Origin: an uncultured delta proteobacterium | GTDB taxonomy: Bacteria; Desulfobacterota; Desulfobulbia; Desulfobulbales; Desulfocapsaceae | DNA length: 64,000 nucleotides | NCBI GenBank assembly: GCA_903875445.1 | Contig: CAIQWD010000059.1 | Coordinates: 62,001 to 126,000, forward strand | Direction of reading: 5' to 3' | Position numbers and translations under genes: made by a program | Shown: in pieces, positions 1-64,000 of the stretch | How the letters are laid out: every line of letters begins with the position of its first letter | Numbering within the stretch: position 1 is the stretch's first letter | Notes under the pieces: generated by a model | Told to the model about the DNA's origin: nothing | What the model saw: the letters and a program-made list of their open reading frames with translations, nothing else | Database searches by the model: none

Positions 1-1053
1 ACGGGCCTTGCCGGCAGCCTTGCCCACATAGCTCGACGCTGCCGCCTGGCAGGCGAAGACACCGGTTGAAGTAAGCGTCAGCCCGCAGATGATGACCGGC
101 AGCGAGCGAATGAGGGTCAGCAGCATGCCGGCGATGATCCCGCCGACGGCAAGCCGCAAGGTACGGCGATGACCGATGCGGTCGAGGATTATCCCGGAAA
201 CCGGGGTGATCACCGCACCGATCAGATAGACGGTGAAAATGGCCCCCAATGCCGCCGGCCCCAGAAGAAAAGGTTTATCCGCCAGGTAGAAATTGATATA
301 GGTGAACGAGCCGACCTGACAGAACAAAACGTTGAAACCAATGGCATAGGTGGCGAGGAGCTGGGGATTTTTCAGGTGCATGCCGAGAGAAGCAAGGGAA
401 GCCCTGGCGCTGGTCTGCCTGACGAATTGTGTCGAACGCGGCAAAAACCACAGGGTGGTGAGGCAACCGGCAAGGGTGATAATGCCGATACAGACGAAGG
501 CGACCCGCCAGTTGTAATGGGTGGCGCAGAGACCGGCGATGAAGCGTCCGGAAAAACCGCCGACAACCGTGCCGGTGACGTAGGTCGCCATGGTGGCGCC
601 GACCGCTTGCCGCGGCGATTCTTCGCTGATATAGGCCATGGCTACGGCGATAATGCCGGGGATAAAGAGTCCCTGCAGAAATCGCCAGACGATGAGCTGG
701 TGCAGGTTGGCTGCCGTCGCTGCGAGGATCGTCGGCAAAGACAGGCCGAGCATGGCGGCAAGGATCACCCGTTTTCTGCCCAGGGCATCGGCCAAGAGGC
801 CAACCAGCGGCGCGGCCAGGGCCACCGCCAGCACCGGAGCGCTTATTGTGAGACTGACCACCAGTTCGGAGGCCTTGAAAATCTCCCGGAACTGGGGCAG
901 CAGCGGCTGGGTGACATAGAGGTTGATAAAGGTGGAGAAACCGGTGACAAATAAAGCCAGAAGGACGCCCAGTCGACCGCCGACCGAGGTCTTGCCGCTC
1001 CCACCTCCGACCGTTTCCACTTCCGGCCGGTTTTTTTTCCTTACTTGCAACAT
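1..1053 (-). CDS. MFS transporter, partial (C-terminus off the left edge)
   Basis: The minus-strand frame starts at the ATG at 1053-1051 and stays open for 351 codons to the window edge. The translation opens with a short basic stretch (MLQVRKKNRPEVE) and then a run of hydrophobic helices typical of 12-TM major facilitator exporters. The loop with ADALGRKRVI is the family's motif A region between TM2 and TM3, and DRIGHRR is its repeat in the second half. This suggests a drug or metabolite exporter of the inner membrane; the substrate is unknown. It is divergent from the threonine-degradation operon across 123 bp that contains a 14-bp palindrome, so the two may share a regulator. The last membrane segments are missing from the window. 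Confidence 0.85.
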   Translation of the reverse strand, partial: MLQVRKKNRPEVETVGGGSGKTSVGGRLGVLLALFVTGFSTFINLYVTQPLLPQFREIFKASELVVSLTISAPVLAVALAAPLVGLLADALGRKRVILAAMLGLSLPTILAATAANLHQLIVWRFLQGLFIPGIIAVAMAYISEESPRQAVGATMATYVTGTVVGGFSGRFIAGLCATHYNWRVAFVCIGIITLAGCLTTLWFLPRSTQFVRQTSARASLASLGMHLKNPQLLATYAIGFNVLFCQVGSFTYINFYLADKPFLLGPAALGAIFTVYLIGAVITPVSGIILDRIGHRRTLRLAVGGIIAGMLLTLIRSLPVIICGLTLTSTGVFACQAAASSYVGKAAGKAR

Positions 1054-1093
1054 TGATTTGTCCTGATGTCCTTATGGCAGAGTCAAAGGGATT

Positions 1094-1107
1094 AATTGTA
1101 TACAATT
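1094..1107. promoter_or_regulatory. Palindromic operator candidate, GntR/FadR type
   Basis: AATTGTATACAATT is a perfect 14-bp palindrome in the divergent intergenic region between the MFS gene and tdh. Its core, TTGTATACAA, is the site type used by many FCD-subfamily GntR repressors (established for that family). No GntR gene is visible in the window, so the regulator is unknown and could lie beyond the left edge. Confidence 0.5.
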
Positions 1108-1176
1108 CTTCCGGGCAATATGCTACACTTTCGGAAATTATCCATGGTCAATTTCACTTCCTAGGGAGAGCAGCAG

Positions 1177-2220
1177 ATGCATACTATGAAGGCACTGGTC
1201 AAAGCGAAAAGGGAAGAGGGTCTCTGGCTGGAAGAAGTCCCGATCCCGACGCCCGGCAAAAACGAGGTGGTGATCAAGATCCTCCGCACCGCTATCTGCG
1301 GCACCGACGTCCATATCTTCAACTGGGACGCCTGGGCGCAGCAGACCATCCCGGTGCCGATGCCGATCGGCCATGAATTCGTCGGCGTCATCGAAACGGT
1401 CGGCGACAATTTTCACGATTTCAAACAGGGCGATTTGGTCTCAGGCGAAGGGCATCTGGTCTGCGGCCACTGCCGCAACTGCCTGGCCGGTCGCCGCCAC
1501 CTCTGCATGCATACCAGCGGCGTCGGCGTCAATCGTCAGGGCGTCTTTGCCGAATATCTGGCCATTCCGGTCACCAATGTCTGGGTGTGCGACCCCGCCA
1601 TCCCCCTCGATATCCTCGCCTGTTTCGACCCCCTCGGCAATGCCGTGCACACCGCCTTATCCTTTGATATGCTCGGCGAAGACGTCCTCATCACCGGTGC
1701 CGGGCCGATCGGCTGCATGGCGGTCGCCATCGCCAAACACGGCGGGGCGCGGCACGTGGTGATCACCGATGTCAACCCCTACCGTCTCGACCTGGCGGCT
1801 AAGGTCGGCGCCACGCGGGTCGTCGATGTCAGCTGCGAGAACCTTGCCGAGGTACAAAAAGAGCTGGGGATGAAGGAGGGTTTCGACGTGGCCATGGAGA
1901 TGTCCGGCAACCCCGCCGCCCTGCACGCCATCCTCGACAATATGTGCCACGGCGGCAAGATCGCCATGCTCGGCATCATGCCCGGTACGACCGCCATCGA
2001 CTGGAATAAGGTGATCTTCAACGGCCTGACTCTCAAGGGTATCTACGGTCGGGAGATGTACGAGACCTGGTACAAGATGACCTCGATGATCCAGACCGGC
2101 CTCGACATCACACCGCTGATCACCCATCACTACCATTACACCGATTTTGCCGAGGCCTTTGCGGTGATGCGCTCAGGCCAATCGGGCAAGGTCATCCTCA
2201 ACTGGGCCGAGAGAGCATAA
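1177..2220 (+). CDS. tdh: L-threonine 3-dehydrogenase
   Basis: 347 aa, zinc-dependent medium-chain dehydrogenase that oxidises L-threonine to 2-amino-3-ketobutyrate with NAD+ in the cytoplasm. It closely resembles E. coli Tdh throughout: [14 protein letters not shown] with the catalytic zinc Cys near residue 42, GHEFVG, the structural-zinc cluster CGHCRNC...C, the Rossmann GAGPIGCMA and the C-terminal SGQSGKVIL. The ATG at 1177 is taken because AGGGAG lies 8 nt upstream; an ATG three codons later (MKAL) matches the usual family start. Only 1 bp separates it from the next gene, which encodes the following step, so this is a two-gene threonine-to-glycine pathway. Confidence 0.95.
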
Positions 2221-2221
2221 G

Positions 2222-3445
2222 ATGACAGAGACACGACTCGACCGCGCACTGCAGTCAGAACTGAAGATCTTACAAGATGAGGGCCGCGCCAAACCGCCGG
2301 AACGGATCATTACCGCCTATCACCCCCCGGAAAACGACCTGGGGCCTCGCTATTCCCTGGAGGGCGAGAACAGGCGTTTTCTCCGCATGAGTTCCAACTC
2401 CTATCTGTCGCTGTCCAACCATCCGCTCCTTATCGCCAGAGCCGACAACGCTACCCACGCCTGCGGCGTCGGCCCCGGCGCGGTGCGCTTTATCGACGGC
2501 ACCTTCAGCTACCATGTCGCCCTGGAGGAACGCATTGCCCGCTTTGTCGGCAAGGAGGCGGCGAAGATTTTCAACTCGGCCTATACCGCCAACTGCGGTC
2601 TGGCGCTCTCCATCGGCGGCAAGGCGACGCAGTGGATCGGCGACCAGCTCAACCACAATTCGATCATCCGCGGCATGCGCATCGCCGGGGTGCCGAGCGG
2701 CAACAAGAGTATCTATGCCCATAACGACGTGGAAGACCTGCAAAGGTGCCTGGAGGCGGTGGGTGGGGATATCACGCGGGTCGTGGTGATCTTCGACGGC
2801 ATCTTCAGCATGCGCGGCGACTATGCGCCGATCGATAAAATCCTGGCAATCACCGACCGGTACAGCGACAAATTTACCGACGGCGTCATCACCGTCGTCG
2901 ACGATTCGCACGGCATCGGCGCCTACGGTGCCACCGGCCGGGGCACCCCGGAATTCTCCGGCGGGACTCCCGACATCATCATCGGCACCTTCGGTAAGGC
3001 CTTCGGGGTGAACGGCGGCTTTATTGCCGGAAGCGGTACAGTCGTCGAGGCGGTCCGCCAAAGGGCCGACACCTATATCTATACCAATCCGTTGAGCGTT
3101 GCCGACTGTGCCGCGGCAACCACCGCGCTCGACATCTGCGACAGCGCCGAGGGCCTGCAGCGACTCGATAACCTGCGACAGCGCACCCGGCAGTTCCGGG
3201 AAGGCCTGGAAAAGCTCGGCTTTGAAACCATCCCCGGCCCGCATCCGGTGGTGCCGCTCCTAGTTCGCGACACGGCCAAAACCCATGCCCTGGTCAAACG
3301 TCTTTTTGCGGCCGGCATTCTCGTGGTGGGACTCACCTTCCCGGTGGTGCCGAAGGGCGATGAAACCATCCGCTTCCAGGTTAACGCCGCCCATACTGAG
3401 GCCGACATCGATTTGGTGCTGGAAGTCCTGGCCCGGACACAATGA
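2222..3445 (+). CDS. kbl: 2-amino-3-ketobutyrate CoA ligase (glycine C-acetyltransferase)-like
   Basis: 407 aa, fold-type I PLP enzyme of the alpha-oxoamine synthase family. With Tdh upstream, the expected reaction is cleavage of 2-amino-3-ketobutyrate by CoA to glycine and acetyl-CoA. Visible features are SSNSYLSLSNHP near the N-terminus, the VDDSHGIGAYG segment that contacts the cofactor, and TFGKAFGVNGG containing the PLP-binding lysine. It is slightly longer than E. coli Kbl (398 aa) and diverges from it at the N-terminus, so another acyl-CoA or amino-acid specificity cannot be excluded by eye; the operon favours Kbl. Confidence 0.85.
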   Translation: MTETRLDRALQSELKILQDEGRAKPPERIITAYHPPENDLGPRYSLEGENRRFLRMSSNSYLSLSNHPLLIARADNATHACGVGPGAVRFIDGTFSYHVALEERIARFVGKEAAKIFNSAYTANCGLALSIGGKATQWIGDQLNHNSIIRGMRIAGVPSGNKSIYAHNDVEDLQRCLEAVGGDITRVVVIFDGIFSMRGDYAPIDKILAITDRYSDKFTDGVITVVDDSHGIGAYGATGRGTPEFSGGTPDIIIGTFGKAFGVNGGFIAGSGTVVEAVRQRADTYIYTNPLSVADCAAATTALDICDSAEGLQRLDNLRQRTRQFREGLEKLGFETIPGPHPVVPLLVRDTAKTHALVKRLFAAGILVVGLTFPVVPKGDETIRFQVNAAHTEADIDLVLEVLARTQ

Positions 3446-3488
3446 CAAGCCGCATCCCTAGAACCCGTAAAGTACTGGAGGAAAAATC

Positions 3489-4343
3489 ATGGCAAAGACA
3501 CGATCGATTGCAAGCACCGGCAGCAGCGTTCCCACTCGGGAAGGGGCAGGCGTGCACCTGCGCAGGGCCTTCGGTTTTCATAACCCGGAGAGAAGCGACC
3601 CCTTCCTTCTTTTTGACGACTTTCGTTCCGACACCCCGGCCCACTACCTCAAGGGTTTCCCCTGGCATCCCCACCGCGGCATCGAGACCATCACCTATAT
3701 GCTGAAAGGCGAGGTCGAGCACGGCGACAGCCTGGGCAACAGCGGCGTCATCTCCGGCGGCGACGTGCAGTGGATGACGGCGGGCGGCGGCATTATCCAT
3801 CAAGAGATGCCGAAGGGCGATGCAGACGGGGCGATGCACGGCTTTCAGCTGTGGCTTAATCTCCCGGCCGGGGAAAAGATGTGCCCTCCCCGCTACCGAG
3901 GGATCACGCCAAAAGAAATCCCCGAGGTTCAAGTGGCATCCGGCGCCACCATCAAGATCATCTGCGGCCGGATCGGCGATACCGTCGGCCCGGTCACCGG
4001 CATCAGCACCGACCCCGAATACCTCGACATTACCTTGGCCGCCGGTGGCACCCTCACCCACCCGACTCGCCCAGGCTATACCGCCATGGCCTATGTGATC
4101 GGCGGTTCGGGACGCTTTGCCCCGGGTGCGACGACTGAATGCGGCAACGCCACTCTGATTATGTTCTCCGACGGCGATGAAATTTCCGTTACCGCCGGCA
4201 CCCAGGGCCTCCGCTTTCTCCTCATGACCGGAAAACCGCTGCACGAACCGATAGCCTGGCAGGGCCCGATCGTCATGAACACTGAAGAAGAACTGGTTCA
4301 GGCCTTTCAGGAGTATCGTAACGGCACCTTTCTGAAGCAGTAA
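3489..4343 (+). CDS. Pirin family cupin protein
   Basis: 284 aa bicupin. PWHPHRGIETITYMLKGEVEH contributes the metal ligands (two His in HPH and a Glu), and GGGIIHQEMP carries the later His and Glu of the pirin metal site. Some family members (YhhW type) act as quercetin dioxygenases and others as redox-sensing regulators, so the biochemical role here is open. GGAGG stands 7 nt before the ATG. It lies 43 bp after kbl on the same strand and probably belongs to the same transcript, which ends at a strong inverted repeat just downstream. Confidence 0.85.
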   Translation: MAKTRSIASTGSSVPTREGAGVHLRRAFGFHNPERSDPFLLFDDFRSDTPAHYLKGFPWHPHRGIETITYMLKGEVEHGDSLGNSGVISGGDVQWMTAGGGIIHQEMPKGDADGAMHGFQLWLNLPAGEKMCPPRYRGITPKEIPEVQVASGATIKIICGRIGDTVGPVTGISTDPEYLDITLAAGGTLTHPTRPGYTAMAYVIGGSGRFAPGATTECGNATLIMFSDGDEISVTAGTQGLRFLLMTGKPLHEPIAWQGPIVMNTEEELVQAFQEYRNGTFLKQ

Positions 4344-4379
4344 CTGCTAAACAAACAATAGCGAAGCAGGCGCGCATAC

Positions 4380-4432
4380 AAACTGTGCCGGTTCAACGGA
4401 AAACCCCAATTTCCGTAGAGCCGGCACAGTTT
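4380..4432. terminator. Strong inverted repeat, probable bidirectional terminator
   Basis: AAACTGTGCCGG (4380-4391) pairs with CCGGCACAGTTT (4421-4432); the inner ACGGA/TCCGT (4396-4400/4412-4416) extends the stem across two mismatches. The loop is 11 nt. It sits between the convergent pirin gene (+) and acyltransferase gene (-), and A and T tracts flank the arms as expected for a terminator working both ways. Confidence 0.75.
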
Positions 4433-4458
4433 AAGATCAATTTGCATGCAAATGAGAC

Positions 4459-5481
4459 TTATTTACCAAACAGGAGTTGATTTGATCCAAACATCTTAAT
4501 CGTAGCCAAGCAGACAGAAAGCGCTACAGAGATAAGGAGCAGCAGATAAATGTATCCATGAACATCAGCCATGTTAATGGATAGAATTCTACTATATATG
4601 GCTTTAACCAAATAAAATACTGGCCAATGCAAAACAAAAAAATAAAATGACTTGTTACCAATAAATGATAATATTTTTGAGCTAATCATTTCAGATAAAT
4701 AAATGAGCACAGGAATTGTGAGCAACGAAGCAAAAGAAAATATAAAATAATTACCGTACTTTACTTTGTTAAGATGAACATCCACATAACTACTGTAGTA
4801 ATAATTACATATTACCAACATCAAGATAAGTAAAATTATCAAATATTTATTTTTAAAAATGACAGATTGTTTTGAATAGAGATAACCAGCAAAATAAAAT
4901 AACAACCCAATAGGAACCGTGCTCAAACTCAGCGGAAGGATTATTTTGTATTTTGACAATACAAATCCAACAAGAATTATAAAAATAGAGGAAAAATAGA
5001 AGTGCTTATATCGAGAAATGTAATATCCTGATACTTTAACAACAAACAGCGAAATAAAAAACCATAGCGGCCCATTTCCTAGAGTGTCTCCTGACATTAA
5101 AAATGTGTAAACCGGCGTTGTAATTATTTTCCACAACGGTTCATTATTTAAAAAAATCAGCTCTGGAATAATTACAAGATAGCCGGCAAGCCACCAAGTG
5201 GCCAATGGCATGAGCAAGCTTTTACTGCACTTTATAGTGTATTCTATTAATGATTGGTTTGATTCACATAAAGGTCTAAAAAACATGCCTGACTTAAAGT
5301 AAAACCATGGCATAAAATAATAAAACAAATGCAATCCAATTTTATATGTTGCATCATGAGTAAGCTTTGCCCAAATGAAAGCATGATAGCATATCATCCA
5401 TAAAATCATTATTCCGGTAATTACATCCAAAGAGTCATTTCTTGTTGTTTGTGCTTTTTTGTTTGGCTGATTATTATGCAT
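4459..5481 (-). CDS. Acyltransferase-3 family membrane protein
   Basis: 340 aa, about ten hydrophobic segments. The N-terminal LDVITGIMILWMICYHAFIW fits the first helix of the acyltransferase-3 (OafA/WecH/NodX) family, where the following His is the conserved catalytic candidate; here it is H in CYHAF near residue 34. Family members transfer acetyl or other acyl groups to lipopolysaccharide, exopolysaccharide or glycans at the inner membrane. Coding sequence is markedly AT-rich (A/T third positions) compared with the GC-rich genes on either side, a sign of horizontal acquisition. It is divergent from another AT-rich membrane gene. Confidence 0.75.
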   Translation of the reverse strand: MHNNQPNKKAQTTRNDSLDVITGIMILWMICYHAFIWAKLTHDATYKIGLHLFYYFMPWFYFKSGMFFRPLCESNQSLIEYTIKCSKSLLMPLATWWLAGYLVIIPELIFLNNEPLWKIITTPVYTFLMSGDTLGNGPLWFFISLFVVKVSGYYISRYKHFYFSSIFIILVGFVLSKYKIILPLSLSTVPIGLLFYFAGYLYSKQSVIFKNKYLIILLILMLVICNYYYSSYVDVHLNKVKYGNYFIFSFASLLTIPVLIYLSEMISSKILSFIGNKSFYFFVLHWPVFYLVKAIYSRILSINMADVHGYIYLLLLISVALSVCLATIKMFGSNQLLFGK

Positions 5482-5802
5482 TCTTCTTGTGACCTGTTTT
5501 TCTGTCCAGCATTTGACCGGAATGTTGTTTTGTTACTGATCTGGTTAGATGCTGCTGCTCGTTCATTTTTGCAATAGGATTTTTAATGTGCGCTTGACAT
5601 TCTGTTCATTGTTTAGTACTTCATAAGCCCTTGCCCTTCCATCTGTGCCAATGGGTCGAATTATCGTGTACTTACACTTGTATTCCTGATTCAGTAATTA
5701 AACTCACCTAGAATTTTTATTTTTACACTCTTCAAGAAGATAATTTCGCGTCCAAATTATTATTGATGCAAATAATTTATATATTCGTAATAAAAGTTGA
5801 TT
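5482..5802. other. AT-rich divergent intergenic region
   Basis: 321 bp between two AT-rich membrane-protein genes. A TTGACA (-35-like) occurs at 5594-5599 but no convincing -10 stands at the right distance. I see no repeat, RNA gene or further coding frame; divergent promoters are presumed. Confidence 0.4.
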
Positions 5803-7416
5803 ATGGCAAATAAATTAAACAGAAAAATTGTATTGCTGCTCGCCCTTGCAATACTCACAATTAGTGCATTTTTTATTAGTTATATTCCGTACTTAGTTGC
5901 GGATTCAAATCATTATAATGAGGATATGTTTCTTGGTCAGGTGGCATATGCAAAAGACCAAAACATGTATTTCTCATTTATACGACAAGCCTATTTGGGT
6001 AAGTGGATTTTTAATAATCGCCTCACACACATAGAGAATAGAGATTGTTTTATTAATCTCCAATTTTTAGGAATCGGAAAACTTTGGAAGCTCTTTAACC
6101 TCAATGAAAATGGGGCATATCAACTTTGGCGATATCTGGGAATAGTGTCTCTCATATTTGGATATTTTTCTCTAACCAGATTTTTCTTTAAAGATATTAA
6201 AGAGCGTTACTGGGCAACAACTTTATTTACCTTTGCCGGTGGATTTGGAATTGTGTTTTTATTCCTGAATCTGGCTGGTTTTATTTCGTATGATCTTTTT
6301 CATACACTTACTTTTGACCTTTGGGCCGGTGTTTTCCCTTTTCAGCAGATGTTGACAAATCCAAATTTTTCACTCCCCCATGGGATTTTACTTATTGGAG
6401 TAGCATTGTACCTGTATGCTTATACAAATAATAATAGTTCAAAATATTATTTATTTTCTGGGTTGGTTTTTGCGGTTGATGGTATTGTCCGTCCTTATGA
6501 TCTGATTTCTCTTTTTGCGATTATTCCTTTATTTGTGATTGTTGAATCTATTATTCAGTTTGATTTAAAAAGAGCTGTCAAACAGTGCATTCCTTTGTTT
6601 TTGGCATTACCATCACTGTTATACTCTATCTGGTTATTTAAATTTGATCCGGTCTTTAAATACTGGTCCTTACAGGGCTATAACATTAACAATGTACCGC
6701 TTCCACCTCTGCATCTCTTCTCTTATGGCATTTTCACAATTTTTTTTCTATTACGATTAATTGCGATAAAGACTAATCCATTGTCCGGCAGTGAACGATT
6801 CATGGTGGTTAGTTGCGGTGCGATTTTTTCTATGACCCATATAGGTCGTATAATTCCATCATTGGGTTTCAGCCCGCAAGTCGGAATACCACTATTTTCT
6901 TTCGTTAGTATTTTATCTTTTGTCTATGCCTTTGCATGTGTGAAAAAATTCAAAAAACTTATTTTGTCAATACTCGTTTTTGCTGTATTATCAGGTTTTA
7001 TAGGAATACCACTCTATTTTACTCAGAAAGTCACTCATGTTCACAGTCCAGTTCTTTACCTAGAAGAAAATGATGTCCAGGCATTCAATTGGCTTAAGTC
7101 AAAGGTGACAACACAAGATGTTGTTCTCAGTACGCCCTATATCGCCTCACGTATAGCTAAATATACTGATGCTCAAGTTATTGCAGGACATTATAGTGTA
7201 ACACCTAAATATTTAAAACAAGAAAACAAGCTCCGTGCATTATTTTCTGAAAAGATTATTTCAAAACAATTGGTTGATTCTTTGTTTGATAAACGGGTCA
7301 GTTATATTTATGTCAATAAAAACGATACAGCATTTATAAAAGGTCAGTCTTTTGTTTTTGATGGCATGACAAAAGTATACGGTAACGGCATAGTTGATAT
7401 TTATAAAAATGAATAA
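5803..7416 (+). CDS. Polytopic membrane protein, GT-C glycosyltransferase-like (uncertain)
   Basis: 537 aa from the ATG at 5803; a TTG two codons upstream is possible, and no clear ribosome binding site is visible for either. There are about ten to twelve hydrophobic helices spread to residue ~410, then a soluble C-terminal domain of ~120 residues. The first periplasmic loop (DSNHYNEDMFLGQVAYAKDQ) is rich in Asp and Glu, as in GT-C enzymes that use lipid-linked sugars, but I do not recognise a diagnostic motif, so the family call is tentative. Strongly AT-rich like its divergent acyltransferase neighbour; the pair may modify a surface glycan and were probably acquired together. Confidence 0.5.
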   Translation: MANKLNRKIVLLLALAILTISAFFISYIPYLVADSNHYNEDMFLGQVAYAKDQNMYFSFIRQAYLGKWIFNNRLTHIENRDCFINLQFLGIGKLWKLFNLNENGAYQLWRYLGIVSLIFGYFSLTRFFFKDIKERYWATTLFTFAGGFGIVFLFLNLAGFISYDLFHTLTFDLWAGVFPFQQMLTNPNFSLPHGILLIGVALYLYAYTNNNSSKYYLFSGLVFAVDGIVRPYDLISLFAIIPLFVIVESIIQFDLKRAVKQCIPLFLALPSLLYSIWLFKFDPVFKYWSLQGYNINNVPLPPLHLFSYGIFTIFFLLRLIAIKTNPLSGSERFMVVSCGAIFSMTHIGRIIPSLGFSPQVGIPLFSFVSILSFVYAFACVKKFKKLILSILVFAVLSGFIGIPLYFTQKVTHVHSPVLYLEENDVQAFNWLKSKVTTQDVVLSTPYIASRIAKYTDAQVIAGHYSVTPKYLKQENKLRALFSEKIISKQLVDSLFDKRVSYIYVNKNDTAFIKGQSFVFDGMTKVYGNGIVDIYKNE

Positions 7417-7425
7417 AATATCACT

Positions 7426-7554
7426 ATGATGCACCTTGACTCGATGAACTCCACGATATCCAAGCGAGAGCGCGTATCCAATCAAGGTTTGAGCGACTCG
7501 CTGCGGGAAATCCCGGCGATGTTGAGCCTGTTGGCGGTCTATAAGTTCCAATAA
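7426..7554 (+). pseudogene. Short orphan frame ending inside the attC-like element
   Basis: From the ATG at 7426 a 42-codon frame runs to the TAA at 7552-7554, which is also the first base triplet of the attC-like site. The peptide (ending in SLLAVYKFQ) is not one I recognise. A stop codon overlapping the left end of attC is a usual layout for integron cassette genes, so this could be the tail of a truncated cassette gene; it could equally be chance. Base composition switches back to GC-rich here, right after the AT-rich membrane gene. Confidence 0.25.
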
Positions 7555-7632
7555 CAGGTTCAAGCGGACGGCGACGGGAACAGGCTCGATTTTTCACGGC
7601 AAGGTCAGTGGCCGCCCCTTACCCGCAAGTTA
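7552..7632 (+). repeat. attC-like site (integron cassette recombination site candidate)
   Basis: 81 bp bounded by TAAC (7552-7555) and GTTA (7629-7632). Inside them are the imperfectly complementary arms GGTTCAAGCGGACGGC (from 7558) and GGCCGCCCCTTACC (from 7610). Aligned as a stem they pair as GGT, AAG-GG, CGGC and AC, with unpaired bases in one arm only. That is the layout of attC: an AAC/GTT outer box pair, an inner pair with extrahelical bases and a variable centre. The next start codon follows 9 nt after the GTTA box, the usual distance for a cassette gene. No integrase is in the window and no second attC was found. Confidence 0.45.
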
Positions 7633-7640
7633 ATCTCCTC

Positions 7641-8135
7641 ATGCAAACTATCATAATCCGAGATGCTGAACCTGGTGATTTCGAGTCAATTTGCTCGTTG
7701 AATCATGCCGAGGTTAAACACACGAGCCCAATGAATTTGGCTCGCTTGCTCGTCTTGGACAGCCTTTCCTGTTATCATAAGGTCGGCTGTGTAGATGGCC
7801 AAATTGCCGCGTTTCTCCTGGCGATGAGTAACAGCGCAGCATACGAGAACGATAATTTTGCGTGGTTCGCACGCAAAATCCCCAGTTTTGTTTACGTTGA
7901 CCGCATTGTTGTGTCTGCCGTATTTCGCGGACTGCGTCTCGGGTCCCTGCTCTACGAATACCTGTTCCGCTACGCTCGACACATTGACATCCCCCTCATA
8001 ACTTGCGAATATAATATTCTCCCTCCCAATGAACCATCACGCTTGTTTCACGAAAAGTTTGGTTTTAAGGAGCAAGGGACTCAGTGGGTCGCAAATGGCA
8101 GTAAGCAGGTATCGCTCCAAGCAGCAGAGATCTAA
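7641..8135 (+). CDS. GNAT family N-acetyltransferase
   Basis: 164 aa. MQTIIIRDAEPGDFESICSL is a typical first strand and helix of GCN5-related acetyltransferases. VDRIVVSAVFRGLRLGSLLY matches the acetyl-CoA binding motif A (normally R/Q-x-x-G-x-G/A; here RGLRLG), and FHEKFGF is the usual motif B end. The substrate is unknown. The ATG at 7641 is used rather than the upstream GTG because homologous GNATs begin just before the first beta strand. It begins immediately after the attC-like element, consistent with being a mobile cassette gene. Confidence 0.8.
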   Translation: MQTIIIRDAEPGDFESICSLNHAEVKHTSPMNLARLLVLDSLSCYHKVGCVDGQIAAFLLAMSNSAAYENDNFAWFARKIPSFVYVDRIVVSAVFRGLRLGSLLYEYLFRYARHIDIPLITCEYNILPPNEPSRLFHEKFGFKEQGTQWVANGSKQVSLQAAEI

Positions 8136-8228
8136 AATTTGCCGCACAGGAACGCAAAAAATAGTGCCCTGCGAATAAGAAGAAGTAACATCAAAGATAA
8201 CCCTTAGGCACACCAAGAGGAGAAGAAA

Positions 8229-8702
8229 ATGGTCATTAAAGAAAAGAATGAACTTCCTGATAATGCGCCCCCAAAAGACTGGTTCCTGCAATTCTTGGTG
8301 AATATGGCGAACAAGAATCGATTTGAGTTAGGCATAACCTTGAATGTCGGGGGGATCTTGATCTCAGGGACGCTTGCCGGCGTAAAACAATACTTTGCTG
8401 ATTTTGGCTCAGATTTTGCTGCTTCCTTCGATGCCGGCAAAGGCTCTGAGGAAGTAAAGGCCACCTTTAAAAAAATTGGCGATGAGTGTGTTTGCGTTTC
8501 CAATGCCGAACCGGCCGAATCTCCCTCCTATATCCATCTGAAAGATGCCAGATTTCTCGATGCACAAGGAAATTCAATTCAAGGCAATCGTGGCGTTTGG
8601 TGGCGAGGCAGACTTTCAGAGGTTCAAGGCTTTGTTCTGGGAACTCTCAACAAACCTGTTACTGCACCCGCATCCGGAAGGCCTGGAACATTCCCCGGAT
8701 GA
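8229..8702 (+). CDS. gvpU: GvpU-like gas vesicle accessory protein
   Basis: 157 aa, soluble. The N-terminal half (FLQFLVNMANKNRFELGITL, NVGGILISGTL, KQYF) and the end (IHLKDARF, WWRGRLSEVQGFVLGTL) agree with my recollection of GvpU of Bacillus megaterium gas-vesicle clusters: NG-ISGT, a central IHLK and a C-terminal WRGK-EVDGF-LG. GvpU is a non-structural protein linked to gas-vesicle clustering. No gvpA or other gvp gene is in this window, so it is either an orphan used for something else or separated from its cluster. AAGAGGAGAAG precedes the ATG. Composition is closer to the island than to the GC-rich core. Confidence 0.55.
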   Translation: MVIKEKNELPDNAPPKDWFLQFLVNMANKNRFELGITLNVGGILISGTLAGVKQYFADFGSDFAASFDAGKGSEEVKATFKKIGDECVCVSNAEPAESPSYIHLKDARFLDAQGNSIQGNRGVWWRGRLSEVQGFVLGTLNKPVTAPASGRPGTFPG

Positions 8703-8756
8703 GGGCATAAGCCGTTGTAAAAAAATATGGGCCGAAGGCATGCCTGGAACGGCATA

Positions 8757-8805
8757 AGGAGCCGTAAGGAAATGGCTATAAATGATCTCATTCCTAACGG
8801 CTCCT
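8757..8805 (+). terminator. Long hairpin before the PstS-like gene
   Basis: AGGAGCCGTAAGGAA (8757-8771) and TTCCTAACGGCTCCT (8791-8805) form a 15-bp stem with one mismatch and a 19-nt loop. It follows the GvpU-like gene by 54 bp and ends 13 nt before the Shine-Dalgarno of the next gene. A terminator for the upstream gene or a leader structure affecting the next gene are both possible; there is no T tract on the plus strand. Confidence 0.5.
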
Positions 8806-8832
8806 AAAAATTATAACTGGAGGGATAAAAAA

Positions 8833-9609
8833 ATGGCACTCAAGGTAAGGAAAGGGATTTTCGGGGTTATCCTCGCAGCATCATGCATTATCGGAATGGT
8901 GAGCGCTGCGGCAGCGCAACCAGTCAGAATAGGCACCGGGGCTACCGCTGCCGAAAATATTTTCTTTAGAATCAAAGAACCTATGGAAAAAGCCGGTGGT
9001 GTCAAATTGATGATTATTGTCGGCGGTCCGGTTCTGGCCATCAAAGACCTCGAAAGCGGCTTGGTCGAGGCCGCAGTGGGCGGTGTTACCTTTGCCGATT
9101 GGATGACCATGCTGGAAAAAGCAGGCTATGCAATTCCCGATAAGAAAGCGTATAAAAGCCAGATTATCGGCAATGATGTCATTCAGATCATAACCAACAA
9201 AGATGTGCCGGTGAACAACCTTTCAAAAGAACAACTGGCCGGAATCTTTACCGGAAAAATCAAGAATTGGTCGGAGGTGGGCGGGCCGGACAGGTCGATA
9301 ACGGCTTTCCTCAATAAGAGCAGCGCCGGTACCCAGATGGTTTTTCAAAACCAGATCCTAGGTGGCGAAGCGTATGCCCCGGAGGTGATTGAACTTAGCA
9401 ACGCCGGTGACATGAAAGCTCGCGTTAAAAGCACGCCGGGCGCAATTGCCCTAGCCACTCAGGGACAGCTTGATGATTCGGTCCATGTGCCCGTAATCCC
9501 GAAGGTGGAGCGCCCCATTACCCTGATAACTAAGGGCGCACCCTCGGACAACTTAGAAAAAATACTGGAGTATATTCGTGGCCCTGGACAGCAATACATT
9601 GTCAAATAA
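8833..9609 (+). CDS. PstS-like phosphate/anion-binding periplasmic protein
   Basis: 258 aa. A Sec signal peptide (basic MALKVRKG, hydrophobic core, cleavage after ...SAAAA) is followed by a class II periplasmic binding protein: GTGATAAEN, then QIITNKDVPVNNLSKEQLAGIFTGKIKNW, the hallmark segment of PstS-like proteins, and FLNKSSAGTQMVFQ resembling their phosphate-contact SSGT loop. It lacks an attached ABC permease and ATPase, so it may act as a solitary anion-binding or sensing protein. The start at 8833 is chosen because GGAGGG lies 8 nt upstream; an ATG at 8782 would bury the signal peptide. Confidence 0.75.
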   Translation: MALKVRKGIFGVILAASCIIGMVSAAAAQPVRIGTGATAAENIFFRIKEPMEKAGGVKLMIIVGGPVLAIKDLESGLVEAAVGGVTFADWMTMLEKAGYAIPDKKAYKSQIIGNDVIQIITNKDVPVNNLSKEQLAGIFTGKIKNWSEVGGPDRSITAFLNKSSAGTQMVFQNQILGGEAYAPEVIELSNAGDMKARVKSTPGAIALATQGQLDDSVHVPVIPKVERPITLITKGAPSDNLEKILEYIRGPGQQYIVK

Positions 9610-9678
9610 TGTGGTTGGCAGGGTTGACATTTGGGCGGCTGTGGCTGCAAATGGATTTACAGACAGGGGAGGTAGCAT

Positions 9679-10152
9679 GTGAAGAATTTAACAACGATGC
9701 TGGCACTGATTTTTGGCGTGCTGGTTGTGGGAATCAACCCGGCCTGGACGGACGACATAGGGTGTCTGGATACGACCTTCAAACTTCTCAGCCCCAACGA
9801 TTCGGTATGCGTATCGGCCTTCGAGGACACGAGAGTACCCGGCGTCACCTGCCACATCAGCCAGGCCCGCAAGGGTGGTTGGGGCAGCGTGGTCGGTCTC
9901 GCCGAGGACCCCTCGCGCTTCTCCATCGCTTGCCGGCAGACCGGCCCCATCACCCTGCCTGACAAACTGCCCAGCCAGGAGAATGTATTTAGCGAGAAAA
10001 CGAGCATCTTCTTCAAGAATACCAAGGTCATCCGCATGTTTGACAACAAACATAACACCCTGGTCTACCTGGCCATCAGCAAGAAACTGATTGAAGGAAG
10101 CCCTCAGAATTCGATTTCTACGGTGCCCATCATGCCGTGGGGCGGCAAGTAG
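9679..10152 (+). CDS. creA: CreA family periplasmic protein
   Basis: 157 aa with a signal peptide (cleavage near ...NPAWT). The mature part follows E. coli CreA closely: IGCLDTTFKLLSPND, VTCHISQARKGG, GLAEDPSRFSIACRQTGPI, and the end VYLAISKKLIEGSPQNSIST..PIMPW. The biochemical function of CreA is not established. The start is GTG; GGGGAGG lies upstream, and the overlapping ATG one frame away meets a stop at once. It follows the PstS-like gene by 69 bp on the same strand. Confidence 0.85.
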   Translation: MKNLTTMLALIFGVLVVGINPAWTDDIGCLDTTFKLLSPNDSVCVSAFEDTRVPGVTCHISQARKGGWGSVVGLAEDPSRFSIACRQTGPITLPDKLPSQENVFSEKTSIFFKNTKVIRMFDNKHNTLVYLAISKKLIEGSPQNSISTVPIMPWGGK

Positions 10153-10377
10153 GGTACTCACTGTGAGAGAGGAAGGGATCCCCCCGGCCAGGGAGCCTTT
10201 CCTATACAACGTTCCAGGTCTAGCTCGGCCGTCCCTTCGTATTCTTTATATTTAATGCACCCTTTATCGACACATGGGTTTGGATGGGGTTGATGGCAAC
10301 AAATCAAAGCATCTTTCCCTTTATGGTAAAACTTTCGCCCTGAACCACCACCCTTACTTTTCAGTCCTTGCATTGCG

Positions 10378-10818
10378 TTACTTGGCATTTGCTTTCCGCT
10401 GTATGGATCGGAGTACGTTCATTGCCTTCTCGGCTTCTTCTTTTGGAACGAAGATATGATCATGAAACGCCCCGGCAACAACATTGCAGCTAACTCCGAC
10501 ATCCCCAAGGGCTTGCGAGAATGCAGCGGTGAGCCCTACCGCTTGAAGAGCGGAGTTAACGTTCAGAGTAATCCAGGCGCATCGAAACAGTACGGCAACG
10601 CCTTGTCGATTGGCGTCCTCTTCCCTGAGAACAACCGAGAGGCCTTCTTGTTCTCTGATGCAAGCGACAATAGATACCGGATCAAGTGACCGCAGGTCTC
10701 TTACCGATCCAAAGACATAGGTTCCCGGATTCAGAACGGGGTCGATTGATTTCAATAAGGTTTCTAAAAGTGTGGCGCGCTGCGGAATACCCGGCAGGTG
10801 CAGAAAAATGTTATGCAA
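10378..10818 (-). CDS. ACT domain-containing protein
   Basis: 146 aa. LLKSIDPVLNPGTYVFGSV, EQEGLSVVLREEDA, then WITLNVNSALQAVGLTAAFSQALGDVGVSCNVVAGAFHDHIFVP match the small two-part proteins with a C-terminal ACT_7 domain that occur as stand-alone genes; ACT domains bind amino acids or other small ligands. No catalytic domain is attached and the role is unknown. Its start overlaps the stop of the VOC gene by 8 bp, so the two are probably translated from one minus-strand transcript. A start about 12 codons later would also fit the family. Confidence 0.75.
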   Translation of the reverse strand: MHNIFLHLPGIPQRATLLETLLKSIDPVLNPGTYVFGSVRDLRSLDPVSIVACIREQEGLSVVLREEDANRQGVAVLFRCAWITLNVNSALQAVGLTAAFSQALGDVGVSCNVVAGAFHDHIFVPKEEAEKAMNVLRSIQRKANAK

Positions 10819-11203
10819 CGTTTCCTTTTTTTAACAACTCTTTTTGGTTTTTTAAAGCGTGGCCAATAATAAGTGTATTCCCATTATTGTCTTTGATACG
10901 AAAATCTCTACTTCCGTAGTCTCTATCGCCAAAATCACCTACAAATTCAATATCTTTAGATTTCAATTCGTTGTAAATATTATCAGCATTATCAACGTGG
11001 ATAAAGCACACACCGCTACCCGCAAACTCTTTACGACCCTCACCAAATTCAATAACGACATCACCACGCCTAACCGAACCGTATGCTGGATTTTCCCATA
11101 TTAGACTCACCTCAAATCCTAGTTTATCTTGGTAAAATTTGGCTGTTTCGATCACATTCTTTGCTGGTAATATTACGGTCGTATCTAAAAAGTTCTTTTT
11201 CAT
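10811..11203 (-). CDS. VOC (glyoxalase/bleomycin-resistance fold) protein
   Basis: 130 aa. TTVILPAKNVIETAKFYQDKLGFEVSLIW and the C-terminal FRIKDNNGNTLIIGH are the paired beta-alpha-beta-beta-beta modules of the vicinal oxygen chelate superfamily. Members include glyoxalases, dioxygenases and antibiotic-binding proteins; nothing fixes the substrate here. Coding sequence is more AT-rich than the flanking GNAT and ACT genes. The ATG is preceded by GGAGACG. The 5' end lies inside the extended tail of the upstream GNAT frame (80-bp overlap). Confidence 0.8.
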   Translation of the reverse strand: MKKNFLDTTVILPAKNVIETAKFYQDKLGFEVSLIWENPAYGSVRRGDVVIEFGEGRKEFAGSGVCFIHVDNADNIYNELKSKDIEFVGDFGDRDYGSRDFRIKDNNGNTLIIGHALKNQKELLKKGNVA

Positions 11204-11780
11204 TTGAACGTCTCCTATTTATTGGGTGAGTGAGTGCATAGTGTTCACGCGAAAGACGATACAAACAATGCCGCCTTAGGGAACTGCTTTCCGGTACTTG
11301 AGGATGCACAAAAGTTCCAGACTCCCACATGCCGAGACGCTCCATAACAGCGCGGGACCGACGGTTACCGATGGTTGTGAATGAGACAATCTCCAGCAGC
11401 CCCAACAACTGAAAACCAACGTGAAGAGCACCTCTCGCCGCCTCGGAAGCAAGCCCCTTGCCCCAGTGTTGAAATGCCAGACGCCAGCCAATCTCTACGC
11501 ACGGTGAGCACGGAAGGCCCGCAGATGGAATGTGCAAGCCTACAAATCCGATGAATTCCTGTGTGTCCTTGGATTCAGCCGCCCAAAAGCCCCAACCTCG
11601 TTCTTCTATAAGCAACTGGCAACGGTCAGCCATCGCGTCACTCTCCAAGCGTGTGAGCGGGGAGTGAAAAAACTCCATAACTCTTGCATCCGAGTTGAGA
11701 GCCGCAAACGGCTCACGGTCGGCAGGTTTCCACTGCCGCAAACAAAGACGCTCAGTCTCAAACTCGATTACTTCAACCAT
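11124..11780 (-). CDS. GNAT acetyltransferase, RimJ/RimL-like, with C-terminal read-on
   Basis: 218 aa. FETERLCLRQWKPADREPFAALN is the classic RimJ/RimL opening; EIGWRLAFQHWGKGLASEAA is the acetyl-CoA motif A, and NRRSRAVMERLGM is motif B. The family usually ends soon after the sequence resembling YRLSREHYA (near residue 182). Here the frame continues for about 35 residues into and over the first 80 bp of the VOC gene, suggesting that the original stop was lost when the two genes were joined. Substrate unknown. Confidence 0.8.
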   Translation of the reverse strand: MVEVIEFETERLCLRQWKPADREPFAALNSDARVMEFFHSPLTRLESDAMADRCQLLIEERGWGFWAAESKDTQEFIGFVGLHIPSAGLPCSPCVEIGWRLAFQHWGKGLASEAARGALHVGFQLLGLLEIVSFTTIGNRRSRAVMERLGMWESGTFVHPQVPESSSLRRHCLYRLSREHYALTHPINRRRSNEKELFRYDRNITSKECDRNSQILPR

Positions 11781-12325
11781 ATTACGATGTCAGACAATGG
11801 TGACGCATAACAAGGACTTCAAAAGTTTCTGTAGAACCAGTAACCCCAAAGATCCAAGATGCAGTGATGTTCAAAGAAACGTGTGAGGGATGATAGTTCT
11901 GCTCCTTTGGTTTTATTGTAACCATTAGAAACGTATATAAATATCTTTTTTTTGGCTTTGCAAGTTGTTAGTTATGTCATTTGGCGAAACATGATGTTTC
12001 GAGTGGTCCTAATGGACGGGACCCGTCCTGACATAAACCACTGAAGAATGCAAGCCCTTTGTGCCGAACAACCGCAACTGATGTCGGAAACCGAGAACAG
12101 GCATCCTGGGGCAAGCCATTTCCCCCTCCTCGAAAACTTATCTCAAGAAGAAGGCAGAATAAAGATTGAAATGTCTCAGTTTCCATGATTTACAAAGCGA
12201 TGTTCTTTAAAAATGCAGCCTATAAAAGGTGTCGGTATTTATAGCCGCCTCCTTTTCACACAACCTTTTACACTCAGTTGTTTGCCGATCGGCAATCCGA
12301 AACCCGGAATCACCAAGAGCAAGGC
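11781..12325. other. Non-coding stretch between the island genes and the efflux operon
   Basis: 545 bp between divergent genes with no coding frame I can support. A T-rich tract (11945-11953) is followed by a nested inverted-repeat structure (11971-12038, listed separately). A short minus-strand frame covers 11977-12186 but has no features of a real gene. The promoter of the efflux operon must lie near the right end; TATAAAAGG at 12221-12229 is a possible -10 region. Confidence 0.5.
11971..12038. repeat. Cloverleaf-like nested inverted repeat
   Basis: The outer arms GTTATGTCA (11971-11979) and TGACATAAAC (12029-12038) enclose two perfect short palindromes: CGAAACAT-G-ATGTTTCG (11985-12001) and GGACGGG-A-CCCGTCC (12014-12028). 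Between them, GTCC-TAAT-GGAC (12006-12017) offers an alternative pairing. As RNA or single-stranded DNA this folds into a three-way junction. It does not resemble an ordinary terminator, tRNA or attC. It may be a dispersed intergenic element, a mobile-element end or a small structured RNA. Confidence 0.6.
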
Positions 12326-13405
12326 ATGAAAAAGACCATCATCACACTGGCAGCAATAACGCTCATCGCCGCTGTCATCTTTTTCCTCCATCGCGGCGGC
12401 GAGGAGATTACCGTCAAGGTACTGGCGGCGGAAAAGGGAGAGATCCTCTCGACGCTCAGTGCAACGGGGAAGGTTGTCAGTAGGGAGGAGGCCGGCATCA
12501 GTGCGGCGGTACCTGCCCTGGTTAAGGCGGTTTTGGTGGAAGAGGGAGAGAGGGTCGAAGCCGGGGCGGTCCTGACGCTTCTCGACGACCGTGAACCGCA
12601 GGAAAAGGCCAAGGCCGCCGCCGAATCGGTGCACGAGGCCGAGGAGAAGGTCCGTCTGCTGCAACGAGATTCCGAGGCGCTGGCCGCGGTTTATGCCGCT
12701 GGAGGCGCCTCCCGGCAATCGGTCGAGGATGCAAGGAGCAACCTGGCAATAGCGCGGGCTGCGGCCGGCAGGGCATTGGCAGAACTACATGGAGCCCGAG
12801 TCATCCTTGATAAACTGAGGGTCAAAGCGCCGTTCACCGGCATCGTCACCAGGAAAAGCATCAATCCAGGGGAGTGGGCCGCATCTGGGGTGGCGATTTT
12901 TACCCTGGCAAAGGAGAACCGGCGAGAGATTGAAGTCATGGTTGACGAATCGGACAGCGGCCTGGTCAAGACCGGGCAGGAAGCCCTGCTGAGCAGCGAT
13001 GCATTTCCCGGGATTTCCTGGGCGGAACAGGTGCAGGAAGTCGCCACGGCGGTGAGAAAGGAAGGGGCGGCCAATTCGATCAAGGTGCGGGTCGGCTGTG
13101 GCGAAAAGGCCCCCGACCTGAAGCTTGGGCAGCAGGTGGATGCCAAGATCCGCACCGCATACCGCACCGGCATAGTCAAACTTCCCTTCGATGTCCTTAT
13201 CAGCCAAGGAGGCAAGACCTTTGTCGCCATGGTGAAGAGCGGGATCATCGACTTGCTTCCCGTGGTTACCGGGATCGAAGATGCGGTATCGGTGGAGATA
13301 GTCAGCGGGCTCTCGGCCGGGGAAGAGGTCATACTCCCGGAAGGCAAGCCGCTCAAGGCGGGGGAACGGGTCAAAACCGTCACCCGGGTGCCGGCCCGAC
13401 CATGA
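12326..13405 (+). CDS. Periplasmic adaptor (membrane fusion) protein, MacA-like
   Basis: 359 aa. An N-terminal membrane anchor (KKTIITLAAITLIAAVIFFL) is followed by the lipoyl-like half (ATGKVVSREEAGISAAVPALVKAV.VEEGERVEAG), an alpha-helical hairpin (residues ~95-165), the second lipoyl half (KAPFTGIVTRKSINPGEW) and beta-barrel and proximal domains to LKAGERV. It links an ABC permease to an outer-membrane channel. The ATG at 12326 is chosen because it begins the anchor. Its stop overlaps the start of the ATPase gene (ATGA), so this is a tightly coupled four-gene tripartite efflux operon. Confidence 0.85.
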   Translation: MKKTIITLAAITLIAAVIFFLHRGGEEITVKVLAAEKGEILSTLSATGKVVSREEAGISAAVPALVKAVLVEEGERVEAGAVLTLLDDREPQEKAKAAAESVHEAEEKVRLLQRDSEALAAVYAAGGASRQSVEDARSNLAIARAAAGRALAELHGARVILDKLRVKAPFTGIVTRKSINPGEWAASGVAIFTLAKENRREIEVMVDESDSGLVKTGQEALLSSDAFPGISWAEQVQEVATAVRKEGAANSIKVRVGCGEKAPDLKLGQQVDAKIRTAYRTGIVKLPFDVLISQGGKTFVAMVKSGIIDLLPVVTGIEDAVSVEIVSGLSAGEEVILPEGKPLKAGERVKTVTRVPARP

Positions 13406-14079
13406 TCCGTCTTAGCAACATCTGCAAAAGCTACCGGCTGGGTGAAGTGCTCCTACCGGTCCTGAAGGACATTTCACTCACTATCGGCGCAGGCGAATTT
13501 GTAGCGATCATGGGCCCGTCCGGCTCGGGCAAATCGACCCTTCTCAATATTATCGGCTGCCTCGATAGCGTCGAATCGGGAAGCTACCACTTAAACGGCA
13601 TACCGATCGATGGGGCCGGCGATGAAGAGCTGGCCCTCATCCGCGGCGACAAGATAGGTTTCATCTTTCAGCTCTTCAACCTCATTCCGCGCATCAACGC
13701 CGAGCGGAACGTTGAATTGCCTCTCCTTTATGCCGGCATTGCCCGGCACGAGCGAAAACGGCTGGCCTTGGCGGCTCTCGAAAGCGTGGGGCTCGGCGAC
13801 CGGGCTTTGCATTCGCCGATGCAGCTGTCCGGCGGGCAGCAGCAAAGGGTGGCCATCGCCCGAGCCCTGGTCAACCGGCCGGATATCATCATCGCCGACG
13901 AACCGACCGGAAGCCTCGATTCGTTGGCGGGCAGGGAGATCATGGAGATTTTCGCCAAGCTGCATGCCGAGGGCAAGACTATTGTCATCGTTACTCACGA
14001 AGAGGATATCGCCGCCTTTGCCAGGCGAGTCATCCGCCTGCGCGATGGCCGGATAGAGAGGGACGATATCCGCCCATGA
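13402..14079 (+). CDS. ABC transporter ATP-binding protein, MacB/LolD type
   Basis: 225 aa. Walker [10 protein letters not shown] (~res 37-45), the Q-loop in [22 protein letters not shown], signature [15 protein letters not shown], Walker [13 protein letters not shown] and the switch His in VIVTHEED are all intact. The FNLIP...N-ELPL segment is typical of the MacB/LolD/FtsE group, which power FtsX-type permeases. It overlaps the adaptor and the permease genes by 4 bp at each end. Confidence 0.92.
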
Positions 14080-15332
14080 AAAAGAAACTCAGCCCGGGAT
14101 TTCTGCTGGATATCTTTTTTGAGTCGCTCCTCGCCCTGCGCGACAACCGCCTCCGCACCATCCTCAGCATCCTCGGGATCACGGTGGGAATCGCCGCGGT
14201 GATGACGGTCGGGACGGTGAGCAAAGGGGGACACTTTATCATCTTCTCGGAACTGGAGACCTTCGGCCTGAAATCGGTCTGGGTATACCGGGACCAGGCC
14301 GACAAGGACCCGCATCGGGCAGTCAGGGCCGGCACCGGCATAGAAAACGCCGATTACGCCGCAATCCGCGCTGCCGGCTGCCCGGCTCTTCGTCTGCTCA
14401 GCCCCGTGGTATACGGCAGAAGGGACAAGATGCTGGTCCGCTACGGCAACAAATACGGCAATGGTCAGATAAACGGTGTCGGTGCCGATTACCTGGAGAT
14501 AAACAACGATACCCTGATGTATGGCCGGTCTTTTCGGGAAGAGGACATCAGCCGCAACCGCCAGGTGGCGATTATCGGCACCGATGTGCAACGCGACCTG
14601 TTCGGGCCTCTCAGTAATCCGGTCGGCAGGGATATCCGCATCGGCGAGAGAAAGTTCACCGTTATCGGCGTTCTCGCCGCCAAGAGCCGGGATTTTCTTG
14701 CCAGTATCGGCTCCTCCGGCGGGCAGGACGCCAACAACCGGCTCCTTGTCCCCTACACAGTGTTTCAGCAGATGACCGGTTTTAAAGACATCAATTTTCT
14801 TCAGGCCGAGGCAATCTCACTGCCGGATGCCGATACCGCCGTCTCCCAGATCATCAGGATTCTCAAGCGCCACCATAGTGACCGTTTTACCTATAAAAGC
14901 GGCACCATGGCCCAGTATATCAGGACCACGGAAAATATCCTCAAATGGGTCACTTTCATCGGCGTGGTCGCCGCTTCGGTGTCGCTCTTTGTCGGTGGCA
15001 TGGGAATCATGAACATCATGAGCACCTCGGTTCTTGAGCGGACCCGCGAGATCGGCCTGCGCAAGGCGCTCGGAGCGAGCCGCAAAGAGATCCTGATTCA
15101 GTTCCTGCTGGAGGCCATCCTCATCAGCTTCATCGGCGGCATCCTCGGTTTGATTCTGGGAATCTTGGCAGGATATTCCCTGGCGTTTTTCTCGCACATT
15201 CCGCTCGAACCCTCCTGGCCGATGGTCCTGGTCTCCATGGCCGTGTCGATCGGGGTCGGGCTCCTGTCCGGCTACTATCCGGCGCACCATGCCGCAGGGC
15301 TCAAACCGGTGGAGGCCTTTCGCTTTGAATAA
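14076..15332 (+). CDS. ABC permease, FtsX/MacB type
   Basis: 418 aa. TM1 (NRLRTILSILGITVGIAAVMTVG), a large periplasmic core (residues ~55-290), then three TMs carrying the FtsX-family motif GIMNIMSTSVLERTREIGLRKALGAS and ending in GYYPAHHAAGLKPVEAFRFE. MacB normally has the ATPase fused at the N-terminus; here it is a separate upstream gene. It exports its substrate by mechanotransmission with the adaptor and the TolC-like channel encoded on either side; the substrate (antibiotic, siderophore, peptide or lipid) is not evident. Confidence 0.9.
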   Translation: MKKKLSPGFLLDIFFESLLALRDNRLRTILSILGITVGIAAVMTVGTVSKGGHFIIFSELETFGLKSVWVYRDQADKDPHRAVRAGTGIENADYAAIRAAGCPALRLLSPVVYGRRDKMLVRYGNKYGNGQINGVGADYLEINNDTLMYGRSFREEDISRNRQVAIIGTDVQRDLFGPLSNPVGRDIRIGERKFTVIGVLAAKSRDFLASIGSSGGQDANNRLLVPYTVFQQMTGFKDINFLQAEAISLPDADTAVSQIIRILKRHHSDRFTYKSGTMAQYIRTTENILKWVTFIGVVAASVSLFVGGMGIMNIMSTSVLERTREIGLRKALGASRKEILIQFLLEAILISFIGGILGLILGILAGYSLAFFSHIPLEPSWPMVLVSMAVSIGVGLLSGYYPAHHAAGLKPVEAFRFE

Positions 15333-16689
15333 ATACGCTCTCTTGGCTTTAGCCACCACCATCATGGTGCTCGTGTCCACAGGGAGGGCAACCGCTGCTC
15401 CGGAAGATGGCCTCCCTGCCGTTCCGCTGAGCCTGACCGCGGCCACCGAGTTGGCCATCAAAGCCAGGCCCGAACTTTCTCTTGAGATCGAAAAGGCAAA
15501 GCTTGCTCTCTCCAAGGTGCAGCAGGCCCGCGGAAATTTCCTGCCGACCCTCGACTTCCTTGCCTCGAACTCCTATGTGAAAAGCTATGACAACTTCACC
15601 GGGATCGACATTTCCGCACGGATTGCCGGTCAGGATATCTCCGTCACCATCGACAAAAACGTTCCCTCCTACCAGCTGAACGATGAGTTGAGCCTCGGCC
15701 TCAACCTCTATGCCGGCGGCAGGGACCGTGCCCTTCTCGGCGAGGCGGAGGACAATCTCGAAGCGGCGCACCATCAGGAAGGGGCAACGCTTAGAAAGGT
15801 GCGGCTTGAGGTAGCGAGGGCCTACTGGGAGCTGAAGAAGGCTCATCTCCGCTATTCGATGGCCAAGCGGGAACTCGAACTCGTCCGGATGGAGATGGAG
15901 ATCGCCGCAACCGAGCAGCGGGTTGACCGCAGTTCGGAGGTCGAATATGCTGCGGTAGTGCTGAAAGGCCGGGAGAAAGAGGTTGCCGTGAAAATCATGG
16001 ACCGCGATTGTCTCCGGGCTTTTGACCACTATCTGCATGTTGTCGGCATGGAGGACAAGGGCTTGCTGCCCTCAGTCGAACAGATTCCCCGCTTGACCGA
16101 CGACCCCGACAGCGAAACGAACAGTGCCGGAGGGATAGCGGATCATCCGGATATCCTGCGGCTTGGTACCGAGTTGCAAGCGGCCTCCGAACGGAAAGAG
16201 GCGGCAAAAGCTGAAAATCTGCCAAAGCTAGACCTTTTTGCCAGGCAGTCGCTCATCGGCCGCGACTCCAATTCCCTGTGGGATGCCTGGGGCGACACCC
16301 AAGCGGACAACTCGATGATCGGCCTGAGGCTCAGTATGAACCTCTTCAATGGCTTCAAGACTATGGAAAATATCAACCAGGCCGAAGCGGAGGTGCGGAT
16401 CAAGCGGCTCCAATTGGTACAGAAAAAAAGGGAACTCGCCGAGGCGAAAAATGTCAGGAAAACGGCGCTTGAGACGGCCCGCGACCAGCTTTCCCTGGCC
16501 CTTACCCGCGAAAAACTTGAGGAAGCAAGGGAGAAGGCTGCCGGATCGCAACTGCAATCCGGCAGAATCTCCCAGCTGGAGTACCGGCAGAGGGTCGCAA
16601 ATGTTGAAACCGCCGCCGACCAGGTCCTGATGGCCAAAATCGATGTAGCCTTGGCCGGAAACGCCCTCGAATTGCTGGTCCTGGAGTAA
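15325..16689 (+). CDS. TolC-like outer membrane efflux protein
   Basis: 454 aa. Signal peptide (ALLALATTIMVLVSTGRATA), then two outer-membrane-efflux repeats with long heptad helices: ATELAIKARPELSLEIEKAKLALS early, and the second-half LRLSMNLFNGFKTMENINQAEAEV, whose NLF(N/D)GF is a hallmark of the family. The start is most likely the TTG at 15325, because GGAGG (15311-15315) lies 9 nt upstream; that overlaps the last codons of the permease gene. An ATG at 15289 is in frame but has no ribosome site. It completes the efflux operon. Confidence 0.88.
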   Translation: MNKYALLALATTIMVLVSTGRATAAPEDGLPAVPLSLTAATELAIKARPELSLEIEKAKLALSKVQQARGNFLPTLDFLASNSYVKSYDNFTGIDISARIAGQDISVTIDKNVPSYQLNDELSLGLNLYAGGRDRALLGEAEDNLEAAHHQEGATLRKVRLEVARAYWELKKAHLRYSMAKRELELVRMEMEIAATEQRVDRSSEVEYAAVVLKGREKEVAVKIMDRDCLRAFDHYLHVVGMEDKGLLPSVEQIPRLTDDPDSETNSAGGIADHPDILRLGTELQAASERKEAAKAENLPKLDLFARQSLIGRDSNSLWDAWGDTQADNSMIGLRLSMNLFNGFKTMENINQAEAEVRIKRLQLVQKKRELAEAKNVRKTALETARDQLSLALTREKLEEAREKAAGSQLQSGRISQLEYRQRVANVETAADQVLMAKIDVALAGNALELLVLE

Positions 16690-16701
16690 AAAGCCCCGCC
16701 C

Positions 16702-19431
16702 CTATTTTCCTCCTCTCAAGGCCGCCTGAGCAGCCGCTAATCTGGCGATCGGCACCCGGTAGGGGGAGCACGAAACATAATTCAAGCCAATCCGGTGACA
16801 AAAATCGATGGATTGCGGGTCGCCGCCGTGCTCGCCGCAAATGCCGCATTCCAGGTCCGGTTTGACGCTGCGGCCTTTCTCGATGGCGATCTTCATCAAG
16901 GCCCCGACCCCCTCCTCGTCAATGGTGGCAAAGGGATTATGGGGGAGGATTCCGTTTTTCATATAATCGATGAGAAAACCTGATTCCGCATCATCGCGGG
17001 AAATGCCGAAGGTTGTCTGGGTGAGATCGTTGGTGCCGAAGGAAAAGAATTCGGCATTGCTGGCAATTTCATCGGCGGTTATCGCCGCCCTGGGGATTTC
17101 AATCATCGTGCCGAATTTATAATCAACCACCGCCCCCTGCTCGCGCATCACCTCCTGAGCCACTTTTTCCAGCACTTCCCTTTGTAATTTCAGCTCATTC
17201 ACATGACTGGTGAGAGGAATCATCACCTCGGGATGCACCACCACGCCTTCCCGTTTCACTTCGCAGGCCGCTTCAAAGATGGCTCGCACCTGCATCATGG
17301 TGAGTTCCGGAATGAGGATGCCGAGACGCACGCCGCGCAGTCCCAGCATCGGATTGGCCTCGCGCAGGGAATTGACGCGTTTCAGCACCAGTTCCTTGAT
17401 ATGGACCTGCTCCAGGATGGCATTCAGGTCGTCGAGCCGGGAGGCGTGCTGCAACTGCAATTTCAGGTCCGACAGCTCCACCATCAGCTCGGTGTGGCTC
17501 GGCAGGAATTCGTGGAGTGGAGGGTCGATCAGGCGGATGATCACCGGCAGGCCGTCCATCGCCCGGAAAAGGCCGGAAAAATCCTCGCGCTGGTACGGGA
17601 GAAGGGCATCCAGGGCCTCCTTCCGGTCCACCCTTCGATCGGACATGATCATTTTCTGGATCAGCGGCAAGCGCTCGGCTTGAAAGAACATGTGCTCCGT
17701 TCGGCAGAGGCCGATACCCTTTGCCCCGTATTCCCGTGCCCGGCTTGCATCCTGCGGGTAATCGGCGTTCGCCCACACCCCCAGCCGTTTAAAGTCGTCG
17801 GCCCAGGAAAGCAGTTTTATCAGCCACTGATCACGGATATCCGGGATCATGGTGGGCATCACACCCAGATACACCTTGCCGGTGGTGCCATCGATGGAGA
17901 TGCTGTCGCCTTCATGGATGACCAGGTCGCCGACGCTCATCAGCCGTCTGGCAACCTCGATGTTGAGGCTTGAAGCCCCGACGACCGCCGGTTTGCCGAA
18001 TTGCCTTGCGACCAGGGCTGCATGGCTCGTCCGGCCGCCCTTACTGGTGAGGATTCCCTCTGCCGCCAGCATGCCGTGGACATCGTCCGGTTTGGTCTCC
18101 GGCCTGACCATTATTACCTTCTTGCCGGATTTCTTTGCCCAGGATTCGGCCAGATCGGCATCAAAGGCGACAACCCCGCAGGCGGCACCGGGCGAGACAT
18201 TGAGCCCCGAGGCGAGTTCCCGCCCCGCCTCCCGCGCCGCCTTGATCGCCGCCGGATCGAACTGGGGATGGAGAAAGAAATCGACCTGCTCCGGACTGAC
18301 CCGCATTACCGCCTCCTCGCGGGAAATGAGCTCTTCTGCGACCATATCGACGGCGATGCGGACCGCCGCCTGGGCGGTGCGTTTGCCGTTACGGGTCTGC
18401 AACAGCCACAATTTACCTTTTTCGATGGTAAATTCGACATCCTGCATTTCCCGGTAATGGGTCTCCAGTTTCCGGGCAATTTCTTCGAACTGAGAGTAGG
18501 CTTCCGGCAGCTCGTTCTTCATCTCCCGTAGATCCTTGGTCTGGCGGATGCCGGCAACCACGTCCTCACCTTGGGCATTGATGAGATAATCGCCTTCGAG
18601 CATCTTTTCCCCGGTCGAGCCGCTGCGGGTCATGGCCACCCCGGTGGCGCTGTCGGCACCCATATTGCCGAATACCATGGCGACGATGCTCACCGCCGTT
18701 CCTAGGTCGTGGGCAATGCCGGCGGCGTTGCGATAATCGATCGCCCGCTTGCCGTTCCAGCTCTTGAACACCGCTTCGGTGGACATGTCCAACTGGTCGT
18801 AGGGGTCTTCCGGAAAGGTGTGCAGGGTATGGTGCCGATAGATTTCCTTGAACTCGGCGGTGACGTTTTTCCAATGCTCGGCGGACAATTCCGCATCGGT
18901 GAAAACGCCCGCGGTTCGCCGCACCCGCGTCAACACTTTCTCGAAGACCTCGTCCGGCATGCCCATGACCACGCAGCCGAGCATCTGGATGAGCCGCCGG
19001 TAAGAATCGTAAACAAAGCGTTCATCCCCGGTCTGTTCGATCATCCCCTGGGCGGTCTGATCGTTCAGGCCGATATTGAGCACCGTATCCATCATCCCCG
19101 GCATCGAAAATTTCGCCCCGGAACGGCAGGAGACGAGCAAGGGGTTTTTGCAACCGCCGAAGACCTTGCCGGTCGCCGCTTCAACATCGTGCAGGGCTTC
19201 GACCTCCTGTTCCCACATCCGGTCCGGCAACGTTCCACCTCCTGCAAGATAGGCATTACAGGCTTCGGTAGTCACCACAAAACCGGCGGGAACTGGGATT
19301 CCCAGGCGAACCATATCGGCAAGATTGGCGCCTTTGCCACCCAGTAAGCCGCGCACTTTATCCCAATTGCCGCTCAAACCGTCCTGGATCTGATTCACTT
19401 CATCAAAAAGATAAACCCACTTTTTTGTCAT
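16702..19431 (-). CDS. ppdK: Pyruvate, phosphate dikinase
   Basis: 909 aa, the usual bacterial length. Interconverts pyruvate, ATP and Pi with PEP, AMP and PPi in the cytoplasm. The N-terminal ATP-grasp domain has GGKGANLADMVRLGIPVP; the phosphohistidine domain has KGGRTSHAALVARQFGKPAV with the catalytic His; the C-terminal TIM barrel has IEIPRAAITADEIA, FFSFGTNDLTQTTFGISRDD and CGICGEHGGDP. In anaerobes it serves gluconeogenesis from pyruvate or PPi-linked glycolysis. It ends 12 bp from the efflux operon (convergent). The 183 bp upstream separate it from the hydratase genes on the same strand. Confidence 0.95.
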   Translation of the reverse strand: MTKKWVYLFDEVNQIQDGLSGNWDKVRGLLGGKGANLADMVRLGIPVPAGFVVTTEACNAYLAGGGTLPDRMWEQEVEALHDVEAATGKVFGGCKNPLLVSCRSGAKFSMPGMMDTVLNIGLNDQTAQGMIEQTGDERFVYDSYRRLIQMLGCVVMGMPDEVFEKVLTRVRRTAGVFTDAELSAEHWKNVTAEFKEIYRHHTLHTFPEDPYDQLDMSTEAVFKSWNGKRAIDYRNAAGIAHDLGTAVSIVAMVFGNMGADSATGVAMTRSGSTGEKMLEGDYLINAQGEDVVAGIRQTKDLREMKNELPEAYSQFEEIARKLETHYREMQDVEFTIEKGKLWLLQTRNGKRTAQAAVRIAVDMVAEELISREEAVMRVSPEQVDFFLHPQFDPAAIKAAREAGRELASGLNVSPGAACGVVAFDADLAESWAKKSGKKVIMVRPETKPDDVHGMLAAEGILTSKGGRTSHAALVARQFGKPAVVGASSLNIEVARRLMSVGDLVIHEGDSISIDGTTGKVYLGVMPTMIPDIRDQWLIKLLSWADDFKRLGVWANADYPQDASRAREYGAKGIGLCRTEHMFFQAERLPLIQKMIMSDRRVDRKEALDALLPYQREDFSGLFRAMDGLPVIIRLIDPPLHEFLPSHTELMVELSDLKLQLQHASRLDDLNAILEQVHIKELVLKRVNSLREANPMLGLRGVRLGILIPELTMMQVRAIFEAACEVKREGVVVHPEVMIPLTSHVNELKLQREVLEKVAQEVMREQGAVVDYKFGTMIEIPRAAITADEIASNAEFFSFGTNDLTQTTFGISRDDAESGFLIDYMKNGILPHNPFATIDEEGVGALMKIAIEKGRSVKPDLECGICGEHGGDPQSIDFCHRIGLNYVSCSPYRVPIARLAAAQAALRGGK

Positions 19432-19614
19432 GGCGATGCTCCTGTTGATGCATTCATAACCGGCACGCCTTGGACCTCTACAGACAGGACATGCCCCCCC
19501 AAAATTTACAACGGCTTAGCAGCAATCATATCAATTGCGCAGCAAGAAAACAAATTGCTCCACATGTTTTTCTGTGCACCGACTCTTCCGAAGGGGCAAG
19601 ACCCAGGTCGATCC

Positions 19615-20088
19615 TCACCTATTCTTCTGTAAATACGGAATGATTCCTCCACTCTTCAAGATACCTGCGACAAAAGGAGGCAAGGGTTCTCTGGCATATT
19701 CCTTGCCTGTCGTCTCATTACGAATCTTTTCGGCGGTGATTGTCAGTTTATCCTTTGCCGCTATCTCCGAGGCCTCCGGGCAAACGATCAGCTGTAAGCC
19801 GAGGTTGATGGCATTACGAAAGAAGATCCGGGCGAATCCCCGGGCAATAACCGCCGCAACTCCGCGCTCCTTCAGTACCGCAGCGGCCTGTTCCCGTGAA
19901 GAGCCGCAGCCGAAATTGTCGCCGGCAACCAGGATATCGCCCTTTGCAAAACCGCTGGTGAAATGGGCATGGTGTTCGAAGGTGTACCCCGCCATCTCGC
20001 CGATAGTGGGCAGCACGAGATGATGCGCCCCGAGAATCTGATCGGTATCGATATTATTGCCGAATATAATTGCCTTGCCCTCTATCAT
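19615..20088 (-). CDS. LeuD-type hydratase small subunit (isopropylmalate isomerase family)
   Basis: 157 aa. GKAIIFGNNIDTDQILGAHHLVLPT, GDILVAGDNFGCGSSREQAAAVLKERGVAAVIARGFARIFFRNAINLGL is the swivel domain of LeuD/homoaconitase small subunits, with the GCGSSRE substrate-binding loop. Its ATG overlaps the stop of the large-subunit gene (TCAT arrangement, 4 bp). No other leucine genes are nearby and a LysR gene is divergent, so the substrate may be another 2-alkylmalate or a maleate derivative rather than isopropylmalate. Confidence 0.85.
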   Translation of the reverse strand: MIEGKAIIFGNNIDTDQILGAHHLVLPTIGEMAGYTFEHHAHFTSGFAKGDILVAGDNFGCGSSREQAAAVLKERGVAAVIARGFARIFFRNAINLGLQLIVCPEASEIAAKDKLTITAEKIRNETTGKEYAREPLPPFVAGILKSGGIIPYLQKNR

Positions 20089-21338
20089 CGCAATCCTCCT
20101 CTTGGATCGGTAATGCAGCCGTTGATGGCGGAGGCGGCGACCACCGCCGGACTGGCCAGATAGATTTCACTGTCGGGGCTGCCCACCCTGCCCCGAAAAT
20201 TCCTGTTGGCCGTGGTCAAGAGCCGTTCGCCTTTGCCGAGAATGCCGCCGCTTCCGCCGAAACAGGCACTGCAGCCGGGGGCACTGACCATTGCGCCGCT
20301 CTCCATAAATATCCTGATCAACCCTGCTTCCAGCGCCTGCAAATACACATCCTTTGAGGCTGGGGTAACGAGAAACCGGACATTTCCTGCGATTTTCCGG
20401 CCCTTCAGAATGGCTGCGGCGATTTCCAGGTCGGCAAATCTGCCGTTGGTGCAGGCACCCAAAAAAAGCTCATCGATGACTGTCCCTGCAAAGGTGCTAA
20501 TATCGCGAACATTATCGACACTGTGCGGGAAGGCGATCTGCGGCGCCAAGGCACTCACATCATATTCCATCGTCCGTTCGTACCTCGCGTCTGCATCGTC
20601 GGTAAAAACCCTATACCCTTCCCGGCCGGCTTTTTTCATATACGCTTCGGTTGTTGCATCCGGCTGGACATAGGCAAATTTTGCCCCGGCCTCGATGGCC
20701 ATATTGCAGATGGTCATCCGCTCGGAGATCCGAAGGGCCTGCACAGCCGGGCCATCGAAACAGAGGGCCTTGTAGGTTGCCCCTTTGACCGTCAAATCGC
20801 CGATGATCTTCAGGATCAAATCCTTGGCATAGACATGGGCCGGCCACTGGCCGCTCACCGTAATCCGCATGGCCTCCGGAACCTTCATCCAGATTCTCCC
20901 CTCTTTCCAGGCCACCGCCACATCGGTTGAACCCATGCCGGTGGCCAGTGCCCCCAGCGCCCCGTAGGTACAGGTATGCGAATCGGCGCCGACAATCAAC
21001 TGTCCCGGCAGCACATGGTGCTCCATCATCAGCTGATGGCAGACACCGGCACCGTCATAGACGTAGCGCAGTCCCTGGTCCAGGGCGAATTTCCGCATCT
21101 TATTGTGGGAATCGGCGGCAGCGATGGAGCTGCTCGGGGTGTAATGATCCATCACCAGAATCACCTTTTCGGGATCGAAGACCCGATCCGTTTTCAGCTC
21201 ATTTTTAAAGATATCGATGGCAAGACAAGCAGTGGCATCGTTCGCCATCACAGCGTCGAGTGCAACTTCGATAATCTGTCCCGGATGCACCATGGTCTCG
21301 GGACTATGGGCTGCAAGTATCTTTTCAATAACATTCAT
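20085..21338 (-). CDS. LeuC-type hydratase large subunit (aconitase superfamily)
   Basis: 417 aa, the size of the archaeal/clostridial-type LeuC (the enterobacterial form is ~466). Dehydrates and rehydrates a hydroxy-dicarboxylate using a [4Fe-4S] cluster. Visible: MDHYTPSSSIAAADSHNKMR, GADSHTCTYGALGALATGMGSTDVA, the first cluster Cys in LGACTNGR, and the CxxC pair in APGCSACFGG. The LysR-plus-two-subunit arrangement is like that of dimethylmaleate hydratase (DmdAB) of Eubacterium barkeri, an alternative to leucine biosynthesis. The choice cannot be made from sequence alone. Confidence 0.85.
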   Translation of the reverse strand: MNVIEKILAAHSPETMVHPGQIIEVALDAVMANDATACLAIDIFKNELKTDRVFDPEKVILVMDHYTPSSSIAAADSHNKMRKFALDQGLRYVYDGAGVCHQLMMEHHVLPGQLIVGADSHTCTYGALGALATGMGSTDVAVAWKEGRIWMKVPEAMRITVSGQWPAHVYAKDLILKIIGDLTVKGATYKALCFDGPAVQALRISERMTICNMAIEAGAKFAYVQPDATTEAYMKKAGREGYRVFTDDADARYERTMEYDVSALAPQIAFPHSVDNVRDISTFAGTVIDELFLGACTNGRFADLEIAAAILKGRKIAGNVRFLVTPASKDVYLQALEAGLIRIFMESGAMVSAPGCSACFGGSGGILGKGERLLTTANRNFRGRVGSPDSEIYLASPAVVAASAINGCITDPRGGLR

Positions 21339-21441
21339 CTTGTGTTCCTCCTTATTGTCTTCACCGAGTACAATTCGTTTCCTCTACCACGTTATCGCCG
21401 GCCCTTCCGACTTTGTCCTTGCATATGTAGCCGAATTTTTG

Positions 21442-21462
21442 TTATAAGTGAAATACATATAA
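21442..21462. promoter_or_regulatory. Possible LysR binding site
   Basis: TTATA (21442-21446) and TATAA (21458-21462) form an interrupted inverted repeat with an 11-bp spacer, between the divergent lysR and hydratase genes. The position and T-N11-A-like geometry fit a LysR box, but the sequence is AT-rich and short, so chance is possible. Confidence 0.3.
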
Positions 21463-21492
21463 TTCATCTCTGTCATAATCCACGGTTATAGC

Positions 21493-22368
21493 ATGATCGA
21501 CGCAGAACTCTACAGGGTGTTCTACACCGTTGCTGCCAGCGGCAATATCTCAACAGCCGCAGGCCAGCTGTTCGTCAGTCAACCGGCAGTCAGTAAGTCT
21601 ATTAAAAAACTGGAAAATTTGACGGGCTGCACACTCTTTGTCCGCAGCTCAAGAGGGGTAAAACCGACAACGGAAGGACAGATTCTTTTTGAGTTTGTGA
21701 AAAACGGTTTCGAGCATCTCGAAAATGGCGAGCGGGTGCTGAAAAAGATACGCAATAAAGAGCAGGGACTGATCAAGGTGGGCATCAGCAATACCCTGTG
21801 CCGCTACTATTTCATGCCGCACCTTGAGGCATTCCACCGAAGGTATCCAGGGATCCGGATGACAATCGTCAACCGGACTTCAACGGAGACCCTGAAACTG
21901 CTGGAACAGGGCTTGATCGACTTCGGTGTCATCAGTATCCCGCAGGAAAGATCCGGCTTCACCTATCGCGAGCTGTTGACTATCCGGGACGTTTTCGTCA
22001 CCGGCAAGGAGTATCCGGAGATAGAGAGTCCGGTCGCCCTGCAGAGCCTCAGCCGCTATCCGCTCATGATGCTTGAAAAAGACAATGTGACCCGCGCCTA
22101 TATCGATGCCTATCTGCGCGAAAACCAGGTCGTCCTCCAGCCGGAAATAGAGATCAGCAGCATGGATCTTCTCATAGAGTTCGCCAGGATCGGACTTGGC
22201 GTGGCACTGGTGATCAGAAACTTTGTTGAGGAAGAACTGAGTCAGGGTGTCCTCAAGGAAATCCCGGTACATCCTGCCCTGCCTTCCAGAAAGATCGGCA
22301 TCGTTATGCCGAAAAATCTGCAGCTCTCCATCGCCGCCGCAACCTTCATTGACACTCTCAGCAACTGA
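21493..22368 (+). CDS. LysR family transcriptional regulator
   Basis: 291 aa. N-terminal winged helix (LYRVFYTVAASGNISTAAGQL, VSQPAVSKSIKKLENLTGCTLFVRSSRGVKPTTEG) followed by the periplasmic-binding-like effector domain (VGISNTLCRYYFMPHLEAFHRRYPGI...). Divergently placed from the hydratase pair with 154 bp between, the standard layout for a LysR activator and its target, so the hydratase substrate or product is the likely inducer. Confidence 0.92.
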   Translation: MIDAELYRVFYTVAASGNISTAAGQLFVSQPAVSKSIKKLENLTGCTLFVRSSRGVKPTTEGQILFEFVKNGFEHLENGERVLKKIRNKEQGLIKVGISNTLCRYYFMPHLEAFHRRYPGIRMTIVNRTSTETLKLLEQGLIDFGVISIPQERSGFTYRELLTIRDVFVTGKEYPEIESPVALQSLSRYPLMMLEKDNVTRAYIDAYLRENQVVLQPEIEISSMDLLIEFARIGLGVALVIRNFVEEELSQGVLKEIPVHPALPSRKIGIVMPKNLQLSIAAATFIDTLSN

Positions 22369-22410
22369 TGCCATTGTGAAATCCGGCAACCCCGATTTGC
22401 CGTGCGGCAG

Positions 22411-23433
22411 TTACAGCAGTGTTGCACTGTTAGGACCATAAACAGTAACCCGGTTTCTTCCCGCATCTTTTGATGCATACAGCGCCGCATCGGCATTGGT
22501 AACTAACTCCGACAGCATTCTCTCGTGTGAGAGTGTATCCGTCACGATGAAGAAGTCGTTGACTCCGAAGCTGGCAGTAACTATAATCGCGTCTTTTTCT
22601 TCCTGAAGAATTGTACTTTCTATCTGTCCTCGTAACCTCTCGGCAATAGCGGCAGCTTCCATCACCGGTGTTTCCGGCAGGAGGATAATAAATTCCTCAC
22701 CCCCATAGCGAGCAGGGATATCGGAAAGCCTGACTGTTTCTTTGATTATATTTGCAACACTCTGAAGCACTTTATCTCCGATCGAATGTCCAAAGGTATC
22801 ATTGATGCGCTTGAAGAAGTCAATGTCGAGCATTATAACCGACAGATGCCGTGCGTAACGAAGAACCCTGCCGATCTCATCCTCGGCGAGTTTATTGAAA
22901 TGTCTTCTGTTGTAGAGGCCGGTGAGTGCATCGGTTATAGCCAGGAGCCGCATGGCCTCTTCGCTTTCCCGGATGGCGGCCTCAGTCTGTTTGCGGATAG
23001 TGATTTCTTGAAGCAGCTCCGTGTTCACTTGGCTGAGTTCCGCTTCCTTCCGTACGAGCTCCTGCAGGGTCCGGTCCAACTGCATGACCATTGCATTGAA
23101 GGACTGGGAAAACTCCCCCATGAATTCTACCCGCTGGGAAAAATCGCCGGAAGCGACCATCTTGGTCTGCCACGTCATATGCTTGAGGTGCGCCTGCAGT
23201 GTTTTCAGCGTGCCACCAAGATATCCTTTCAGAGCAACCTGTTTCGACAGATCCCCATGGGAGGCGGCAATTAAAAATTCCCTGAGCGAAAGGAGTTTGC
23301 CATAAAGGATCTGGACGGAATCAACCGATGCAAACCGGGCTGGGAGCTGAGGCGGCTCGGCAAGCTTGATGACGTCCAGTAAAAACCTGGAAAGCGCATC
23401 TGCCGTATCGTGCTCATTTTCAGATGGCAGCAT
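22411..23433 (-). CDS. Diguanylate cyclase with HAMP-like N-terminus
   Basis: 340 aa. The C-terminal GGDEF domain (DALTGLYNRRHFNKLAEDEI..., VIMLDIDFFKRINDTFGH) has the active GGEEF signature and an RLSD inhibitory site (RxxD) five residues before it, so it should make cyclic di-GMP with product inhibition. The N-terminal ~130 residues are soluble, with two HAMP-like segments (GDLSKQVALKG..., ASGDFSQRVEFMGEFSQSFNAMV) and a coiled coil to residue ~165. It lies 31 bp downstream of the V4R gene on the same strand, so a sensor/cyclase pair is likely. Confidence 0.9.
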   Translation of the reverse strand: MLPSENEHDTADALSRFLLDVIKLAEPPQLPARFASVDSVQILYGKLLSLREFLIAASHGDLSKQVALKGYLGGTLKTLQAHLKHMTWQTKMVASGDFSQRVEFMGEFSQSFNAMVMQLDRTLQELVRKEAELSQVNTELLQEITIRKQTEAAIRESEEAMRLLAITDALTGLYNRRHFNKLAEDEIGRVLRYARHLSVIMLDIDFFKRINDTFGHSIGDKVLQSVANIIKETVRLSDIPARYGGEEFIILLPETPVMEAAAIAERLRGQIESTILQEEKDAIIVTASFGVNDFFIVTDTLSHERMLSELVTNADAALYASKDAGRNRVTVYGPNSATLL

Positions 23434-23464
23434 GTTGACCTCTCGACCTACGATGGTGTTGCTG

Positions 23465-23983
23465 TTAGGTTATCTTTTCAGCGGTGAAGCGACAGGTCCT
23501 GTCGCCGGTACACCAGCAGTCGATTTCTTTAACCCGAAATGCACAACCTGTGAAGCTTTCGAGAAGTCCGGAAATAAAACCCTCATCATAGGTGCAGATC
23601 TCGTACCCCAGCTCGGGTAAGCCCGAACAGTCAAGGTCTTCGGAAACAGCCAGAACGAGGGACCCCTTGGCGATATCCGCCTCCTCAACACGCAGTATGC
23701 CGATCCCCAGATCACGGAGTGTCTCCTGGAGACTTCTGACGAACTCGTTGAAGTCTTTAATATTTGCAAAGTTTTTCTTGTAAAACTCGGTGCCCGCCAG
23801 CTTGCCTGCTTCATAAAAGATGTGATCGGTTTTTTCCGCTCCCAGATGCTGTTCAATAACATCTCTGAAGGTAAACTGCATGAGGCGATACACTTCAAGC
23901 CGTACGTTCGGGCCGAGATTGGGCCGACCTAAGGTAATATCGCCTAAAAGATCCCACGAAAATTGATACCTTCTCTCCGTCAT
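23465..23983 (-). CDS. V4R domain protein (putative small-molecule sensor)
   Basis: 172 aa from the ATG at 23983, which has AAGAGGTC upstream on its strand; an ATG 19 codons earlier is possible. GPNVRLEVYRLMQFTFRDVIEQHLG, AGKLAGTEFYKK, then GSLVLAVSEDLDCSGLPELG and a C-terminal FISGLLESFTGCAFRVKEIDCWCTGDRTCRF. The last Cys-rich segment is the 4-vinyl-reductase (V4R) signature, also seen in heme-NO-binding-like proteins. V4R domains bind hydrophobic ligands or metal and often stand next to signalling outputs, here a diguanylate cyclase. Confidence 0.75.
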   Translation of the reverse strand: MTERRYQFSWDLLGDITLGRPNLGPNVRLEVYRLMQFTFRDVIEQHLGAEKTDHIFYEAGKLAGTEFYKKNFANIKDFNEFVRSLQETLRDLGIGILRVEEADIAKGSLVLAVSEDLDCSGLPELGYEICTYDEGFISGLLESFTGCAFRVKEIDCWCTGDRTCRFTAEKIT

Positions 23984-24248
23984 GATTGACCTCTTGTCAA
24001 AAATAATAGGGGAATCGCTGTCATCCGGAAAAGTTTCCAAGCCAAGGACCGCGCCGGAGGCTTATTTATCCATGATAGAGGTTTTCAGCTTCTTTAGTCA
24101 AACATCTTTTCGGCCTTGCCTTTTTTTACCAGCATCTTGACTTTTTTCTCCTGAAAAACGTAGACTTTTAGAAAGTGTAAATACCACGATGTGGTGAACT
24201 GAAAACCAAAAAAAATACCAATCACATTAACCTGCCGAAGGAGACACA

Positions 24249-25934
24249 ATGAAATTTCTCAACACGCTGAAAATGAAAGGCAAACTGGCACTCTTGGCCG
24301 GTACCGCGATCCTCGGCTTTATCGGTTATTTTGCTGTCAGTTATCAACTCATGCAGGTGGTGGCCGTCAATGGATCGTTATATAATGAAATCATTAATAA
24401 CAAGGACCTGGTGGCCGATATCCTGCCGCCGCCTGAATATATCATTGAAACCTATCTGGTTACCAAACAAATTATTGCAGCAAAAGAAGCTTCTCAAAAA
24501 AAGGAGTTAATCAATCGTTTTGCCGATCTGGAAAAGGATTTTCGTGAGCGTCATGAGTTCTGGAAGTCTCGCATTCCGCCGGGTTCCTTGCATAATATGT
24601 TGCTGGTAGATTCGTATGAACCTGGCGTCAAGTTTTTTACTCTCGTCAACAATGAATTTATTGCAGCCGTCAGGAACAGCGATTTGGAAAAAATCAAAAC
24701 CATTGAAGCGGAACTCGATCGTCTCTATGAGCAGCATCGCACCAAAATTAATCAGGTCGTTACTGAAGCCAACAAAGAGAGCACGGCAATCGAGAAAAAA
24801 ACAGCCGAGATTCAGCGGTGGGTGCTGCAAGGCTTAATTGGCTTTACCCTGGTAATGCTTGTGATAATCGCCTTCTTGAGCTACAGCATCGGTGCGGCCA
24901 TTTTGCGGCCGGTGAACGCCATGGTCAGTTTCTTCATGGAATTATCCAAGGGCGAAGGTGATCTGAGCAAGCGTATCGTCACCGCCGCAAAAGATGAAAT
25001 CGGCGATATGGCTCAACGGTTCAATGCTTTTATGGATAAACTGCAGTCGTTGATCAAGGAAATTGCCGGGAACTCAAGGACGCTGGAAGCCTCCTCCACC
25101 GGTTTAACCACTATTGCCCAACAATTGGCGAAGGGTGCGGAAAATATGTTATCACGCTCCCATGGTGTCGCCACTGCGACGGAAGAGATGAGTGCCAATC
25201 TGAGTAATGTGGCGGCGTCGAGTGAACAGGCATCCACCAATGTGAACATGGTCGCTGCTGCTTCCGAAGAGATGACCGCCACTGTTCGGGAAATCGCTCA
25301 GAATTCAGGAAAGGCCCGAGGAATCACGGAAATGGCGGTAACGAAGGCCAATAGCACTTCGGCAAAAGTGAACGAATTGGGACGGGCCGCCATGGAGATC
25401 AGTAAGGTAACGGAGGTAATCACCGAGATTTCGGAACAGACCAATCTTTTGGCCCTGAACGCGACTATTGAAGCTGCTCGTGCGGGGGATGCCGGTAAAG
25501 GCTTTGCCGTCGTTGCCAACGAGATCAAAGAACTGGCAAAACAGACCGCCACCGCCACGCAACAGATCAAATCGCGCATTGAAGGCATCCAGAATTCTAC
25601 CAACGAGACGGTTGCGGAAATCGGTCAGATATCGAAAGTAATTGATGAAGTAAATGATATTGTCGGTACTATAGCCGCAGCTGTCGAGGAACAGTCGGCC
25701 TCCAGTCAGGAAATTTCCAATAACATCGCGCAGGCTTCTCAGGGGATCGAAGAGGTCAATCAGAATGTTAATCAAACCTCGGCTGTGTCATCGAGCATCA
25801 GCAGCGACATTGCCAATGTGAACCAGGGGGTTCAGGACATTACCACAAACAGCTCTCAGGTAGATGTGAAGGCGAAGGAGCTTGCACAATTGGCAGCTCA
25901 ATTACAGCAGCTTGTCGGGCGTTTTAAGGTTTAA
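24249..25934 (+). CDS. Methyl-accepting chemotaxis protein
   Basis: 561 aa. TM1 (~14-34), a ~150-residue periplasmic helical domain, TM2 (~193-217), HAMP ([20 protein letters not shown]), then a signalling domain whose hairpin tip is [20 protein letters not shown] followed by [18 protein letters not shown]. The periplasmic part starts with [11 protein letters not shown], a segment common in four-helix-bundle sensors, but the ligand is unknown. GAAGGAGA precedes the ATG. ACCAC-GAT-GTGGT (24183-24195) is a short inverted repeat in its upstream region of unknown meaning. Confidence 0.95.
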
Positions 25935-25941
25935 GAGCCAC

Positions 25942-27177
25942 ATGCAACAGCAAACAGAACAAATGCTCGACGGCGTCAAGGTCCTCGACCTCTCGAACCT
26001 CATCGCCGGCCCCGGCATTTCCACCATCCTTGCCGATTTCGGGGCGGATGTCATCAAGGTCGAGCATCCGCAACTGGGCGACTACATCCGCAACTGGGGC
26101 CACAAAAAAAACGGGGTGCCCCTGGCCTGGAAATCCCACGGCCGAGGTAAGCGGTTGCTGTCCGTCGACCTCAACTCTCCCGAAGGGCAGCGTATTGTTC
26201 GCCGGCTCGCCGTCGAAACCGACATTCTCATCGAGAGTTATCGGCCGGGAAAAATGGAGGAGTGGGGTCTCGACTACGAGAGTATGGCGCGTGACAATCC
26301 CGGATTGATCATGATCCGCATTACCGGTTGGGGACAGACCGGTCCGTATAAGGACCGGCCCGGTTTCGGCACCCTAGCCGAGGCCTTTAGCGGCTTTGCC
26401 CACATTACCGGCCAGAAGGACGGACCGCCGACCCTGCCCAGTTTTGCCCTAGGCGACGGCATCACCTCCCTGGTCGGAGTCTATTCGGTGATGATGGCCC
26501 TGTACCACCGCGATGTGCATGGCAAGCCGGGACAGGTCATCGACCTGAGTATTTTCGAGTCGATTTTTGCAGCCATCGGTCCCCAGGCCATCGAGTACGA
26601 CCAGCTGGGCAAGATCCAGGGCCGTGCCGGCAATCGTTCGACCCGCGGCGTACCACGCAACGCCTATGAGACCGCCGATAAACGCTGGGTCGCTCTTTCC
26701 GCATCGGCAAGCGATATGGCTTTCCGGCTTTTCGAGGCTATCGGTCGCGAGGACATGGTGGAAGATCCACGCTACAGCAACGCGGCCAAGCGGCTGGAGA
26801 ACGGCGATGCAGTGGATGCCATCGTTGCCGACTGGATCAGGAACCGTCCCTTAAGCGAGGTGCTGGCAACCCTGGAGGCCTCCCAGGTGCCCATTGCCCC
26901 GATTTACGATATCGGCCAGATCATGGCAGATCCCCAGTACCGGGCCCGTCAGTCGATCATCGAACTTGAGGACGAGGATCTCGGCAAGATACGGATGGCC
27001 AACATCCCACCGCGGTTCTCACGGACACCGGGCCGCATTCGCCATCCCGGCCATACCGCTATCGGCCATGACACCCTGGAGATTCTTCGCGGCATCGGCA
27101 TGAGCCACAGCGAGATCCGGGAACTGCAGGAAAAACACATAATTCGCGTACCGGAAAAGACGTCGGACCTGCCCTGA
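25942..27177 (+). CDS. Family III (CaiB/BaiF-type) CoA transferase
   Basis: 411 aa. The ATG at 25942 is used, 5 bp after the MCP stop; a longer frame would overlap the MCP gene. LDGVKVLDLSNLIAGPGISTILADFGADVIKVEHPQ is the canonical start of the family, followed by NSPEGQRIVRRLAVETDILIESYRPGKMEEWGLDYE and ITGWGQTGPYKDRPGF. The HGKPGQVIDLSIFES segment carries the Asp expected to form the aspartyl-CoA intermediate. Transfers CoA between carboxylic acids; carnitine, formyl, oxalate, succinate and aromatic acids are all known substrates in the family, so the specificity is not assigned. Confidence 0.9.
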   Translation: MQQQTEQMLDGVKVLDLSNLIAGPGISTILADFGADVIKVEHPQLGDYIRNWGHKKNGVPLAWKSHGRGKRLLSVDLNSPEGQRIVRRLAVETDILIESYRPGKMEEWGLDYESMARDNPGLIMIRITGWGQTGPYKDRPGFGTLAEAFSGFAHITGQKDGPPTLPSFALGDGITSLVGVYSVMMALYHRDVHGKPGQVIDLSIFESIFAAIGPQAIEYDQLGKIQGRAGNRSTRGVPRNAYETADKRWVALSASASDMAFRLFEAIGREDMVEDPRYSNAAKRLENGDAVDAIVADWIRNRPLSEVLATLEASQVPIAPIYDIGQIMADPQYRARQSIIELEDEDLGKIRMANIPPRFSRTPGRIRHPGHTAIGHDTLEILRGIGMSHSEIRELQEKHIIRVPEKTSDLP

Positions 27178-27207
27178 AGTTACATGGAGAGAATAGCCGG
27201 AGAGAAT

Positions 27208-29904
27208 ATGGTTGCCGTTTCAAGAAAGACCCCGGGTATTCGCCGAGTGTGTATTCTGCTTGTAGCGGCCCTATTGTTTTTTGCTCTCGGCAGTTCCAAT
27301 GCCCCGGCAGAGTCGGCGGACGAACCGCATATCCTTCTGCTCTACGCCTATGGCTATGGCGGCCGGGGAGTGGAACTGTTCAGCGAAGGGTTTTTCAAGG
27401 CGATTACCGAGGCCGGCTTCTCCGTTTCCAACGTCTATGCCGAATACCTCGATCTGCAACGCAACCGGGAGCTGCCGGACTATCGTCGGAATCTGCGGAA
27501 AACACTCGAAAATAAATACGGAAGGCGGCGGATCGATCTCATCGTCACTGTGCAACAGCCGGCTCTCGCCTTCCTGCTCACCGAGGGGCGGGATATCGCC
27601 CCCGATGCCGCGGTTATCACTCTCCAGCACCGACCGCTCCTTGAAGAGGAAAAGGCCGGCCGCCGCATCGTCGGCGAGGTCAATCAATTCGACATCAAGG
27701 GCACCCTGGAGAGAGCGATTGAACTGTTTCCAAAAACCCGACAGGTGCTGTTTGCCTCGGGCAGCAGCGAGGCCGACGTCACACTCGCCGAACAGGCTGC
27801 CGCCGTCGCCCTGCCGTATCGCGAGCACTTGGAATTCAAATACACCACCGGCATGACCCTTGATGAAATCCTTCTGCAGGTGGCTAACCTGCCGCCGCAG
27901 AGCATCATCATTTTCACCCAATACAACCGAGACAGTAAAGGCCGTGTGGCCCTGGCCTACGAGGCGGAAAAGATGATCATCAAGGCGGCCAACGCCCCGG
28001 TGTTCGGCTTTTACGACTACAATCTGAAAAACGGCGGGATCGGCGGCTCGGTCATCGCCGTCGAGGCCTCCGGCTCTCGGACCGGAAAGCTGGCAATCGA
28101 ACTTCTGCAAGGACTGCCTCCAACAGCTGCGGGAACCTTGCGAATGAACGAAAACATTCCAATGTTCGACTGGCAGCAGATCCGCCGCTTTGGCGGTGAC
28201 CCGAGCCGGCTGCCGGAGGGCACGATCTTTCTCAATCGCCCGCCCTCGGCCTGGCAGCAATACGGCGGAATCATCGTCGGCACCCTTATTTTCATACTCA
28301 GCCAGTCCCTACTGATCGTCGCCCTGCTCGTCAATATTCGCAGACGCAAACGGGTCGAGAGCGTGCTCAGCAAGAGCGAGGCCGAGTTTCACGCCATCTT
28401 CGAGGGGATGTTCGATTCGGTCATCTTTGCCGATTTAGATCGACATATCCGTCTGGTCAACACCGCCTTCAGCCAAATGTTCGGCTACAGGGCCGAGGAA
28501 GCAATCGGCCGAACCACCGAATTTCTCTACACCGACCCGGCCGATTACCTCGATCAGGGACGCCGTCGCTTTCACGGCGGACCGGAAATCGAGGGCGGGA
28601 GCTATGAACTGCAATACCGGCGAAAGGACGGTTCGCTGTTCTGGGCCGAATCGAACGGCACCAGGGTTGTCGGCCCAGGCGGGGCGGTGCTCGGCATTAT
28701 GAGCATGCATCGAGACATCACCGAAAAAAGGGCAAACGAGGAAGAAAAAATCAAATTCGAGGCACAACTCCATCAGCTCCAGAAAATGGAGGCCATCGGC
28801 CAGCTCGCCGGCGGGGTGGCCCATGATTTTAACAATATGCTCGGGGTGATCCTCGGTCACACCGAACTGGCCATGGACCAGATGGACCCGGCGTCGCCGC
28901 TTTTGGCCGACCTGGAGGAAATCCGTAAGGCTGCACTGCGCTCCGCCGATATTACCCGGCAATTGCTGGCCTTTGCCCGCAAACAGACGGTGCAGCCCCA
29001 GGTGCTCGACCTCAACGAGACCGTCGAAGGCATGCTGAAAATGCTGCGGCGGCTGATCGGCGAGGCCATCCAACTGGTCTGGTCGCCGGGAGCCGATCTG
29101 TGGCCGGTCAGGGTTGACCCGTCGCAGATCGATCAAATCCTCGCCAATCTCTGTGTCAATGCCCGGGATGCCATCACCGACATCGGTAAGATTACCGTCG
29201 AAACGGCAAATTGCGCCTTCGAGGTGGAAGACTGTAACGAAAACACCGTTCATTTCCCCGGAGAGTATGTCCGAATCGCCGTCAGCGACAACGGCTGTGG
29301 CATGGAAAAAGACCTGCTGCTCCACATCTTCGAGCCGTTTTTCACCACCAAGGGTGTCGGCGAGGGCACCGGCCTCGGTCTGGCCACGGTCTATGGCGCG
29401 GTGCAGCAAAACCACGGCTTCATCAACGCCTACAGCGAACCGGGACAAGGGACGACCTTCTCCATCTATCTGCCCCGCCATATGAGCACAGCTGCCCAAG
29501 TGCCGGTGCAGAGCCCACCGGAACCTGCCGCACGCGGCCATGAAACTATTCTGCTGGTGGAGGATGAGCCGGCGATCCTGGGAATGATCAGGGCGATCCT
29601 GCAAGGCCTGGGCTATGCGGTACTGCCGGCAAACAGTCCCGGCGAGGCCCTCGCCCTCGTTGAACAATTCGCCGGCGACATCCATCTGCTCCTGACCGAT
29701 GTGATCATGCCGGAAATGAACGGCCATACCCTGGCGGAACAGATACTTACGAGTCGGCCGACGATGAAGTGTCTGTTTATGTCCGGGTATCCGGCCAATG
29801 TCATTGCCTACCAAGGGGTGCTGGACGACGGGATCTGTTTCATCCATAAACCCTTTGCGAAAAAGGAGTTGGCCGCCAAGATTCGTCAGGTGCTGGCGGC
29901 TTGA
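27208..29904 (+). CDS. Hybrid sensor histidine kinase with ABC-type substrate-binding sensor domain
   Basis: 898 aa. Signal/TM near residues 10-32, then a periplasmic ABC_sub_bind-like domain ([20 protein letters not shown]..., [30 protein letters not shown]) to ~340, TM (~355-375), PAS ([19 protein letters not shown]), HisKA ([20 protein letters not shown]), HATPase ([31 protein letters not shown]) and a C-terminal receiver with [13 protein letters not shown]. The ATG at 27208 is preferred (GGAGAG upstream) over the one at 27184. It lies immediately after the CoA transferase gene; whether the sensed ligand relates to that enzyme is unknown. No output regulator is adjacent. Confidence 0.9.
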
Positions 29905-29997
29905 CTCTGCTCGGCTGTGACCTGAGCCATCGTCTCCTTCTACTTTTTTACCGTTTTGAAGGAATTGCTTATTCTTGGTGTAAGCCAACCAAATCAA

Positions 29998-30044
29998 TTG
30001 ACACATTGTGGTACATTATTTATCATATGAACAAATGATCATAT
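29998..30044 (+). promoter_or_regulatory. cadC promoter with ArsR/SmtB-type operator
   Basis: TTGACA (29998-30003), a 17-bp spacer and TATCAT (30021-30026) make a good sigma-70 promoter. Overlapping the -10, ATATGA (30025-30030) and TCATAT (30039-30044) form a 20-bp inverted repeat of the ArsR/SmtB type. Metal binding to the CadC product should release this site. Confidence 0.75.
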
Positions 30045-30059
30045 ATTGTTGGATACTGC

Positions 30060-30428
30060 ATGATACAGCTGCACAATGACACAGACGTTTGCGAAGAGTT
30101 ATGCGAACATGACCAGATTGTCTGCTTGGCAAAAGCCGAAATGCTTCTTGACGAAGATGCCAGACAGATTGCCGAAACGTTTAAAATTTTAGGAGATCCC
30201 ACGAGGATTAAGATTTTGCATGCCCTCTCCAAAAGAGAACTTTGCGTGTGTGACATTGCCGCCATCGTTGACATGGGGCAATCGGCAGTGTCGCACCAGC
30301 TCCGTTTGTTGCGTGGCGCGCGATTGGTTAAATACCGTAAAGAGGGCAAAATGGCCTGGTATTCTCTTGATGATACACATATCTCTCTGCTTCTGGCTCA
30401 GGGAATTGAACATATCAAACATGGGTAA
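30060..30428 (+). CDS. cadC: CadC-like metal-responsive ArsR family repressor
   Basis: 122 aa winged helix. ILGDPTRIKILHALSKRELCVCDIAAIVDMGQSAVSHQLRLLR has the alpha-3 ELCVCD metal site (CxC), and the N-terminus offers extra cysteines (CEELCEHD, IVCLAK), as in the alpha3N sensors CadC and CmtR, which respond to Cd, Pb or Zn. It sits 5 bp before the P-type ATPase gene and behind an ArsR-type operator, so autoregulation of a metal-efflux operon is the straightforward reading. Confidence 0.9.
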   Translation: MIQLHNDTDVCEELCEHDQIVCLAKAEMLLDEDARQIAETFKILGDPTRIKILHALSKRELCVCDIAAIVDMGQSAVSHQLRLLRGARLVKYRKEGKMAWYSLDDTHISLLLAQGIEHIKHG

Positions 30429-30433
30429 AAATA

Positions 30434-32530
30434 ATGCAGAAGTCGGTTTTTCTCATCTCCGGCATGGACTGTGGCGATTGCGCTGCAAAACTGGAAAAAA
30501 GACTTGCCGCGCTACCGGGTGTGAGGTCGGCGACTATTAACTTTGGTGCCGGCAAGTTGACGGTCGAACACAGCATTGCCGATTCCGCTCTCCTGCAAAC
30601 GGTGAAACAAGCCGGATATGGGGCAAGAAAGGATGAGGCCCTTCGCCGGCCCTTGCCGGAAACCGTCTGGTGGAAAAACGCCCGGACTCTGGCTACCATC
30701 GCCTCCGGAATACTGTTGGCAATTGCCACGCTCCTCGATTGGCTGGGGATGACGAGGGGCATCGTGATTTGCCTCTATGCTCTCACTGCCGTTACCGGTG
30801 GGTTTCACGCCGCAAAAAGCGGCCTGTATAGCCTTCGTTCCTTATCGCTCGACATGAATTTTCTGATGACTGCCGCCGTAATTGGCGCAGCGGCCATAGG
30901 CGAATGGAACGAGGGTGCCGCAGTCGCTTTTCTGTTTTCCGTCGGCAACACCTTGCAGGCGTACACCATGGATAAAACCCGCCGGTCCATCCGCTCCTTG
31001 ATGGAACTGGCTCCAGCGGTGGCTTTGGTGCGAAGGGACAACGAGGAAAATTGTTTGCCCGTTGAGGACATCGTGGTAGGCGATGTCCTCATAATCAAGC
31101 CCGGTGAACGGATCGCCATGGATGGAATTGTTCTTGCTGGGGTTTCGGCAGTCAATCAGGCCACTATTACCGGCGAATCGATTCCCGTTGAAAAAACAGC
31201 GGGCGACACGGTGTATGCCGGGACAGTGAACGAACACGGTGCCTTGGAAATCTCCGTAACGAAGAGTGCCGATAATTCGACTCTGGCCAGGATCTCCCAT
31301 CTCGTCGAGGAAGCCCAGGCGCAGAAGGCCCCCTCGCAGCAGTTTGTCGATGTCTTCGCCAAGTATTATACCCCACTCGTCCTCGTACTGGCCGCTTGCG
31401 TTATGGTTGTGCCTTGGCTGGTCTTCCAAAAGCCTTTCGCCCCGTGGTTTTATAATGGCTTGGTATTGCTTGTTATCTCCTGCCCTTGTGCACTGGTTAT
31501 TTCTACCCCGGTAGCTATCGTCTCCGCTATCGGCAATGCCTCCAGGCGCGGCGTTCTCATCAAGGGCGGCGCCTATTTGGAGGAGATGGGCTCTATCAAT
31601 GCCATCGCCTTTGATAAAACCGGAACCTTAACTGAAGGTCGCCCAGTGGTTACCGATATTGTGGTGACAAATGGCTATTCCGATACCGAATTGTTAGCAA
31701 TGGCTGCGAGCATCGAAAAATGGTCGGAGCATCCCTTAGCCCATGCTGTAGTTCTCAAGGCCAAAGGGCTTCAGTTAAAGGCTGCCATTCATTTCAAAGC
31801 CTTGGTGGGACGTGGCGCACAGGCGGAGATCGATGGACAAACGATATACATCGGCAATGTCCGGTTGTTTGAAGACCTCGGTTATGATTTGACCGCCCAC
31901 GAGCAAATACTGGCTGACCTTGAACAACAAGGCAAGACGGTTATGTTAATGGGTACAGGAAATAACATTCTCGGCATGATTGCGGTAGCCGATACCTTAC
32001 GGGACAACAGCCGGGAGGCAATACAAGCACTTCATCGAGCCGGCATGAAGCACATAGCCATGCTCACCGGCGACAACAACCGCGTAGCCGGCGCAATTGC
32101 CAAGAAACTTGATCTCGACACCTACTACAGTGACCTGTTGCCTGAGGACAAGGTAGCAACAGTCAAAAAAATTGCCGGTGACTACGGTAAGATAGTTATG
32201 GTCGGCGACGGTGTGAACGATGCCCCCGCCCTGGCGGCAGCGACCGTAGGCGTGGCCATGGGAGTAGCGGGATCGGACGTGGCGCTGGAAACGGCGGATG
32301 TGGCCTTAATGACCGATGACCTTGGCAAGCTGGCTTATCTCATCAAGCTGAGTCATAAGACCGTGGCTATCATTAAAGAAAATATCGTTTTCGCCATTTC
32401 GATTAAAGTTATCTTCCTGGTATTGCTTGTTCTCGGCATGGCGAATCTTTGGCTTGCCGTGTTGGCCGATATGGGCGCATCGCTTCTGGTAACAATGAAT
32501 GGCATGCGGCTGATGCGTCGTTTGCAGTGA
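30434..32530 (+). CDS. cadA: Heavy-metal (Cd/Zn/Pb) translocating P1B-type ATPase
   Basis: 698 aa. An N-terminal heavy-metal-associated domain with GMDCGDC, eight TMs, the CPC transport motif in ISCPCALVIS, phosphorylation site DKTGTLTEG, the SEHPLAHAV dipeptide and the hinge GDGVNDAPAL. The CPC motif and pairing with CadC indicate Zn/Cd/Pb export across the inner membrane. It is complete, with no sign of decay. Confidence 0.95.
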   Translation: MQKSVFLISGMDCGDCAAKLEKRLAALPGVRSATINFGAGKLTVEHSIADSALLQTVKQAGYGARKDEALRRPLPETVWWKNARTLATIASGILLAIATLLDWLGMTRGIVICLYALTAVTGGFHAAKSGLYSLRSLSLDMNFLMTAAVIGAAAIGEWNEGAAVAFLFSVGNTLQAYTMDKTRRSIRSLMELAPAVALVRRDNEENCLPVEDIVVGDVLIIKPGERIAMDGIVLAGVSAVNQATITGESIPVEKTAGDTVYAGTVNEHGALEISVTKSADNSTLARISHLVEEAQAQKAPSQQFVDVFAKYYTPLVLVLAACVMVVPWLVFQKPFAPWFYNGLVLLVISCPCALVISTPVAIVSAIGNASRRGVLIKGGAYLEEMGSINAIAFDKTGTLTEGRPVVTDIVVTNGYSDTELLAMAASIEKWSEHPLAHAVVLKAKGLQLKAAIHFKALVGRGAQAEIDGQTIYIGNVRLFEDLGYDLTAHEQILADLEQQGKTVMLMGTGNNILGMIAVADTLRDNSREAIQALHRAGMKHIAMLTGDNNRVAGAIAKKLDLDTYYSDLLPEDKVATVKKIAGDYGKIVMVGDGVNDAPALAAATVGVAMGVAGSDVALETADVALMTDDLGKLAYLIKLSHKTVAIIKENIVFAISIKVIFLVLLVLGMANLWLAVLADMGASLLVTMNGMRLMRRLQ

Positions 32531-32580
32531 GATTAAGTCTGCGCTTGCAGATGATTGTTTCCCTCCGCCCAGCAAGCATC

Positions 32581-32620
32581 TTGACAAACCGACAAAGTAG
32601 ATATAAACATTCATTTATAT
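32581..32620 (+). promoter_or_regulatory. Promoter and ArsR-type operator of the selenoprotein operon
   Basis: TTGACA at 32581-32586, with TATAAA at 32602-32607 (15-bp spacing; TAAACA at 17 bp is the alternative). ATATAAA (32601-32607) and TTTATAT (32614-32620) form a perfect 7-bp inverted repeat with a 6-bp centre, the same size class as the cadC operator but a different sequence. It lies 50 bp before the second ArsR gene, which probably represses itself and the genes behind it. Confidence 0.65.
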
Positions 32621-32670
32621 GTTGATGAGTGTTGTCCTCAGGATGTTTCATAATTACCCGCTGCTGCCCC

Positions 32671-33066
32671 ATGACGGAAAAACACCCCATCCCCGGCGAT
32701 CCGGAACACATTGTCAAGTCTTCGGCCGACCTTGCAGATGGCGATCAGATGCAGGATCAGTTGACTGACGATCATCTGCAACGCGCCGCCTTTCTCGCTA
32801 AAAGCCTGTCCGACGGCAATCGTCTGCGGATACTTCTACTGGTCGGCGATGGTCGGAAGTCGGTATCGGCCATCGTCGAGAAACTGGAGTTGTCGCAGCC
32901 GCTGGTATCGCATCATTTGAGGGAATTAAAAAGATCTCTCTTGGTCAAAGTAGAGCGTGAGGGACCGTTTATTTACTATGAATTGGCGGATGCGAGAATT
33001 CTGGGTGTCGTCCGAACCTTGAGCAAGGTGGCGACAGACCTGTTATCCGTGAGAACCACTTTTTAA
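32671..33066 (+). CDS. ArsR family regulator without cysteines
   Basis: 131 aa from the ATG at 32671. The winged helix (KSLSDGNRLRILLLVGDGRKSVSAIVEKLELSQPLVSHHLRELKRSLLVKVEREGPFIYYELA) is clear, but no cysteine is present anywhere and the alpha-3 CxC site is absent. It therefore probably senses something other than a thiophilic metal through cysteines, or responds indirectly. The first ~40 residues are unlike those of CadC. It is the first gene of an apparent operon with three UGA-containing genes (23 bp to the next start). Confidence 0.85.
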   Translation: MTEKHPIPGDPEHIVKSSADLADGDQMQDQLTDDHLQRAAFLAKSLSDGNRLRILLLVGDGRKSVSAIVEKLELSQPLVSHHLRELKRSLLVKVEREGPFIYYELADARILGVVRTLSKVATDLLSVRTTF

Positions 33067-33089
33067 ACAATCGGAGGCACAACATCCGT

Positions 33090-33542
33090 ATGGACGAATT
33101 CTTTAAAATCATTGCCCGCATGACCCCGGAAGAGGCCCTGTCGCAAATCACCATGGTCCTGGAAAGGCTTTTGGCGGATCTCGACCACGACGGCCGCGAG
33201 CGTTTTCTGATGAATCTCATCGGCCAGTCGGAAAGCGACAAAGTTGCCGGCCTCGTCCATTTGTGACTAGCCGAGTGCATGGGCGAAGGTGTCGACCCAA
33301 CACAGATGTGCCGGAGCCTGGTGGACAAGGTTGTTCAGTCGGAACAACTCCGGGCTATCGCCGATCCCGATCTGCTGGTGTTGTTCGAGGACTGGCTGGA
33401 GGAGCTGGAAGCGGAAGTAGTGGCGCTTCTTAAAACCCACGGCCCTTTGGACAGCAAGGGTTTAGCCGACAAACTCGGCCTTTCCGTCAGGGGCGCGACC
33501 TTTCTTCTGTCAAAACTGGAAAGAACTGGAAATGGAGTTTAG
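33090..33542 (+). CDS. Small selenoprotein candidate (U59), function unknown
   Basis: 150 aa if the in-frame TGA at 33264-33266 is read as selenocysteine. CGGAGG stands 12 nt before the ATG at 33090. The frame before and after the TGA is coherent: ...SDKVAGLVHL-U-LAECMGEGVDPTQMC..., giving a UxxxC pair with C63. The N-terminal part is helical; the C-terminus (LLKTHGPLDSKGLADKLGLSVRGATFLLSKLERTG) looks like a winged helix. A SECIS-like hairpin follows the TGA. Without Sec insertion the product would be a 58-residue fragment. I do not recognise the family. It ends with TAG, 10 bp before the next start. Confidence 0.75.
33281..33298 (+). promoter_or_regulatory. SECIS-like hairpin after TGA 33264-33266
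   Basis: GGGCGA (33281-33286) pairs with TCGACCC (33292-33298, one bulged A) around the 5-nt loop AGGTG. The GGU lies 22-24 nt after the TGA. In the E. coli fdhF SECIS the apical loop also contains AGGU at nearly the same distance (established). Confidence 0.65.
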
Positions 33543-33552
33543 GAGACCTCCG

Positions 33553-35313
33553 ATGAAAAAATGGACATCGATATTTCCGGCGCTCGCGGCCATGGCGCTC
33601 ACCGTCGTTTTTGTCTGGTATATAGAGCGTCCCGCAGTACCCAAACAGGCCACCTGGGATGACGTCGTGGCCGAGGCCAAGGCCGGCGGTTACCGCATCA
33701 TCTCAACGACAGAGCTTGCCGACCGATATCGCACGAGCCCTACCGCCGTTACCATGGTGGATACCCGCCAGGACTGGGAATTCCGTACCGGCCATATCGA
33801 AGGCGCGGTCAATTTTCCCATGGAACCAACTGCCTGGGCACGCTGGCGCAGGGCGGGTGACCTGGAAAAATTCCTGGGCGCGGACAAAGATCACCTGCTG
33901 GTTTTTTACTGAGCTGGCCTGACATGAGTCCGCAGCGACTCGGCGGCCCGGGTGGCCGTCACCCTTGGTTATAAAAACGTTTACCGCGACCCTTATGGAT
34001 TTCCCAAGTGGCAGGAACAGGGCCTGCCCATACGGAGCATCCCGGCCGGCCTCACATCATCCGCCGCAACACCTGCCGGACCACAGGACGACCCTTCCTT
34101 TAAAGGCTGGGGTATGCTCTGGACGCTGCTGGGTATTTTCGCCGGAGGATTGGCCCTCAATCTCACCCCCTGCGTCTACCCGATGATTCCCATCACCGTG
34201 TCGTTTTTCGGCGGTCGCTCCGCCGGCGACAAACCCGGACAGCTGGGGCTGGTCCTGCATGGCCTATGTTATCTGCTGGGTCTCGCCTTGACCAATTCGA
34301 CCCTGGGCGTCGTTGCCGCCTTAACCGGCGGTCTGATGGGCTCGCTGCTGCAAAGTCCGCTGGTCCTTGCCCTGGTTGCCGGCGTTCTGGTGCTGTTCGC
34401 CACCAGCCTCTTCGGCTTTTGGGAACTGCGGTTGCCCGGTGGGATGAGCCAAATGGCCGGTAAATCCTATACCGGCTATTTCGGCAGTTTCTTTATGGGG
34501 CTGACTCTCGGGATCGTCGCCGCCCCCTGTATCGGCCCCTTCGTTCTCGGCCTGCTCACCTGGGTTGCCGGCATGGGTAATCCCTGGTTCGGATTTTTGA
34601 TCTTTTTCGTCCTCAGTCTCGGGCTTGGCCTGCCCCTTTTCGTCCTCGCTCTTTTTTCCGGTCAGCTGCAGAGACTGCCTCGGGCCGGCGGCTGGATGCT
34701 CTGGGTGCGTAAACTCATGGGCTGGGTACTGGTGGGCATGGCGATCCACTTCCTTCGCCCGGTACTCCCCGATTTCCTCAAGATACTCCTGCCGGTTACC
34801 GTCGCCCTGACTGCCGGCCTGCACCTTGGGTGGTTTGATAAAAACGAGGCGAACTTTCGCGCCTTTTCCTGGCTGAAAGCCCTTACCGGTACAGCCTGCC
34901 TGGTCATGGCGACTCTGTGGATTACCTCTGCGGTCATGCAGGGGCCGGGGATCGTCTGGCATCCCTACTCGGAACAAATCCTCCGGGAGGCCAAGACTCA
35001 GGGCAAACCGCTGATCATCGATTTCTACGCCGACTGGTGCACGCCATGCCGGGAACTGGAAGAGGTGACCTTTCATCAGCCGGATGTCGTCGGGTTGGCG
35101 GGAAAAAACTTTACCATGGTTAAGGTCGATGTCACCAAGGGTGGCAATCCGTACCATGAAGAACTCCTGAAAAATTATGGCGTTAAAGGAGTGCCGACAC
35201 TTGTTTTTATCGATGCGGAAGGGCAGGAACGAACAGACCTCCGCCTCGTCGATTATCTGCCGGCCGAGCAGTTTTTGCAGCGCATGCGCAGCATTACCCC
35301 ACCGGGCAAGTGA
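33553..35313 (+). CDS. Rhodanese-DsbD-thioredoxin fusion, selenoprotein candidate (U120, U125)
   Basis: 586 aa when two in-frame TGA codons (33910-33912 and 33925-33927) are read as Sec. N-terminal anchor (~7-24), then an extracytoplasmic rhodanese domain (VTMVDTRQDWEFRTGHIEGAVNFP) whose active loop reads HLLVFY-U-AGLT-U-VRSDSAA, exactly where rhodaneses have YCGGPxC. Next comes a DsbD-type domain of about eight TMs with its redox cysteines in LTPCVYP (C207) and VAAPCIGPF (C326), then a C-terminal thioredoxin domain with YADWCTPC (C496, C499). Probable role: passing reducing power from the cytoplasm across the membrane to a selenocysteine rhodanese handling persulfide, or to another thiol target. 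AGGAGA precedes the ATG. Read without Sec it would appear as two broken genes. Confidence 0.85.
33944..33958 (+). promoter_or_regulatory. SECIS-like hairpin after TGA 33925-33927
   Basis: CGGCC (33944-33948) pairs with GGCCG (33954-33958) around the loop CGGGT; its GGU is 24-26 nt after the second TGA. A second stem, GAGTC-CGCAGC-GACTC (33926-33941), lies nearer the first TGA but its loop lacks GU, so how the first Sec is specified is not obvious. Confidence 0.55.
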
Positions 35314-35339
35314 CCACAAAACCGAAGAAGGAGACAACC

Positions 35340-35654
35340 ATGCTGAAAGTCCGCTTTTTTCTCAACGAACCAAACGGCAAGCCGTGAAAGCATTTCAAAC
35401 AGATTATGCCCAGGTTGGGCGAAAAATATAAGGTTGCAATCGAGATCACGGCAAAACCAAAATCCGCCTACGAAACCGACGAGTACTTCGCCCTTGATCT
35501 GCCGGTAGCACCGGCGATCATGGTCGGCGACGAGATCGTCGTTGAGGGCAGTGATGTGTCCGAGCACGAGTTGGAGGTCTGTATCTGCCGTAAGCTTGGT
35601 CTGCCAGAACCGGAGAAAAAAGGCCTGATGGACCGTCTTTTCGGCAAATCCTGA
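35340..35654 (+). CDS. Thioredoxin-like small selenoprotein candidate (U16)
   Basis: 104 aa if TGA 35385-35387 is Sec: MLKVRFFLNEPNGKP-U-KHFKQIMPRLG, then KVAIEITAKP and DLPVAPAIMVGDEIVVEG, which has the cis-Pro strand of thioredoxin-fold proteins. U16 sits at the end of the first strand, where thioredoxin-fold proteins keep the active-site Cys. C81 and C83 near the C-terminus could act as resolving residues. GAAGGAGA lies 8 nt before the ATG, which is 26 bp after the DsbD fusion. Truncation at TGA would leave 15 residues. Likely a partner or substrate of the upstream fusion protein (inference). Confidence 0.78.
35408..35420 (+). promoter_or_regulatory. SECIS-like hairpin after TGA 35385-35387
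   Basis: GCCC (35408-35411) and GGGC (35417-35420) close the loop AGGTT. The GGU is 26-28 nt after the TGA and the loop starts AGGU as in E. coli fdhF. Confidence 0.65.
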
Positions 35655-35673
35655 CCGAAAAAAATGACAATGA

Positions 35674-35710
35674 CATTTTGACCCATCCTCCTGCAGACAG
35701 GGTCAAAATG
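35674..35710. terminator. Inverted repeat, bidirectional terminator
   Basis: CATTTTGACCC (35674-35684) and GGGTCAAAATG (35700-35710) form a perfect 11-bp stem with a 15-nt loop between the convergent selenoprotein operon and nrfA. Confidence 0.75.
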
Positions 35711-35735
35711 CCATATGGTCCACGGGCAATAAAAA

Positions 35736-37235
35736 TCAGTTGTAGGAGGTTTTCAGCTTCATATCCTTGCGGGACTCGGGATCGTAAATGCCCTTCGCCT
35801 CACCCTGCTTGATCCATTCCTGCCGCAGGCCGTTGAGGAAGGTTTTCTTTTCCTCAACCAACTTGCCGTAATCCATACCGACGAGCGCCTGGGCCTTTTC
35901 CTTGGTGGAGAAATCCGGAGCGACATAATCGACGGCGTTGTGTTTGGCGAGGACGATGCGGATCTTCAACCGGGCATCCTGCCCCAGATTGATGGACCCG
36001 CCCAGGGTCCGCAGGATTTCCTCTGGGGCGTGAAAGAAGGCGCCGTGGCCAGCAACTGCATAATCCCAGCGCCATTGGCCATGGCGAATATCCTGCAGAG
36101 CCGCTTTCATTTCCTCCTCCGTCGCTCCCGCTTCCCAGGCCTTGGCAGCCTCCAGGTGCGCCTTGGCCAAAACATCACTTGCTATCTTGGCCAATTCGTT
36201 TTTCCTTGCCAGTTTTTTGTCGATTGTTGCCCGGAATTCTTTCTCGGTGCCTTTATGACAGTTCAGACAGGTGTTGGCAATATTGTCGAGGGGACTGCCG
36301 ACTTTGTGGCTGGAATACTTAACCCCACCTTCACGCACATAGGGCATATGACAATCGGCGCAGGCCAGGCCGTTACGGCTGTGCACCCCGGTGACGAAGG
36401 TCTCGTAATCCGGATGCTGGGCTTTGAGCATCGGGGTCTTGCTCAGTTGATGGGTCCAGTCGGAGAAGTTAAGTTCGTCGTAATAAGCCTCCATTTTCTC
36501 TGCGGCAAAGCCTTTATTCCAGGGGAAGGTCACGACCATGGCGGTTTTCTTTGTGCCTTTGTCGTCCCATTCGGTCTTCTTGAAATAATACTCGGAATGA
36601 CACTGGGCGCAGACGAGAGAGCGCATGTCCTGATGGGTGGCATCGGCGGTTTTCAGGCTGCCCTCGGCGTCAAGGCCGCGCTTCAGGTATTCGCGGGTTA
36701 AGGTCAGTTTCATGGTCTGGTTGTCATGGCAATCGCCGCAGCCGATGGTATTGACGACTTCATCGCCGTACTTGGCCCATTTACCGGTAAAGAATTCCAG
36801 TTCGCCATCGCGCTTCATCAGTCGCGGCACGTCCGGGGACTTGCAGGTCCAGCAGGCGGTCGGCAGGGGCCCGGTTATTTTATCGACCGGCGCGCCGGTA
36901 CGCAGGGTATTGATGTTGTCCTCCAGTGCGTAATAATGGCCGCGCGGTTTATTGTAATCCTTGGAAAACGGATAGCCGGCCCACATGACCACCAGGGCCG
37001 GGTCCTGCTTCAAGACATCGGTGATATCCTCGCTCTTTCTCGTCTGCATATAGGTGTCATACTGGCGAGGATAATTCTTACCCCATTCGGAGGCGCGAGT
37101 CTCATTGTCTTTGATGCCCGGAACCGCGTTAATAGCCTGTTGTTCGGCTTTATTCTCTTTGATGGAGATCGTCAATAACGCCATCGGCACCAGGACGACC
37201 ACACAAAGAGCAACAACAATCATCGATTTTTTCAT
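35736..37235 (-). CDS. nrfA: Cytochrome c nitrite reductase, catalytic subunit (ammonia-forming)
   Basis: 499 aa, pentaheme periplasmic enzyme reducing nitrite to ammonium with six electrons. Signal peptide (MKKSMIVVALCVVVLVPMAL), then the diagnostic active-site heme motif CWTCK and four CxxCH motifs (CGDCH, CAQCH, CADCH, CLNCH). The GVHSRNGLACADCHMP segment and the late His (AVAGHGAFFHAPEE) are as in NrfA. The start at 37235 is favoured because GGAGG lies 6 nt upstream; an ATG two codons earlier touches the ribosome site. It is downstream of nrfH with a 23-bp gap. Confidence 0.96.
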   Translation of the reverse strand: MKKSMIVVALCVVVLVPMALLTISIKENKAEQQAINAVPGIKDNETRASEWGKNYPRQYDTYMQTRKSEDITDVLKQDPALVVMWAGYPFSKDYNKPRGHYYALEDNINTLRTGAPVDKITGPLPTACWTCKSPDVPRLMKRDGELEFFTGKWAKYGDEVVNTIGCGDCHDNQTMKLTLTREYLKRGLDAEGSLKTADATHQDMRSLVCAQCHSEYYFKKTEWDDKGTKKTAMVVTFPWNKGFAAEKMEAYYDELNFSDWTHQLSKTPMLKAQHPDYETFVTGVHSRNGLACADCHMPYVREGGVKYSSHKVGSPLDNIANTCLNCHKGTEKEFRATIDKKLARKNELAKIASDVLAKAHLEAAKAWEAGATEEEMKAALQDIRHGQWRWDYAVAGHGAFFHAPEEILRTLGGSINLGQDARLKIRIVLAKHNAVDYVAPDFSTKEKAQALVGMDYGKLVEEKKTFLNGLRQEWIKQGEAKGIYDPESRKDMKLKTSYN

Positions 37236-37258
37236 ACACATCCTCCCGATTGAGATCC

Positions 37259-37771
37259 TTAAAGTACCTTATTGATAAAATTATTCTGGGTCGCCATGAG
37301 ATTGCGCATTGTCCCGTGAGGCACATCCCGGTGGCACTGCCAGCACGGCCGCCCCATCTGCACACGGCCATCCTCGACTTTGTCGTAAAGAGCGCTATTG
37401 GTCAGCATCTGGGAAACCGTCTCCCGGTGACAGGAGATACAATTGTCCTGGATTCTCCGAGCTGCATCGTTACTTATGCGAAGATTGGGGCCGTAGGTCT
37501 TAAGAGTCATGGCCAGCGAATGGTGATAGCCGTCACGGGCCTTGGCCAGCATCTTATTGACAAAGGAATCGCGGGGCAGATGACAATCAACGCAGGTCGC
37601 CCGGTTGCGATGCGAGCTGTGCTGCCAGGTGTCGTAGTGGGTGTTCATGGTATGGCAGGTGATGCATACCTTCGGGTCACTGGAAAGGTAAGACAACATC
37701 TTCGATTCATGGACCAGATTGGCAAACACTGCGACAACTGCTACGACCAAAAATATGGCTAGATATTTCAT
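37259..37771 (-). CDS. nrfH: Cytochrome c nitrite reductase, membrane tetraheme subunit
   Basis: 170 aa, NapC/NirT family. One N-terminal TM helix (YLAIFLVVAVVAVFANLV), then four heme motifs CITCH, CVDCH, CISCH and CWQCH. It oxidises menaquinol at the membrane and passes electrons to NrfA, with which it forms a stable complex in sulfate reducers. First gene of nrfHA; its sigma-54 promoter lies ~250 bp upstream. As the only NapC-type quinol dehydrogenase gene here, it might also serve the nap system. Confidence 0.95.
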   Translation of the reverse strand: MKYLAIFLVVAVVAVFANLVHESKMLSYLSSDPKVCITCHTMNTHYDTWQHSSHRNRATCVDCHLPRDSFVNKMLAKARDGYHHSLAMTLKTYGPNLRISNDAARRIQDNCISCHRETVSQMLTNSALYDKVEDGRVQMGRPCWQCHRDVPHGTMRNLMATQNNFINKVL

Positions 37772-37872
37772 AGTTCAACCTGATTAGTATCCACCAATGG
37801 ACAGGTTTGCCGCCGGATGACGGCGCTTTCTCAACTATCCCGCAAATGCAATCTCACCCACCTGAAGTCGGC

Positions 37873-37900
37873 GTAAATCCTACAAAATTGCAGGATTTAC
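37873..37900 (-). promoter_or_regulatory. Leader hairpin of nrfHA mRNA
   Basis: GTAAATCCT (37873-37881) and AGGATTTAC (37892-37900) form a perfect 9-bp stem with a 10-nt loop inside the predicted nrfHA leader. It could be a protein-binding palindrome or an RNA stability or attenuation structure; it lacks a U tract in the nrf direction. Confidence 0.5.
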
Positions 37901-38022
37901 TTTTCTATTCCTTACGACTAGCTCTTTCAAGCCTGTCTTAAGGATAGATGATCTCTGAAGCTATCCTCATTGAGGTGCTTGGGCTGCCCTGAATTACAGG
38001 GCCTCGACCTTTCCCCCCATAG

Positions 38023-38038
38023 AGCAAATTGCATACCA
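38023..38038 (-). promoter_or_regulatory. Sigma-54 promoter of nrfHA
   Basis: On the minus strand TGGTATG-CAAT-TTGCT matches the -24/-12 consensus TGGCACG-N4-TTGCA in its invariant GG and GC elements with the correct 10-nt spacing. The start point should be near 38011. Confidence 0.75.
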
Positions 38039-38087
38039 GAAAATAAGTCCTGCAATTTCAATGGAAAAATTAATTTTCCCAAAGGAA

Positions 38088-38140
38088 CCGCTACCATTTG
38101 GTAACACACTCCGATCGAATCCGTTACCAAATGGTAGCGG
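38088..38140 (-). promoter_or_regulatory. Paired activator sites (UAS) upstream of nrfHA
   Basis: GCTACC-ATTT-GGTAAC (38090-38105) and its inverse GTTACC-AAAT-GGTAGC (38123-38138) lie 33 bp apart; with flanking bases they form an 18-bp perfect inverted repeat. The nearer site begins 52 bp beyond the -24 element. The same motif, at the same 52-bp distance, occurs at the nap promoter. The NtrC-family regulator encoded at 44721-46058 is the likely ligand. Confidence 0.75.
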
Positions 38141-38225
38141 TGGGATGTCGGCGAGAAGCATGGGAAAACGACAAGGAGAACGTCATCCTCAGAACACGCA
38201 GAAACACTCCCGAAGGTCCTGGATT

Positions 38226-39104
38226 TCATTGTTCATTCCCTCTTTTGACTGCAGTTTTTTCCAGCTGCCAGCGAAAAGAAAGCATCTTCTGCCGGCACGA
38301 ATCGACGCACTCCCCGCAATTCCAGCAATAGGCGGATGTTCCTTCGCCCTGCTCCGGTAAAAGCCCCAGAGGGCAGGCGTTGCCGCAAGCACCGCAGGAG
38401 GTGCATCCATCTTTGTCGAGGTGGATCCGCAGCCTGCGATGTCTGCCAAGAAACGCCAGCATCCCGCCAAGCGGACAGAAGGTGCGGCAGAAAAACCGGC
38501 GAGTCAGCAGTTCAAGCAGCATGATGATGACAAGCAGCAGCCCTTCAAGGGCCAAATTCTTAAAAAACACCAGCATCATCATCTCCCGGCCAACGAGGCC
38601 CGGCGGGGAAAGAAAGACAAAGAGCGGTGCACCCAGTACCATGCTGAGGCCTATCTCACCGATGAGGACAAACCACAAAACTCTCTTGGCAAAGAGCAAT
38701 CGATTAGCAAGATGACGCTGCCCGGAAAGATGCCGGCGAAGGCCATCGACCAATTCGAGGAGAAAGGACATCGGGCAGACCCAGGAGCAGAACACCCGAC
38801 CGAGAACCAAGGCGATGCCGACCGGAATGACCATGCCGATCAGCGAGGGCGTATACAAAGTTTTACTGATGAGGAGGCTCTCAAGCCCTTCAAGAGGCGA
38901 GACAAACCACAAGTTACCGATACTGAACGACTGATACCAACCCTGAAGAAAACTGCTGTGCAGATAATAGTTCAACAGAGGGTTAAGAACGATGAGAAGA
39001 AACGCTGCCGCAAGTACCCTCCGCCGCCGGCCGAGGAAACGCGGAAGTCGGGTTGTTTTCCCACCGGCTGCAGGCAACGGGCCCGGTTCCTCCTGCCGCG
39101 TCAT
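38226..39104 (-). CDS. napH: NapH, membrane quinol-linked ferredoxin-type protein
   Basis: 292 aa, start at ATG 39104 overlapping the napG stop (ATGA). Four TM helices, cytoplasmic CSWVCP and CRTFCPLG motifs between them, and C-terminal ferredoxin clusters CTSCGACGNACP and CWNCGECVDSC. With NapG it forms a quinol dehydrogenase that feeds the periplasmic nitrate reductase when NapC is absent or optional. Last gene of napMADGH. Confidence 0.9.
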   Translation of the reverse strand: MTRQEEPGPLPAAGGKTTRLPRFLGRRRRVLAAAFLLIVLNPLLNYYLHSSFLQGWYQSFSIGNLWFVSPLEGLESLLISKTLYTPSLIGMVIPVGIALVLGRVFCSWVCPMSFLLELVDGLRRHLSGQRHLANRLLFAKRVLWFVLIGEIGLSMVLGAPLFVFLSPPGLVGREMMMLVFFKNLALEGLLLVIIMLLELLTRRFFCRTFCPLGGMLAFLGRHRRLRIHLDKDGCTSCGACGNACPLGLLPEQGEGTSAYCWNCGECVDSCRQKMLSFRWQLEKTAVKRGNEQ

Positions 39105-39697
39105 CCCACCGCCTTCTCGACTGCCTGCAACGGCAGGATATTGATGGCCTTGCTGCCGTCGGCACCTGTCACCGGGCAGGTATGGGTGCAGATACCGCAG
39201 CCGGTGCACAGAGCTTCGTTGACTATCGGCCGCAACTGATCGAGGCGGATGGCCCGATCGGCAAAAGGGCATTTATCGTAGCAGGTGCGGCATAAGGTCG
39301 TGCCAATCCAGGTCGCACATTGAAAGCGGTCGACAATTGCCAGCCCCATCCTCGTTTCGCTCTGCCGGATCCGTCTGAGGCAGCCGGTGGGACAGACATC
39401 GACACACTTCATACACAGGTAGCAGGGGATCTTCGTCACCTCGATAAGCGGTGTTCCGGCATGCAACCCATGGCGGATATCAAGCATGCGGATGGAGCGG
39501 TAGGGGCATACCTCCACACACCTGCCGCAGCGAATGCATTTCGCCGGAAAGATTTCCTCCACCACCGCCCCGGGTGGACGCAGCAGATTTCTGGCCACCG
39601 GCGTAGCGCTAAGCCCTGCGGCAACAGAAACCGGCAGAAGCGACAAGCAGCACGCTGCCCCCGCCTGCCGGAGAAAATCCCGCCGCCCCAAGGTCAT
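39101..39697 (-). CDS. napG: NapG, periplasmic ferredoxin-type protein
   Basis: 198 aa. Tat signal (GRRDFLRQAGAACCLSLL), then four [4Fe-4S] ligand sets: CIRCGRCVEVCP, CYLCMKCVDVCP, CRTCYDKCP and CTGCGICTHTCP. It passes electrons from NapH towards the nitrate reductase. Its ATG overlaps the end of napD and its stop overlaps napH, so translation is coupled. Confidence 0.92.
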   Translation of the reverse strand: MTLGRRDFLRQAGAACCLSLLPVSVAAGLSATPVARNLLRPPGAVVEEIFPAKCIRCGRCVEVCPYRSIRMLDIRHGLHAGTPLIEVTKIPCYLCMKCVDVCPTGCLRRIRQSETRMGLAIVDRFQCATWIGTTLCRTCYDKCPFADRAIRLDQLRPIVNEALCTGCGICTHTCPVTGADGSKAINILPLQAVEKAVG

Positions 39698-39993
39698 TAC
39701 TTACAATCCCCACGAAAACCAAGCGGCCGCGGGGTTACTTCTCCCTCCGCCACCGGTTGCGCCTCGTCTTCCGTGTTGAGATAGGTCAAACCGACGCTCG
39801 CGATCCGCGTATCTTTGTTCAGCCGGTCGATGAGTTCCTGCATGTCCTCGGAGGTGGCGGTCTCAAGAACCGCGACGATATTGCCCTCCGCGTCGCTGCC
39901 GTATACCTCGACCCCGGCAAGGGCTGCGAGATAGCACACCGCCTCCTTCCTCTCCCTGGGCTGACTCCTGATAACAACGCCGCTTATCGGCAT
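39697..39993 (-). CDS. napD: NapD, NapA maturation chaperone
   Basis: 98 aa. ISGVVIRSQPRERKEAVCYLAALAGVEVYGSD and GNIVAVLETATSEDMQELIDRL..RIASVGLTYL give the ferredoxin-like fold of NapD, which binds the Tat signal of NapA until the molybdenum cofactor is inserted. Lies 42 bp after napA. Confidence 0.92.
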   Translation of the reverse strand: MPISGVVIRSQPRERKEAVCYLAALAGVEVYGSDAEGNIVAVLETATSEDMQELIDRLNKDTRIASVGLTYLNTEDEAQPVAEGEVTPRPLGFRGDCK

Positions 39994-40035
39994 GGCAACT
40001 CCTATCCTGCAATATTTTCCATTTCTTAACGGCCC

Positions 40036-42423
40036 CTAAACAAGATAGGGCGTAAGTGCCGTCGGCCCGGACAGCCTTTTCACCTGCACGGCGCAGATTT
40101 TGAACTCCGGTTCCTTCGAGCCGGGATCGACGGCATCCTTCGTCACCTTGTTGATCATCCGGTCGCCATGCTGGTCGTGCCAGTAGGCGAAGACCATGCC
40201 CTCCACCGGCCCCGCATAGACCTTGGCAGGCATGATATTGACGCCACGCCGCGATTTGATTTCCACCATATCGCCGGGTTTAATCCCCAAACGCTCGGCA
40301 TCCTTCGGGTTGACCTCGACGAAGGAATAAGGATTGGCCCGCAGCAGTTCGGGGACCCTGCCGGTCATCGACATGGTGTGCCAGTGGTCGATGATCCTGC
40401 CGGTGGAAAGATAGAACGGGTATTCGCCATCGGGAACCTCTTCCGGACTGGCCTGATCGTGGAGCCAAATCCACAGCAGACGGTCGGCATGCGCCGGTCC
40501 GTAAAACTGATAGGGCAGGTCGTTCTTCGATTCCGTCGTCGCCATGGGATCGCGGCCCTTGACAAACTTCTTTACCGTGCCGCCGGTGAGGGCAAATTCC
40601 GTTGTCGGCGCCGGCCACTGCACGCCGTCGGCCATCTTCTCCAACACTTCGTAGGTGGCACCGCGCAGATCGTTGTCCCGGCCGGCAGTGAGTTTCTGGG
40701 TGTACTCGTCCCAGATCGCCTTCGGCAGGGCGTAGCCTTCCTCCAATCCCTCAAAGGGCTTGATGCACTGGGCGATAACCGGGTCGCCCAGTTTTTCCGC
40801 AAGCTTTTTCGCCCACTCGCGAATCATCCACACCTCGGGCTTGGCCTCGCCGGGGGAATTGATCGCCTTTTTGGTGAGCTGCGACCGCCTCTCGGTGCAG
40901 CCATAAACTCCGGTCTTCTCGAAATGGAAGGAGGCCGGCAGTACCAGATTGGCTTTCTGCGTCGTCAAGGTAGGAAAGATGTCACTGCAGACGATGAAGA
41001 CATCCTCCCGGTCCATCCCCTGATTATAGAGGTTGCAATTGGGCAGGCTCTGCACCGGGCTGGTGCAGTTGATCCACAAAGCCTTGACCTTGCCTTCGTT
41101 CACCGCCGAAAACATGGCCATGGTATGCAGTCCCGGCTGCTCCGGAATACGGCCGGCGGGTACCCCCCAAGCCGCCTCCACCTGGCGGCGCATCGCCTCC
41201 TTTTCCACCGGGCGATGGCCAGGCAGAATGTGGCACAGCCCGCCTCCCTCGCGCACCCCGCCGCAGGCATTGGGCTGCCCGGTGAGGGACAGGCTGTCGG
41301 CCCCGTCCTTCATTAACTGGCCAGTGAGGATATGCAGGTTATGCACCAGATTATTGGCCCACACCCCTTGCTTGCGCTGATTGAGGCCCATGCACCACAA
41401 ACTGACGGTGCCCTTCGAGGTGGCGAACCACCGGGCCGCCTTGCGGATATCGTCAGGTTTGAAGGAACCGCCGCAGGTCTTTGCCACCTCCTCCGGCGTG
41501 TAGCCGGCGAGCTGGGTCTGCAGGTCGGCGAAGGTTGCCGGCTCCTCCTTACCCTTTTTGAAGGTGGCGTAGTTCTTGATAAATTCTTCATCATAGAGCT
41601 TTTCTTCGATGATGACCTGGGCCATGGCATTAAGGAGGGAGAGGTCGGTACCGGGTTTGAACTGCAGATGCAGATCGGCGATCCGCGAAGTCTGCGACAG
41701 GCGGGGATCGACATTAATGACCTTCACCGTCTCGGGATTATCGAGCTTGCGGCGCATGATCCGCCGAAAAATAACCGGATGGGCCTCGGCGGTATTGGAG
41801 CCGATTATGAAGAAACAATGGGCCTTTTCGATGTCCGAATAGCCGCCGATGGGCTCGTCCGCCCCGAAAGAACTCAGGTAGCCGCCCACGGCGCTGGCCA
41901 TGCACAGCCGTGGATTCCCCTCGACGTTATTGGATTGCAGGCCGCCGCGCATGATCTTCTGGAAGAAATAGGTCTCCTCGGTCAGCGCCTGGCCCGAGCC
42001 GTAATAGGCCACCGCCGCACCGCCCCCGGCCTTGTGGGCCTCGGCAAATTTTTCGGCGGCAAGATCGAGAGCCTTGTCCCAGCTGATTTCCTGAAACTTG
42101 TCGCTCTTTTTGGCGCGATACAGGGGCGTGGTCAACCGGTCGGGATGGCGCATGCACTTCCAGAAATGCATACCCTTCATGCAGACGTAACCAAAATTGG
42201 TACGGGATTCGGGCACCCCGCGTAAGCCCATGGGTATCCCGTCCTTGACCCCGAGTTCGACACGGCAGCCGACGCCGCATAAACGGCAGCTGCCCCGGTG
42301 CCAGTTGACCCCTTCATCGGCCCGAGCAATGTTTAAGCTACTGATGGGAAGTTGCATACTTACATAGGAAGCGGCTGACAGGGCTGCCGCCATTTTGATA
42401 AAATCGCGTCGTGTTTGGCTCAT
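40036..42423 (-). CDS. napA: Periplasmic nitrate reductase, catalytic subunit
   Basis: 795 aa. Tat signal (TRRDFIKMAAALSAASYVS), the [4Fe-4S] ligands CRLCGVGCRVELGVKDG ... YVCMKG, and the Mo-coordinating Cys in NPRLCMASAVGGYLSSFG (Cys, not Sec). The size and motifs fit the monomeric NapA of Desulfovibrio desulfuricans better than the longer enterobacterial NapA. It reduces nitrate to nitrite using bis-MGD. No napB is present; NapM upstream is the probable electron donor. GGAGAAAA precedes the ATG. Confidence 0.95.
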   Translation of the reverse strand: MSQTRRDFIKMAAALSAASYVSMQLPISSLNIARADEGVNWHRGSCRLCGVGCRVELGVKDGIPMGLRGVPESRTNFGYVCMKGMHFWKCMRHPDRLTTPLYRAKKSDKFQEISWDKALDLAAEKFAEAHKAGGGAAVAYYGSGQALTEETYFFQKIMRGGLQSNNVEGNPRLCMASAVGGYLSSFGADEPIGGYSDIEKAHCFFIIGSNTAEAHPVIFRRIMRRKLDNPETVKVINVDPRLSQTSRIADLHLQFKPGTDLSLLNAMAQVIIEEKLYDEEFIKNYATFKKGKEEPATFADLQTQLAGYTPEEVAKTCGGSFKPDDIRKAARWFATSKGTVSLWCMGLNQRKQGVWANNLVHNLHILTGQLMKDGADSLSLTGQPNACGGVREGGGLCHILPGHRPVEKEAMRRQVEAAWGVPAGRIPEQPGLHTMAMFSAVNEGKVKALWINCTSPVQSLPNCNLYNQGMDREDVFIVCSDIFPTLTTQKANLVLPASFHFEKTGVYGCTERRSQLTKKAINSPGEAKPEVWMIREWAKKLAEKLGDPVIAQCIKPFEGLEEGYALPKAIWDEYTQKLTAGRDNDLRGATYEVLEKMADGVQWPAPTTEFALTGGTVKKFVKGRDPMATTESKNDLPYQFYGPAHADRLLWIWLHDQASPEEVPDGEYPFYLSTGRIIDHWHTMSMTGRVPELLRANPYSFVEVNPKDAERLGIKPGDMVEIKSRRGVNIMPAKVYAGPVEGMVFAYWHDQHGDRMINKVTKDAVDPGSKEPEFKICAVQVKRLSGPTALTPYLV

Positions 42424-42459
42424 TTTTTTCTCCTTCTTGGCAATCGGTGCCGTATGACC

Positions 42460-42825
42460 CTACTTTTTGGCCGTAAACGTATGAGGAGCATGGCACTCCC
42501 AACACGATTTTTCCTGGGAACATTTCTTCATCATGTCCCTATGGCAAACGGCACAGGTCTCTCTGCTCGGGGTGACGGCAAAGGTCTCAAAGGTACCGTG
42601 GCACTGATAGCATTTGACCATGGCGATGCCATGGAGAGAATTGAACCATTCCTTTTCCACATCCGGGGTCACCGTTTTGTGGCATTCGGCACAGTCGATC
42701 AGCATTTCCTGCGCCGACAACCGCGGATGAACCGGTCGATCGGCAGCAATGGCCGATACCGCCAGCAACACCGTCAGAATGGCGAGCAATAGCCCTGGTT
42801 TTTCTAGTCGTCGTAGTTTTTTCAC
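42460..42825 (-). CDS. napM: NapM, small tetraheme cytochrome c
   Basis: 121 aa from a GTG at 42825 with GGAGGGG upstream; longer in-frame starts lack a ribosome site. Signal peptide (LLLAILTVLLAVSAIAA), then four CxxCH motifs: CAECH, CYQCH, CAVCH and CWECH. NapM occurs in the nap operons of Desulfovibrio and related bacteria and probably takes the place of NapB. First gene of the nap operon, 62 bp downstream of a sigma-54 promoter. Confidence 0.85.
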   Translation of the reverse strand: MKKLRRLEKPGLLLAILTVLLAVSAIAADRPVHPRLSAQEMLIDCAECHKTVTPDVEKEWFNSLHGIAMVKCYQCHGTFETFAVTPSRETCAVCHRDMMKKCSQEKSCWECHAPHTFTAKK

Positions 42826-42886
42826 ACTTCCCCTCCTTTTGCCCTGTGAGTATCCTGTTGTTCGTTGATGATTCTGGCCGACATCT

Positions 42887-42902
42887 TGCAAAGCCCGTTC
42901 CA
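42887..42902 (-). promoter_or_regulatory. Sigma-54 promoter of napMADGH
   Basis: On the minus strand TGGAACG-GGCT-TTGCA differs from the -24/-12 consensus at one defined position only. The start point falls about 50 nt before napM. Confidence 0.82.
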
Positions 42903-42953
42903 CGGGCAATCCCTGTGAATTCCCTGGTTTTCCCGGATATGCTCCGTCCCATT

Positions 42954-43001
42954 GCTACCGTGCGGTAACATTTTTCAGATCTTGTGCTACCAAACGGTAA
43001 C
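42954..43001 (-). promoter_or_regulatory. Paired activator sites (UAS) upstream of napM
   Basis: GCTACC-GTGC-GGTAAC (42954-42969) and GCTACC-AAAC-GGTAAC (42986-43001), 32 bp apart. The nearer begins 52 bp beyond the -24 element, the same as at nrfHA. They also lie 77-124 bp before the kinase gene on the other strand, so they could affect that operon as well. Confidence 0.75.
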
Positions 43002-43077
43002 ATGATGTGGTATGCAGGGAATTCGAAAACCAAAAGATCGCAACAGTTCCTCCCCCGACAGGCGCTATGGACACCCC

Positions 43078-44655
43078 ATGAACCGACCCAACCCCATCCG
43101 CTTTTCCCTGCGCACCAAGTTCATCATCTTTATCGGTGCGATCATTTCCGCCTTCTACCTCTTCATGCTCTACCGTACCGCTATCTTCGACGAAAAGATG
43201 ATCCTCAGGCAGGCCGAACAGCAGGCCAGGATGCTCTACAAGCAGATTCTCCTCACCAGACAGTGGGCTTCGGATCACAATGGTCTCTTCATCATGCAAC
43301 GACAAGGCGTCGAGGCCAACCCCTACCTCGACCTGCCGACCATCACCGATACCCTTGGCCACACCTATTTCATGCGCAATCCGGCGATGATCACCAGGGA
43401 ACTAGCGGCCTACGCGAAAAAGGACGGCCTCGGCTTTTTCCGGGTTACCAGCCTGCAACCTGTCAATCCGGAGAACTTCCCCGATGCCTTCGAAAAAGCC
43501 GCTCTTGAAAGCTTTATCCAGGGCCGTCAGGAAGTTATCGATGTTGATCAGAGCGAGATGGGCAAGGTGGTCCGTTTCATTGCCCCGCTGTTGGTGACGG
43601 AATCGTGCCTCGGCTGCCACGCCAAGCATGGCTACAGTCTGGGTGATATCCGGGGAGGCTTGTCCATCACCATCCCCATCGACTGGGCCCGGGATCTGAT
43701 AGACAAAAATATCAAGGCGCTGATCTTTATCGCCGTGGCCAGCATTGCTATTGTCACCGTTGCCCTGTTTCTTATGTTCGAGGTGCTGATCGTCCACCGG
43801 ATTCGCAATCTCTCGCTTGCCATGGCCAAATTTCCCGACGAATCTCCGGAACGCTATCTCCCGCCGTCACGCTTTAAGGATGAACTCGACGCGGTTTTCA
43901 CCAACTTCATCGTCTTCTGCAAGCGGCTGACCAAATCCCAGGAAGAGCTGCTCAATACCAAGGCCCAGGCGCATCTCAGCGAAAAGATGGCGAGCCTCGG
44001 CATCCTTACTTCGGGGATTGCCCATGAGGTCAACAATCCGCTGGGAGGCATGCTCAACTGCGTCAAATCGATGCGCGAAAACCCCGCCGACCGTGAGCTG
44101 GTGGAACGCTATCTGCCCCTTCTCGACAAGGGGCTGCGGCAGATCGAAACGATCATGCGCCAGCTGCTCAACTTCGGCCGGATGGAGCCCCTGCATATCC
44201 GCAGGGTTGATGTCCGTACCCTGGTCGAGGAATGCGCCATGCTGCTTTCCTATAAGTTGAAGGATATCGAACTGACCACCGCCATTGAGGTCTTAGGCGG
44301 CTATATGCTGGACGCCGAAGCCCTGAAGCAGATCATCATCAATATCGGCCTGAACGCCATCCAGGCCATGCCGACGGGCGGCAGACTGAGCATCTCCTGC
44401 CGGGAAGAAGCAGACCACCTGGTTCTTATCTTTCTTGACACCGGCATGGGCATAAGCGAGGAAAACCTGCCCTATATCTTCGATCCCTTCTTCACCACCA
44501 AAGGGGTCGGCGGAGGCACCGGCCTTGGTCTGGCCGTGACCTATTCTCTGGTGCAGCGGATGAACGGCCGGATCAGTATTGACAGCAAGGCAGGGCACGG
44601 CACAACCTTCACCATCGCTATCCCGGTCGGCTCAAATGCCCAAACGATGACATGA
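43078..44655 (+). CDS. Sensor histidine kinase with heme-c-type (Tll0287/DUF3365-like) periplasmic domain
   Basis: 525 aa from the ATG at 43078 (one at 43012 is possible). TM1 (KFIIFIGAIISAFYLFML), a periplasmic domain with ALYKQ-like helices and VTESCLGCHAKHGYSLGDIRGGLSITIPI, where CLGCH is a covalent heme motif as in DUF3365 sensors, then TM2 (ALIFIAVASIAIVTVALFLMF). The kinase core follows: HisKA with SGIAHEVNNPLGGML, and HATPase with [35 protein letters not shown]. It is divergent from napM and 65 bp before its NtrC-type partner. It may sense redox state, NO, nitrite or nitrate through the heme. Confidence 0.85.
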   Translation: MNRPNPIRFSLRTKFIIFIGAIISAFYLFMLYRTAIFDEKMILRQAEQQARMLYKQILLTRQWASDHNGLFIMQRQGVEANPYLDLPTITDTLGHTYFMRNPAMITRELAAYAKKDGLGFFRVTSLQPVNPENFPDAFEKAALESFIQGRQEVIDVDQSEMGKVVRFIAPLLVTESCLGCHAKHGYSLGDIRGGLSITIPIDWARDLIDKNIKALIFIAVASIAIVTVALFLMFEVLIVHRIRNLSLAMAKFPDESPERYLPPSRFKDELDAVFTNFIVFCKRLTKSQEELLNTKAQAHLSEKMASLGILTSGIAHEVNNPLGGMLNCVKSMRENPADRELVERYLPLLDKGLRQIETIMRQLLNFGRMEPLHIRRVDVRTLVEECAMLLSYKLKDIELTTAIEVLGGYMLDAEALKQIIINIGLNAIQAMPTGGRLSISCREEADHLVLIFLDTGMGISEENLPYIFDPFFTTKGVGGGTGLGLAVTYSLVQRMNGRISIDSKAGHGTTFTIAIPVGSNAQTMT

Positions 44656-44720
44656 AAAGAAATCGCTGTGCTTGCCGGTGGGCGCAGTCCCCCCTACTCC
44701 CTCAACCTCAATGAATAACT

Positions 44721-46058
44721 ATGCCGAGAATCCTCCTAGCAGAAGACGATGAGATCATGCGCATCTCCATCTCCGACCGTCTGAAAAAATACGGCTGGCA
44801 GGTCGATGAGGCGAAAGACGGACGCCAGGCCATGGGCCTCTACGAGAAGAACCACTACCATCTGATCATCTCCGATATCCGCATGCCGGGCATGAGCGGC
44901 CTCACCCTCTTACAAAACGTGCGGCAGCAGAATAGCGATACCGACATCATCATCATGACCGCCTACGGCTCGGTCGATGATGCCATCAGCTGTCTGCGGC
45001 AGGGGGCGACCGACTATATCCTCAAGCCCTTCGATATCGACGATTTGATCATCCGCGTCACCCGCCTCCTTGATCAACAGTCGATGAAAGCCAAGTGCGA
45101 GGTCCTTGAGGCCTCCTGCAAATCACTCCATGACCGGACACTCTTTGGTAAAAGTGCAGCCATGCAGCGGGTCTATGCTTTGATCCGACAGGTGGCTCCG
45201 ACCACCTCGACGATATTCATCACAGGGGAATCGGGAACCGGCAAGGAACTGGCGGCGAGAGCCATCCACAAGGCAAGTCCGCGCCATGATAAGCCCTTTG
45301 TCTCCATCAACTGCCCGGCTATCCCGGACGGTCTCATAGAATCGGAACTCTTCGGCCACGAACGGGGCGCCTTTACCGGCGCGGACCAGCGTCGCAAAGG
45401 AAAATTTGAACTGGCTGACGGCGGGACACTGCTGCTTGACGAACTCGGCGACCTCCCCGGCCCGCTCCAAGCCAAGTTGCTTAGGGTTCTCCAGGAAAGC
45501 CAGATAGAACGAGTCGGCGGCAGTAAAAGCATCCGGGTGGATGTCCGGATCATCTCTTGCACCTCCAAAGACCTGCAGAAGGAGGTCGAGGCCGGACGCT
45601 TTCGTCAGGACCTCCTCTACCGCCTCCAGGTCATCCCGCTGAAAATGCCGGCGCTGCGGGAGCACCGGGAAGATATCGACGAACTTTGCCGGATCTTCCT
45701 CCACGAATTGGGCAGCCGGCATGGTCGCAATGTGGGTATCAGTAAAGAGGCGATCCATCACCTCGAACAGTACGATTTTCCAGGAAATGTACGGGAACTG
45801 CAGAACATTATGGAAAGGGCGTCGGTGCTCTGCCGGGGAAGCGAAATCACCCCAATTGATCTGCCCTATGAGATCTCCGAGATCGCCGCCGCACCGACGG
45901 CGTCGTTCTGCCTCAGCGATAAACTCGCTGTCGCCGAAAAAGGTTTTGTGCAACAGGCCTTACTGGCAAGCGGCGGCAACCGGACTGAAGCGGCCCACCT
46001 GCTCGGCATCAGCCGAAAGAACCTCTGGGAGAAAATGCGCCAGTTGCAACTTGACTGA
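44721..46058 (+). CDS. NtrC-family sigma-54-dependent response regulator
   Basis: 445 aa. Receiver with phospho-acceptor Asp52 (IISDIRMPGMSG), AAA+ domain with Walker A GESGTGKE, the sigma-54 contact loop GAFTGAD, Walker B GGTLLLDELGDLP and R-finger region, and a C-terminal Fis-type HTH (GNRTEAAHLLGISRKNLWEKM). Intact GAFTGA means it can activate sigma-54 RNA polymerase. Given the shared GCTACC-N4-GGTAAC sites and sigma-54 promoters at nap and nrf, it is the probable activator of both (inference). Confidence 0.93.
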   Translation: MPRILLAEDDEIMRISISDRLKKYGWQVDEAKDGRQAMGLYEKNHYHLIISDIRMPGMSGLTLLQNVRQQNSDTDIIIMTAYGSVDDAISCLRQGATDYILKPFDIDDLIIRVTRLLDQQSMKAKCEVLEASCKSLHDRTLFGKSAAMQRVYALIRQVAPTTSTIFITGESGTGKELAARAIHKASPRHDKPFVSINCPAIPDGLIESELFGHERGAFTGADQRRKGKFELADGGTLLLDELGDLPGPLQAKLLRVLQESQIERVGGSKSIRVDVRIISCTSKDLQKEVEAGRFRQDLLYRLQVIPLKMPALREHREDIDELCRIFLHELGSRHGRNVGISKEAIHHLEQYDFPGNVRELQNIMERASVLCRGSEITPIDLPYEISEIAAAPTASFCLSDKLAVAEKGFVQQALLASGGNRTEAAHLLGISRKNLWEKMRQLQLD

Positions 46059-46148
46059 AGGTAAGAGTTTCGAACCCAGCCCTCATACAGGCGGGATGGG
46101 AATTTTGTCCGTCTTTTTTCTTTGACGTGGCAGTCTTTTGCCGACAGC

Positions 46149-46685
46149 CTATAGCCAAAACTCAGGATATTTGCGGGTCTTGGGGATATTGTTGACGATG
46201 AGGGCGACAAGAAGCATGACTGCTGCCCCCAGGGCAACGGGCATGAATACGTAAAGATACCCGAGATTATGCACACTCTCACCACCGATCACGGCAATCA
46301 GGGCCGTGGCACCGCCCGGCGGATGGAGGGTCTTGGTGAGATGCATGAGGGCGATCGAGGTGGCAACAGCCAAGGCCGCCGCCAGCCAGGGTTGTCCACC
46401 GAACCACAGGTAGGCGGTGACCCCGATAAAGGCTGAAAGGATATGGCCGCCCAACAGGTTACGCGGCTGGGCCAGAGGGCTGCGCACGGCTCCGTAAATG
46501 AGTACCGCCGATGCGCCGAAGGAGCCGATGAGCATGAGTAAGCCCTTCTCGTCAACCAGCCGGTAATGCAGCAGAGCAACTGCGGCAATGCCAAGAAAAC
46601 TGCCAACCCATGACCAGCAGACCTCTACCAAACTCACCCGAGGTGGGCTCTGGCCACTGCCTTTCATTTTTTCTAAAAAGAGCAT
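46149..46685 (-). CDS. HPP family membrane protein
   Basis: 178 aa from the ATG at 46685; other in-frame ATGs give 172 or 187 residues. About five TMs, with the family's name motif in LHPPGGATALIAV (~res 115-128) and SFGASAVLIYGAVRSPLAQPRNLLGGH earlier. Plant and cyanobacterial HPP proteins have been linked to nitrite transport (established for those), which would fit the neighbouring nitrate/nitrite genes, but bacterial members are largely uncharacterised. It begins 12 bp after the CBS gene stop. Confidence 0.8.
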   Translation of the reverse strand: MLFLEKMKGSGQSPPRVSLVEVCWSWVGSFLGIAAVALLHYRLVDEKGLLMLIGSFGASAVLIYGAVRSPLAQPRNLLGGHILSAFIGVTAYLWFGGQPWLAAALAVATSIALMHLTKTLHPPGGATALIAVIGGESVHNLGYLYVFMPVALGAAVMLLVALIVNNIPKTRKYPEFWL

Positions 46686-46696
46686 ATTATCGGCCT

Positions 46697-47302
46697 CTAC
46701 CGGGAGAAACAATAGGAGTTGACCAGATCTGTGCGGGTGACTATTCCTATCGGCCTGCCATCTCCGTCGACAATAGGCAGACGATTGATTCGCTTGTCGA
46801 TAAAGAGAGCGGAAATAGTGCCGATAGTCATGTCATGCCCAGCGGTTATGGCCGGTGCAGTCATGATCTCCCCGATACTGTGATTACGCAGGAGTGTCGC
46901 CACGCAGCCCTTATTGTTCAGGCAGTGGGCGATGATCTGCATGAAAGAGGCGGCTTTGCCAACACCCATCTTCGCAAGAAAATCCTTCTCCGACACCACT
47001 CCGACAACTTTCCCTTCGGCGTCGACGACGGGTGCTCCGGAAATCTTTTTGTCGGCAAGAAAGGTTGCGGCTTGCCGCAGGTCCATGGCCGATTCGAGAC
47101 AGTGCACTTCCTTGGTCATTATATCAGCCGCCTTCCGAGAATCCATTATCCGGGTAACGGCGTGACGATAAGCAAACTGAAAGATCTCTTTGAAATCACC
47201 TGGGCTGATGTCTAAATATCCCTGGATATCGCTCATCGCCTCAAGGATATCCCCTTCGGAAATGTTTAATGGGCTGCATAAATCAGCTTCTTTTTGTGGC
47301 AT
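46697..47302 (-). CDS. CBS domain pair protein
   Basis: 201 aa. A ~55-residue N-terminal extension, then two CBS domains: ADIMTKEVHCLESAMDLRQAATFLADKKISGAPVVDAEGKVVGVVSEKDFL and IGEIMTAPAITAGHDMTIGTISALFIDKRINRLPIVDGDGRPIGIVTRTDLV. CBS pairs bind adenosine nucleotides. The HPP protein is encoded directly downstream, and HPP and CBS domains are often fused, so the pair probably works as a gated transporter. Confidence 0.88.
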   Translation of the reverse strand: MPQKEADLCSPLNISEGDILEAMSDIQGYLDISPGDFKEIFQFAYRHAVTRIMDSRKAADIMTKEVHCLESAMDLRQAATFLADKKISGAPVVDAEGKVVGVVSEKDFLAKMGVGKAASFMQIIAHCLNNKGCVATLLRNHSIGEIMTAPAITAGHDMTIGTISALFIDKRINRLPIVDGDGRPIGIVTRTDLVNSYCFSR

Positions 47303-47370
47303 TGGATCCCTCCTGTTTTTGGCGGAATTGTCTGGAGTACATATCCAAACAGATAGTTTGGCATTTGTGT

Positions 47371-47384
47371 TTGACTTAGGTCAA
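47371..47384. promoter_or_regulatory. FNR/CRP-family (HcpR/DNR-like) box
   Basis: TTGAC-TTAG-GTCAA is a perfect dyad of the TTGAY-N4-RTCAA class in the divergent region between the CBS-HPP genes and the amidotransferase gene. It would suit anaerobic or nitrosative control of either operon. Confidence 0.55.
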
Positions 47385-47474
47385 TCAGATTGTCAAAAGA
47401 GTTTGCTAGCATATAATTACATAGGAAGTAATAGGTTTTGTCGATTCAAATTTGCTTATTAAAGGAGAGTGCGG

Positions 47475-48161
47475 ATGAATATTCATTACATTCAACATGT
47501 GGCGTTTGAAGGATTAGGCAGCATCGAGCCTTGGGTTCAACAAAATGCCCATTTTCTGACAGGAACTCGACCATACCTCAATGAAGAATTTCCACCTATT
47601 GAAGATATTGATATGTTAGTAGTGATGGGCGGTCCGATGAACATCTACGAAGAAAGCAAATATCCTTGGCTGGTGGAAGAAAAAAGGTTCCTTGACAAAG
47701 CGATCAGCAAGGGTCGGTCGGTCTTAGGCATTTGTCTTGGCGCGCAACTCCTTGCAGGTGTGCTTGGTGCGCGAGTATATGCCAACAAAAACAAAGAAAT
47801 AGGCTGGTTTCCGGTGGAAACGACAGAAAATGCGCGCACCAGCACCCTGTTCAATACCTTTCCTCAGTGTCTGGAAGCGTTTCACTGGCACGGTGATACC
47901 TTCGATATTCCACAAGGGGCCAAGCAGATAGCTCGCAGCGCCGGCTGTGAAAATCAGGCTTTTGTTTATGATGAAAGAATTGTCGGGTTGCAATTTCATC
48001 TCGAAACAACCCTTGCGAGTGCCCAACAACTTATTGCCAACTGCGCTGACGAAATTGTCCCTGGACCTTACATTCAGGAAGTTCAGGAAATGGTTGCCAA
48101 TAAACAGGGTTTTGCTGTTATCAATAGCACTCTGCAGGAATTGCTGGGCAAGATGTGGTAA
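47475..48161 (+). CDS. Class I glutamine amidotransferase-like protein
   Basis: 228 aa, start ATG 47475 with AAAGGAGA upstream. LVVMGGPMNIYEES, the nucleophile elbow VLGICLGAQLLAGVLG (Cys) and the FHWHGDTFDIP / VGLQFHLE segments supply the Cys-His-Glu triad of GMP-synthase-like amidotransferases. No synthetase partner is adjacent. Members of this stand-alone group include enzymes acting on gamma-glutamyl compounds; the substrate here is unknown. More AT-rich than its neighbours. Confidence 0.82.
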   Translation: MNIHYIQHVAFEGLGSIEPWVQQNAHFLTGTRPYLNEEFPPIEDIDMLVVMGGPMNIYEESKYPWLVEEKRFLDKAISKGRSVLGICLGAQLLAGVLGARVYANKNKEIGWFPVETTENARTSTLFNTFPQCLEAFHWHGDTFDIPQGAKQIARSAGCENQAFVYDERIVGLQFHLETTLASAQQLIANCADEIVPGPYIQEVQEMVANKQGFAVINSTLQELLGKMW

Positions 48162-48273
48162 CATTTCTCTTTGCGCATCACCTAACAAATTACCTGACAA
48201 ATTACGTCCCATTATTTATCCCCAAAAGTTAGTCTTTGACAACGGCTGAAATATCAACACCCGGAGAAAGAGC

Positions 48274-49665
48274 ATGACCCATGAATACGACATCATAATC
48301 CTCGGCGCCGGCACCACCGCCTTTGCCGGAGCGCGCATCGCCGCCGCGGCCGGCAAGAAGGTGGCAATGATCGAGCAATCGCATATCGGCGGCACCTGTA
48401 TCAACTGGGGTTGTATTCCGAGCAAGACCTTGATCCACAAGGCCGAAATGTACCACGCGGCCCGCAAGGGGATGCGCTGGGGCTTGAATCTGCAAGCCGG
48501 ATCCCCGGATTGCGGCACTTTGATGCCCCTCAAGGAAGCGGCGGTGGAGACGATACGAACCAGCCACTACCAGCACGAATTGAACACTTCCGAGAATATC
48601 GATCTCATCCATGGTCGTGCCCGATTCTTTTCCCGCCAGGAAATCCAGGTCGACAAAGAGCGCTACCGGGCGCCGCATATCCTCATCGCCACTGGCGGCA
48701 GGCCGCGTAGCGTCGAACTCCCCGGCCTTGCGACGGTAAATCATCTCAACAGCCATAGCGCCATGCACCTCCCCTGCTTTCCCGAGTCGATTACCATTCT
48801 CGGCGGCGGGGTTATTGCCCTGGAGATGGGGCAGATGTTTGCCCGCTTCGGCACCCGGGTGACCATCCTCGAACGCGGCCCGCGCCTGCTCACCGAATTC
48901 GACCAGCGCCTCACCGAGCAATTCCGGCAGATGCTGCAGCGGGACGGAGTGGAAATCTTCTGCAATATAGTGGCCGAGCGGGTGGAAATGGTCGGCGTTA
49001 AAAGCTGTTTGTATGCCCGCATCAACGGGGCGGAGGTGGCCTTCGTCGCCGAGCGGCTGATGCTCGCCGTCGGCACCGAACCGGCAACCACGGGGATAGG
49101 CCTTGCAGAGATCGGCATTACCACCAATCCGGCCGGGTTCATAAAAGTCGACAGCCAGCTGCGAACCAATATCCCCGGCATCTGGGCGGCAGGCGATGTC
49201 ACCGGCCCGCCCATGGTCGCTCCGAACGGGGCGCGGGAGGCACAGATCGCCGTCAGGAACATGCTTTATCCCCAGGCCGGTCATAGGATCGATCACCGTT
49301 TCTCGCCGATGGCGGTATTCGTCGATCCGGAATTCGCAACAGTCGGCCTCACCCATGAACAGGGGGAAACGCACGGCTACCGGGTGGTCACCACCTATCT
49401 CCAGCTCGACCGGGTACCGAAGGCCCATGTCATGGGGGAAATGCTCGGCGGCGTGCTGCTCACCGCCGAACAGGGCAGCGGCAAAGTCCTCGGGGTGCAG
49501 CTGCTCTGCCCGCGAGCCGCCGATATCATCCATGAAGCAACGCTTGCAGTTCGCTTCGGCCTGACCGTAGTGGATCTCGCCACAACCGTCCACGTCTACC
49601 CGAGCATCAGCGATGGCCTCAGGCAGGCGGCCCTCTTAAATGCGACGGAACAGGGCTTGCTGTAA
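48274..49665 (+). CDS. Flavin-dependent disulfide oxidoreductase (mercuric reductase/lipoamide dehydrogenase family)
   Basis: 463 aa. FAD site GAGTTAFAGARIAAAAGKKV, redox pair GGTCINWGCIPSK (C-x4-C), NAD(P) site TILGGGVIALEMGQMFARFG, second FAD motif IWAAGDVTGPP and the C-terminal dimerisation domain. The C-terminus has TVHVYPSISDGL where lipoamide dehydrogenases have the HAHPT active base (the second His is absent). It lacks the C-terminal Cys pair of MerA and any mer genes, so a mercuric reductase call would be unsafe; substrate open. Confidence 0.82.
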   Translation: MTHEYDIIILGAGTTAFAGARIAAAAGKKVAMIEQSHIGGTCINWGCIPSKTLIHKAEMYHAARKGMRWGLNLQAGSPDCGTLMPLKEAAVETIRTSHYQHELNTSENIDLIHGRARFFSRQEIQVDKERYRAPHILIATGGRPRSVELPGLATVNHLNSHSAMHLPCFPESITILGGGVIALEMGQMFARFGTRVTILERGPRLLTEFDQRLTEQFRQMLQRDGVEIFCNIVAERVEMVGVKSCLYARINGAEVAFVAERLMLAVGTEPATTGIGLAEIGITTNPAGFIKVDSQLRTNIPGIWAAGDVTGPPMVAPNGAREAQIAVRNMLYPQAGHRIDHRFSPMAVFVDPEFATVGLTHEQGETHGYRVVTTYLQLDRVPKAHVMGEMLGGVLLTAEQGSGKVLGVQLLCPRAADIIHEATLAVRFGLTVVDLATTVHVYPSISDGLRQAALLNATEQGLL

Positions 49666-49699
49666 CGCCCCAGGCCACTTAATTCAAGGAGAACACCCC

Positions 49700-50725
49700 A
49701 TGCCGATACCCGGAAATCTCTTGACCACGGCGATGGCCGTCATGCCCCATAAAAATGTCGAAGAGGCCCTGAAATTGGCCTTGACCCTGGATGTACCGTT
49801 TTGGCCGCAACTGCCGAATCTCAGTTACTACGAAGATATGTATGTCCAGGCGGCGGAGCATTTCCCCGGCATTGTTCTCGATCTTGAGAAAAAAACTCTG
49901 CACTTTTCAATGGACAAGTTTATTGGCGAATTTGAAGAGACCATGAGCCGCTTTGACGATCCGTCCTACTTCGATATCAGCGAGCAGTATTCACAGGTTT
50001 ACCACCGATTTTTATCCGAGGATTTCGCAGACAGACCGGCTATTCGCGGCCAGCTGGAAGGGCCGATCAGTTTCGGTTTCAATATCCTTGACCAGGACAA
50101 ACGCCCGATCCTCTTCGATGACTCGATTCGACCCTTTATGTTCGAGTTTATGGCCAAGAGAATCAATGTCCAGCTTGCCCGGCTGAAACAAAAAAACGCC
50201 AATGCCTTCATGTTCATTGACGAACCGGGATTGCAGTTTATATTTTCGGCGATGTCCGGCTATGGCGAACAGAAGGCAAAAAGCGATCTCGACGAATTTT
50301 TCGCAATGGTCGATGCCCCGAGGGGTATCCATCTGTGCGGCAACCCTGACTGGGATTTCCTCTTGGGCCTTGATATGGATATCCTGTCGATGGATATCTA
50401 CACCAATGCCGAGATCTTTGCCAACTGCGCCGGATCGATAAAAAAGTTCTTGGATCGTGGCGGAATAATCGTCTGGGGCATTATCCCGACCGGTTTTGCC
50501 GCATTTTCCAAGGAAAGTCTTGGGTTCCTCAGTATGAAACTGGAAGGCATCTGGCGGCATCTAAGCAAAAAAGGACTGGAGATCGAATACATAATTTCCA
50601 GAAGCATGCTCTCGCCGGCGACCTGCTGCCTCGTCAATCAGGATGGGGGGCAAACCGTCGAGAAGGCCTTTGCCATGGTAAACTATCTCTCGCAAAGCCT
50701 CAGGGAAAAATACAATTGTCGTTAA
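49700..50725 (+). CDS. UroD/MetE-like (cobalamin-independent methyltransferase fold) protein
   Basis: 341 aa, start ATG 49700 with AAGGAGA upstream. A TIM-barrel of the UROD/methionine-synthase superfamily: PHKNVEEALKLALTLDVPFWPQLPN, GQLEGPISFGFNILDQDKRPI, FIDEPGLQFIF and GIHLCGNPDWDFLLGLDMDILSMD. HLCGN with DEPGL recalls the zinc-binding and substrate residues of MetE-like enzymes. Stand-alone members of this type occur in anaerobes; the reaction (methyl transfer or decarboxylation) is not settled. It follows the oxidoreductase gene by 34 bp, probably in one transcript. Confidence 0.75.
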   Translation: MPIPGNLLTTAMAVMPHKNVEEALKLALTLDVPFWPQLPNLSYYEDMYVQAAEHFPGIVLDLEKKTLHFSMDKFIGEFEETMSRFDDPSYFDISEQYSQVYHRFLSEDFADRPAIRGQLEGPISFGFNILDQDKRPILFDDSIRPFMFEFMAKRINVQLARLKQKNANAFMFIDEPGLQFIFSAMSGYGEQKAKSDLDEFFAMVDAPRGIHLCGNPDWDFLLGLDMDILSMDIYTNAEIFANCAGSIKKFLDRGGIIVWGIIPTGFAAFSKESLGFLSMKLEGIWRHLSKKGLEIEYIISRSMLSPATCCLVNQDGGQTVEKAFAMVNYLSQSLREKYNCR

Positions 50726-50890
50726 ACCCAACGGATCTTCCTGACCACCGCACGCTCGTAGGTGGGCTACTTTCACTGGCCTCTGATTATGCGGGACGAT
50801 GTTGAAGGGAGTTGTGCTCTTTTTTGGGCAATGGTAAGATGTTCATCATGAAATAAAGTTAAAAAGGCCCTTAGGGCCGAAGAGGAAACC

Positions 50891-51535
50891 ATGAGCCTTT
50901 TTTGGAATAAATCGGCCAAGAACGACCGTCATCCGGGCTATCCCGACCTGCCGCTTGACCTGCGCGTGGGCGCGATCCTCAACCTCGATCTGGGCGAGAT
51001 CCTGCGCTACGAGGGCCTGGACCTGACCGTTGCCCTGCCCCAGGAAGAGTTGATCGTCTCCGGAGTGTCCAGCCAGAATCTTTTCGGCATGCGCATTGCC
51101 CGGGTTTACGCTAATCAGGGGGAGGTACGGTGGCTGGTGCAGCTCAACTGCGAGGCCGATGGGACGCCTAAGGACGTAAGCGTGTTCACCTGCACGCAGG
51201 AGATCTATCCTCCCAATGCCGAGGAATGGGACGTCTGGCTCGGCGAGGGTGGTCTGATAGGCGGGCCGGACATCAACGCACCCAACGGTAAGACCTATCA
51301 ACGCGCCTGGGGCCAGGGTCAGTACATGCCCCCGGTTGAGAGCGACGAGGCCGTGTATGCGGACGCCAAGGCCGCGCCCGCCTCCATCGCCCACAAGATG
51401 ATGCTCTACAGCCGTGACCTTGGCGACGAGGCCACGGAGTACATGTTTTTGTCCGCGGACGAAACGCCGGATGAGGCCCTGGTCCGGGTTTGGGTTGGCG
51501 TGAGTATGTTCACGGGCGCCCTCAAGGTGTTTTAA
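50891..51535 (+). CDS. DUF2491 (YjfK-like) protein
   Basis: 214 aa soluble protein. LDLRVGAILNLDLGEILRYE, VRWLVQLNCEADGTPKDVSVFTCTQEIYP and YMFLSADETPDEALVRVWVGVSM resemble YjfK of E. coli, where it stands next to the PspA-like YjfJ. A PspA homologue also follows here two genes on, supporting the assignment. Function unknown; membrane-stress context likely. Confidence 0.75.
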   Translation: MSLFWNKSAKNDRHPGYPDLPLDLRVGAILNLDLGEILRYEGLDLTVALPQEELIVSGVSSQNLFGMRIARVYANQGEVRWLVQLNCEADGTPKDVSVFTCTQEIYPPNAEEWDVWLGEGGLIGGPDINAPNGKTYQRAWGQGQYMPPVESDEAVYADAKAAPASIAHKMMLYSRDLGDEATEYMFLSADETPDEALVRVWVGVSMFTGALKVF

Positions 51536-51667
51536 CGCGGCAATCGTGATTGACGTTTTTTTGCGGTTTGCTACGCCTGGCACCGTCGCGGCTGCCGCCA
51601 GGCGGGAAAATTGCCGAGACCGCGACACTCCACTTCACCCAAACGCCGATGTAAGGAGGGGGAAAAC

Positions 51668-52648
51668 ATGAAACGATTTCTCTGGCCGGTTCTCCTGGCT
51701 GTTTTCCTGGGCCTGGTTGTAGCCCAGGGCCTTGAACCAGTGGCCACCCTGGCCAAATCAACCAGTTCGAGCAGTTCCAGCAGCTCCAGCAAATCCTCTT
51801 CCTCGGGGTTCTCGAGTTCGTCGAGATCTTCTTCCTCCTCCCCCTCATCGTCCTCGACGGGAAGCAGCGGCTTTAGCAGCTCGACCGGAAAATCGACGGG
51901 AACGTCCAGCTCGGCACCCGCGTCATCCGCCTCTTCCGGCAGCTCGGGGTTCAGCAGTTCTTCCGGGGCCTCGACTTCGGCCGGGCAAGCCTTGGGTGCC
52001 AAGTCCACTTCGTCTTTCGCCGCCGCGGGCAGTGCCTCGGTCTCCAAGCAGGCCGCAGCCAAGTCCTACACCGAGTACTCCTCGCGCTTCGGCAAGAGCG
52101 GCAACCCGGTTAGCCCCTCTTCCCAGTCCAGCTCGCCGACGGTTACTCGGACCTATACCACCTACCACGAATACTATACCTACCGTGACAGCTATTACTC
52201 CTCCCGTGGTTGGTTTGTACCCTCCTATGCCTACCATAGCTATCCCTCTTTTGGACTCTGGGACGGCGTGTTCCTGTGGGCGCTCCTGAGCCACTCCACC
52301 GGCCCGGGATTCTACTACAACAACTGGTCGGACCCGGGCGTGCAGGCTTGGCGTAGGGAAGCCGAAAATCAGGCCAAGGACAACGCCGAGCTCCGCCAGC
52401 AATTGAAAGACCTCGACGCCAAAGTCGAGGACATGAAGAAGACCGGTGTCGCGGCCAAGCCCGGGACTCTTCCCGAGGGTGTGGACGATTCCGTGGCCTA
52501 CGCCGCCGACCAGGTGGTCAAAGAGGGCTCCCCCACCTCCGCCAACAAGGGTGGCGGCTGGAAGACCTGGGCCCTGCTTATTATCGTCATCGGACTTAGT
52601 GTGTTCGCGGTGAAGCTGTTTATGAATCGCCGCAAGCGCTTTTATTAA
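51668..52648 (+). CDS. Serine-rich secreted/membrane-anchored low-complexity protein
   Basis: 326 aa. Signal peptide (LWPVLLAVFLGLVVA), then about 100 residues of almost pure Ser with Gly, Thr and Lys (residues ~30-130), a Tyr-rich stretch (TYTTYHEYYTYRDSYYSSRGW), a coiled-coil segment (~240-275, AENQAKDNAELRQQLKDLDAKVEDMKK) and a C-terminal TM helix followed by NRRKRFY. So the Ser/Tyr part is probably extracytoplasmic and anchored at both ends. AAGGAGGGGG precedes the ATG. It sits between the DUF2491 and PspA genes; a membrane protein occupies a comparable place in related clusters. Confidence 0.7.
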   Translation: MKRFLWPVLLAVFLGLVVAQGLEPVATLAKSTSSSSSSSSSKSSSSGFSSSSRSSSSSPSSSSTGSSGFSSSTGKSTGTSSSAPASSASSGSSGFSSSSGASTSAGQALGAKSTSSFAAAGSASVSKQAAAKSYTEYSSRFGKSGNPVSPSSQSSSPTVTRTYTTYHEYYTYRDSYYSSRGWFVPSYAYHSYPSFGLWDGVFLWALLSHSTGPGFYYNNWSDPGVQAWRREAENQAKDNAELRQQLKDLDAKVEDMKKTGVAAKPGTLPEGVDDSVAYAADQVVKEGSPTSANKGGGWKTWALLIIVIGLSVFAVKLFMNRRKRFY

Positions 52649-52673
52649 TATACAAACAAAAGAGGTTACCTCT

Positions 52674-53429
52674 ATGGGTTTTTTTACACAATTCGCATCA
52701 CAGAAGATCGAGGACGTCAAGTCCGGCTTTATTAAGTTGATCGTTGAATTTGATCCCGAGTCGGCCACCGAGGCCCAGATAGCCGAACTGGACGAGATCC
52801 TGACGAAGATCACCAAACAGATGGTTCTGGCCAAGAACTCCTGGGACAAGGAACAACGCGAGGCCGTGGAGATCAAGAAGAACTACGACCTGCGCATGGG
52901 CGCCGCCGAACGTCTTCAGACGAGACTCGATGCCGAGACCGACCCCGAACAGAAGGCCAAGGTTGAGACAAGCCTTGGCAAGCTTATCGACGAACTAGAG
53001 CGCATGGGATCGGAGGTTGATCGCGAGGCCCGCGAGGCCGAGGAAGCACAGCAGTACTACACCGAGCTGAACGACGCCGTGAAGACTGCAGCCGCACGAC
53101 TGAAGGAGGCCCGGTCAAAGATGGCCGAGGCCAAGCGCCGCATGGACATGGCCAAGATCAGGGCCGAACGGGCCCATGAGCAGGAGGAACGCGCTCAGGT
53201 CCTGTCCGGCATCAAAAAGGACGCCGGGCATATCGGCGTGGCCTTTGACGCCATGAACAAGCGGGCCGAGGAAATGGAAACCGATGCCGAGGTGCATAAG
53301 CAAAAGGCCAATCTGCTGTCCGTACCCAAGGAAACCGAGGACCCGCTTATCGCCCAGGCCCTGAAAGAGGCCGCCGGCGAAAAACCCAAGGGTTCGCTCA
53401 GCGACCGCCTTGCCGCCCTTAAGAAGTAA
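52674..53429 (+). CDS. PspA/IM30 family protein (YjfJ-like)
   Basis: 251 aa, almost entirely helical with long heptad repeats (residues ~70-200: VEIKKNYDLRMGAAERLQTRL..., EAEEAQQYYTELNDAVKTAAARLKEARSKMAEAKRRMDMAK). Like other PspA/ESCRT-III-related proteins it should bind and stabilise membranes. It ends with SDRLAALKK. Third gene of the DUF2491/Ser-rich/PspA unit, with AGAGGT 8 nt before its ATG. Confidence 0.8.
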   Translation: MGFFTQFASQKIEDVKSGFIKLIVEFDPESATEAQIAELDEILTKITKQMVLAKNSWDKEQREAVEIKKNYDLRMGAAERLQTRLDAETDPEQKAKVETSLGKLIDELERMGSEVDREAREAEEAQQYYTELNDAVKTAAARLKEARSKMAEAKRRMDMAKIRAERAHEQEERAQVLSGIKKDAGHIGVAFDAMNKRAEEMETDAEVHKQKANLLSVPKETEDPLIAQALKEAAGEKPKGSLSDRLAALKK

Positions 53430-53447
53430 GCGGATTTGCAATTCTGG

Positions 53448-53484
53448 GGACAGAATACCACCCTCCGGTTAATGTATTCTGTCC
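53448..53484. repeat. GGGGACAGAATAC-type inverted repeat
   Basis: GGACAGAATAC (53448-53458) and GTATTCTGTCC (53474-53484) make a perfect 11-bp stem with a 15-nt loop; TCTGG and CCAGA extend it outside with one extra base. The GGGGACAGAATAC sequence is one I associate with repeats next to REP-associated (IS200-like) transposase genes, though no such gene is here. It may act as the terminator of the PspA operon. Confidence 0.55.
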
Positions 53485-53545
53485 TCCAGATCTCCCTTGC
53501 CGATGTTTAATTACCCGTTGGTGATTCCTGAAAAAGGGGATGTTC

Positions 53546-54001
53546 ATGATTTACGATACGTTGGAAAACGCCAACCGTTATGCGGCGCTGCATGGGGGGT
53601 TTGCTAAGGCCTTTGCCTTCCTTGGACGACCGGATCTGCGGGAGTTAGCCGTGGACAGATACGCTATTGATGGCGACCGGGTTTTTGCCATGGTGACAAA
53701 AAAGCAGGGTCGCGGCAAAAACGAGGCACAGCTGGAAGTCCATGAGAAGTATATCGACATCCAGGTGGTGCTGGACGGGACCGACGAGATCGGCTGGCGG
53801 CCCGCGTCCCTCCTCCGACAACCGGCAGGGCCGCTTGACCTGGAAAGAGATATCCGCTTCTTCGCCGACCCTCCTGTTGCCTGGCTGCCGGTTGGACCGG
53901 AGATGTTTGTCATCTTTTTCCCGGAGGATGCCCATCTGCCGTTGATTGCCTCCGGGGTGCTCCATAAGGTTGTGGTCAAAGTGGCGGTGGCCAAAGGGTG
54001 A
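53546..54001 (+). CDS. YhcH/YjgK/YiaL family protein
   Basis: 151 aa from the ATG at 53546. MIYDTLENANRYAALHGGFAKAFAFL, then EVHEKYIDIQVVLDGTDEIGW with the family's HxxxxDIQ metal-site signature, and FFPEDAHLP with the later His. Members have a cupin-like barrel and have been linked to sialic acid or other sugar catabolism; no sugar genes are nearby, so the role is undetermined. Confidence 0.85.
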   Translation: MIYDTLENANRYAALHGGFAKAFAFLGRPDLRELAVDRYAIDGDRVFAMVTKKQGRGKNEAQLEVHEKYIDIQVVLDGTDEIGWRPASLLRQPAGPLDLERDIRFFADPPVAWLPVGPEMFVIFFPEDAHLPLIASGVLHKVVVKVAVAKG

Positions 54002-54058
54002 GTCGAGGCAACGAGGCAAACCGACACGATAATTCTGGCGTGTAAGGAAAAAAGATCA

Positions 54059-54925
54059 GTGAAATACTATTTCTACGCCCTCGGGGCTATTCTCTGTTGG
54101 GCGAGTTTGCCGGCGGCAACCGGCTCCGGCCTGAAGGCGCTGTTTACTGAAGAACTGATGTTCTACAGCTTTGCCAGCGCTGCGGCCTTTCTCTATGTCC
54201 AGGATCTTGTGACCCTGCGGACCGCCAAGATATACTTCCCTGGGCCGAAGGCATCGCTGATGGGGGTGTGGGGGATTTTTCTTTATCACTATATCTACTA
54301 CCTGGCCCTCAATAATGCCCCACTCGCCGAAGGAGCAATTCTCGCCACTACCTGGTCGTTTTGGATCGTGGTGTTTTCCTCGCTCCTCCTTTTTAGAAAG
54401 CTCAAACTGTCCATCGTTATTACCGCCCTGGTCGGATTGTTCGGCGCCGGACTGGTGATCAGCGCCGGCAAGGAGCTGTCCTTTGACACGGGCTATATGA
54501 AGGGCTATTTGCTGGCGCTGTTATGCGGCCTTATCTGGTCCAGCTTTTCCGTTGGTCTCGCGCATATGAAGGTGAAAAAGGAACCGATGACCGCCTTCAC
54601 CCTGTACGCGGCGCTTTTGTCGGCTGTCCTCTTTGTACTGACCATGCCCCATGCAATGCCGTCGCTTGCCGCCTTGGGGTCGGCGGTGTATCTCGGCTGC
54701 GTTCCTCTCGGTCTGTCATTTTTCTTATGGAATCGGGCCATGACCCACGGTAATGTAGTGGTCATCGGTTTTCTCAGCTATCTGACGCCGCCGCTGGCGG
54801 TACTTCTAGTGGCGGTAATTCATCACCAGGTGGTGTCGGGGCGGGTGCTGCTCGGGATGGGGGTTATCTTGGTCGCTTCCCTGCTGGGTCGGATTCTTGT
54901 GAAGATAGAAGAAAAAAAGGCATAG
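54059..54925 (+). CDS. EamA/DMT family transporter
   Basis: 288 aa with ten predicted TM helices in two EamA repeats (LAEGAILATTWSFWIVVFSSLLLF in the first, PLGLSFFLWNRAMTHGNVVVIGFLSYLTPPLAVLLVAV in the second). Starts with GTG (AAGGAAAA upstream). Probable metabolite exporter; substrate unknown. It converges on the MerR gene with 8 bp between. Confidence 0.85.
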   Translation: MKYYFYALGAILCWASLPAATGSGLKALFTEELMFYSFASAAAFLYVQDLVTLRTAKIYFPGPKASLMGVWGIFLYHYIYYLALNNAPLAEGAILATTWSFWIVVFSSLLLFRKLKLSIVITALVGLFGAGLVISAGKELSFDTGYMKGYLLALLCGLIWSSFSVGLAHMKVKKEPMTAFTLYAALLSAVLFVLTMPHAMPSLAALGSAVYLGCVPLGLSFFLWNRAMTHGNVVVIGFLSYLTPPLAVLLVAVIHHQVVSGRVLLGMGVILVASLLGRILVKIEEKKA

Positions 54926-54933
54926 TCCGGGGA

Positions 54934-55338
54934 TCACTCCCGGTCGTGGTGGGTGAGAAAGTCGGTCATGCGAATCCGGTAATCGACGATATCTTTTCTC
55001 AGCGAAGAGAGGCTGGCCATCTTCTCATCGACCTTGGCGATATGGTTGTCGAGTATTTCGATAAGTTTTGGCGTAATCTTGGTAAAGTCGTTTTCGTGAA
55101 TATCGAAAATGTCGGAAAGGTCCTTCATCTCTTTCAGAGAAATCCCCATGGTTTTCAACTTGAGGATGAACTTCAGGCGGAGCACCTCGTCTTTCGAGTA
55201 GGTACGGGTGCCGCCGCCCAGCCTATCTGTCTTACCCATGAGGCCTATCTCTTCATAGTAGCGGATTGTCCGGGTGGTGATATCGAGGGTTTTTGCCAGT
55301 TCACCGATTTGTACCGGTTTGATTTCAGGTTTGTTCAT
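54934..55338 (-). CDS. MerR family regulator (LiuR/fatty-acid type)
   Basis: 134 aa. QIGELAKTLDITTRTIRYYEEIGLMGKTDRLGGGTRTYSKDEVLRLKFILKLKTMGISLKEMKDL is a MerR DNA-binding domain, followed by a dimerisation helix. It lacks the metal-binding cysteines, as in MerR regulators of amino-acid or fatty-acid breakdown such as LiuR. It is divergent from the Fe-S/ETF operon, and ACCTTTACGTAA-type boxes lie between. Confidence 0.88.
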   Translation of the reverse strand: MNKPEIKPVQIGELAKTLDITTRTIRYYEEIGLMGKTDRLGGGTRTYSKDEVLRLKFILKLKTMGISLKEMKDLSDIFDIHENDFTKITPKLIEILDNHIAKVDEKMASLSSLRKDIVDYRIRMTDFLTHHDRE

Positions 55339-55469
55339 GCTGGTTTTCCTTTAAAGCAACAACCGTTACGGCCGACAGTGCCTTTCACAGGTATCCAGCA
55401 GTGTCGTAAGCCGCGTGTTTCAATGGCTTTGAAAGATGTTCGAGGGGAGATCCGAGCAGCTTTACATTT

Positions 55470-55481
55470 ACCTTTACGTAA
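55470..55481. promoter_or_regulatory. MerR-type box, copy 1
   Basis: ACCTTTACGTAA, identical over 12 bp to the copy at 55598; its core TTACGTAA is a palindrome. It lies on the merR side of the divergent region and may mediate autoregulation. Confidence 0.55.
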
Positions 55482-55594
55482 TGCGTTTAAGCTAAGGTAG
55501 CATGCCGGCCATTAACCTGTCAAATAAAAAAATCAATATAGCGCCACGTTTTCTTTGCCTTTGCGGAAGATTTGCAGCAGCCCGAGAAAAATTC

Positions 55595-55622
55595 TTGACC
55601 TTTACGTAAACACAATTTATAA
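55595..55622 (+). promoter_or_regulatory. Promoter of the Fe-S/ETF operon with MerR-type box
   Basis: TTGACC (55595-55600), then TTTACGTAAA (a perfect palindrome, 55601-55610) inside the spacer, then TATAAG (55618-55623). An operator between -35 and -10 is characteristic of MerR-family control. Confidence 0.6.
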
Positions 55623-55721
55623 GGAGAGTTAAAGAAATTATCAGCGAGGCCCGGCGCATGCTCATCGGCAGGGCACTCACTCGAAAAAATACAAGAATGC
55701 GTTACGGCTTTGGAGAAGACC

Positions 55722-57710
55722 ATGGAATTCACCCGAGAAATTTACTGGAATGTCGGTCATGGCGCCTGGACCTTGGTACCCATGTATCTGCTGGCGGCGA
55801 TCGCCATCGGCTTGCTGGTTAGAGGGTTCTTGCAAAGGGTCACGGTTTACAAACAGGGGCTGCCGCTCAACAGAACCGACCAGCTTGGCAGGCGTATAGG
55901 CCTCATGCTTGAAAACATGCTGCTGCAGAAAAAGGTGACAAGGGTGCCGTGGCCAGGACTGCTGCACGGACTCTTTTTCTGGGGATTTGCCCTCCTCTTT
56001 ATCGGCACGACCCTGATTGTCATTCAGGCCGATTTCACCGATCTGCTGTTTAATATTAAATTCTTGAAAGGCACCTTCTATAAACTCTTTTCCATCGTCC
56101 TCGATCTGGCCGGGCTGGTCTGTATCGTCATGCTCGGCGGCCTCTTGGTGCGCCGCTATTTTTTTGCTCCCGAAGGGCTTGAGACCAAGAAAGACGATGC
56201 GATTATGCACGGCCTCATGCTCACCATCCTCGTCACCGGGTTTATCATTGAGGGCGCACGGATGGCGGTAACGGAACTGGGTACACCCCTGGCCATGTGG
56301 TCGCCGGGCGGGCTGGTGGTGGCCAAGGTCCTCGTCGGCATCGGTATCGGCAAGGGCGGTTTGCTCCTCCTGCACAAACTCACCTGGTGGTTTCATCTTC
56401 TCCTGGTGATGGGCTTTTTTATCATCATCCCGCTCACTAAATTCAGGCATATTTTTACCACCAGCAGCAACTATCTTTTCTCCGATCTCGGCCCGAAGGG
56501 CAAACTGGTAAATCTTGACCTGGAAAATGAGGCCAGTGAGACCTTCGGGGCGACGACCATCAAGGAGATGACCTGGAAGGATATCTTCGATGCCGACGCC
56601 TGTACCCTCTGCAAACGCTGTCAAGATCGTTGCCCGGCCTTTGCCACCGGCAAGCCGCTGTCGCCGATGAAGGTGATTAATCAACTGGGAGAGGTCGCCT
56701 TTACCAACCCCGAGGCCAACCTGATCGAGATTATCGGCAAGGATGTCCTGTGGTCCTGCACCACCTGCCGGGCCTGCCAGGAGATTTGTCCGGCGGCCAT
56801 TGAACATGTCGGCAAGATCATCGAACTGCGCCGTTCTATGGTCCTGATGGAAGGCGAGTTTCCGGGCGAGGAAGTGATGACCGCCATGGAGGCGACCGAG
56901 GTCAACGGCAATCCCCTCGGCATAGGCTATGCCGAAAGAGGCGACTGGGCGGAAGGCCTGGGCATTAAACCCCTGGCCGACGATGCCGAGGTCGATGTCC
57001 TCTTTTTCGTCGGCTGTTACGGCTCCTTTGATAAGCGCAATATCGCCGTCGCCAAGAGTTTTGTGAAACTTTGTCAGGCTGCGGGAGTAAAGATAGGCAT
57101 CCTCGGTAAGGAAGAAAAATGTTGCGGCGAGCCGATGCGCAAAATGGGCAATGAATACCTGTATCAGAGCCTGGCCGTGGAAAATATCGAACAAATCAAG
57201 GCCTATGGGGTGAAGAAAATCGTCACCACCTGTCCGCACTGCTACAATACCCTGGCTAAGGATTATCGCGATCTCGGCCTTGAGATACCGGTTGAGATCT
57301 ACACCGTCTTTCTTGAGCAGCTCATAGCGACCGGGAAACTCAAGATTGATACGGCCGATTTGTCCTGCACCTACCATGACTCCTGTTATCTCGGGCGGCA
57401 CAACGACATCTACGAGGCGGGACGAAACCTCATTGCTGCAGCCGGCGGCAAGCTGGTGGAGATGGATAAAAACCGGGACGAGGCGTTTTGTTGCAGCGCC
57501 GGCGGCGGCCGCATTCTCGCCGAGGAAAAGATCGGCGAACGGATCAATATCAAAAGAGTGAAAATGGCGGCGGAAACCGGAGCTTCAACCCTGATATCCA
57601 ACTGCCCCTTCTGCTTGACCATGTTTGAGGACGGCGTCAAGGGCGCCGGGGTAGAGGAAAGGCTCCGGCCGAAAGACATCGCCGAGGTGTTGGCGGAACG
57701 TATCCATTAA
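55722..57710 (+). CDS. Membrane Fe-S oxidoreductase (ETF:quinone-type, HdrD/GlpC-like)
   Basis: 662 aa. The N-terminal ~240 residues hold six TMs resembling the cytochrome-b-like gamma subunit of respiratory nitrate reductases. Two [4Fe-4S] motifs follow, CTLCKRCQDRCP and CTTCRACQEICP. The C-terminal half has two CCG domains: GCYGSFDKRN...CCGEPMRKMG and HDSCYLGRHN...CCSAGGGRI. Encoded directly before etfBA, it probably moves electrons from acyl-CoA dehydrogenases via ETF into menaquinone. The ATG at 55722 is used; GGAGAAG precedes it. Confidence 0.9.
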   Translation: MEFTREIYWNVGHGAWTLVPMYLLAAIAIGLLVRGFLQRVTVYKQGLPLNRTDQLGRRIGLMLENMLLQKKVTRVPWPGLLHGLFFWGFALLFIGTTLIVIQADFTDLLFNIKFLKGTFYKLFSIVLDLAGLVCIVMLGGLLVRRYFFAPEGLETKKDDAIMHGLMLTILVTGFIIEGARMAVTELGTPLAMWSPGGLVVAKVLVGIGIGKGGLLLLHKLTWWFHLLLVMGFFIIIPLTKFRHIFTTSSNYLFSDLGPKGKLVNLDLENEASETFGATTIKEMTWKDIFDADACTLCKRCQDRCPAFATGKPLSPMKVINQLGEVAFTNPEANLIEIIGKDVLWSCTTCRACQEICPAAIEHVGKIIELRRSMVLMEGEFPGEEVMTAMEATEVNGNPLGIGYAERGDWAEGLGIKPLADDAEVDVLFFVGCYGSFDKRNIAVAKSFVKLCQAAGVKIGILGKEEKCCGEPMRKMGNEYLYQSLAVENIEQIKAYGVKKIVTTCPHCYNTLAKDYRDLGLEIPVEIYTVFLEQLIATGKLKIDTADLSCTYHDSCYLGRHNDIYEAGRNLIAAAGGKLVEMDKNRDEAFCCSAGGGRILAEEKIGERINIKRVKMAAETGASTLISNCPFCLTMFEDGVKGAGVEERLRPKDIAEVLAERIH

Positions 57711-57750
57711 TCGAAAAAACCTAAGCAAATAGAACAACTGGAGGGAGAGC

Positions 57751-58524
57751 ATGAAAATTCTCGTTTGTATAAAACAGGTTCCCGATATGGAATCAAAATT
57801 CAAGATAGATGCCGGCGGCACCTGGTATGCAAAGACCGACCTCGCCTGGCGGATGAACGAATACGACGAATACGCCGTGGAGCAGGCGGTGCAGTTGAAA
57901 GAGCAGGTAAAAGACGCCGATTTGACGGTGCTGTGCATCGGCTCCGACCAAGTGAAAGAAACCATGAAGAAGGCTCTCGCCATGGGCTGCGACCGCGGTG
58001 CCCATATTGCCGACAGCAATGCCTCCGGCAAGGAACCCTTCGAGATTGCCGGCATCATCGCCGAATATGCCAAGGACAAAAATTTCGATCTGATCTTCAC
58101 CGGCATGCAATCCCAGGATCGCGGCAGCGGCCAGGTTGGTGTCCTGGTGGCCGAGATGCTCGGCCTGCCGAGCGTTTCCACCGTCGTCCACTTTGCCTAC
58201 ACCGGTGGCACAGTGCAGGTAAAACGCGAGCTTGAGGGCGGCATCAAGGCCTGCGTCACAGTGCAGGCCCCGGTCGTCATCACCTGCCAGCTCGGCATGA
58301 ACACCCCGCGCTACCCCACCCTGCCGAATATCATGAAGGCCAAAAAGAAGGAACTGCTGACCATCCCGGTGGCGGACCTGCTCAAGGTTGCGGCCCGCCA
58401 GGAAACGGCCAAAATGTATTTCCCGGAAAAGAAAGGCGGTGGTCTGGTGCTCGAAGGGGATATTGCCGAACTGGCCGACAAACTGATCAAAATCTTGAAA
58501 GAGAAAACCGCTGTTCTGGCATAG
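57751..58524 (+). CDS. etfB: Electron transfer flavoprotein, beta subunit
   Basis: 257 aa. MKILVCIKQVPDMES, DLAWRMNEYDEYAVEQAVQLKE, then SQDRGSGQVGVLVAEMLGLPSVSTV and CQLGMNTPRYPTLPNIMKAKKKEL, the EtfB signature that contacts AMP and the partner dehydrogenase. Forms the FAD/AMP heterodimer with EtfA. GGAGGGAG precedes the ATG; 9 bp to etfA. Confidence 0.95.
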   Translation: MKILVCIKQVPDMESKFKIDAGGTWYAKTDLAWRMNEYDEYAVEQAVQLKEQVKDADLTVLCIGSDQVKETMKKALAMGCDRGAHIADSNASGKEPFEIAGIIAEYAKDKNFDLIFTGMQSQDRGSGQVGVLVAEMLGLPSVSTVVHFAYTGGTVQVKRELEGGIKACVTVQAPVVITCQLGMNTPRYPTLPNIMKAKKKELLTIPVADLLKVAARQETAKMYFPEKKGGGLVLEGDIAELADKLIKILKEKTAVLA

Positions 58525-58533
58525 GAGAGGATA

Positions 58534-59451
58534 ATGAAAATATTGCTTATTGCAGAAAGCCGGGAAGGCAAGCTTCTCGGTGGAACCTATGAACTCGCGG
58601 CCTTCGCTGCCAAGATGAATGCCGAGAGCGTCATGTTTCTGGTCGGCGATGACACCGTCCTGCCGAAATACGCCGGCAAACTCTATCTGGCCGATGGCAA
58701 GGCTGCCGGCGAATATAATCCCGATGTCCATAAGCAGCTGGTTCTTGACGTCATCGCCAAGGAGAATCCGGACATGGTGGCCCTCTGCCATTCATCCTAC
58801 GGCTGGGACCTGGCGCCACGCATCGCCTATGCTTTAAAAGCCGCACAGATCTCCGAGGTGGTCGGTGTGGTCGACGGAGTGCCGGTGGTGCCCGTCTGTA
58901 ACTCCAAACTGCGTCGCGACGTCAAGGCAAAAACCGTAAAATCGGTGGTCACCCTGCAGGCCGGGGCCTTTGGCCTTGCCGACGAGCCGAGCGGCACTCC
59001 GGAGGTTGAAAAAATCGCCGTCGCCGGAGCAGGACGGGTACAGTTCACCGGCTATGAGCAGGCCGCCGCCGGCGGTGTCGACCTCGGCAAGGCCCAGGTT
59101 ATCGTCTCCGCCGGCCGCGGTATCGGCAAGCCGGAGAATGTGGCGATGATCGCCGCTCTTGCCAAGGCCTTGGGCGGGGAATACGGGGCGAGCCGGCCGG
59201 TGGTCGATTCCGAGTGGGTCGAGCATAATCGCCAGGTGGGCACTACCGGCCAGACCGTCACCCCGAAACTCTACATCGCCTGCGGTATTTCCGGGGCCAT
59301 CCAGCACCTTGCGGGGATGAAGAAATCGGAGTTCATCGTGGCCATCAATACGGACCGCGACGCCCCCATCGGCGATGTCGCCGACGTTTTGGTGGTAGCC
59401 GATCTGAAGCAGTTTGTGCCTCTCTTCACCGAAAAAATTCAATCCCTGTAA
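58534..59451 (+). CDS. etfA: Electron transfer flavoprotein, alpha subunit
   Basis: 305 aa. The C-terminal FAD-binding domain has [78 protein letters not shown], all standard for EtfA. Works with EtfB and the membrane Fe-S protein encoded upstream. Confidence 0.96.
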
Positions 59452-59465
59452 GAGGCCCGGACCCT

Positions 59466-59777
59466 ATGATAGAAGAAATTTTTGCGACACTGTCGCAATC
59501 CTTTGTACCGAAGACCCTTTTCCAGCCGATAAGCTTTTACTTTTCTTTGGGGGATGTAAAAAAGACCGTCGAACTGAGCAGTGACAGTTGCCGGGTGACC
59601 GACGGCAAGGCTGTTGAAAACGCCGACTGTGTCTGCAAGACCAGTCCGGAATTTTTCCTGCGGATCTGGCAGGACAACTATCGGCCGGGGATGAAGGATT
59701 TTATGACCGGCACGATCAAATCCAATAACCCCACGGCACTGCAGGATTTCCTCCGCAGTTTTGGCAAAGGGACCTGA
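59466..59777 (+). CDS. SCP2 sterol-carrier-domain protein
   Basis: 103 aa. FYFSLGDVKKTVELSSDSCRVTDG, NADCVCKTSPEFFLRIWQDN, PGMKDFMTGTIKSNNPTALQDFLRSF matches a single SCP2-fold lipid-binding domain. It probably carries fatty acyl or lipid ligands for the neighbouring beta-oxidation functions. Starts 15 bp after etfA; GAGGCCC precedes the ATG. Confidence 0.8.
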   Translation: MIEEIFATLSQSFVPKTLFQPISFYFSLGDVKKTVELSSDSCRVTDGKAVENADCVCKTSPEFFLRIWQDNYRPGMKDFMTGTIKSNNPTALQDFLRSFGKGT

Positions 59778-59802
59778 TTTTTATTGAGAGGAAAATAAGC
59801 AA

Positions 59803-60201
59803 ATGGAATACCTGACAGAAATAAAGGTGCGGGGCTATCATGCCGATTTCTATGGCCATGTCAACAATGCCAGATACCTTGAGTTTTTTGAAGAAGACCG
59901 CTGGGCACACCTGGAATCGAAAATCGATCTGCGGAAATGGGCGGAGAAGGGCCTTATTTTCCTCGTGGTCAATATCAATGTCAATTATCGTCGGGCGGTT
60001 CCGGTTGGCGAAACCCTGCTGGTCACCACAAAACTTGAAAAAATAGGCAATAGAAGTGTGGTGCTCAAGCAGGAGATCCTTCTGAAGGAAAACAAGGCTG
60101 TGGCGGCCGATGCGCTCATCACCTTTGTCATTTCCGATCGGAGTGGTCGGGCAGTAACCATGGATGGCGAGGTTCGAACGGAGATTGAGAAGCTGCAGTA
60201 G
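59803..60201 (+). CDS. Acyl-CoA thioesterase, 4HBT (hot-dog) family
   Basis: 132 aa. TEIKVRGYHADFYGHVNNARYLEFFEEDRW contains the family's catalytic Asp (HADFYGHVNN, replacing DxDxxGHVNN) and the following hot-dog helix. Hydrolyses acyl-CoA or acyl-ACP. The last gene of the ETF transcript, 25 bp after SCP2. Confidence 0.88.
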   Translation: MEYLTEIKVRGYHADFYGHVNNARYLEFFEEDRWAHLESKIDLRKWAEKGLIFLVVNINVNYRRAVPVGETLLVTTKLEKIGNRSVVLKQEILLKENKAVAADALITFVISDRSGRAVTMDGEVRTEIEKLQ

Positions 60202-60343
60202 CTGCGAACAAGACCTGGTTTCCGCCCTCGTCACCGGCTTGCAGGGTAATGATATCTGCCAACCAGGATTTATAGTTGACATTCATTGCGTTTATATATT
60301 AATCAGCAAGAGTAGAAGTGGAGGAGAAATTTTGGCTCGCTGA

Positions 60344-60369
60344 TTAACCTGAACGTAAAAGTTATATTT
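60344..60369 (+). promoter_or_regulatory. fadL promoter with MerR-type box
   Basis: TTAACCTGAACGTAAAAG... aligns with TTGACCTTTACGTAAACA... at the ETF operon promoter: same -35 position, ACGTAAA in the same place and an AT-rich -10 (TATATT) after it. This suggests the MerR product also controls fadL. Confidence 0.55.
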
Positions 60370-60382
60370 TTCGAGGAGGCTT

Positions 60383-60412
60383 TCTATTTCGTCGTTATTC
60401 CGATGAAATAGA
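60383..60412 (+). repeat. Leader hairpin upstream of fadL
   Basis: TCTATTTCGTCG (60383-60394) and CGATGAAATAGA (60401-60412) pair with a single G-U and a 6-nt loop TTATTC. It lies just after the predicted fadL promoter, so near the 5' end of the mRNA, where it may stabilise the message. Confidence 0.55.
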
Positions 60413-60579
60413 GGGTGTTGAAGCGTCTGTCGATGGCCTGACAGATTCGTGGAAGAGCATGGCTACCAGCTTGGGATTCGGGGCGGTTGTCTATTCTTCC
60501 TCGGCCCATGCCGCTCTTGTGTATGGGAAAAATCTTTCAAGCCAAGGCAGTAAGAATCTAATACTGAAGGGAGAAAGGT

Positions 60580-61800
60580 ATGAAAAAAGCGATTTCCGTA
60601 CTGGCATTAACATCCATTTTAACTGCGGGGTCGGCCATGGCTTCCGGTTGGCGTATTCCGGAGCAGTCGGTTGATTCCACCGCCAAGGCAGGGGCTAACA
60701 TTGCCTCGGCCAGCAGGGCCGACGCAGCGTATTTTAACCCAGCCAACATGTCATGGATGGAAAACACCTGGTCTACCCAGCTCGACGTCACCTATATCCA
60801 CCTTACTCCTATCGATTATGACGATGCCCGAACCTCCAGATACGATGGCAAGTCGGAAGATGAAAACTTTTATTTGCCGACTGGTTTCGTCGTATCACCC
60901 TCCTATGGCGGAGCACGTTTCGGTCTGGCGATAGTCGAGCCCTATGGATTAGCAAAACGTTGGAATTCCCCCTACGAGAAAGCCGCTGCCGAAGCGTTTA
61001 AGCTGGCGGTCGTCGAAGTGAATCCCAACGTATCGTATAGCTTTGCCAATAAGGTTTCAGTTGCTGCCGGTGCCAGGATGCTCTATGCAGATGCCACCGT
61101 TCAAAGCGATGCCAGCGGCATTGGCGTACCTCTTTCCCGAGATATGTCCGCCGATACAGTGGAATGGGGATGGAATGCGGCGATTTCCGTCAAACCAATA
61201 GACAAATTGAATATTTCCGCAACCTATCGATCAAACGTTGATTTGAACTTTGAAGACGATGCAACCAAACTCAACTTGCTGGGGAGAAGAGTAAACCCTG
61301 CCGCCAAGGTAACCATCCCGGCACCTGCGGTATTTGCCCTCTCTACCGCCTATAATATACTTGACAACCTCAATGTAGAATTGACCTGGGACAGGACCTT
61401 CTGGTCCAAATATAAAAACCTCGATTTCGATTTCACCCCGGTAATCCCCGGCAACCCCTTTGAGCCTGCCCAGGCAAGGGATTGGACAGATACCGATGCC
61501 TTCCGCATCGGCGTGACCTATGGCGTCACCAAGAGCCTTGATCTCATGGTCGGTTTTGGCCATGACCAAAATCCGGCTCCGACCAATAAAGTCGGCTTTG
61601 AACTTCCCGACTCCGATGCATGGCTGTATTCGCTGGGTGCGCAATATAAGATCAACGACAAGCTGGACGTTGGTATAGCCATGCTTTATGACCATAAAGA
61701 AACCCGCAAGGTCGAGGTTAACCCGACTGACAGGGTATATGGCGAATTCACCGACGCATCGGCGCTCCTGATTTCTGTCGGCCTGAATTACCGATTCTAA
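60580..61800 (+). CDS. fadL: FadL/OmpP1-family outer membrane lipid transporter
   Basis: 406 aa. Signal peptide (KKAISVLALTSILTAGSAMA), mature N-terminus SGWRIPEQSVDSTAKAGANIASA with the FadL-type hatch start, DAAYFNPANMSWM containing the NPA motif, and a 14-strand barrel ending in an aromatic residue (GLNYRF) as required for outer-membrane assembly. Takes up long-chain fatty acids or other hydrophobic compounds. Together with ETF, SCP2, thioesterase and the dienoyl-CoA reductase it points to fatty-acid oxidation. GGGAGAAAGG precedes the ATG. Confidence 0.92.
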   Translation: MKKAISVLALTSILTAGSAMASGWRIPEQSVDSTAKAGANIASASRADAAYFNPANMSWMENTWSTQLDVTYIHLTPIDYDDARTSRYDGKSEDENFYLPTGFVVSPSYGGARFGLAIVEPYGLAKRWNSPYEKAAAEAFKLAVVEVNPNVSYSFANKVSVAAGARMLYADATVQSDASGIGVPLSRDMSADTVEWGWNAAISVKPIDKLNISATYRSNVDLNFEDDATKLNLLGRRVNPAAKVTIPAPAVFALSTAYNILDNLNVELTWDRTFWSKYKNLDFDFTPVIPGNPFEPAQARDWTDTDAFRIGVTYGVTKSLDLMVGFGHDQNPAPTNKVGFELPDSDAWLYSLGAQYKINDKLDVGIAMLYDHKETRKVEVNPTDRVYGEFTDASALLISVGLNYRF

Positions 61801-61823
61801 GAGATCTTTTGCAGAAGAAAATC

Positions 61824-61857
61824 AAACCCCCTTGTTGCACCGGCAGCAAGGGGGTTT
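61824..61857. terminator. Terminator between fadL and the radical SAM gene
   Basis: AAACCCCCTTG (61824-61834) and CAAGGGGGTTT (61847-61857), perfect 11-bp stem, 12-nt loop, followed by T-rich sequence on both sides. Works for both convergent genes. Confidence 0.85.
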
Positions 61858-61873
61858 GTCGTTTTTACGGAAA

Positions 61874-62743
61874 CTAAAGACCGCGCAGATATTCGGGCTT
61901 GAGGCCAACTTTACCCTCAAGAGCCCGGGCGAGAAGCTGCAGGGTGGCCTCTTTGTCCTGCGGCAGTTTGGCCTTGATCGGCAGGTAGTTCGAGGCGTGA
62001 TTGGCATGAAAATAGCCGTTTGTAAGCTCGGTTTCGGCGATCATGATCGCCAGCTCTTCGAGCATTTCCTTGGACGAAAGAAGAGCAAATTCGCCCCGGT
62101 TCGAGGCCTGAAAGAGCGGCGTGTTCGGGGTGAGCATGAGACTCAGGGCGCCGACATATTCCGGGTCGATAGCCGTCAGGACCCGACCGGTTTCCCGGGC
62201 ATGGACATGGGAACGCTCCCTGCCGGCTATACCGAGGAGGACGGTAATCGACAGCTTAATACCGGCGGCGCGCAGCTTTCTGCCCATGTCGATCATTCGC
62301 TCCGCATCCGCGCCCTTATTGATGTTTTTCAGGGTGACGTCATCCCCCGATTCAAGGCCCATATAGGCAATACCCAAGCCGTTTTCATGCAGTTCCCGAA
62401 GCTGTTCCGGGCTTTTCATACGGATGCTCTTAGTGTTGGCGTAGGTGCCGATTCTCGTGACCCAGGGCAGTTTGCCGCGGATGGCGGCAAGGATTGCAAG
62501 CAGCCTTTCCTGCGGCAGGATGAGGGCGTCGCCGTCGCAGAGAAACAGCCGGTCCTGGTTGCGGCAATGCAGGGCGGCGAAGTCGATATCGGCCATGATC
62601 GTCTCGTCGTCCTTGATGGAAAACCGAGACCCCTTGTACATGCCGCAGAAGGTGCATTTATTGTGGGAACAGCCGGTGGTGATCTGCAGGAGAATCGAGT
62701 AGGCTTCACTCGGTGGCCGGAAAATGTTGCCTTGATAGTGCAT
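61874..62743 (-). CDS. Radical SAM protein
   Basis: 289 aa from the ATG at 62743; an ATG 20 codons earlier is possible. LQITTGCSHNKCTFCGMYKG carries the Cx3Cx2C [4Fe-4S]-SAM motif, followed by DRLFLCDGDALIL, RIGTYANTKSIR and YMGLESGDDVTLKNINKGA, all typical of the B12-independent Elp3-like subgroup of uncharacterised radical SAM enzymes. The reaction is unknown. It is divergent from the FadH-like gene. Confidence 0.88.
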   Translation of the reverse strand: MHYQGNIFRPPSEAYSILLQITTGCSHNKCTFCGMYKGSRFSIKDDETIMADIDFAALHCRNQDRLFLCDGDALILPQERLLAILAAIRGKLPWVTRIGTYANTKSIRMKSPEQLRELHENGLGIAYMGLESGDDVTLKNINKGADAERMIDMGRKLRAAGIKLSITVLLGIAGRERSHVHARETGRVLTAIDPEYVGALSLMLTPNTPLFQASNRGEFALLSSKEMLEELAIMIAETELTNGYFHANHASNYLPIKAKLPQDKEATLQLLARALEGKVGLKPEYLRGL

Positions 62744-62863
62744 AGTCTTTTTTTGGGGTCTGAGTTGATAAAATGGCTTGTCCCCTTCACTTATAGTACA
62801 CAAAGCTTACACTGCAACAGAAAACCTTCCTCTGCTGGAAGGCCGAGACAAAGGATTGAATAA

Positions 62864-64000
<1,137 letters not shown>

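Follow-up and report, generated by a model that had tools for sequence, protein, structure and literature searches.

The combination of genes described here is already known, both as a set of NCBIfam families and as a named system, the "three selenoprotein operon" (Tso), which the accessible part of a 2026 review (PMC13188914) credits to Haft and Tolstoy (2025, mSystems) and for which that part of the review gives no function. The same text presents the Sec-assisted organometallic (SAO) system as a multi-selenoprotein operon, a character that Tso shares with it, whereas no SAO model was among the matches listed for the four Tso proteins (the best 25 for TsoB). The motifs LULAxC, UxxxxU and GxxU, given for the known Tso operon in the accessible literature, also occur in the proteins of our window (the whole 64-kb stretch of DNA that was analysed). 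The original prediction of three neighbouring selenoprotein genes with an ArsR-type regulator was borne out by NCBIfam matches and by four in-frame TGAs; its remark that it knew of no description of the combination as a system is answered by the TsoR, TsoA, TsoB and TsoC families and, as far as its accessible text goes, by the review.

Judging from the sequence, positions 32671-35654 of the window are near certain to be a Tso operon in the order tsoR-tsoA-tsoB-tsoC, which equals that of homologous loci. The four genes are consecutive on the + strand with spacings of 23, 10 and 26 nt, the three selenoprotein genes are contiguous behind tsoR, and all four proteins score above the curated NCBIfam cut-offs, as follows.

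32671..33066, + strand: tsoR, ArsR/SmtB-fold regulator, 131 aa (NF045707, 158.3 bits, cut-off 115)
33090..33542, + strand: tsoA, LULAxC selenoprotein, 150 aa (NF045695, 214.3 bits, cut-off 170)
33264..33266, + strand: Sec codon U59 of tsoA, TGA in 29/29 aligned homologues
33553..35313, + strand: tsoB, 586 aa (NF045694, 963.8 bits, cut-off 805), with an N-terminal hydrophobic helix, a rhodanese domain (UAGLTU), DsbD_TM and a thioredoxin domain (CTPC)
33910..33912, + strand: Sec codon U120 of tsoB, at the rhodanese catalytic position, TGA in 20/20 full-length homologues
33925..33927, + strand: Sec codon U125 of tsoB, TGA in 20/20 full-length homologues
35340..35654, + strand: tsoC, NEPxGxxU selenoprotein, 104 aa (NF045708, 149.3 bits, cut-off 45)
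35385..35387, + strand: Sec codon U16 of tsoC, TGA in 34/34 aligned homologues

The in-frame TGAs at 33264, 33910, 33925 and 35385 have coherent protein sequence on either side, and each stands at the same alignment position in all of the homologues counted above. The aligned sets leave out five divergent TsoA relatives (L095, L096, L098, L099 and L100), TsoB proteins shorter than 500 aa, among them that of L081, in which a frame change splits tsoB, and the truncated TsoC of L028 and L029. The open frames in these alignments end at TAA or TAG, so that such a stop at a Sec site would split the homologue; this case is covered by a scan of 247 genomes in which stops of every kind were read through and then counted. 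In all matches above the cut-off, the inner stop was solely TGA (TsoA 20/20, TsoC 22/22), and all 12 TsoB matches contained two TGAs and no other inner stop. The coherent read-through originally predicted for four TGAs in three genes was thus confirmed by both the genome scan and the alignments, and no match above the cut-off in the 247 genomes had any other inner stop. That the TGAs terminate translation, and that the genes are broken or split, might be argued from the predominant use of TGA as a stop and from the window's own tsoB and tsoC, which both end in it. The terminal stops are mixed, with TGA in 6/29 tsoA, 9/20 tsoB and 16/35 tsoC genes, and downstream of the TGAs third-position substitutions are present together with synonymous codons that are frozen directly 3' of the TGAs. 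The tsoB region ranked top among 383 sliding windows for this constraint, which was equalled by 0 of 10000 permutations for tsoB, 9 for tsoA and 141 for tsoC. In view of the TGA-only inner stops, the synonymous freeze and the mixed terminal stops, the reading as ordinary stops was rejected, its probability being practically nil.

The host genome encodes tRNA-Sec, SelA, SelB and two SelD, all above curated cut-offs, so the Sec machinery for which the original prediction proposed to look is present; both SelD genes carry an in-frame TGA of their own. In the Tso-positive genomes G005, G042 and G078, which belong to one genus and are 62-79% complete, selA was not found. The original prediction had also held that a lack of Cys homologues aligned with the TGAs would speak against Sec, and this is nearly the situation encountered, since a single Cys form turned up, a distant one of TsoC. 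Sec is not refuted by this near-absence, as neither the coding nor the hairpin evidence relies on Cys forms. That Sec is retained at all four sites while Cys alternatives are almost never seen bears on the reason why Sec is kept.

Taken together with the hairpins listed below, which are conserved downstream of each TGA, the sequence evidence identifies the four TGAs as selenocysteine codons.

33280..33299, + strand: tsoA SECIS-type hairpin, loop AGGUG, with a bulged A
33925..33942, + strand: first tsoB hairpin, loop CGCAGC, 18 nt past the U120 TGA, its stem containing the second TGA
33944..33958, + strand: second tsoB hairpin, loop CGGGU, 21 nt past the U125 TGA (36 nt past the first TGA)
35408..35420, + strand: tsoC SECIS-type hairpin, loop AGGUU

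A hairpin with a GGU loop had been proposed 22-28 nt after every TGA. Three of the four conserved hairpins have GGU, in tsoA at 20 nt and in tsoC (loop AGGUU or GGU) at 24 or 25 nt after the TGA, whereas the hairpin that belongs to the first tsoB TGA lacks GGU, and the general form of the claim was rejected. Pairing covariation appears clear in tsoA and weak in tsoB and tsoC. In tsoA (26 distinct sequences), 97.3% of cells are paired, a value that, like the covariation score, was equalled by 0/500 shuffles, and two-sided changes occur in 3/7 pairs (equalled by 7/500 shuffles). In the Sec region of the tsoB DNA alignment (21 sequences, including L081), the first hairpin has 95% of cells paired, no two-sided changes, and synonymous constraint at GTC (19/21) and GAC (21/21), while the second has 100% of cells paired and one pair changed from G-C to A-U in 3 sequences; since 199/500 shuffles equal the joint count of two-sided pairs, covariation here is weak. 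The tsoC hairpin has 94.3% of cells paired (35 distinct sequences; 0/500 shuffles equal) in a DNA alignment of 36 sequences that includes L028 and L029; two of its pairs show two-sided changes (9/500 shuffles), a structure slid by 1-3 columns also gives 1-2 such pairs, and RNAalifold alone returned only 3 pairs, at the top. Under the bSECIS model, which places the hairpin 16-37 nt after the TGA, all four Sec TGAs and neither of the two terminal TGAs fit, as the original prediction would have it, but so did 26/120 control codons, and folding of single sequences is weak by itself; the best-scoring single-sequence hairpins for tsoA and U125 (loops CGACCCA and CGGC) differ from the conserved ones. 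An Rfam search of 26000-42000 gave no match, and no tRNA genes were found within the 64-kb window.

Regarding TsoB, its sequence marks it as a DsbD-type protein with a two-Sec rhodanese where the N-terminal domain of DsbD would be. A membrane protein combining rhodanese, DsbD and thioredoxin parts had been predicted, and the Pfam matches agree, all three domains exceeding their cut-offs (rhodanese PF00581, 46.9 vs 22.2 bits). The transmembrane Cys pair and the C-terminal CxxC thioredoxin are features that TsoB has in common with DsbD and CcdA, and they may play a corresponding relay role. TsoB scores 255.6 against the DsbD model NF001419, below its cut-off of 330, in a match that begins at profile position 163/574. 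Exactly six Cys or Sec residues are invariant in the 20 full-length proteins, namely U120, U125, C207, C326, C496 and C499, and TsoB has PDB matches to cDsbD, CcdA and rhodaneses. Structures were predicted from 11 sequences each, from the window and related loci; the TsoB model has a mean pLDDT of 63.7 and is poor in the membrane part, so the topology used below is a putative one. The DsbD core might suggest envelope disulfide or peroxide repair as in other DsbD-type systems, with Sec employed for speed, whereas that function, which we consider very unlikely, would lead one to expect neither sulfur-handling neighbours nor a rhodanese at the N-terminus of a DsbD-type protein.

We lean slightly towards the explanation that the Tso operon encodes a transmembrane selenol relay under the control of TsoR and TsoA, the relay most likely reducing periplasmic sulfane sulfur (or selenium), a substrate suggested by the rhodanese and its gene context. 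In this scheme, cytosolic NAD(P)H and thioredoxin reductase would supply electrons to small Sec carriers of thioredoxin fold (TsoC in the window, TsoX in other genomes); C207/C326 of TsoB would carry them across the membrane to the periplasmic C496/C499, which would reduce the U120/U125 pair. From a periplasmic substrate, this pair may accept sulfane sulfur (persulfide, polysulfide or thiosulfate-type) or its selenium analogue and release the sulfur or selenium in reduced form. The transmembrane selenium relay of the original prediction is favoured by the six invariant residues, whereas its placement of the system in the cell envelope fits only TsoB, since TsoA and TsoC appear by eye to be without a signal peptide. 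The invariant residues, the predicted operator, the sulfur-handling neighbours and a TsoX-reductase fusion make Tso a testable electron chain.

TsoC, to which a thioredoxin fold was originally assigned, is probably thioredoxin-like, the fold itself being putative. Pfam Thioredoxin_3 gave 13.0 bits, below its cut-off of 24.8 (E 0.11), and in a PDB profile search the best entry was ribosomal protein L9 (E 0.014), with thioredoxin-fold entries at E 0.34 and 0.98. No invariant second thiol was found in the 34 aligned TsoC proteins.

TsoR has the winged HTH of the ArsR/SmtB family (NF033788, 72 vs 55 bits), a fold shared with CmtR and BigR, which are among its non-Tso NCBIfam matches but whose cut-offs lie far above its scores (45.2 vs 150 and 42.7 vs 155, respectively). 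Across 29 sequences, TsoR has no conserved Cys, including that of a sensor, and the only Cys or His found in at least half of them are H81 (28/29) and H82 (29/29), a pair likely to lie within the recognition helix. With no conserved Cys or His outside this pair, the usual ArsR/SmtB metal sites are absent, and TsoR as a canonical metal sensor was rejected for want of conserved ligand residues. This bears on the idea of a defence against soft metals or metalloids, in which an ArsR-type metal sensor would control Sec residues that bind Hg, As or the like, or reduce them. The ArsR fold of TsoR is in keeping with it, as are an ArsR-type gene (by eye) and a ZntA-type ATPase directly upstream in the host genome; that ATPase has an ArsR-type gene of its own, mere binding needs no DsbD-type electron input, and together with the missing TsoR ligands these points make such a defence unlikely.

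Under the selenol relay that we prefer, TsoR would repress the operon at a predicted operator upstream.

32601..32620, + strand: predicted TsoR operator, inverted repeat ATATAAA-N6-TTTATAT
32581-32586 and 32602-32607, + strand: promoter-like pair TTGACA / TATAAA, overlapped by the predicted operator

Among 28 tsoR upstream regions, the predicted operator was exact in 15, had one mismatch in 4, two in 1 and three in 1, and was absent (five or more mismatches) in 7; the region of L063 is too short to be included, and both L023 regions have one common operator. The exact sequence is present as a single copy in the 4.9 Mb host genome, and allowing up to one mismatch gave 3 sites on each strand, where a reversed-pattern control gave 2 and 3. 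With no excess of near-exact sites, a wider TsoR regulon in this genome was rejected. A shared promoter and one terminator had been part of the original prediction, whereas the scan called neither the promoter-like TTGACA-N15-TATAAA nor a + strand terminator 3' of tsoC. Convergent genes are separated by an inverted repeat (35675-35684/35700-35709) of 10 bp or more, its T-run lying on the - strand, on the nrfA side; the scan called no terminator there on either strand.

In all 29 copies, tsoR lies upstream of tsoA, after removal of a false second TsoR match in L070. An apparent TsoR-TsoA fusion in L096 was rejected, as it forms a single frame only if one reads through a TGA that is most plausibly the normal stop of tsoR. 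As TsoR is without a conserved Cys and was always found beside TsoA, we propose TsoA as its redox- or chalcogen-sensing partner. The small UxxxC protein of the original prediction corresponds to TsoA with its LULAxC motif, in which U59 and C63 are kept in 29/29 sequences; what had been overlooked is the C-terminal winged helix that, according to the structural model (pLDDT 71), follows a helical Sec part. Only this winged helix resembles known folds: its structural matches span 41-49 columns, no fold match of TsoA reached E <= 0.001, and a MarR match lies below that model's cut-off. In the divergent relatives L095, L096 and L098, the U59 region is missing or rebuilt (Met-rich), while L099 and L100 keep U59 and C63 and not C74. 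To our knowledge, a Sec-bearing sensor, if TsoA is one, would be an unusual regulatory use of Sec.

Considering the gene neighbourhoods (with L084 removed as a duplicate of L027 and phmmer matches below 50 bits unused), tsoR-tsoA is a constant core beside varying sulfur-handling genes. Loci without tsoB adjoin DsrE (L070, L073, L086), TauE/SafE (L074, L086), the SLAC1-fold TsoY (L070, L071) or a rhodanese (L072); divergent L100 also has DsrE, and TauE was assigned in L020, L023 and L024 by clustering with L086, not by Pfam. A possible, tentative extension is that Tso constitutes a complete relay of Sec thioredoxin-fold carrier, DsbD-type conduit and di-Sec rhodanese for the reduction of periplasmic sulfane sulfur or selenium, controlled by a two-protein TsoR-TsoA sensor that acts at a palindrome of its own; TsoR-TsoA would then be a portable control cassette and elsewhere govern DsrE, TauE/SafE, SLAC1 or rhodanese effectors.

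The neighbours also bear on selenium assimilation or detoxification, in which the relay would handle selenite, selenotrisulfides or perselenide and feed or protect SelD. SelD adjoins tsoC in L023, and in this one locus only; L072 has a weak ExtH-like rhodanese below the model's cut-off, and the available text of PMC8538045 discusses rhodanese as a selenium carrier. A VTT (DedA-superfamily) gene lies downstream in 14/21 tsoB loci, whereas none is within the 64-kb window, and selenite uptake has been connected with a DedA protein (PMC8679861), though not necessarily one of the same VTT subfamily. The DsrE, TauE and SLAC1 neighbours and the association with dsrA favour sulfur first, and we judge a primary role in selenium metabolism to be fairly unlikely.

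Returning to the relay, dsrA is present in 21/23 Tso-positive genomes (13 families) and in 101/224 others, counts that take no account of kinship. The host genome, near Desulfoprunum, bears dsrA and is probably that of a sulfate or sulfite reducer. The known Tso operon has TsoX elsewhere, whereas TsoX was not found in this genome, and the window's operon is without a reductase gene such as that fused to TsoX in L100, which resembles the NAD(P)H-to-thioredoxin-fold modules of thioredoxin-reductase/AhpF-type fusions. In L022, a thioredoxin reductase gene lies upstream of tso.

The operon in the window is almost certainly Tso, the three selenoprotein operon that combines an ArsR-type regulator with three selenocysteine (Sec)-containing proteins; NCBIfam models exist for exactly TsoR, TsoA, TsoB, and TsoC, and all four window proteins scored above the cut-offs. 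A 2026 review (PMC13188914) describes this operon, citing its references 63 and 64, and its list gives reference 64 (Haft & Tolstoy 2025) for TsoA, TsoB, TsoC, TsoX, and TsoY. Because the models and the review already cover Tso, the doubt in the original prediction as to whether the combination had been described as a system is answered. Tso is thus a known system that already has a name, and the mechanism put forward below is a proposal that can be tested. The closest relatives of TsoC were from Desulfobulbaceae (85% identity in Desulfoprunum benzoelyticum).

The predicted arrangement of consecutive genes with in-frame TGA codons was confirmed, with intergenic gaps of 23, 10, and 26 nt:

32671-33066, + strand, tsoR, 131 residues
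33090-33542, + strand, tsoA, 150 residues with TGA read as Sec, Sec at 59
33553-35313, + strand, tsoB, 586 residues with TGA read as Sec, Sec at 120 and 125
35340-35654, + strand, tsoC, 104 residues with TGA read as Sec, Sec at 16

Since tsoB and tsoC also terminate in TGA, a single transcript would read this codon both ways. The region directly upstream of tsoR (30060-32530) contains another ArsR-type gene (assigned by eye, 30060-30425) and, behind it, a gene for a heavy-metal P-type ATPase of the ZntA type (TIGR01525, 612.6 bits, cut-off 346). Convergent with the operon on the - strand (35736-37771) are genes for NrfA (655 bits, cut-off 595) and, by eye only, a small NrfH-like cytochrome; a NapA-like gene was also noted by eye only at 40039-42423.

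The genome of the window (4.9 Mb, 95% complete) contained the Sec machinery for which a search had been proposed, namely, tRNA-Sec (72 bits, cut-off 47, with lower-scoring matches also in 14/14 control genomes), SelA (627.5 vs 268 bits), SelB (349.9 vs 242 bits), and two copies of SelD, each with an in-frame TGA. No selA match was found in three tso carriers of one genus (G005, G042, and G078; 62-79% complete). Among 247 genomes of the phylum, TGA was retained in all matches above the curated cut-offs: 20/20 for TsoA (19 genomes), 12/12 for TsoB (12 genomes, two TGAs each), and 22/22 for TsoC (16 genomes). Below the cut-offs, TsoA gave three matches with TGA and three without, TsoC a single TGA-free match, and TsoB 26 matches, two of which were tsoB pieces with two TGAs, while the other 24 were later pieces or DsbD relatives stopping short of the rhodanese part, a class of match also given by E. 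coli. In the alignments, TGA occupied the Sec position in 29/29 TsoA, 20/20 TsoB (both sites), and 34/34 TsoC sequences, whereas terminal stop codons were mixed, and downstream of the TGAs most substitutions among three relatives fell on third codon positions. Replacement of Sec by Cys was limited to one candidate, a weak TsoC relative (NNPMGVRC, 29 bits, under the cut-off) in G004, a genome with no selA match.

Regarding the SECIS hairpins predicted behind each TGA, synonymous codon conservation was highest directly after the TGAs, with mean excess synonymous identities inside vs outside of 0.313 vs 0.052 for tsoA (9 codons), 0.308 vs 0.059 for tsoB (15 codons; top of 383 windows), and 0.274 vs 0.068 for tsoC (4 codons only). 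In tsoA, Gly GGC occurs together with Asp GAC, and Asp GAC with GAT, by which a base pair is kept (G-C 14, A-U 11, G-U 1 in 26 distinct sequences). In tsoB, two hairpins lie in tandem; the second changed from G-C to A-U in three sequences and the first had no two-sided changes, and the count of two-sided pairs was equalled by 199/500 shuffles. The tsoC hairpin had 94.3% of cells paired and two two-sided pairs, slid structures also giving one to two, and RNAalifold predicted just three pairs. In all such comparisons, related sequences may beat shuffles even without structure. Single-sequence folding gave weaker evidence still than these alignment tests: 4/4 Sec TGAs and 0/2 terminal TGAs fit, but so did 26/120 control codons.

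DsbD works with three Cys pairs: one lies in the membrane, another forms a C-terminal CxxC, and the third is the acceptor at the N-terminus. In TsoB, the acceptor pair sits in a rhodanese loop, UAGLTU, the first residue of which (U120) is at the rhodanese catalytic position. U120, U125, C207, C326, C496, and C499 were invariant in 20/20 TsoB sequences. The rhodanese domain was assigned by Pfam, PDB and fold matches were to cDsbD, CcdA, and rhodaneses, and the AlphaFold model was confident mainly in the rhodanese part. A hydrophobic segment at residues 3-25 fits a putatively periplasmic rhodanese. Tso is probably a transmembrane relay; that its substrate is sulfane sulfur is a more tentative proposal, somewhat short of an even chance.

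The palindrome ATATAAA-N6-TTTATAT, in which one position of the second arm may also be G, was found without mismatch upstream of tsoR in 15 of 28 regions (each copy reached by 0/200 single-base shuffles), had one mismatch in four, two in one, and three in one, and was absent (five or more mismatches) from seven. The exact copy in the window is the only one in its genome and overlaps a promoter-like region, which suggests that TsoR acts as a dedicated autoregulator. Since no conserved Cys was found in aligned TsoR homologues, sensing may fall to TsoA, in which a Sec helix (UxxxC) is coupled to a winged helix.

The tsoR gene lay upstream of tsoA on the same strand in 29/29 tsoA copies (28 homologous copies after removal of one duplicate, plus the window), and tsoB and tsoC were variably present beside this constant pair. 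On the stretches examined without tsoB and tsoC, the neighbors were DsrE proteins (with Sec in L070 and L073 and with Cys in L086), permeases of the TauE/SafE type (L074, L086), TsoY of the SLAC1 fold (downstream in L070, upstream in L071), TsoX, a putative small Sec carrier of the Trx fold (L070, L074), and a rhodanese (L072); the L087 sequence ends 121 nt past tsoA. Thioredoxin reductase was fused complete to TsoX in one reading frame (L100:3514-4923; TIGR01292, 383.3 vs 343.45 bits) and encoded immediately upstream of tsoR in L022. dsrA, present in the genome of the window, was found in 21/23 genomes with TsoA, TsoB, or TsoC above the cut-off vs 101/224 others (Fisher P = 1.3e-5, uncorrected for phylogeny), the two exceptions being 62% and 67% complete. 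These neighbors, the reductase links, and the dsrA association point to sulfur chemistry; the strongest rival explanation is that Tso handles selenium. In L023, a TauE-like gene and a SelD gene adjoin tsoC.

Two divergent tsoR-tsoA units at L023:2403-6948 have one predicted operator in common; tsoC lies to one side of them, together with a selD that has an in-frame TGA. DsrE-family proteins with in-frame TGA (Pfam DsrE above the cut-off) were encoded close behind tsoR-tsoA at L070:7676-7984, L073:7269-7577, and L100:3183-3548, and matched no NCBIfam model at the thresholds used. Of the 21 loci that contain tsoB and at least 1 kb of downstream sequence, 14 have a VTT (TVP38/DedA-type) gene following on the same strand; the window has none. 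In L019, L020, L022, L065, and L079-L082, the tsoC cluster includes a second, paralogous tsoC that carries a TGA of its own, several of these with an NDPxGxTU motif. Divergent tsoR-tsoA-like pairs with a Met-rich TsoA-like protein occurred in L095, L096, and L098, the last with a VTT gene between the two members of the pair and TGA at ERUMQMC. In L099, the genes behind a divergent tsoR-tsoA pair encode a DUF5714 protein and TsoX; the former has a TGA in frame and matches MbdU under the cut-off (364 vs 600 bits).
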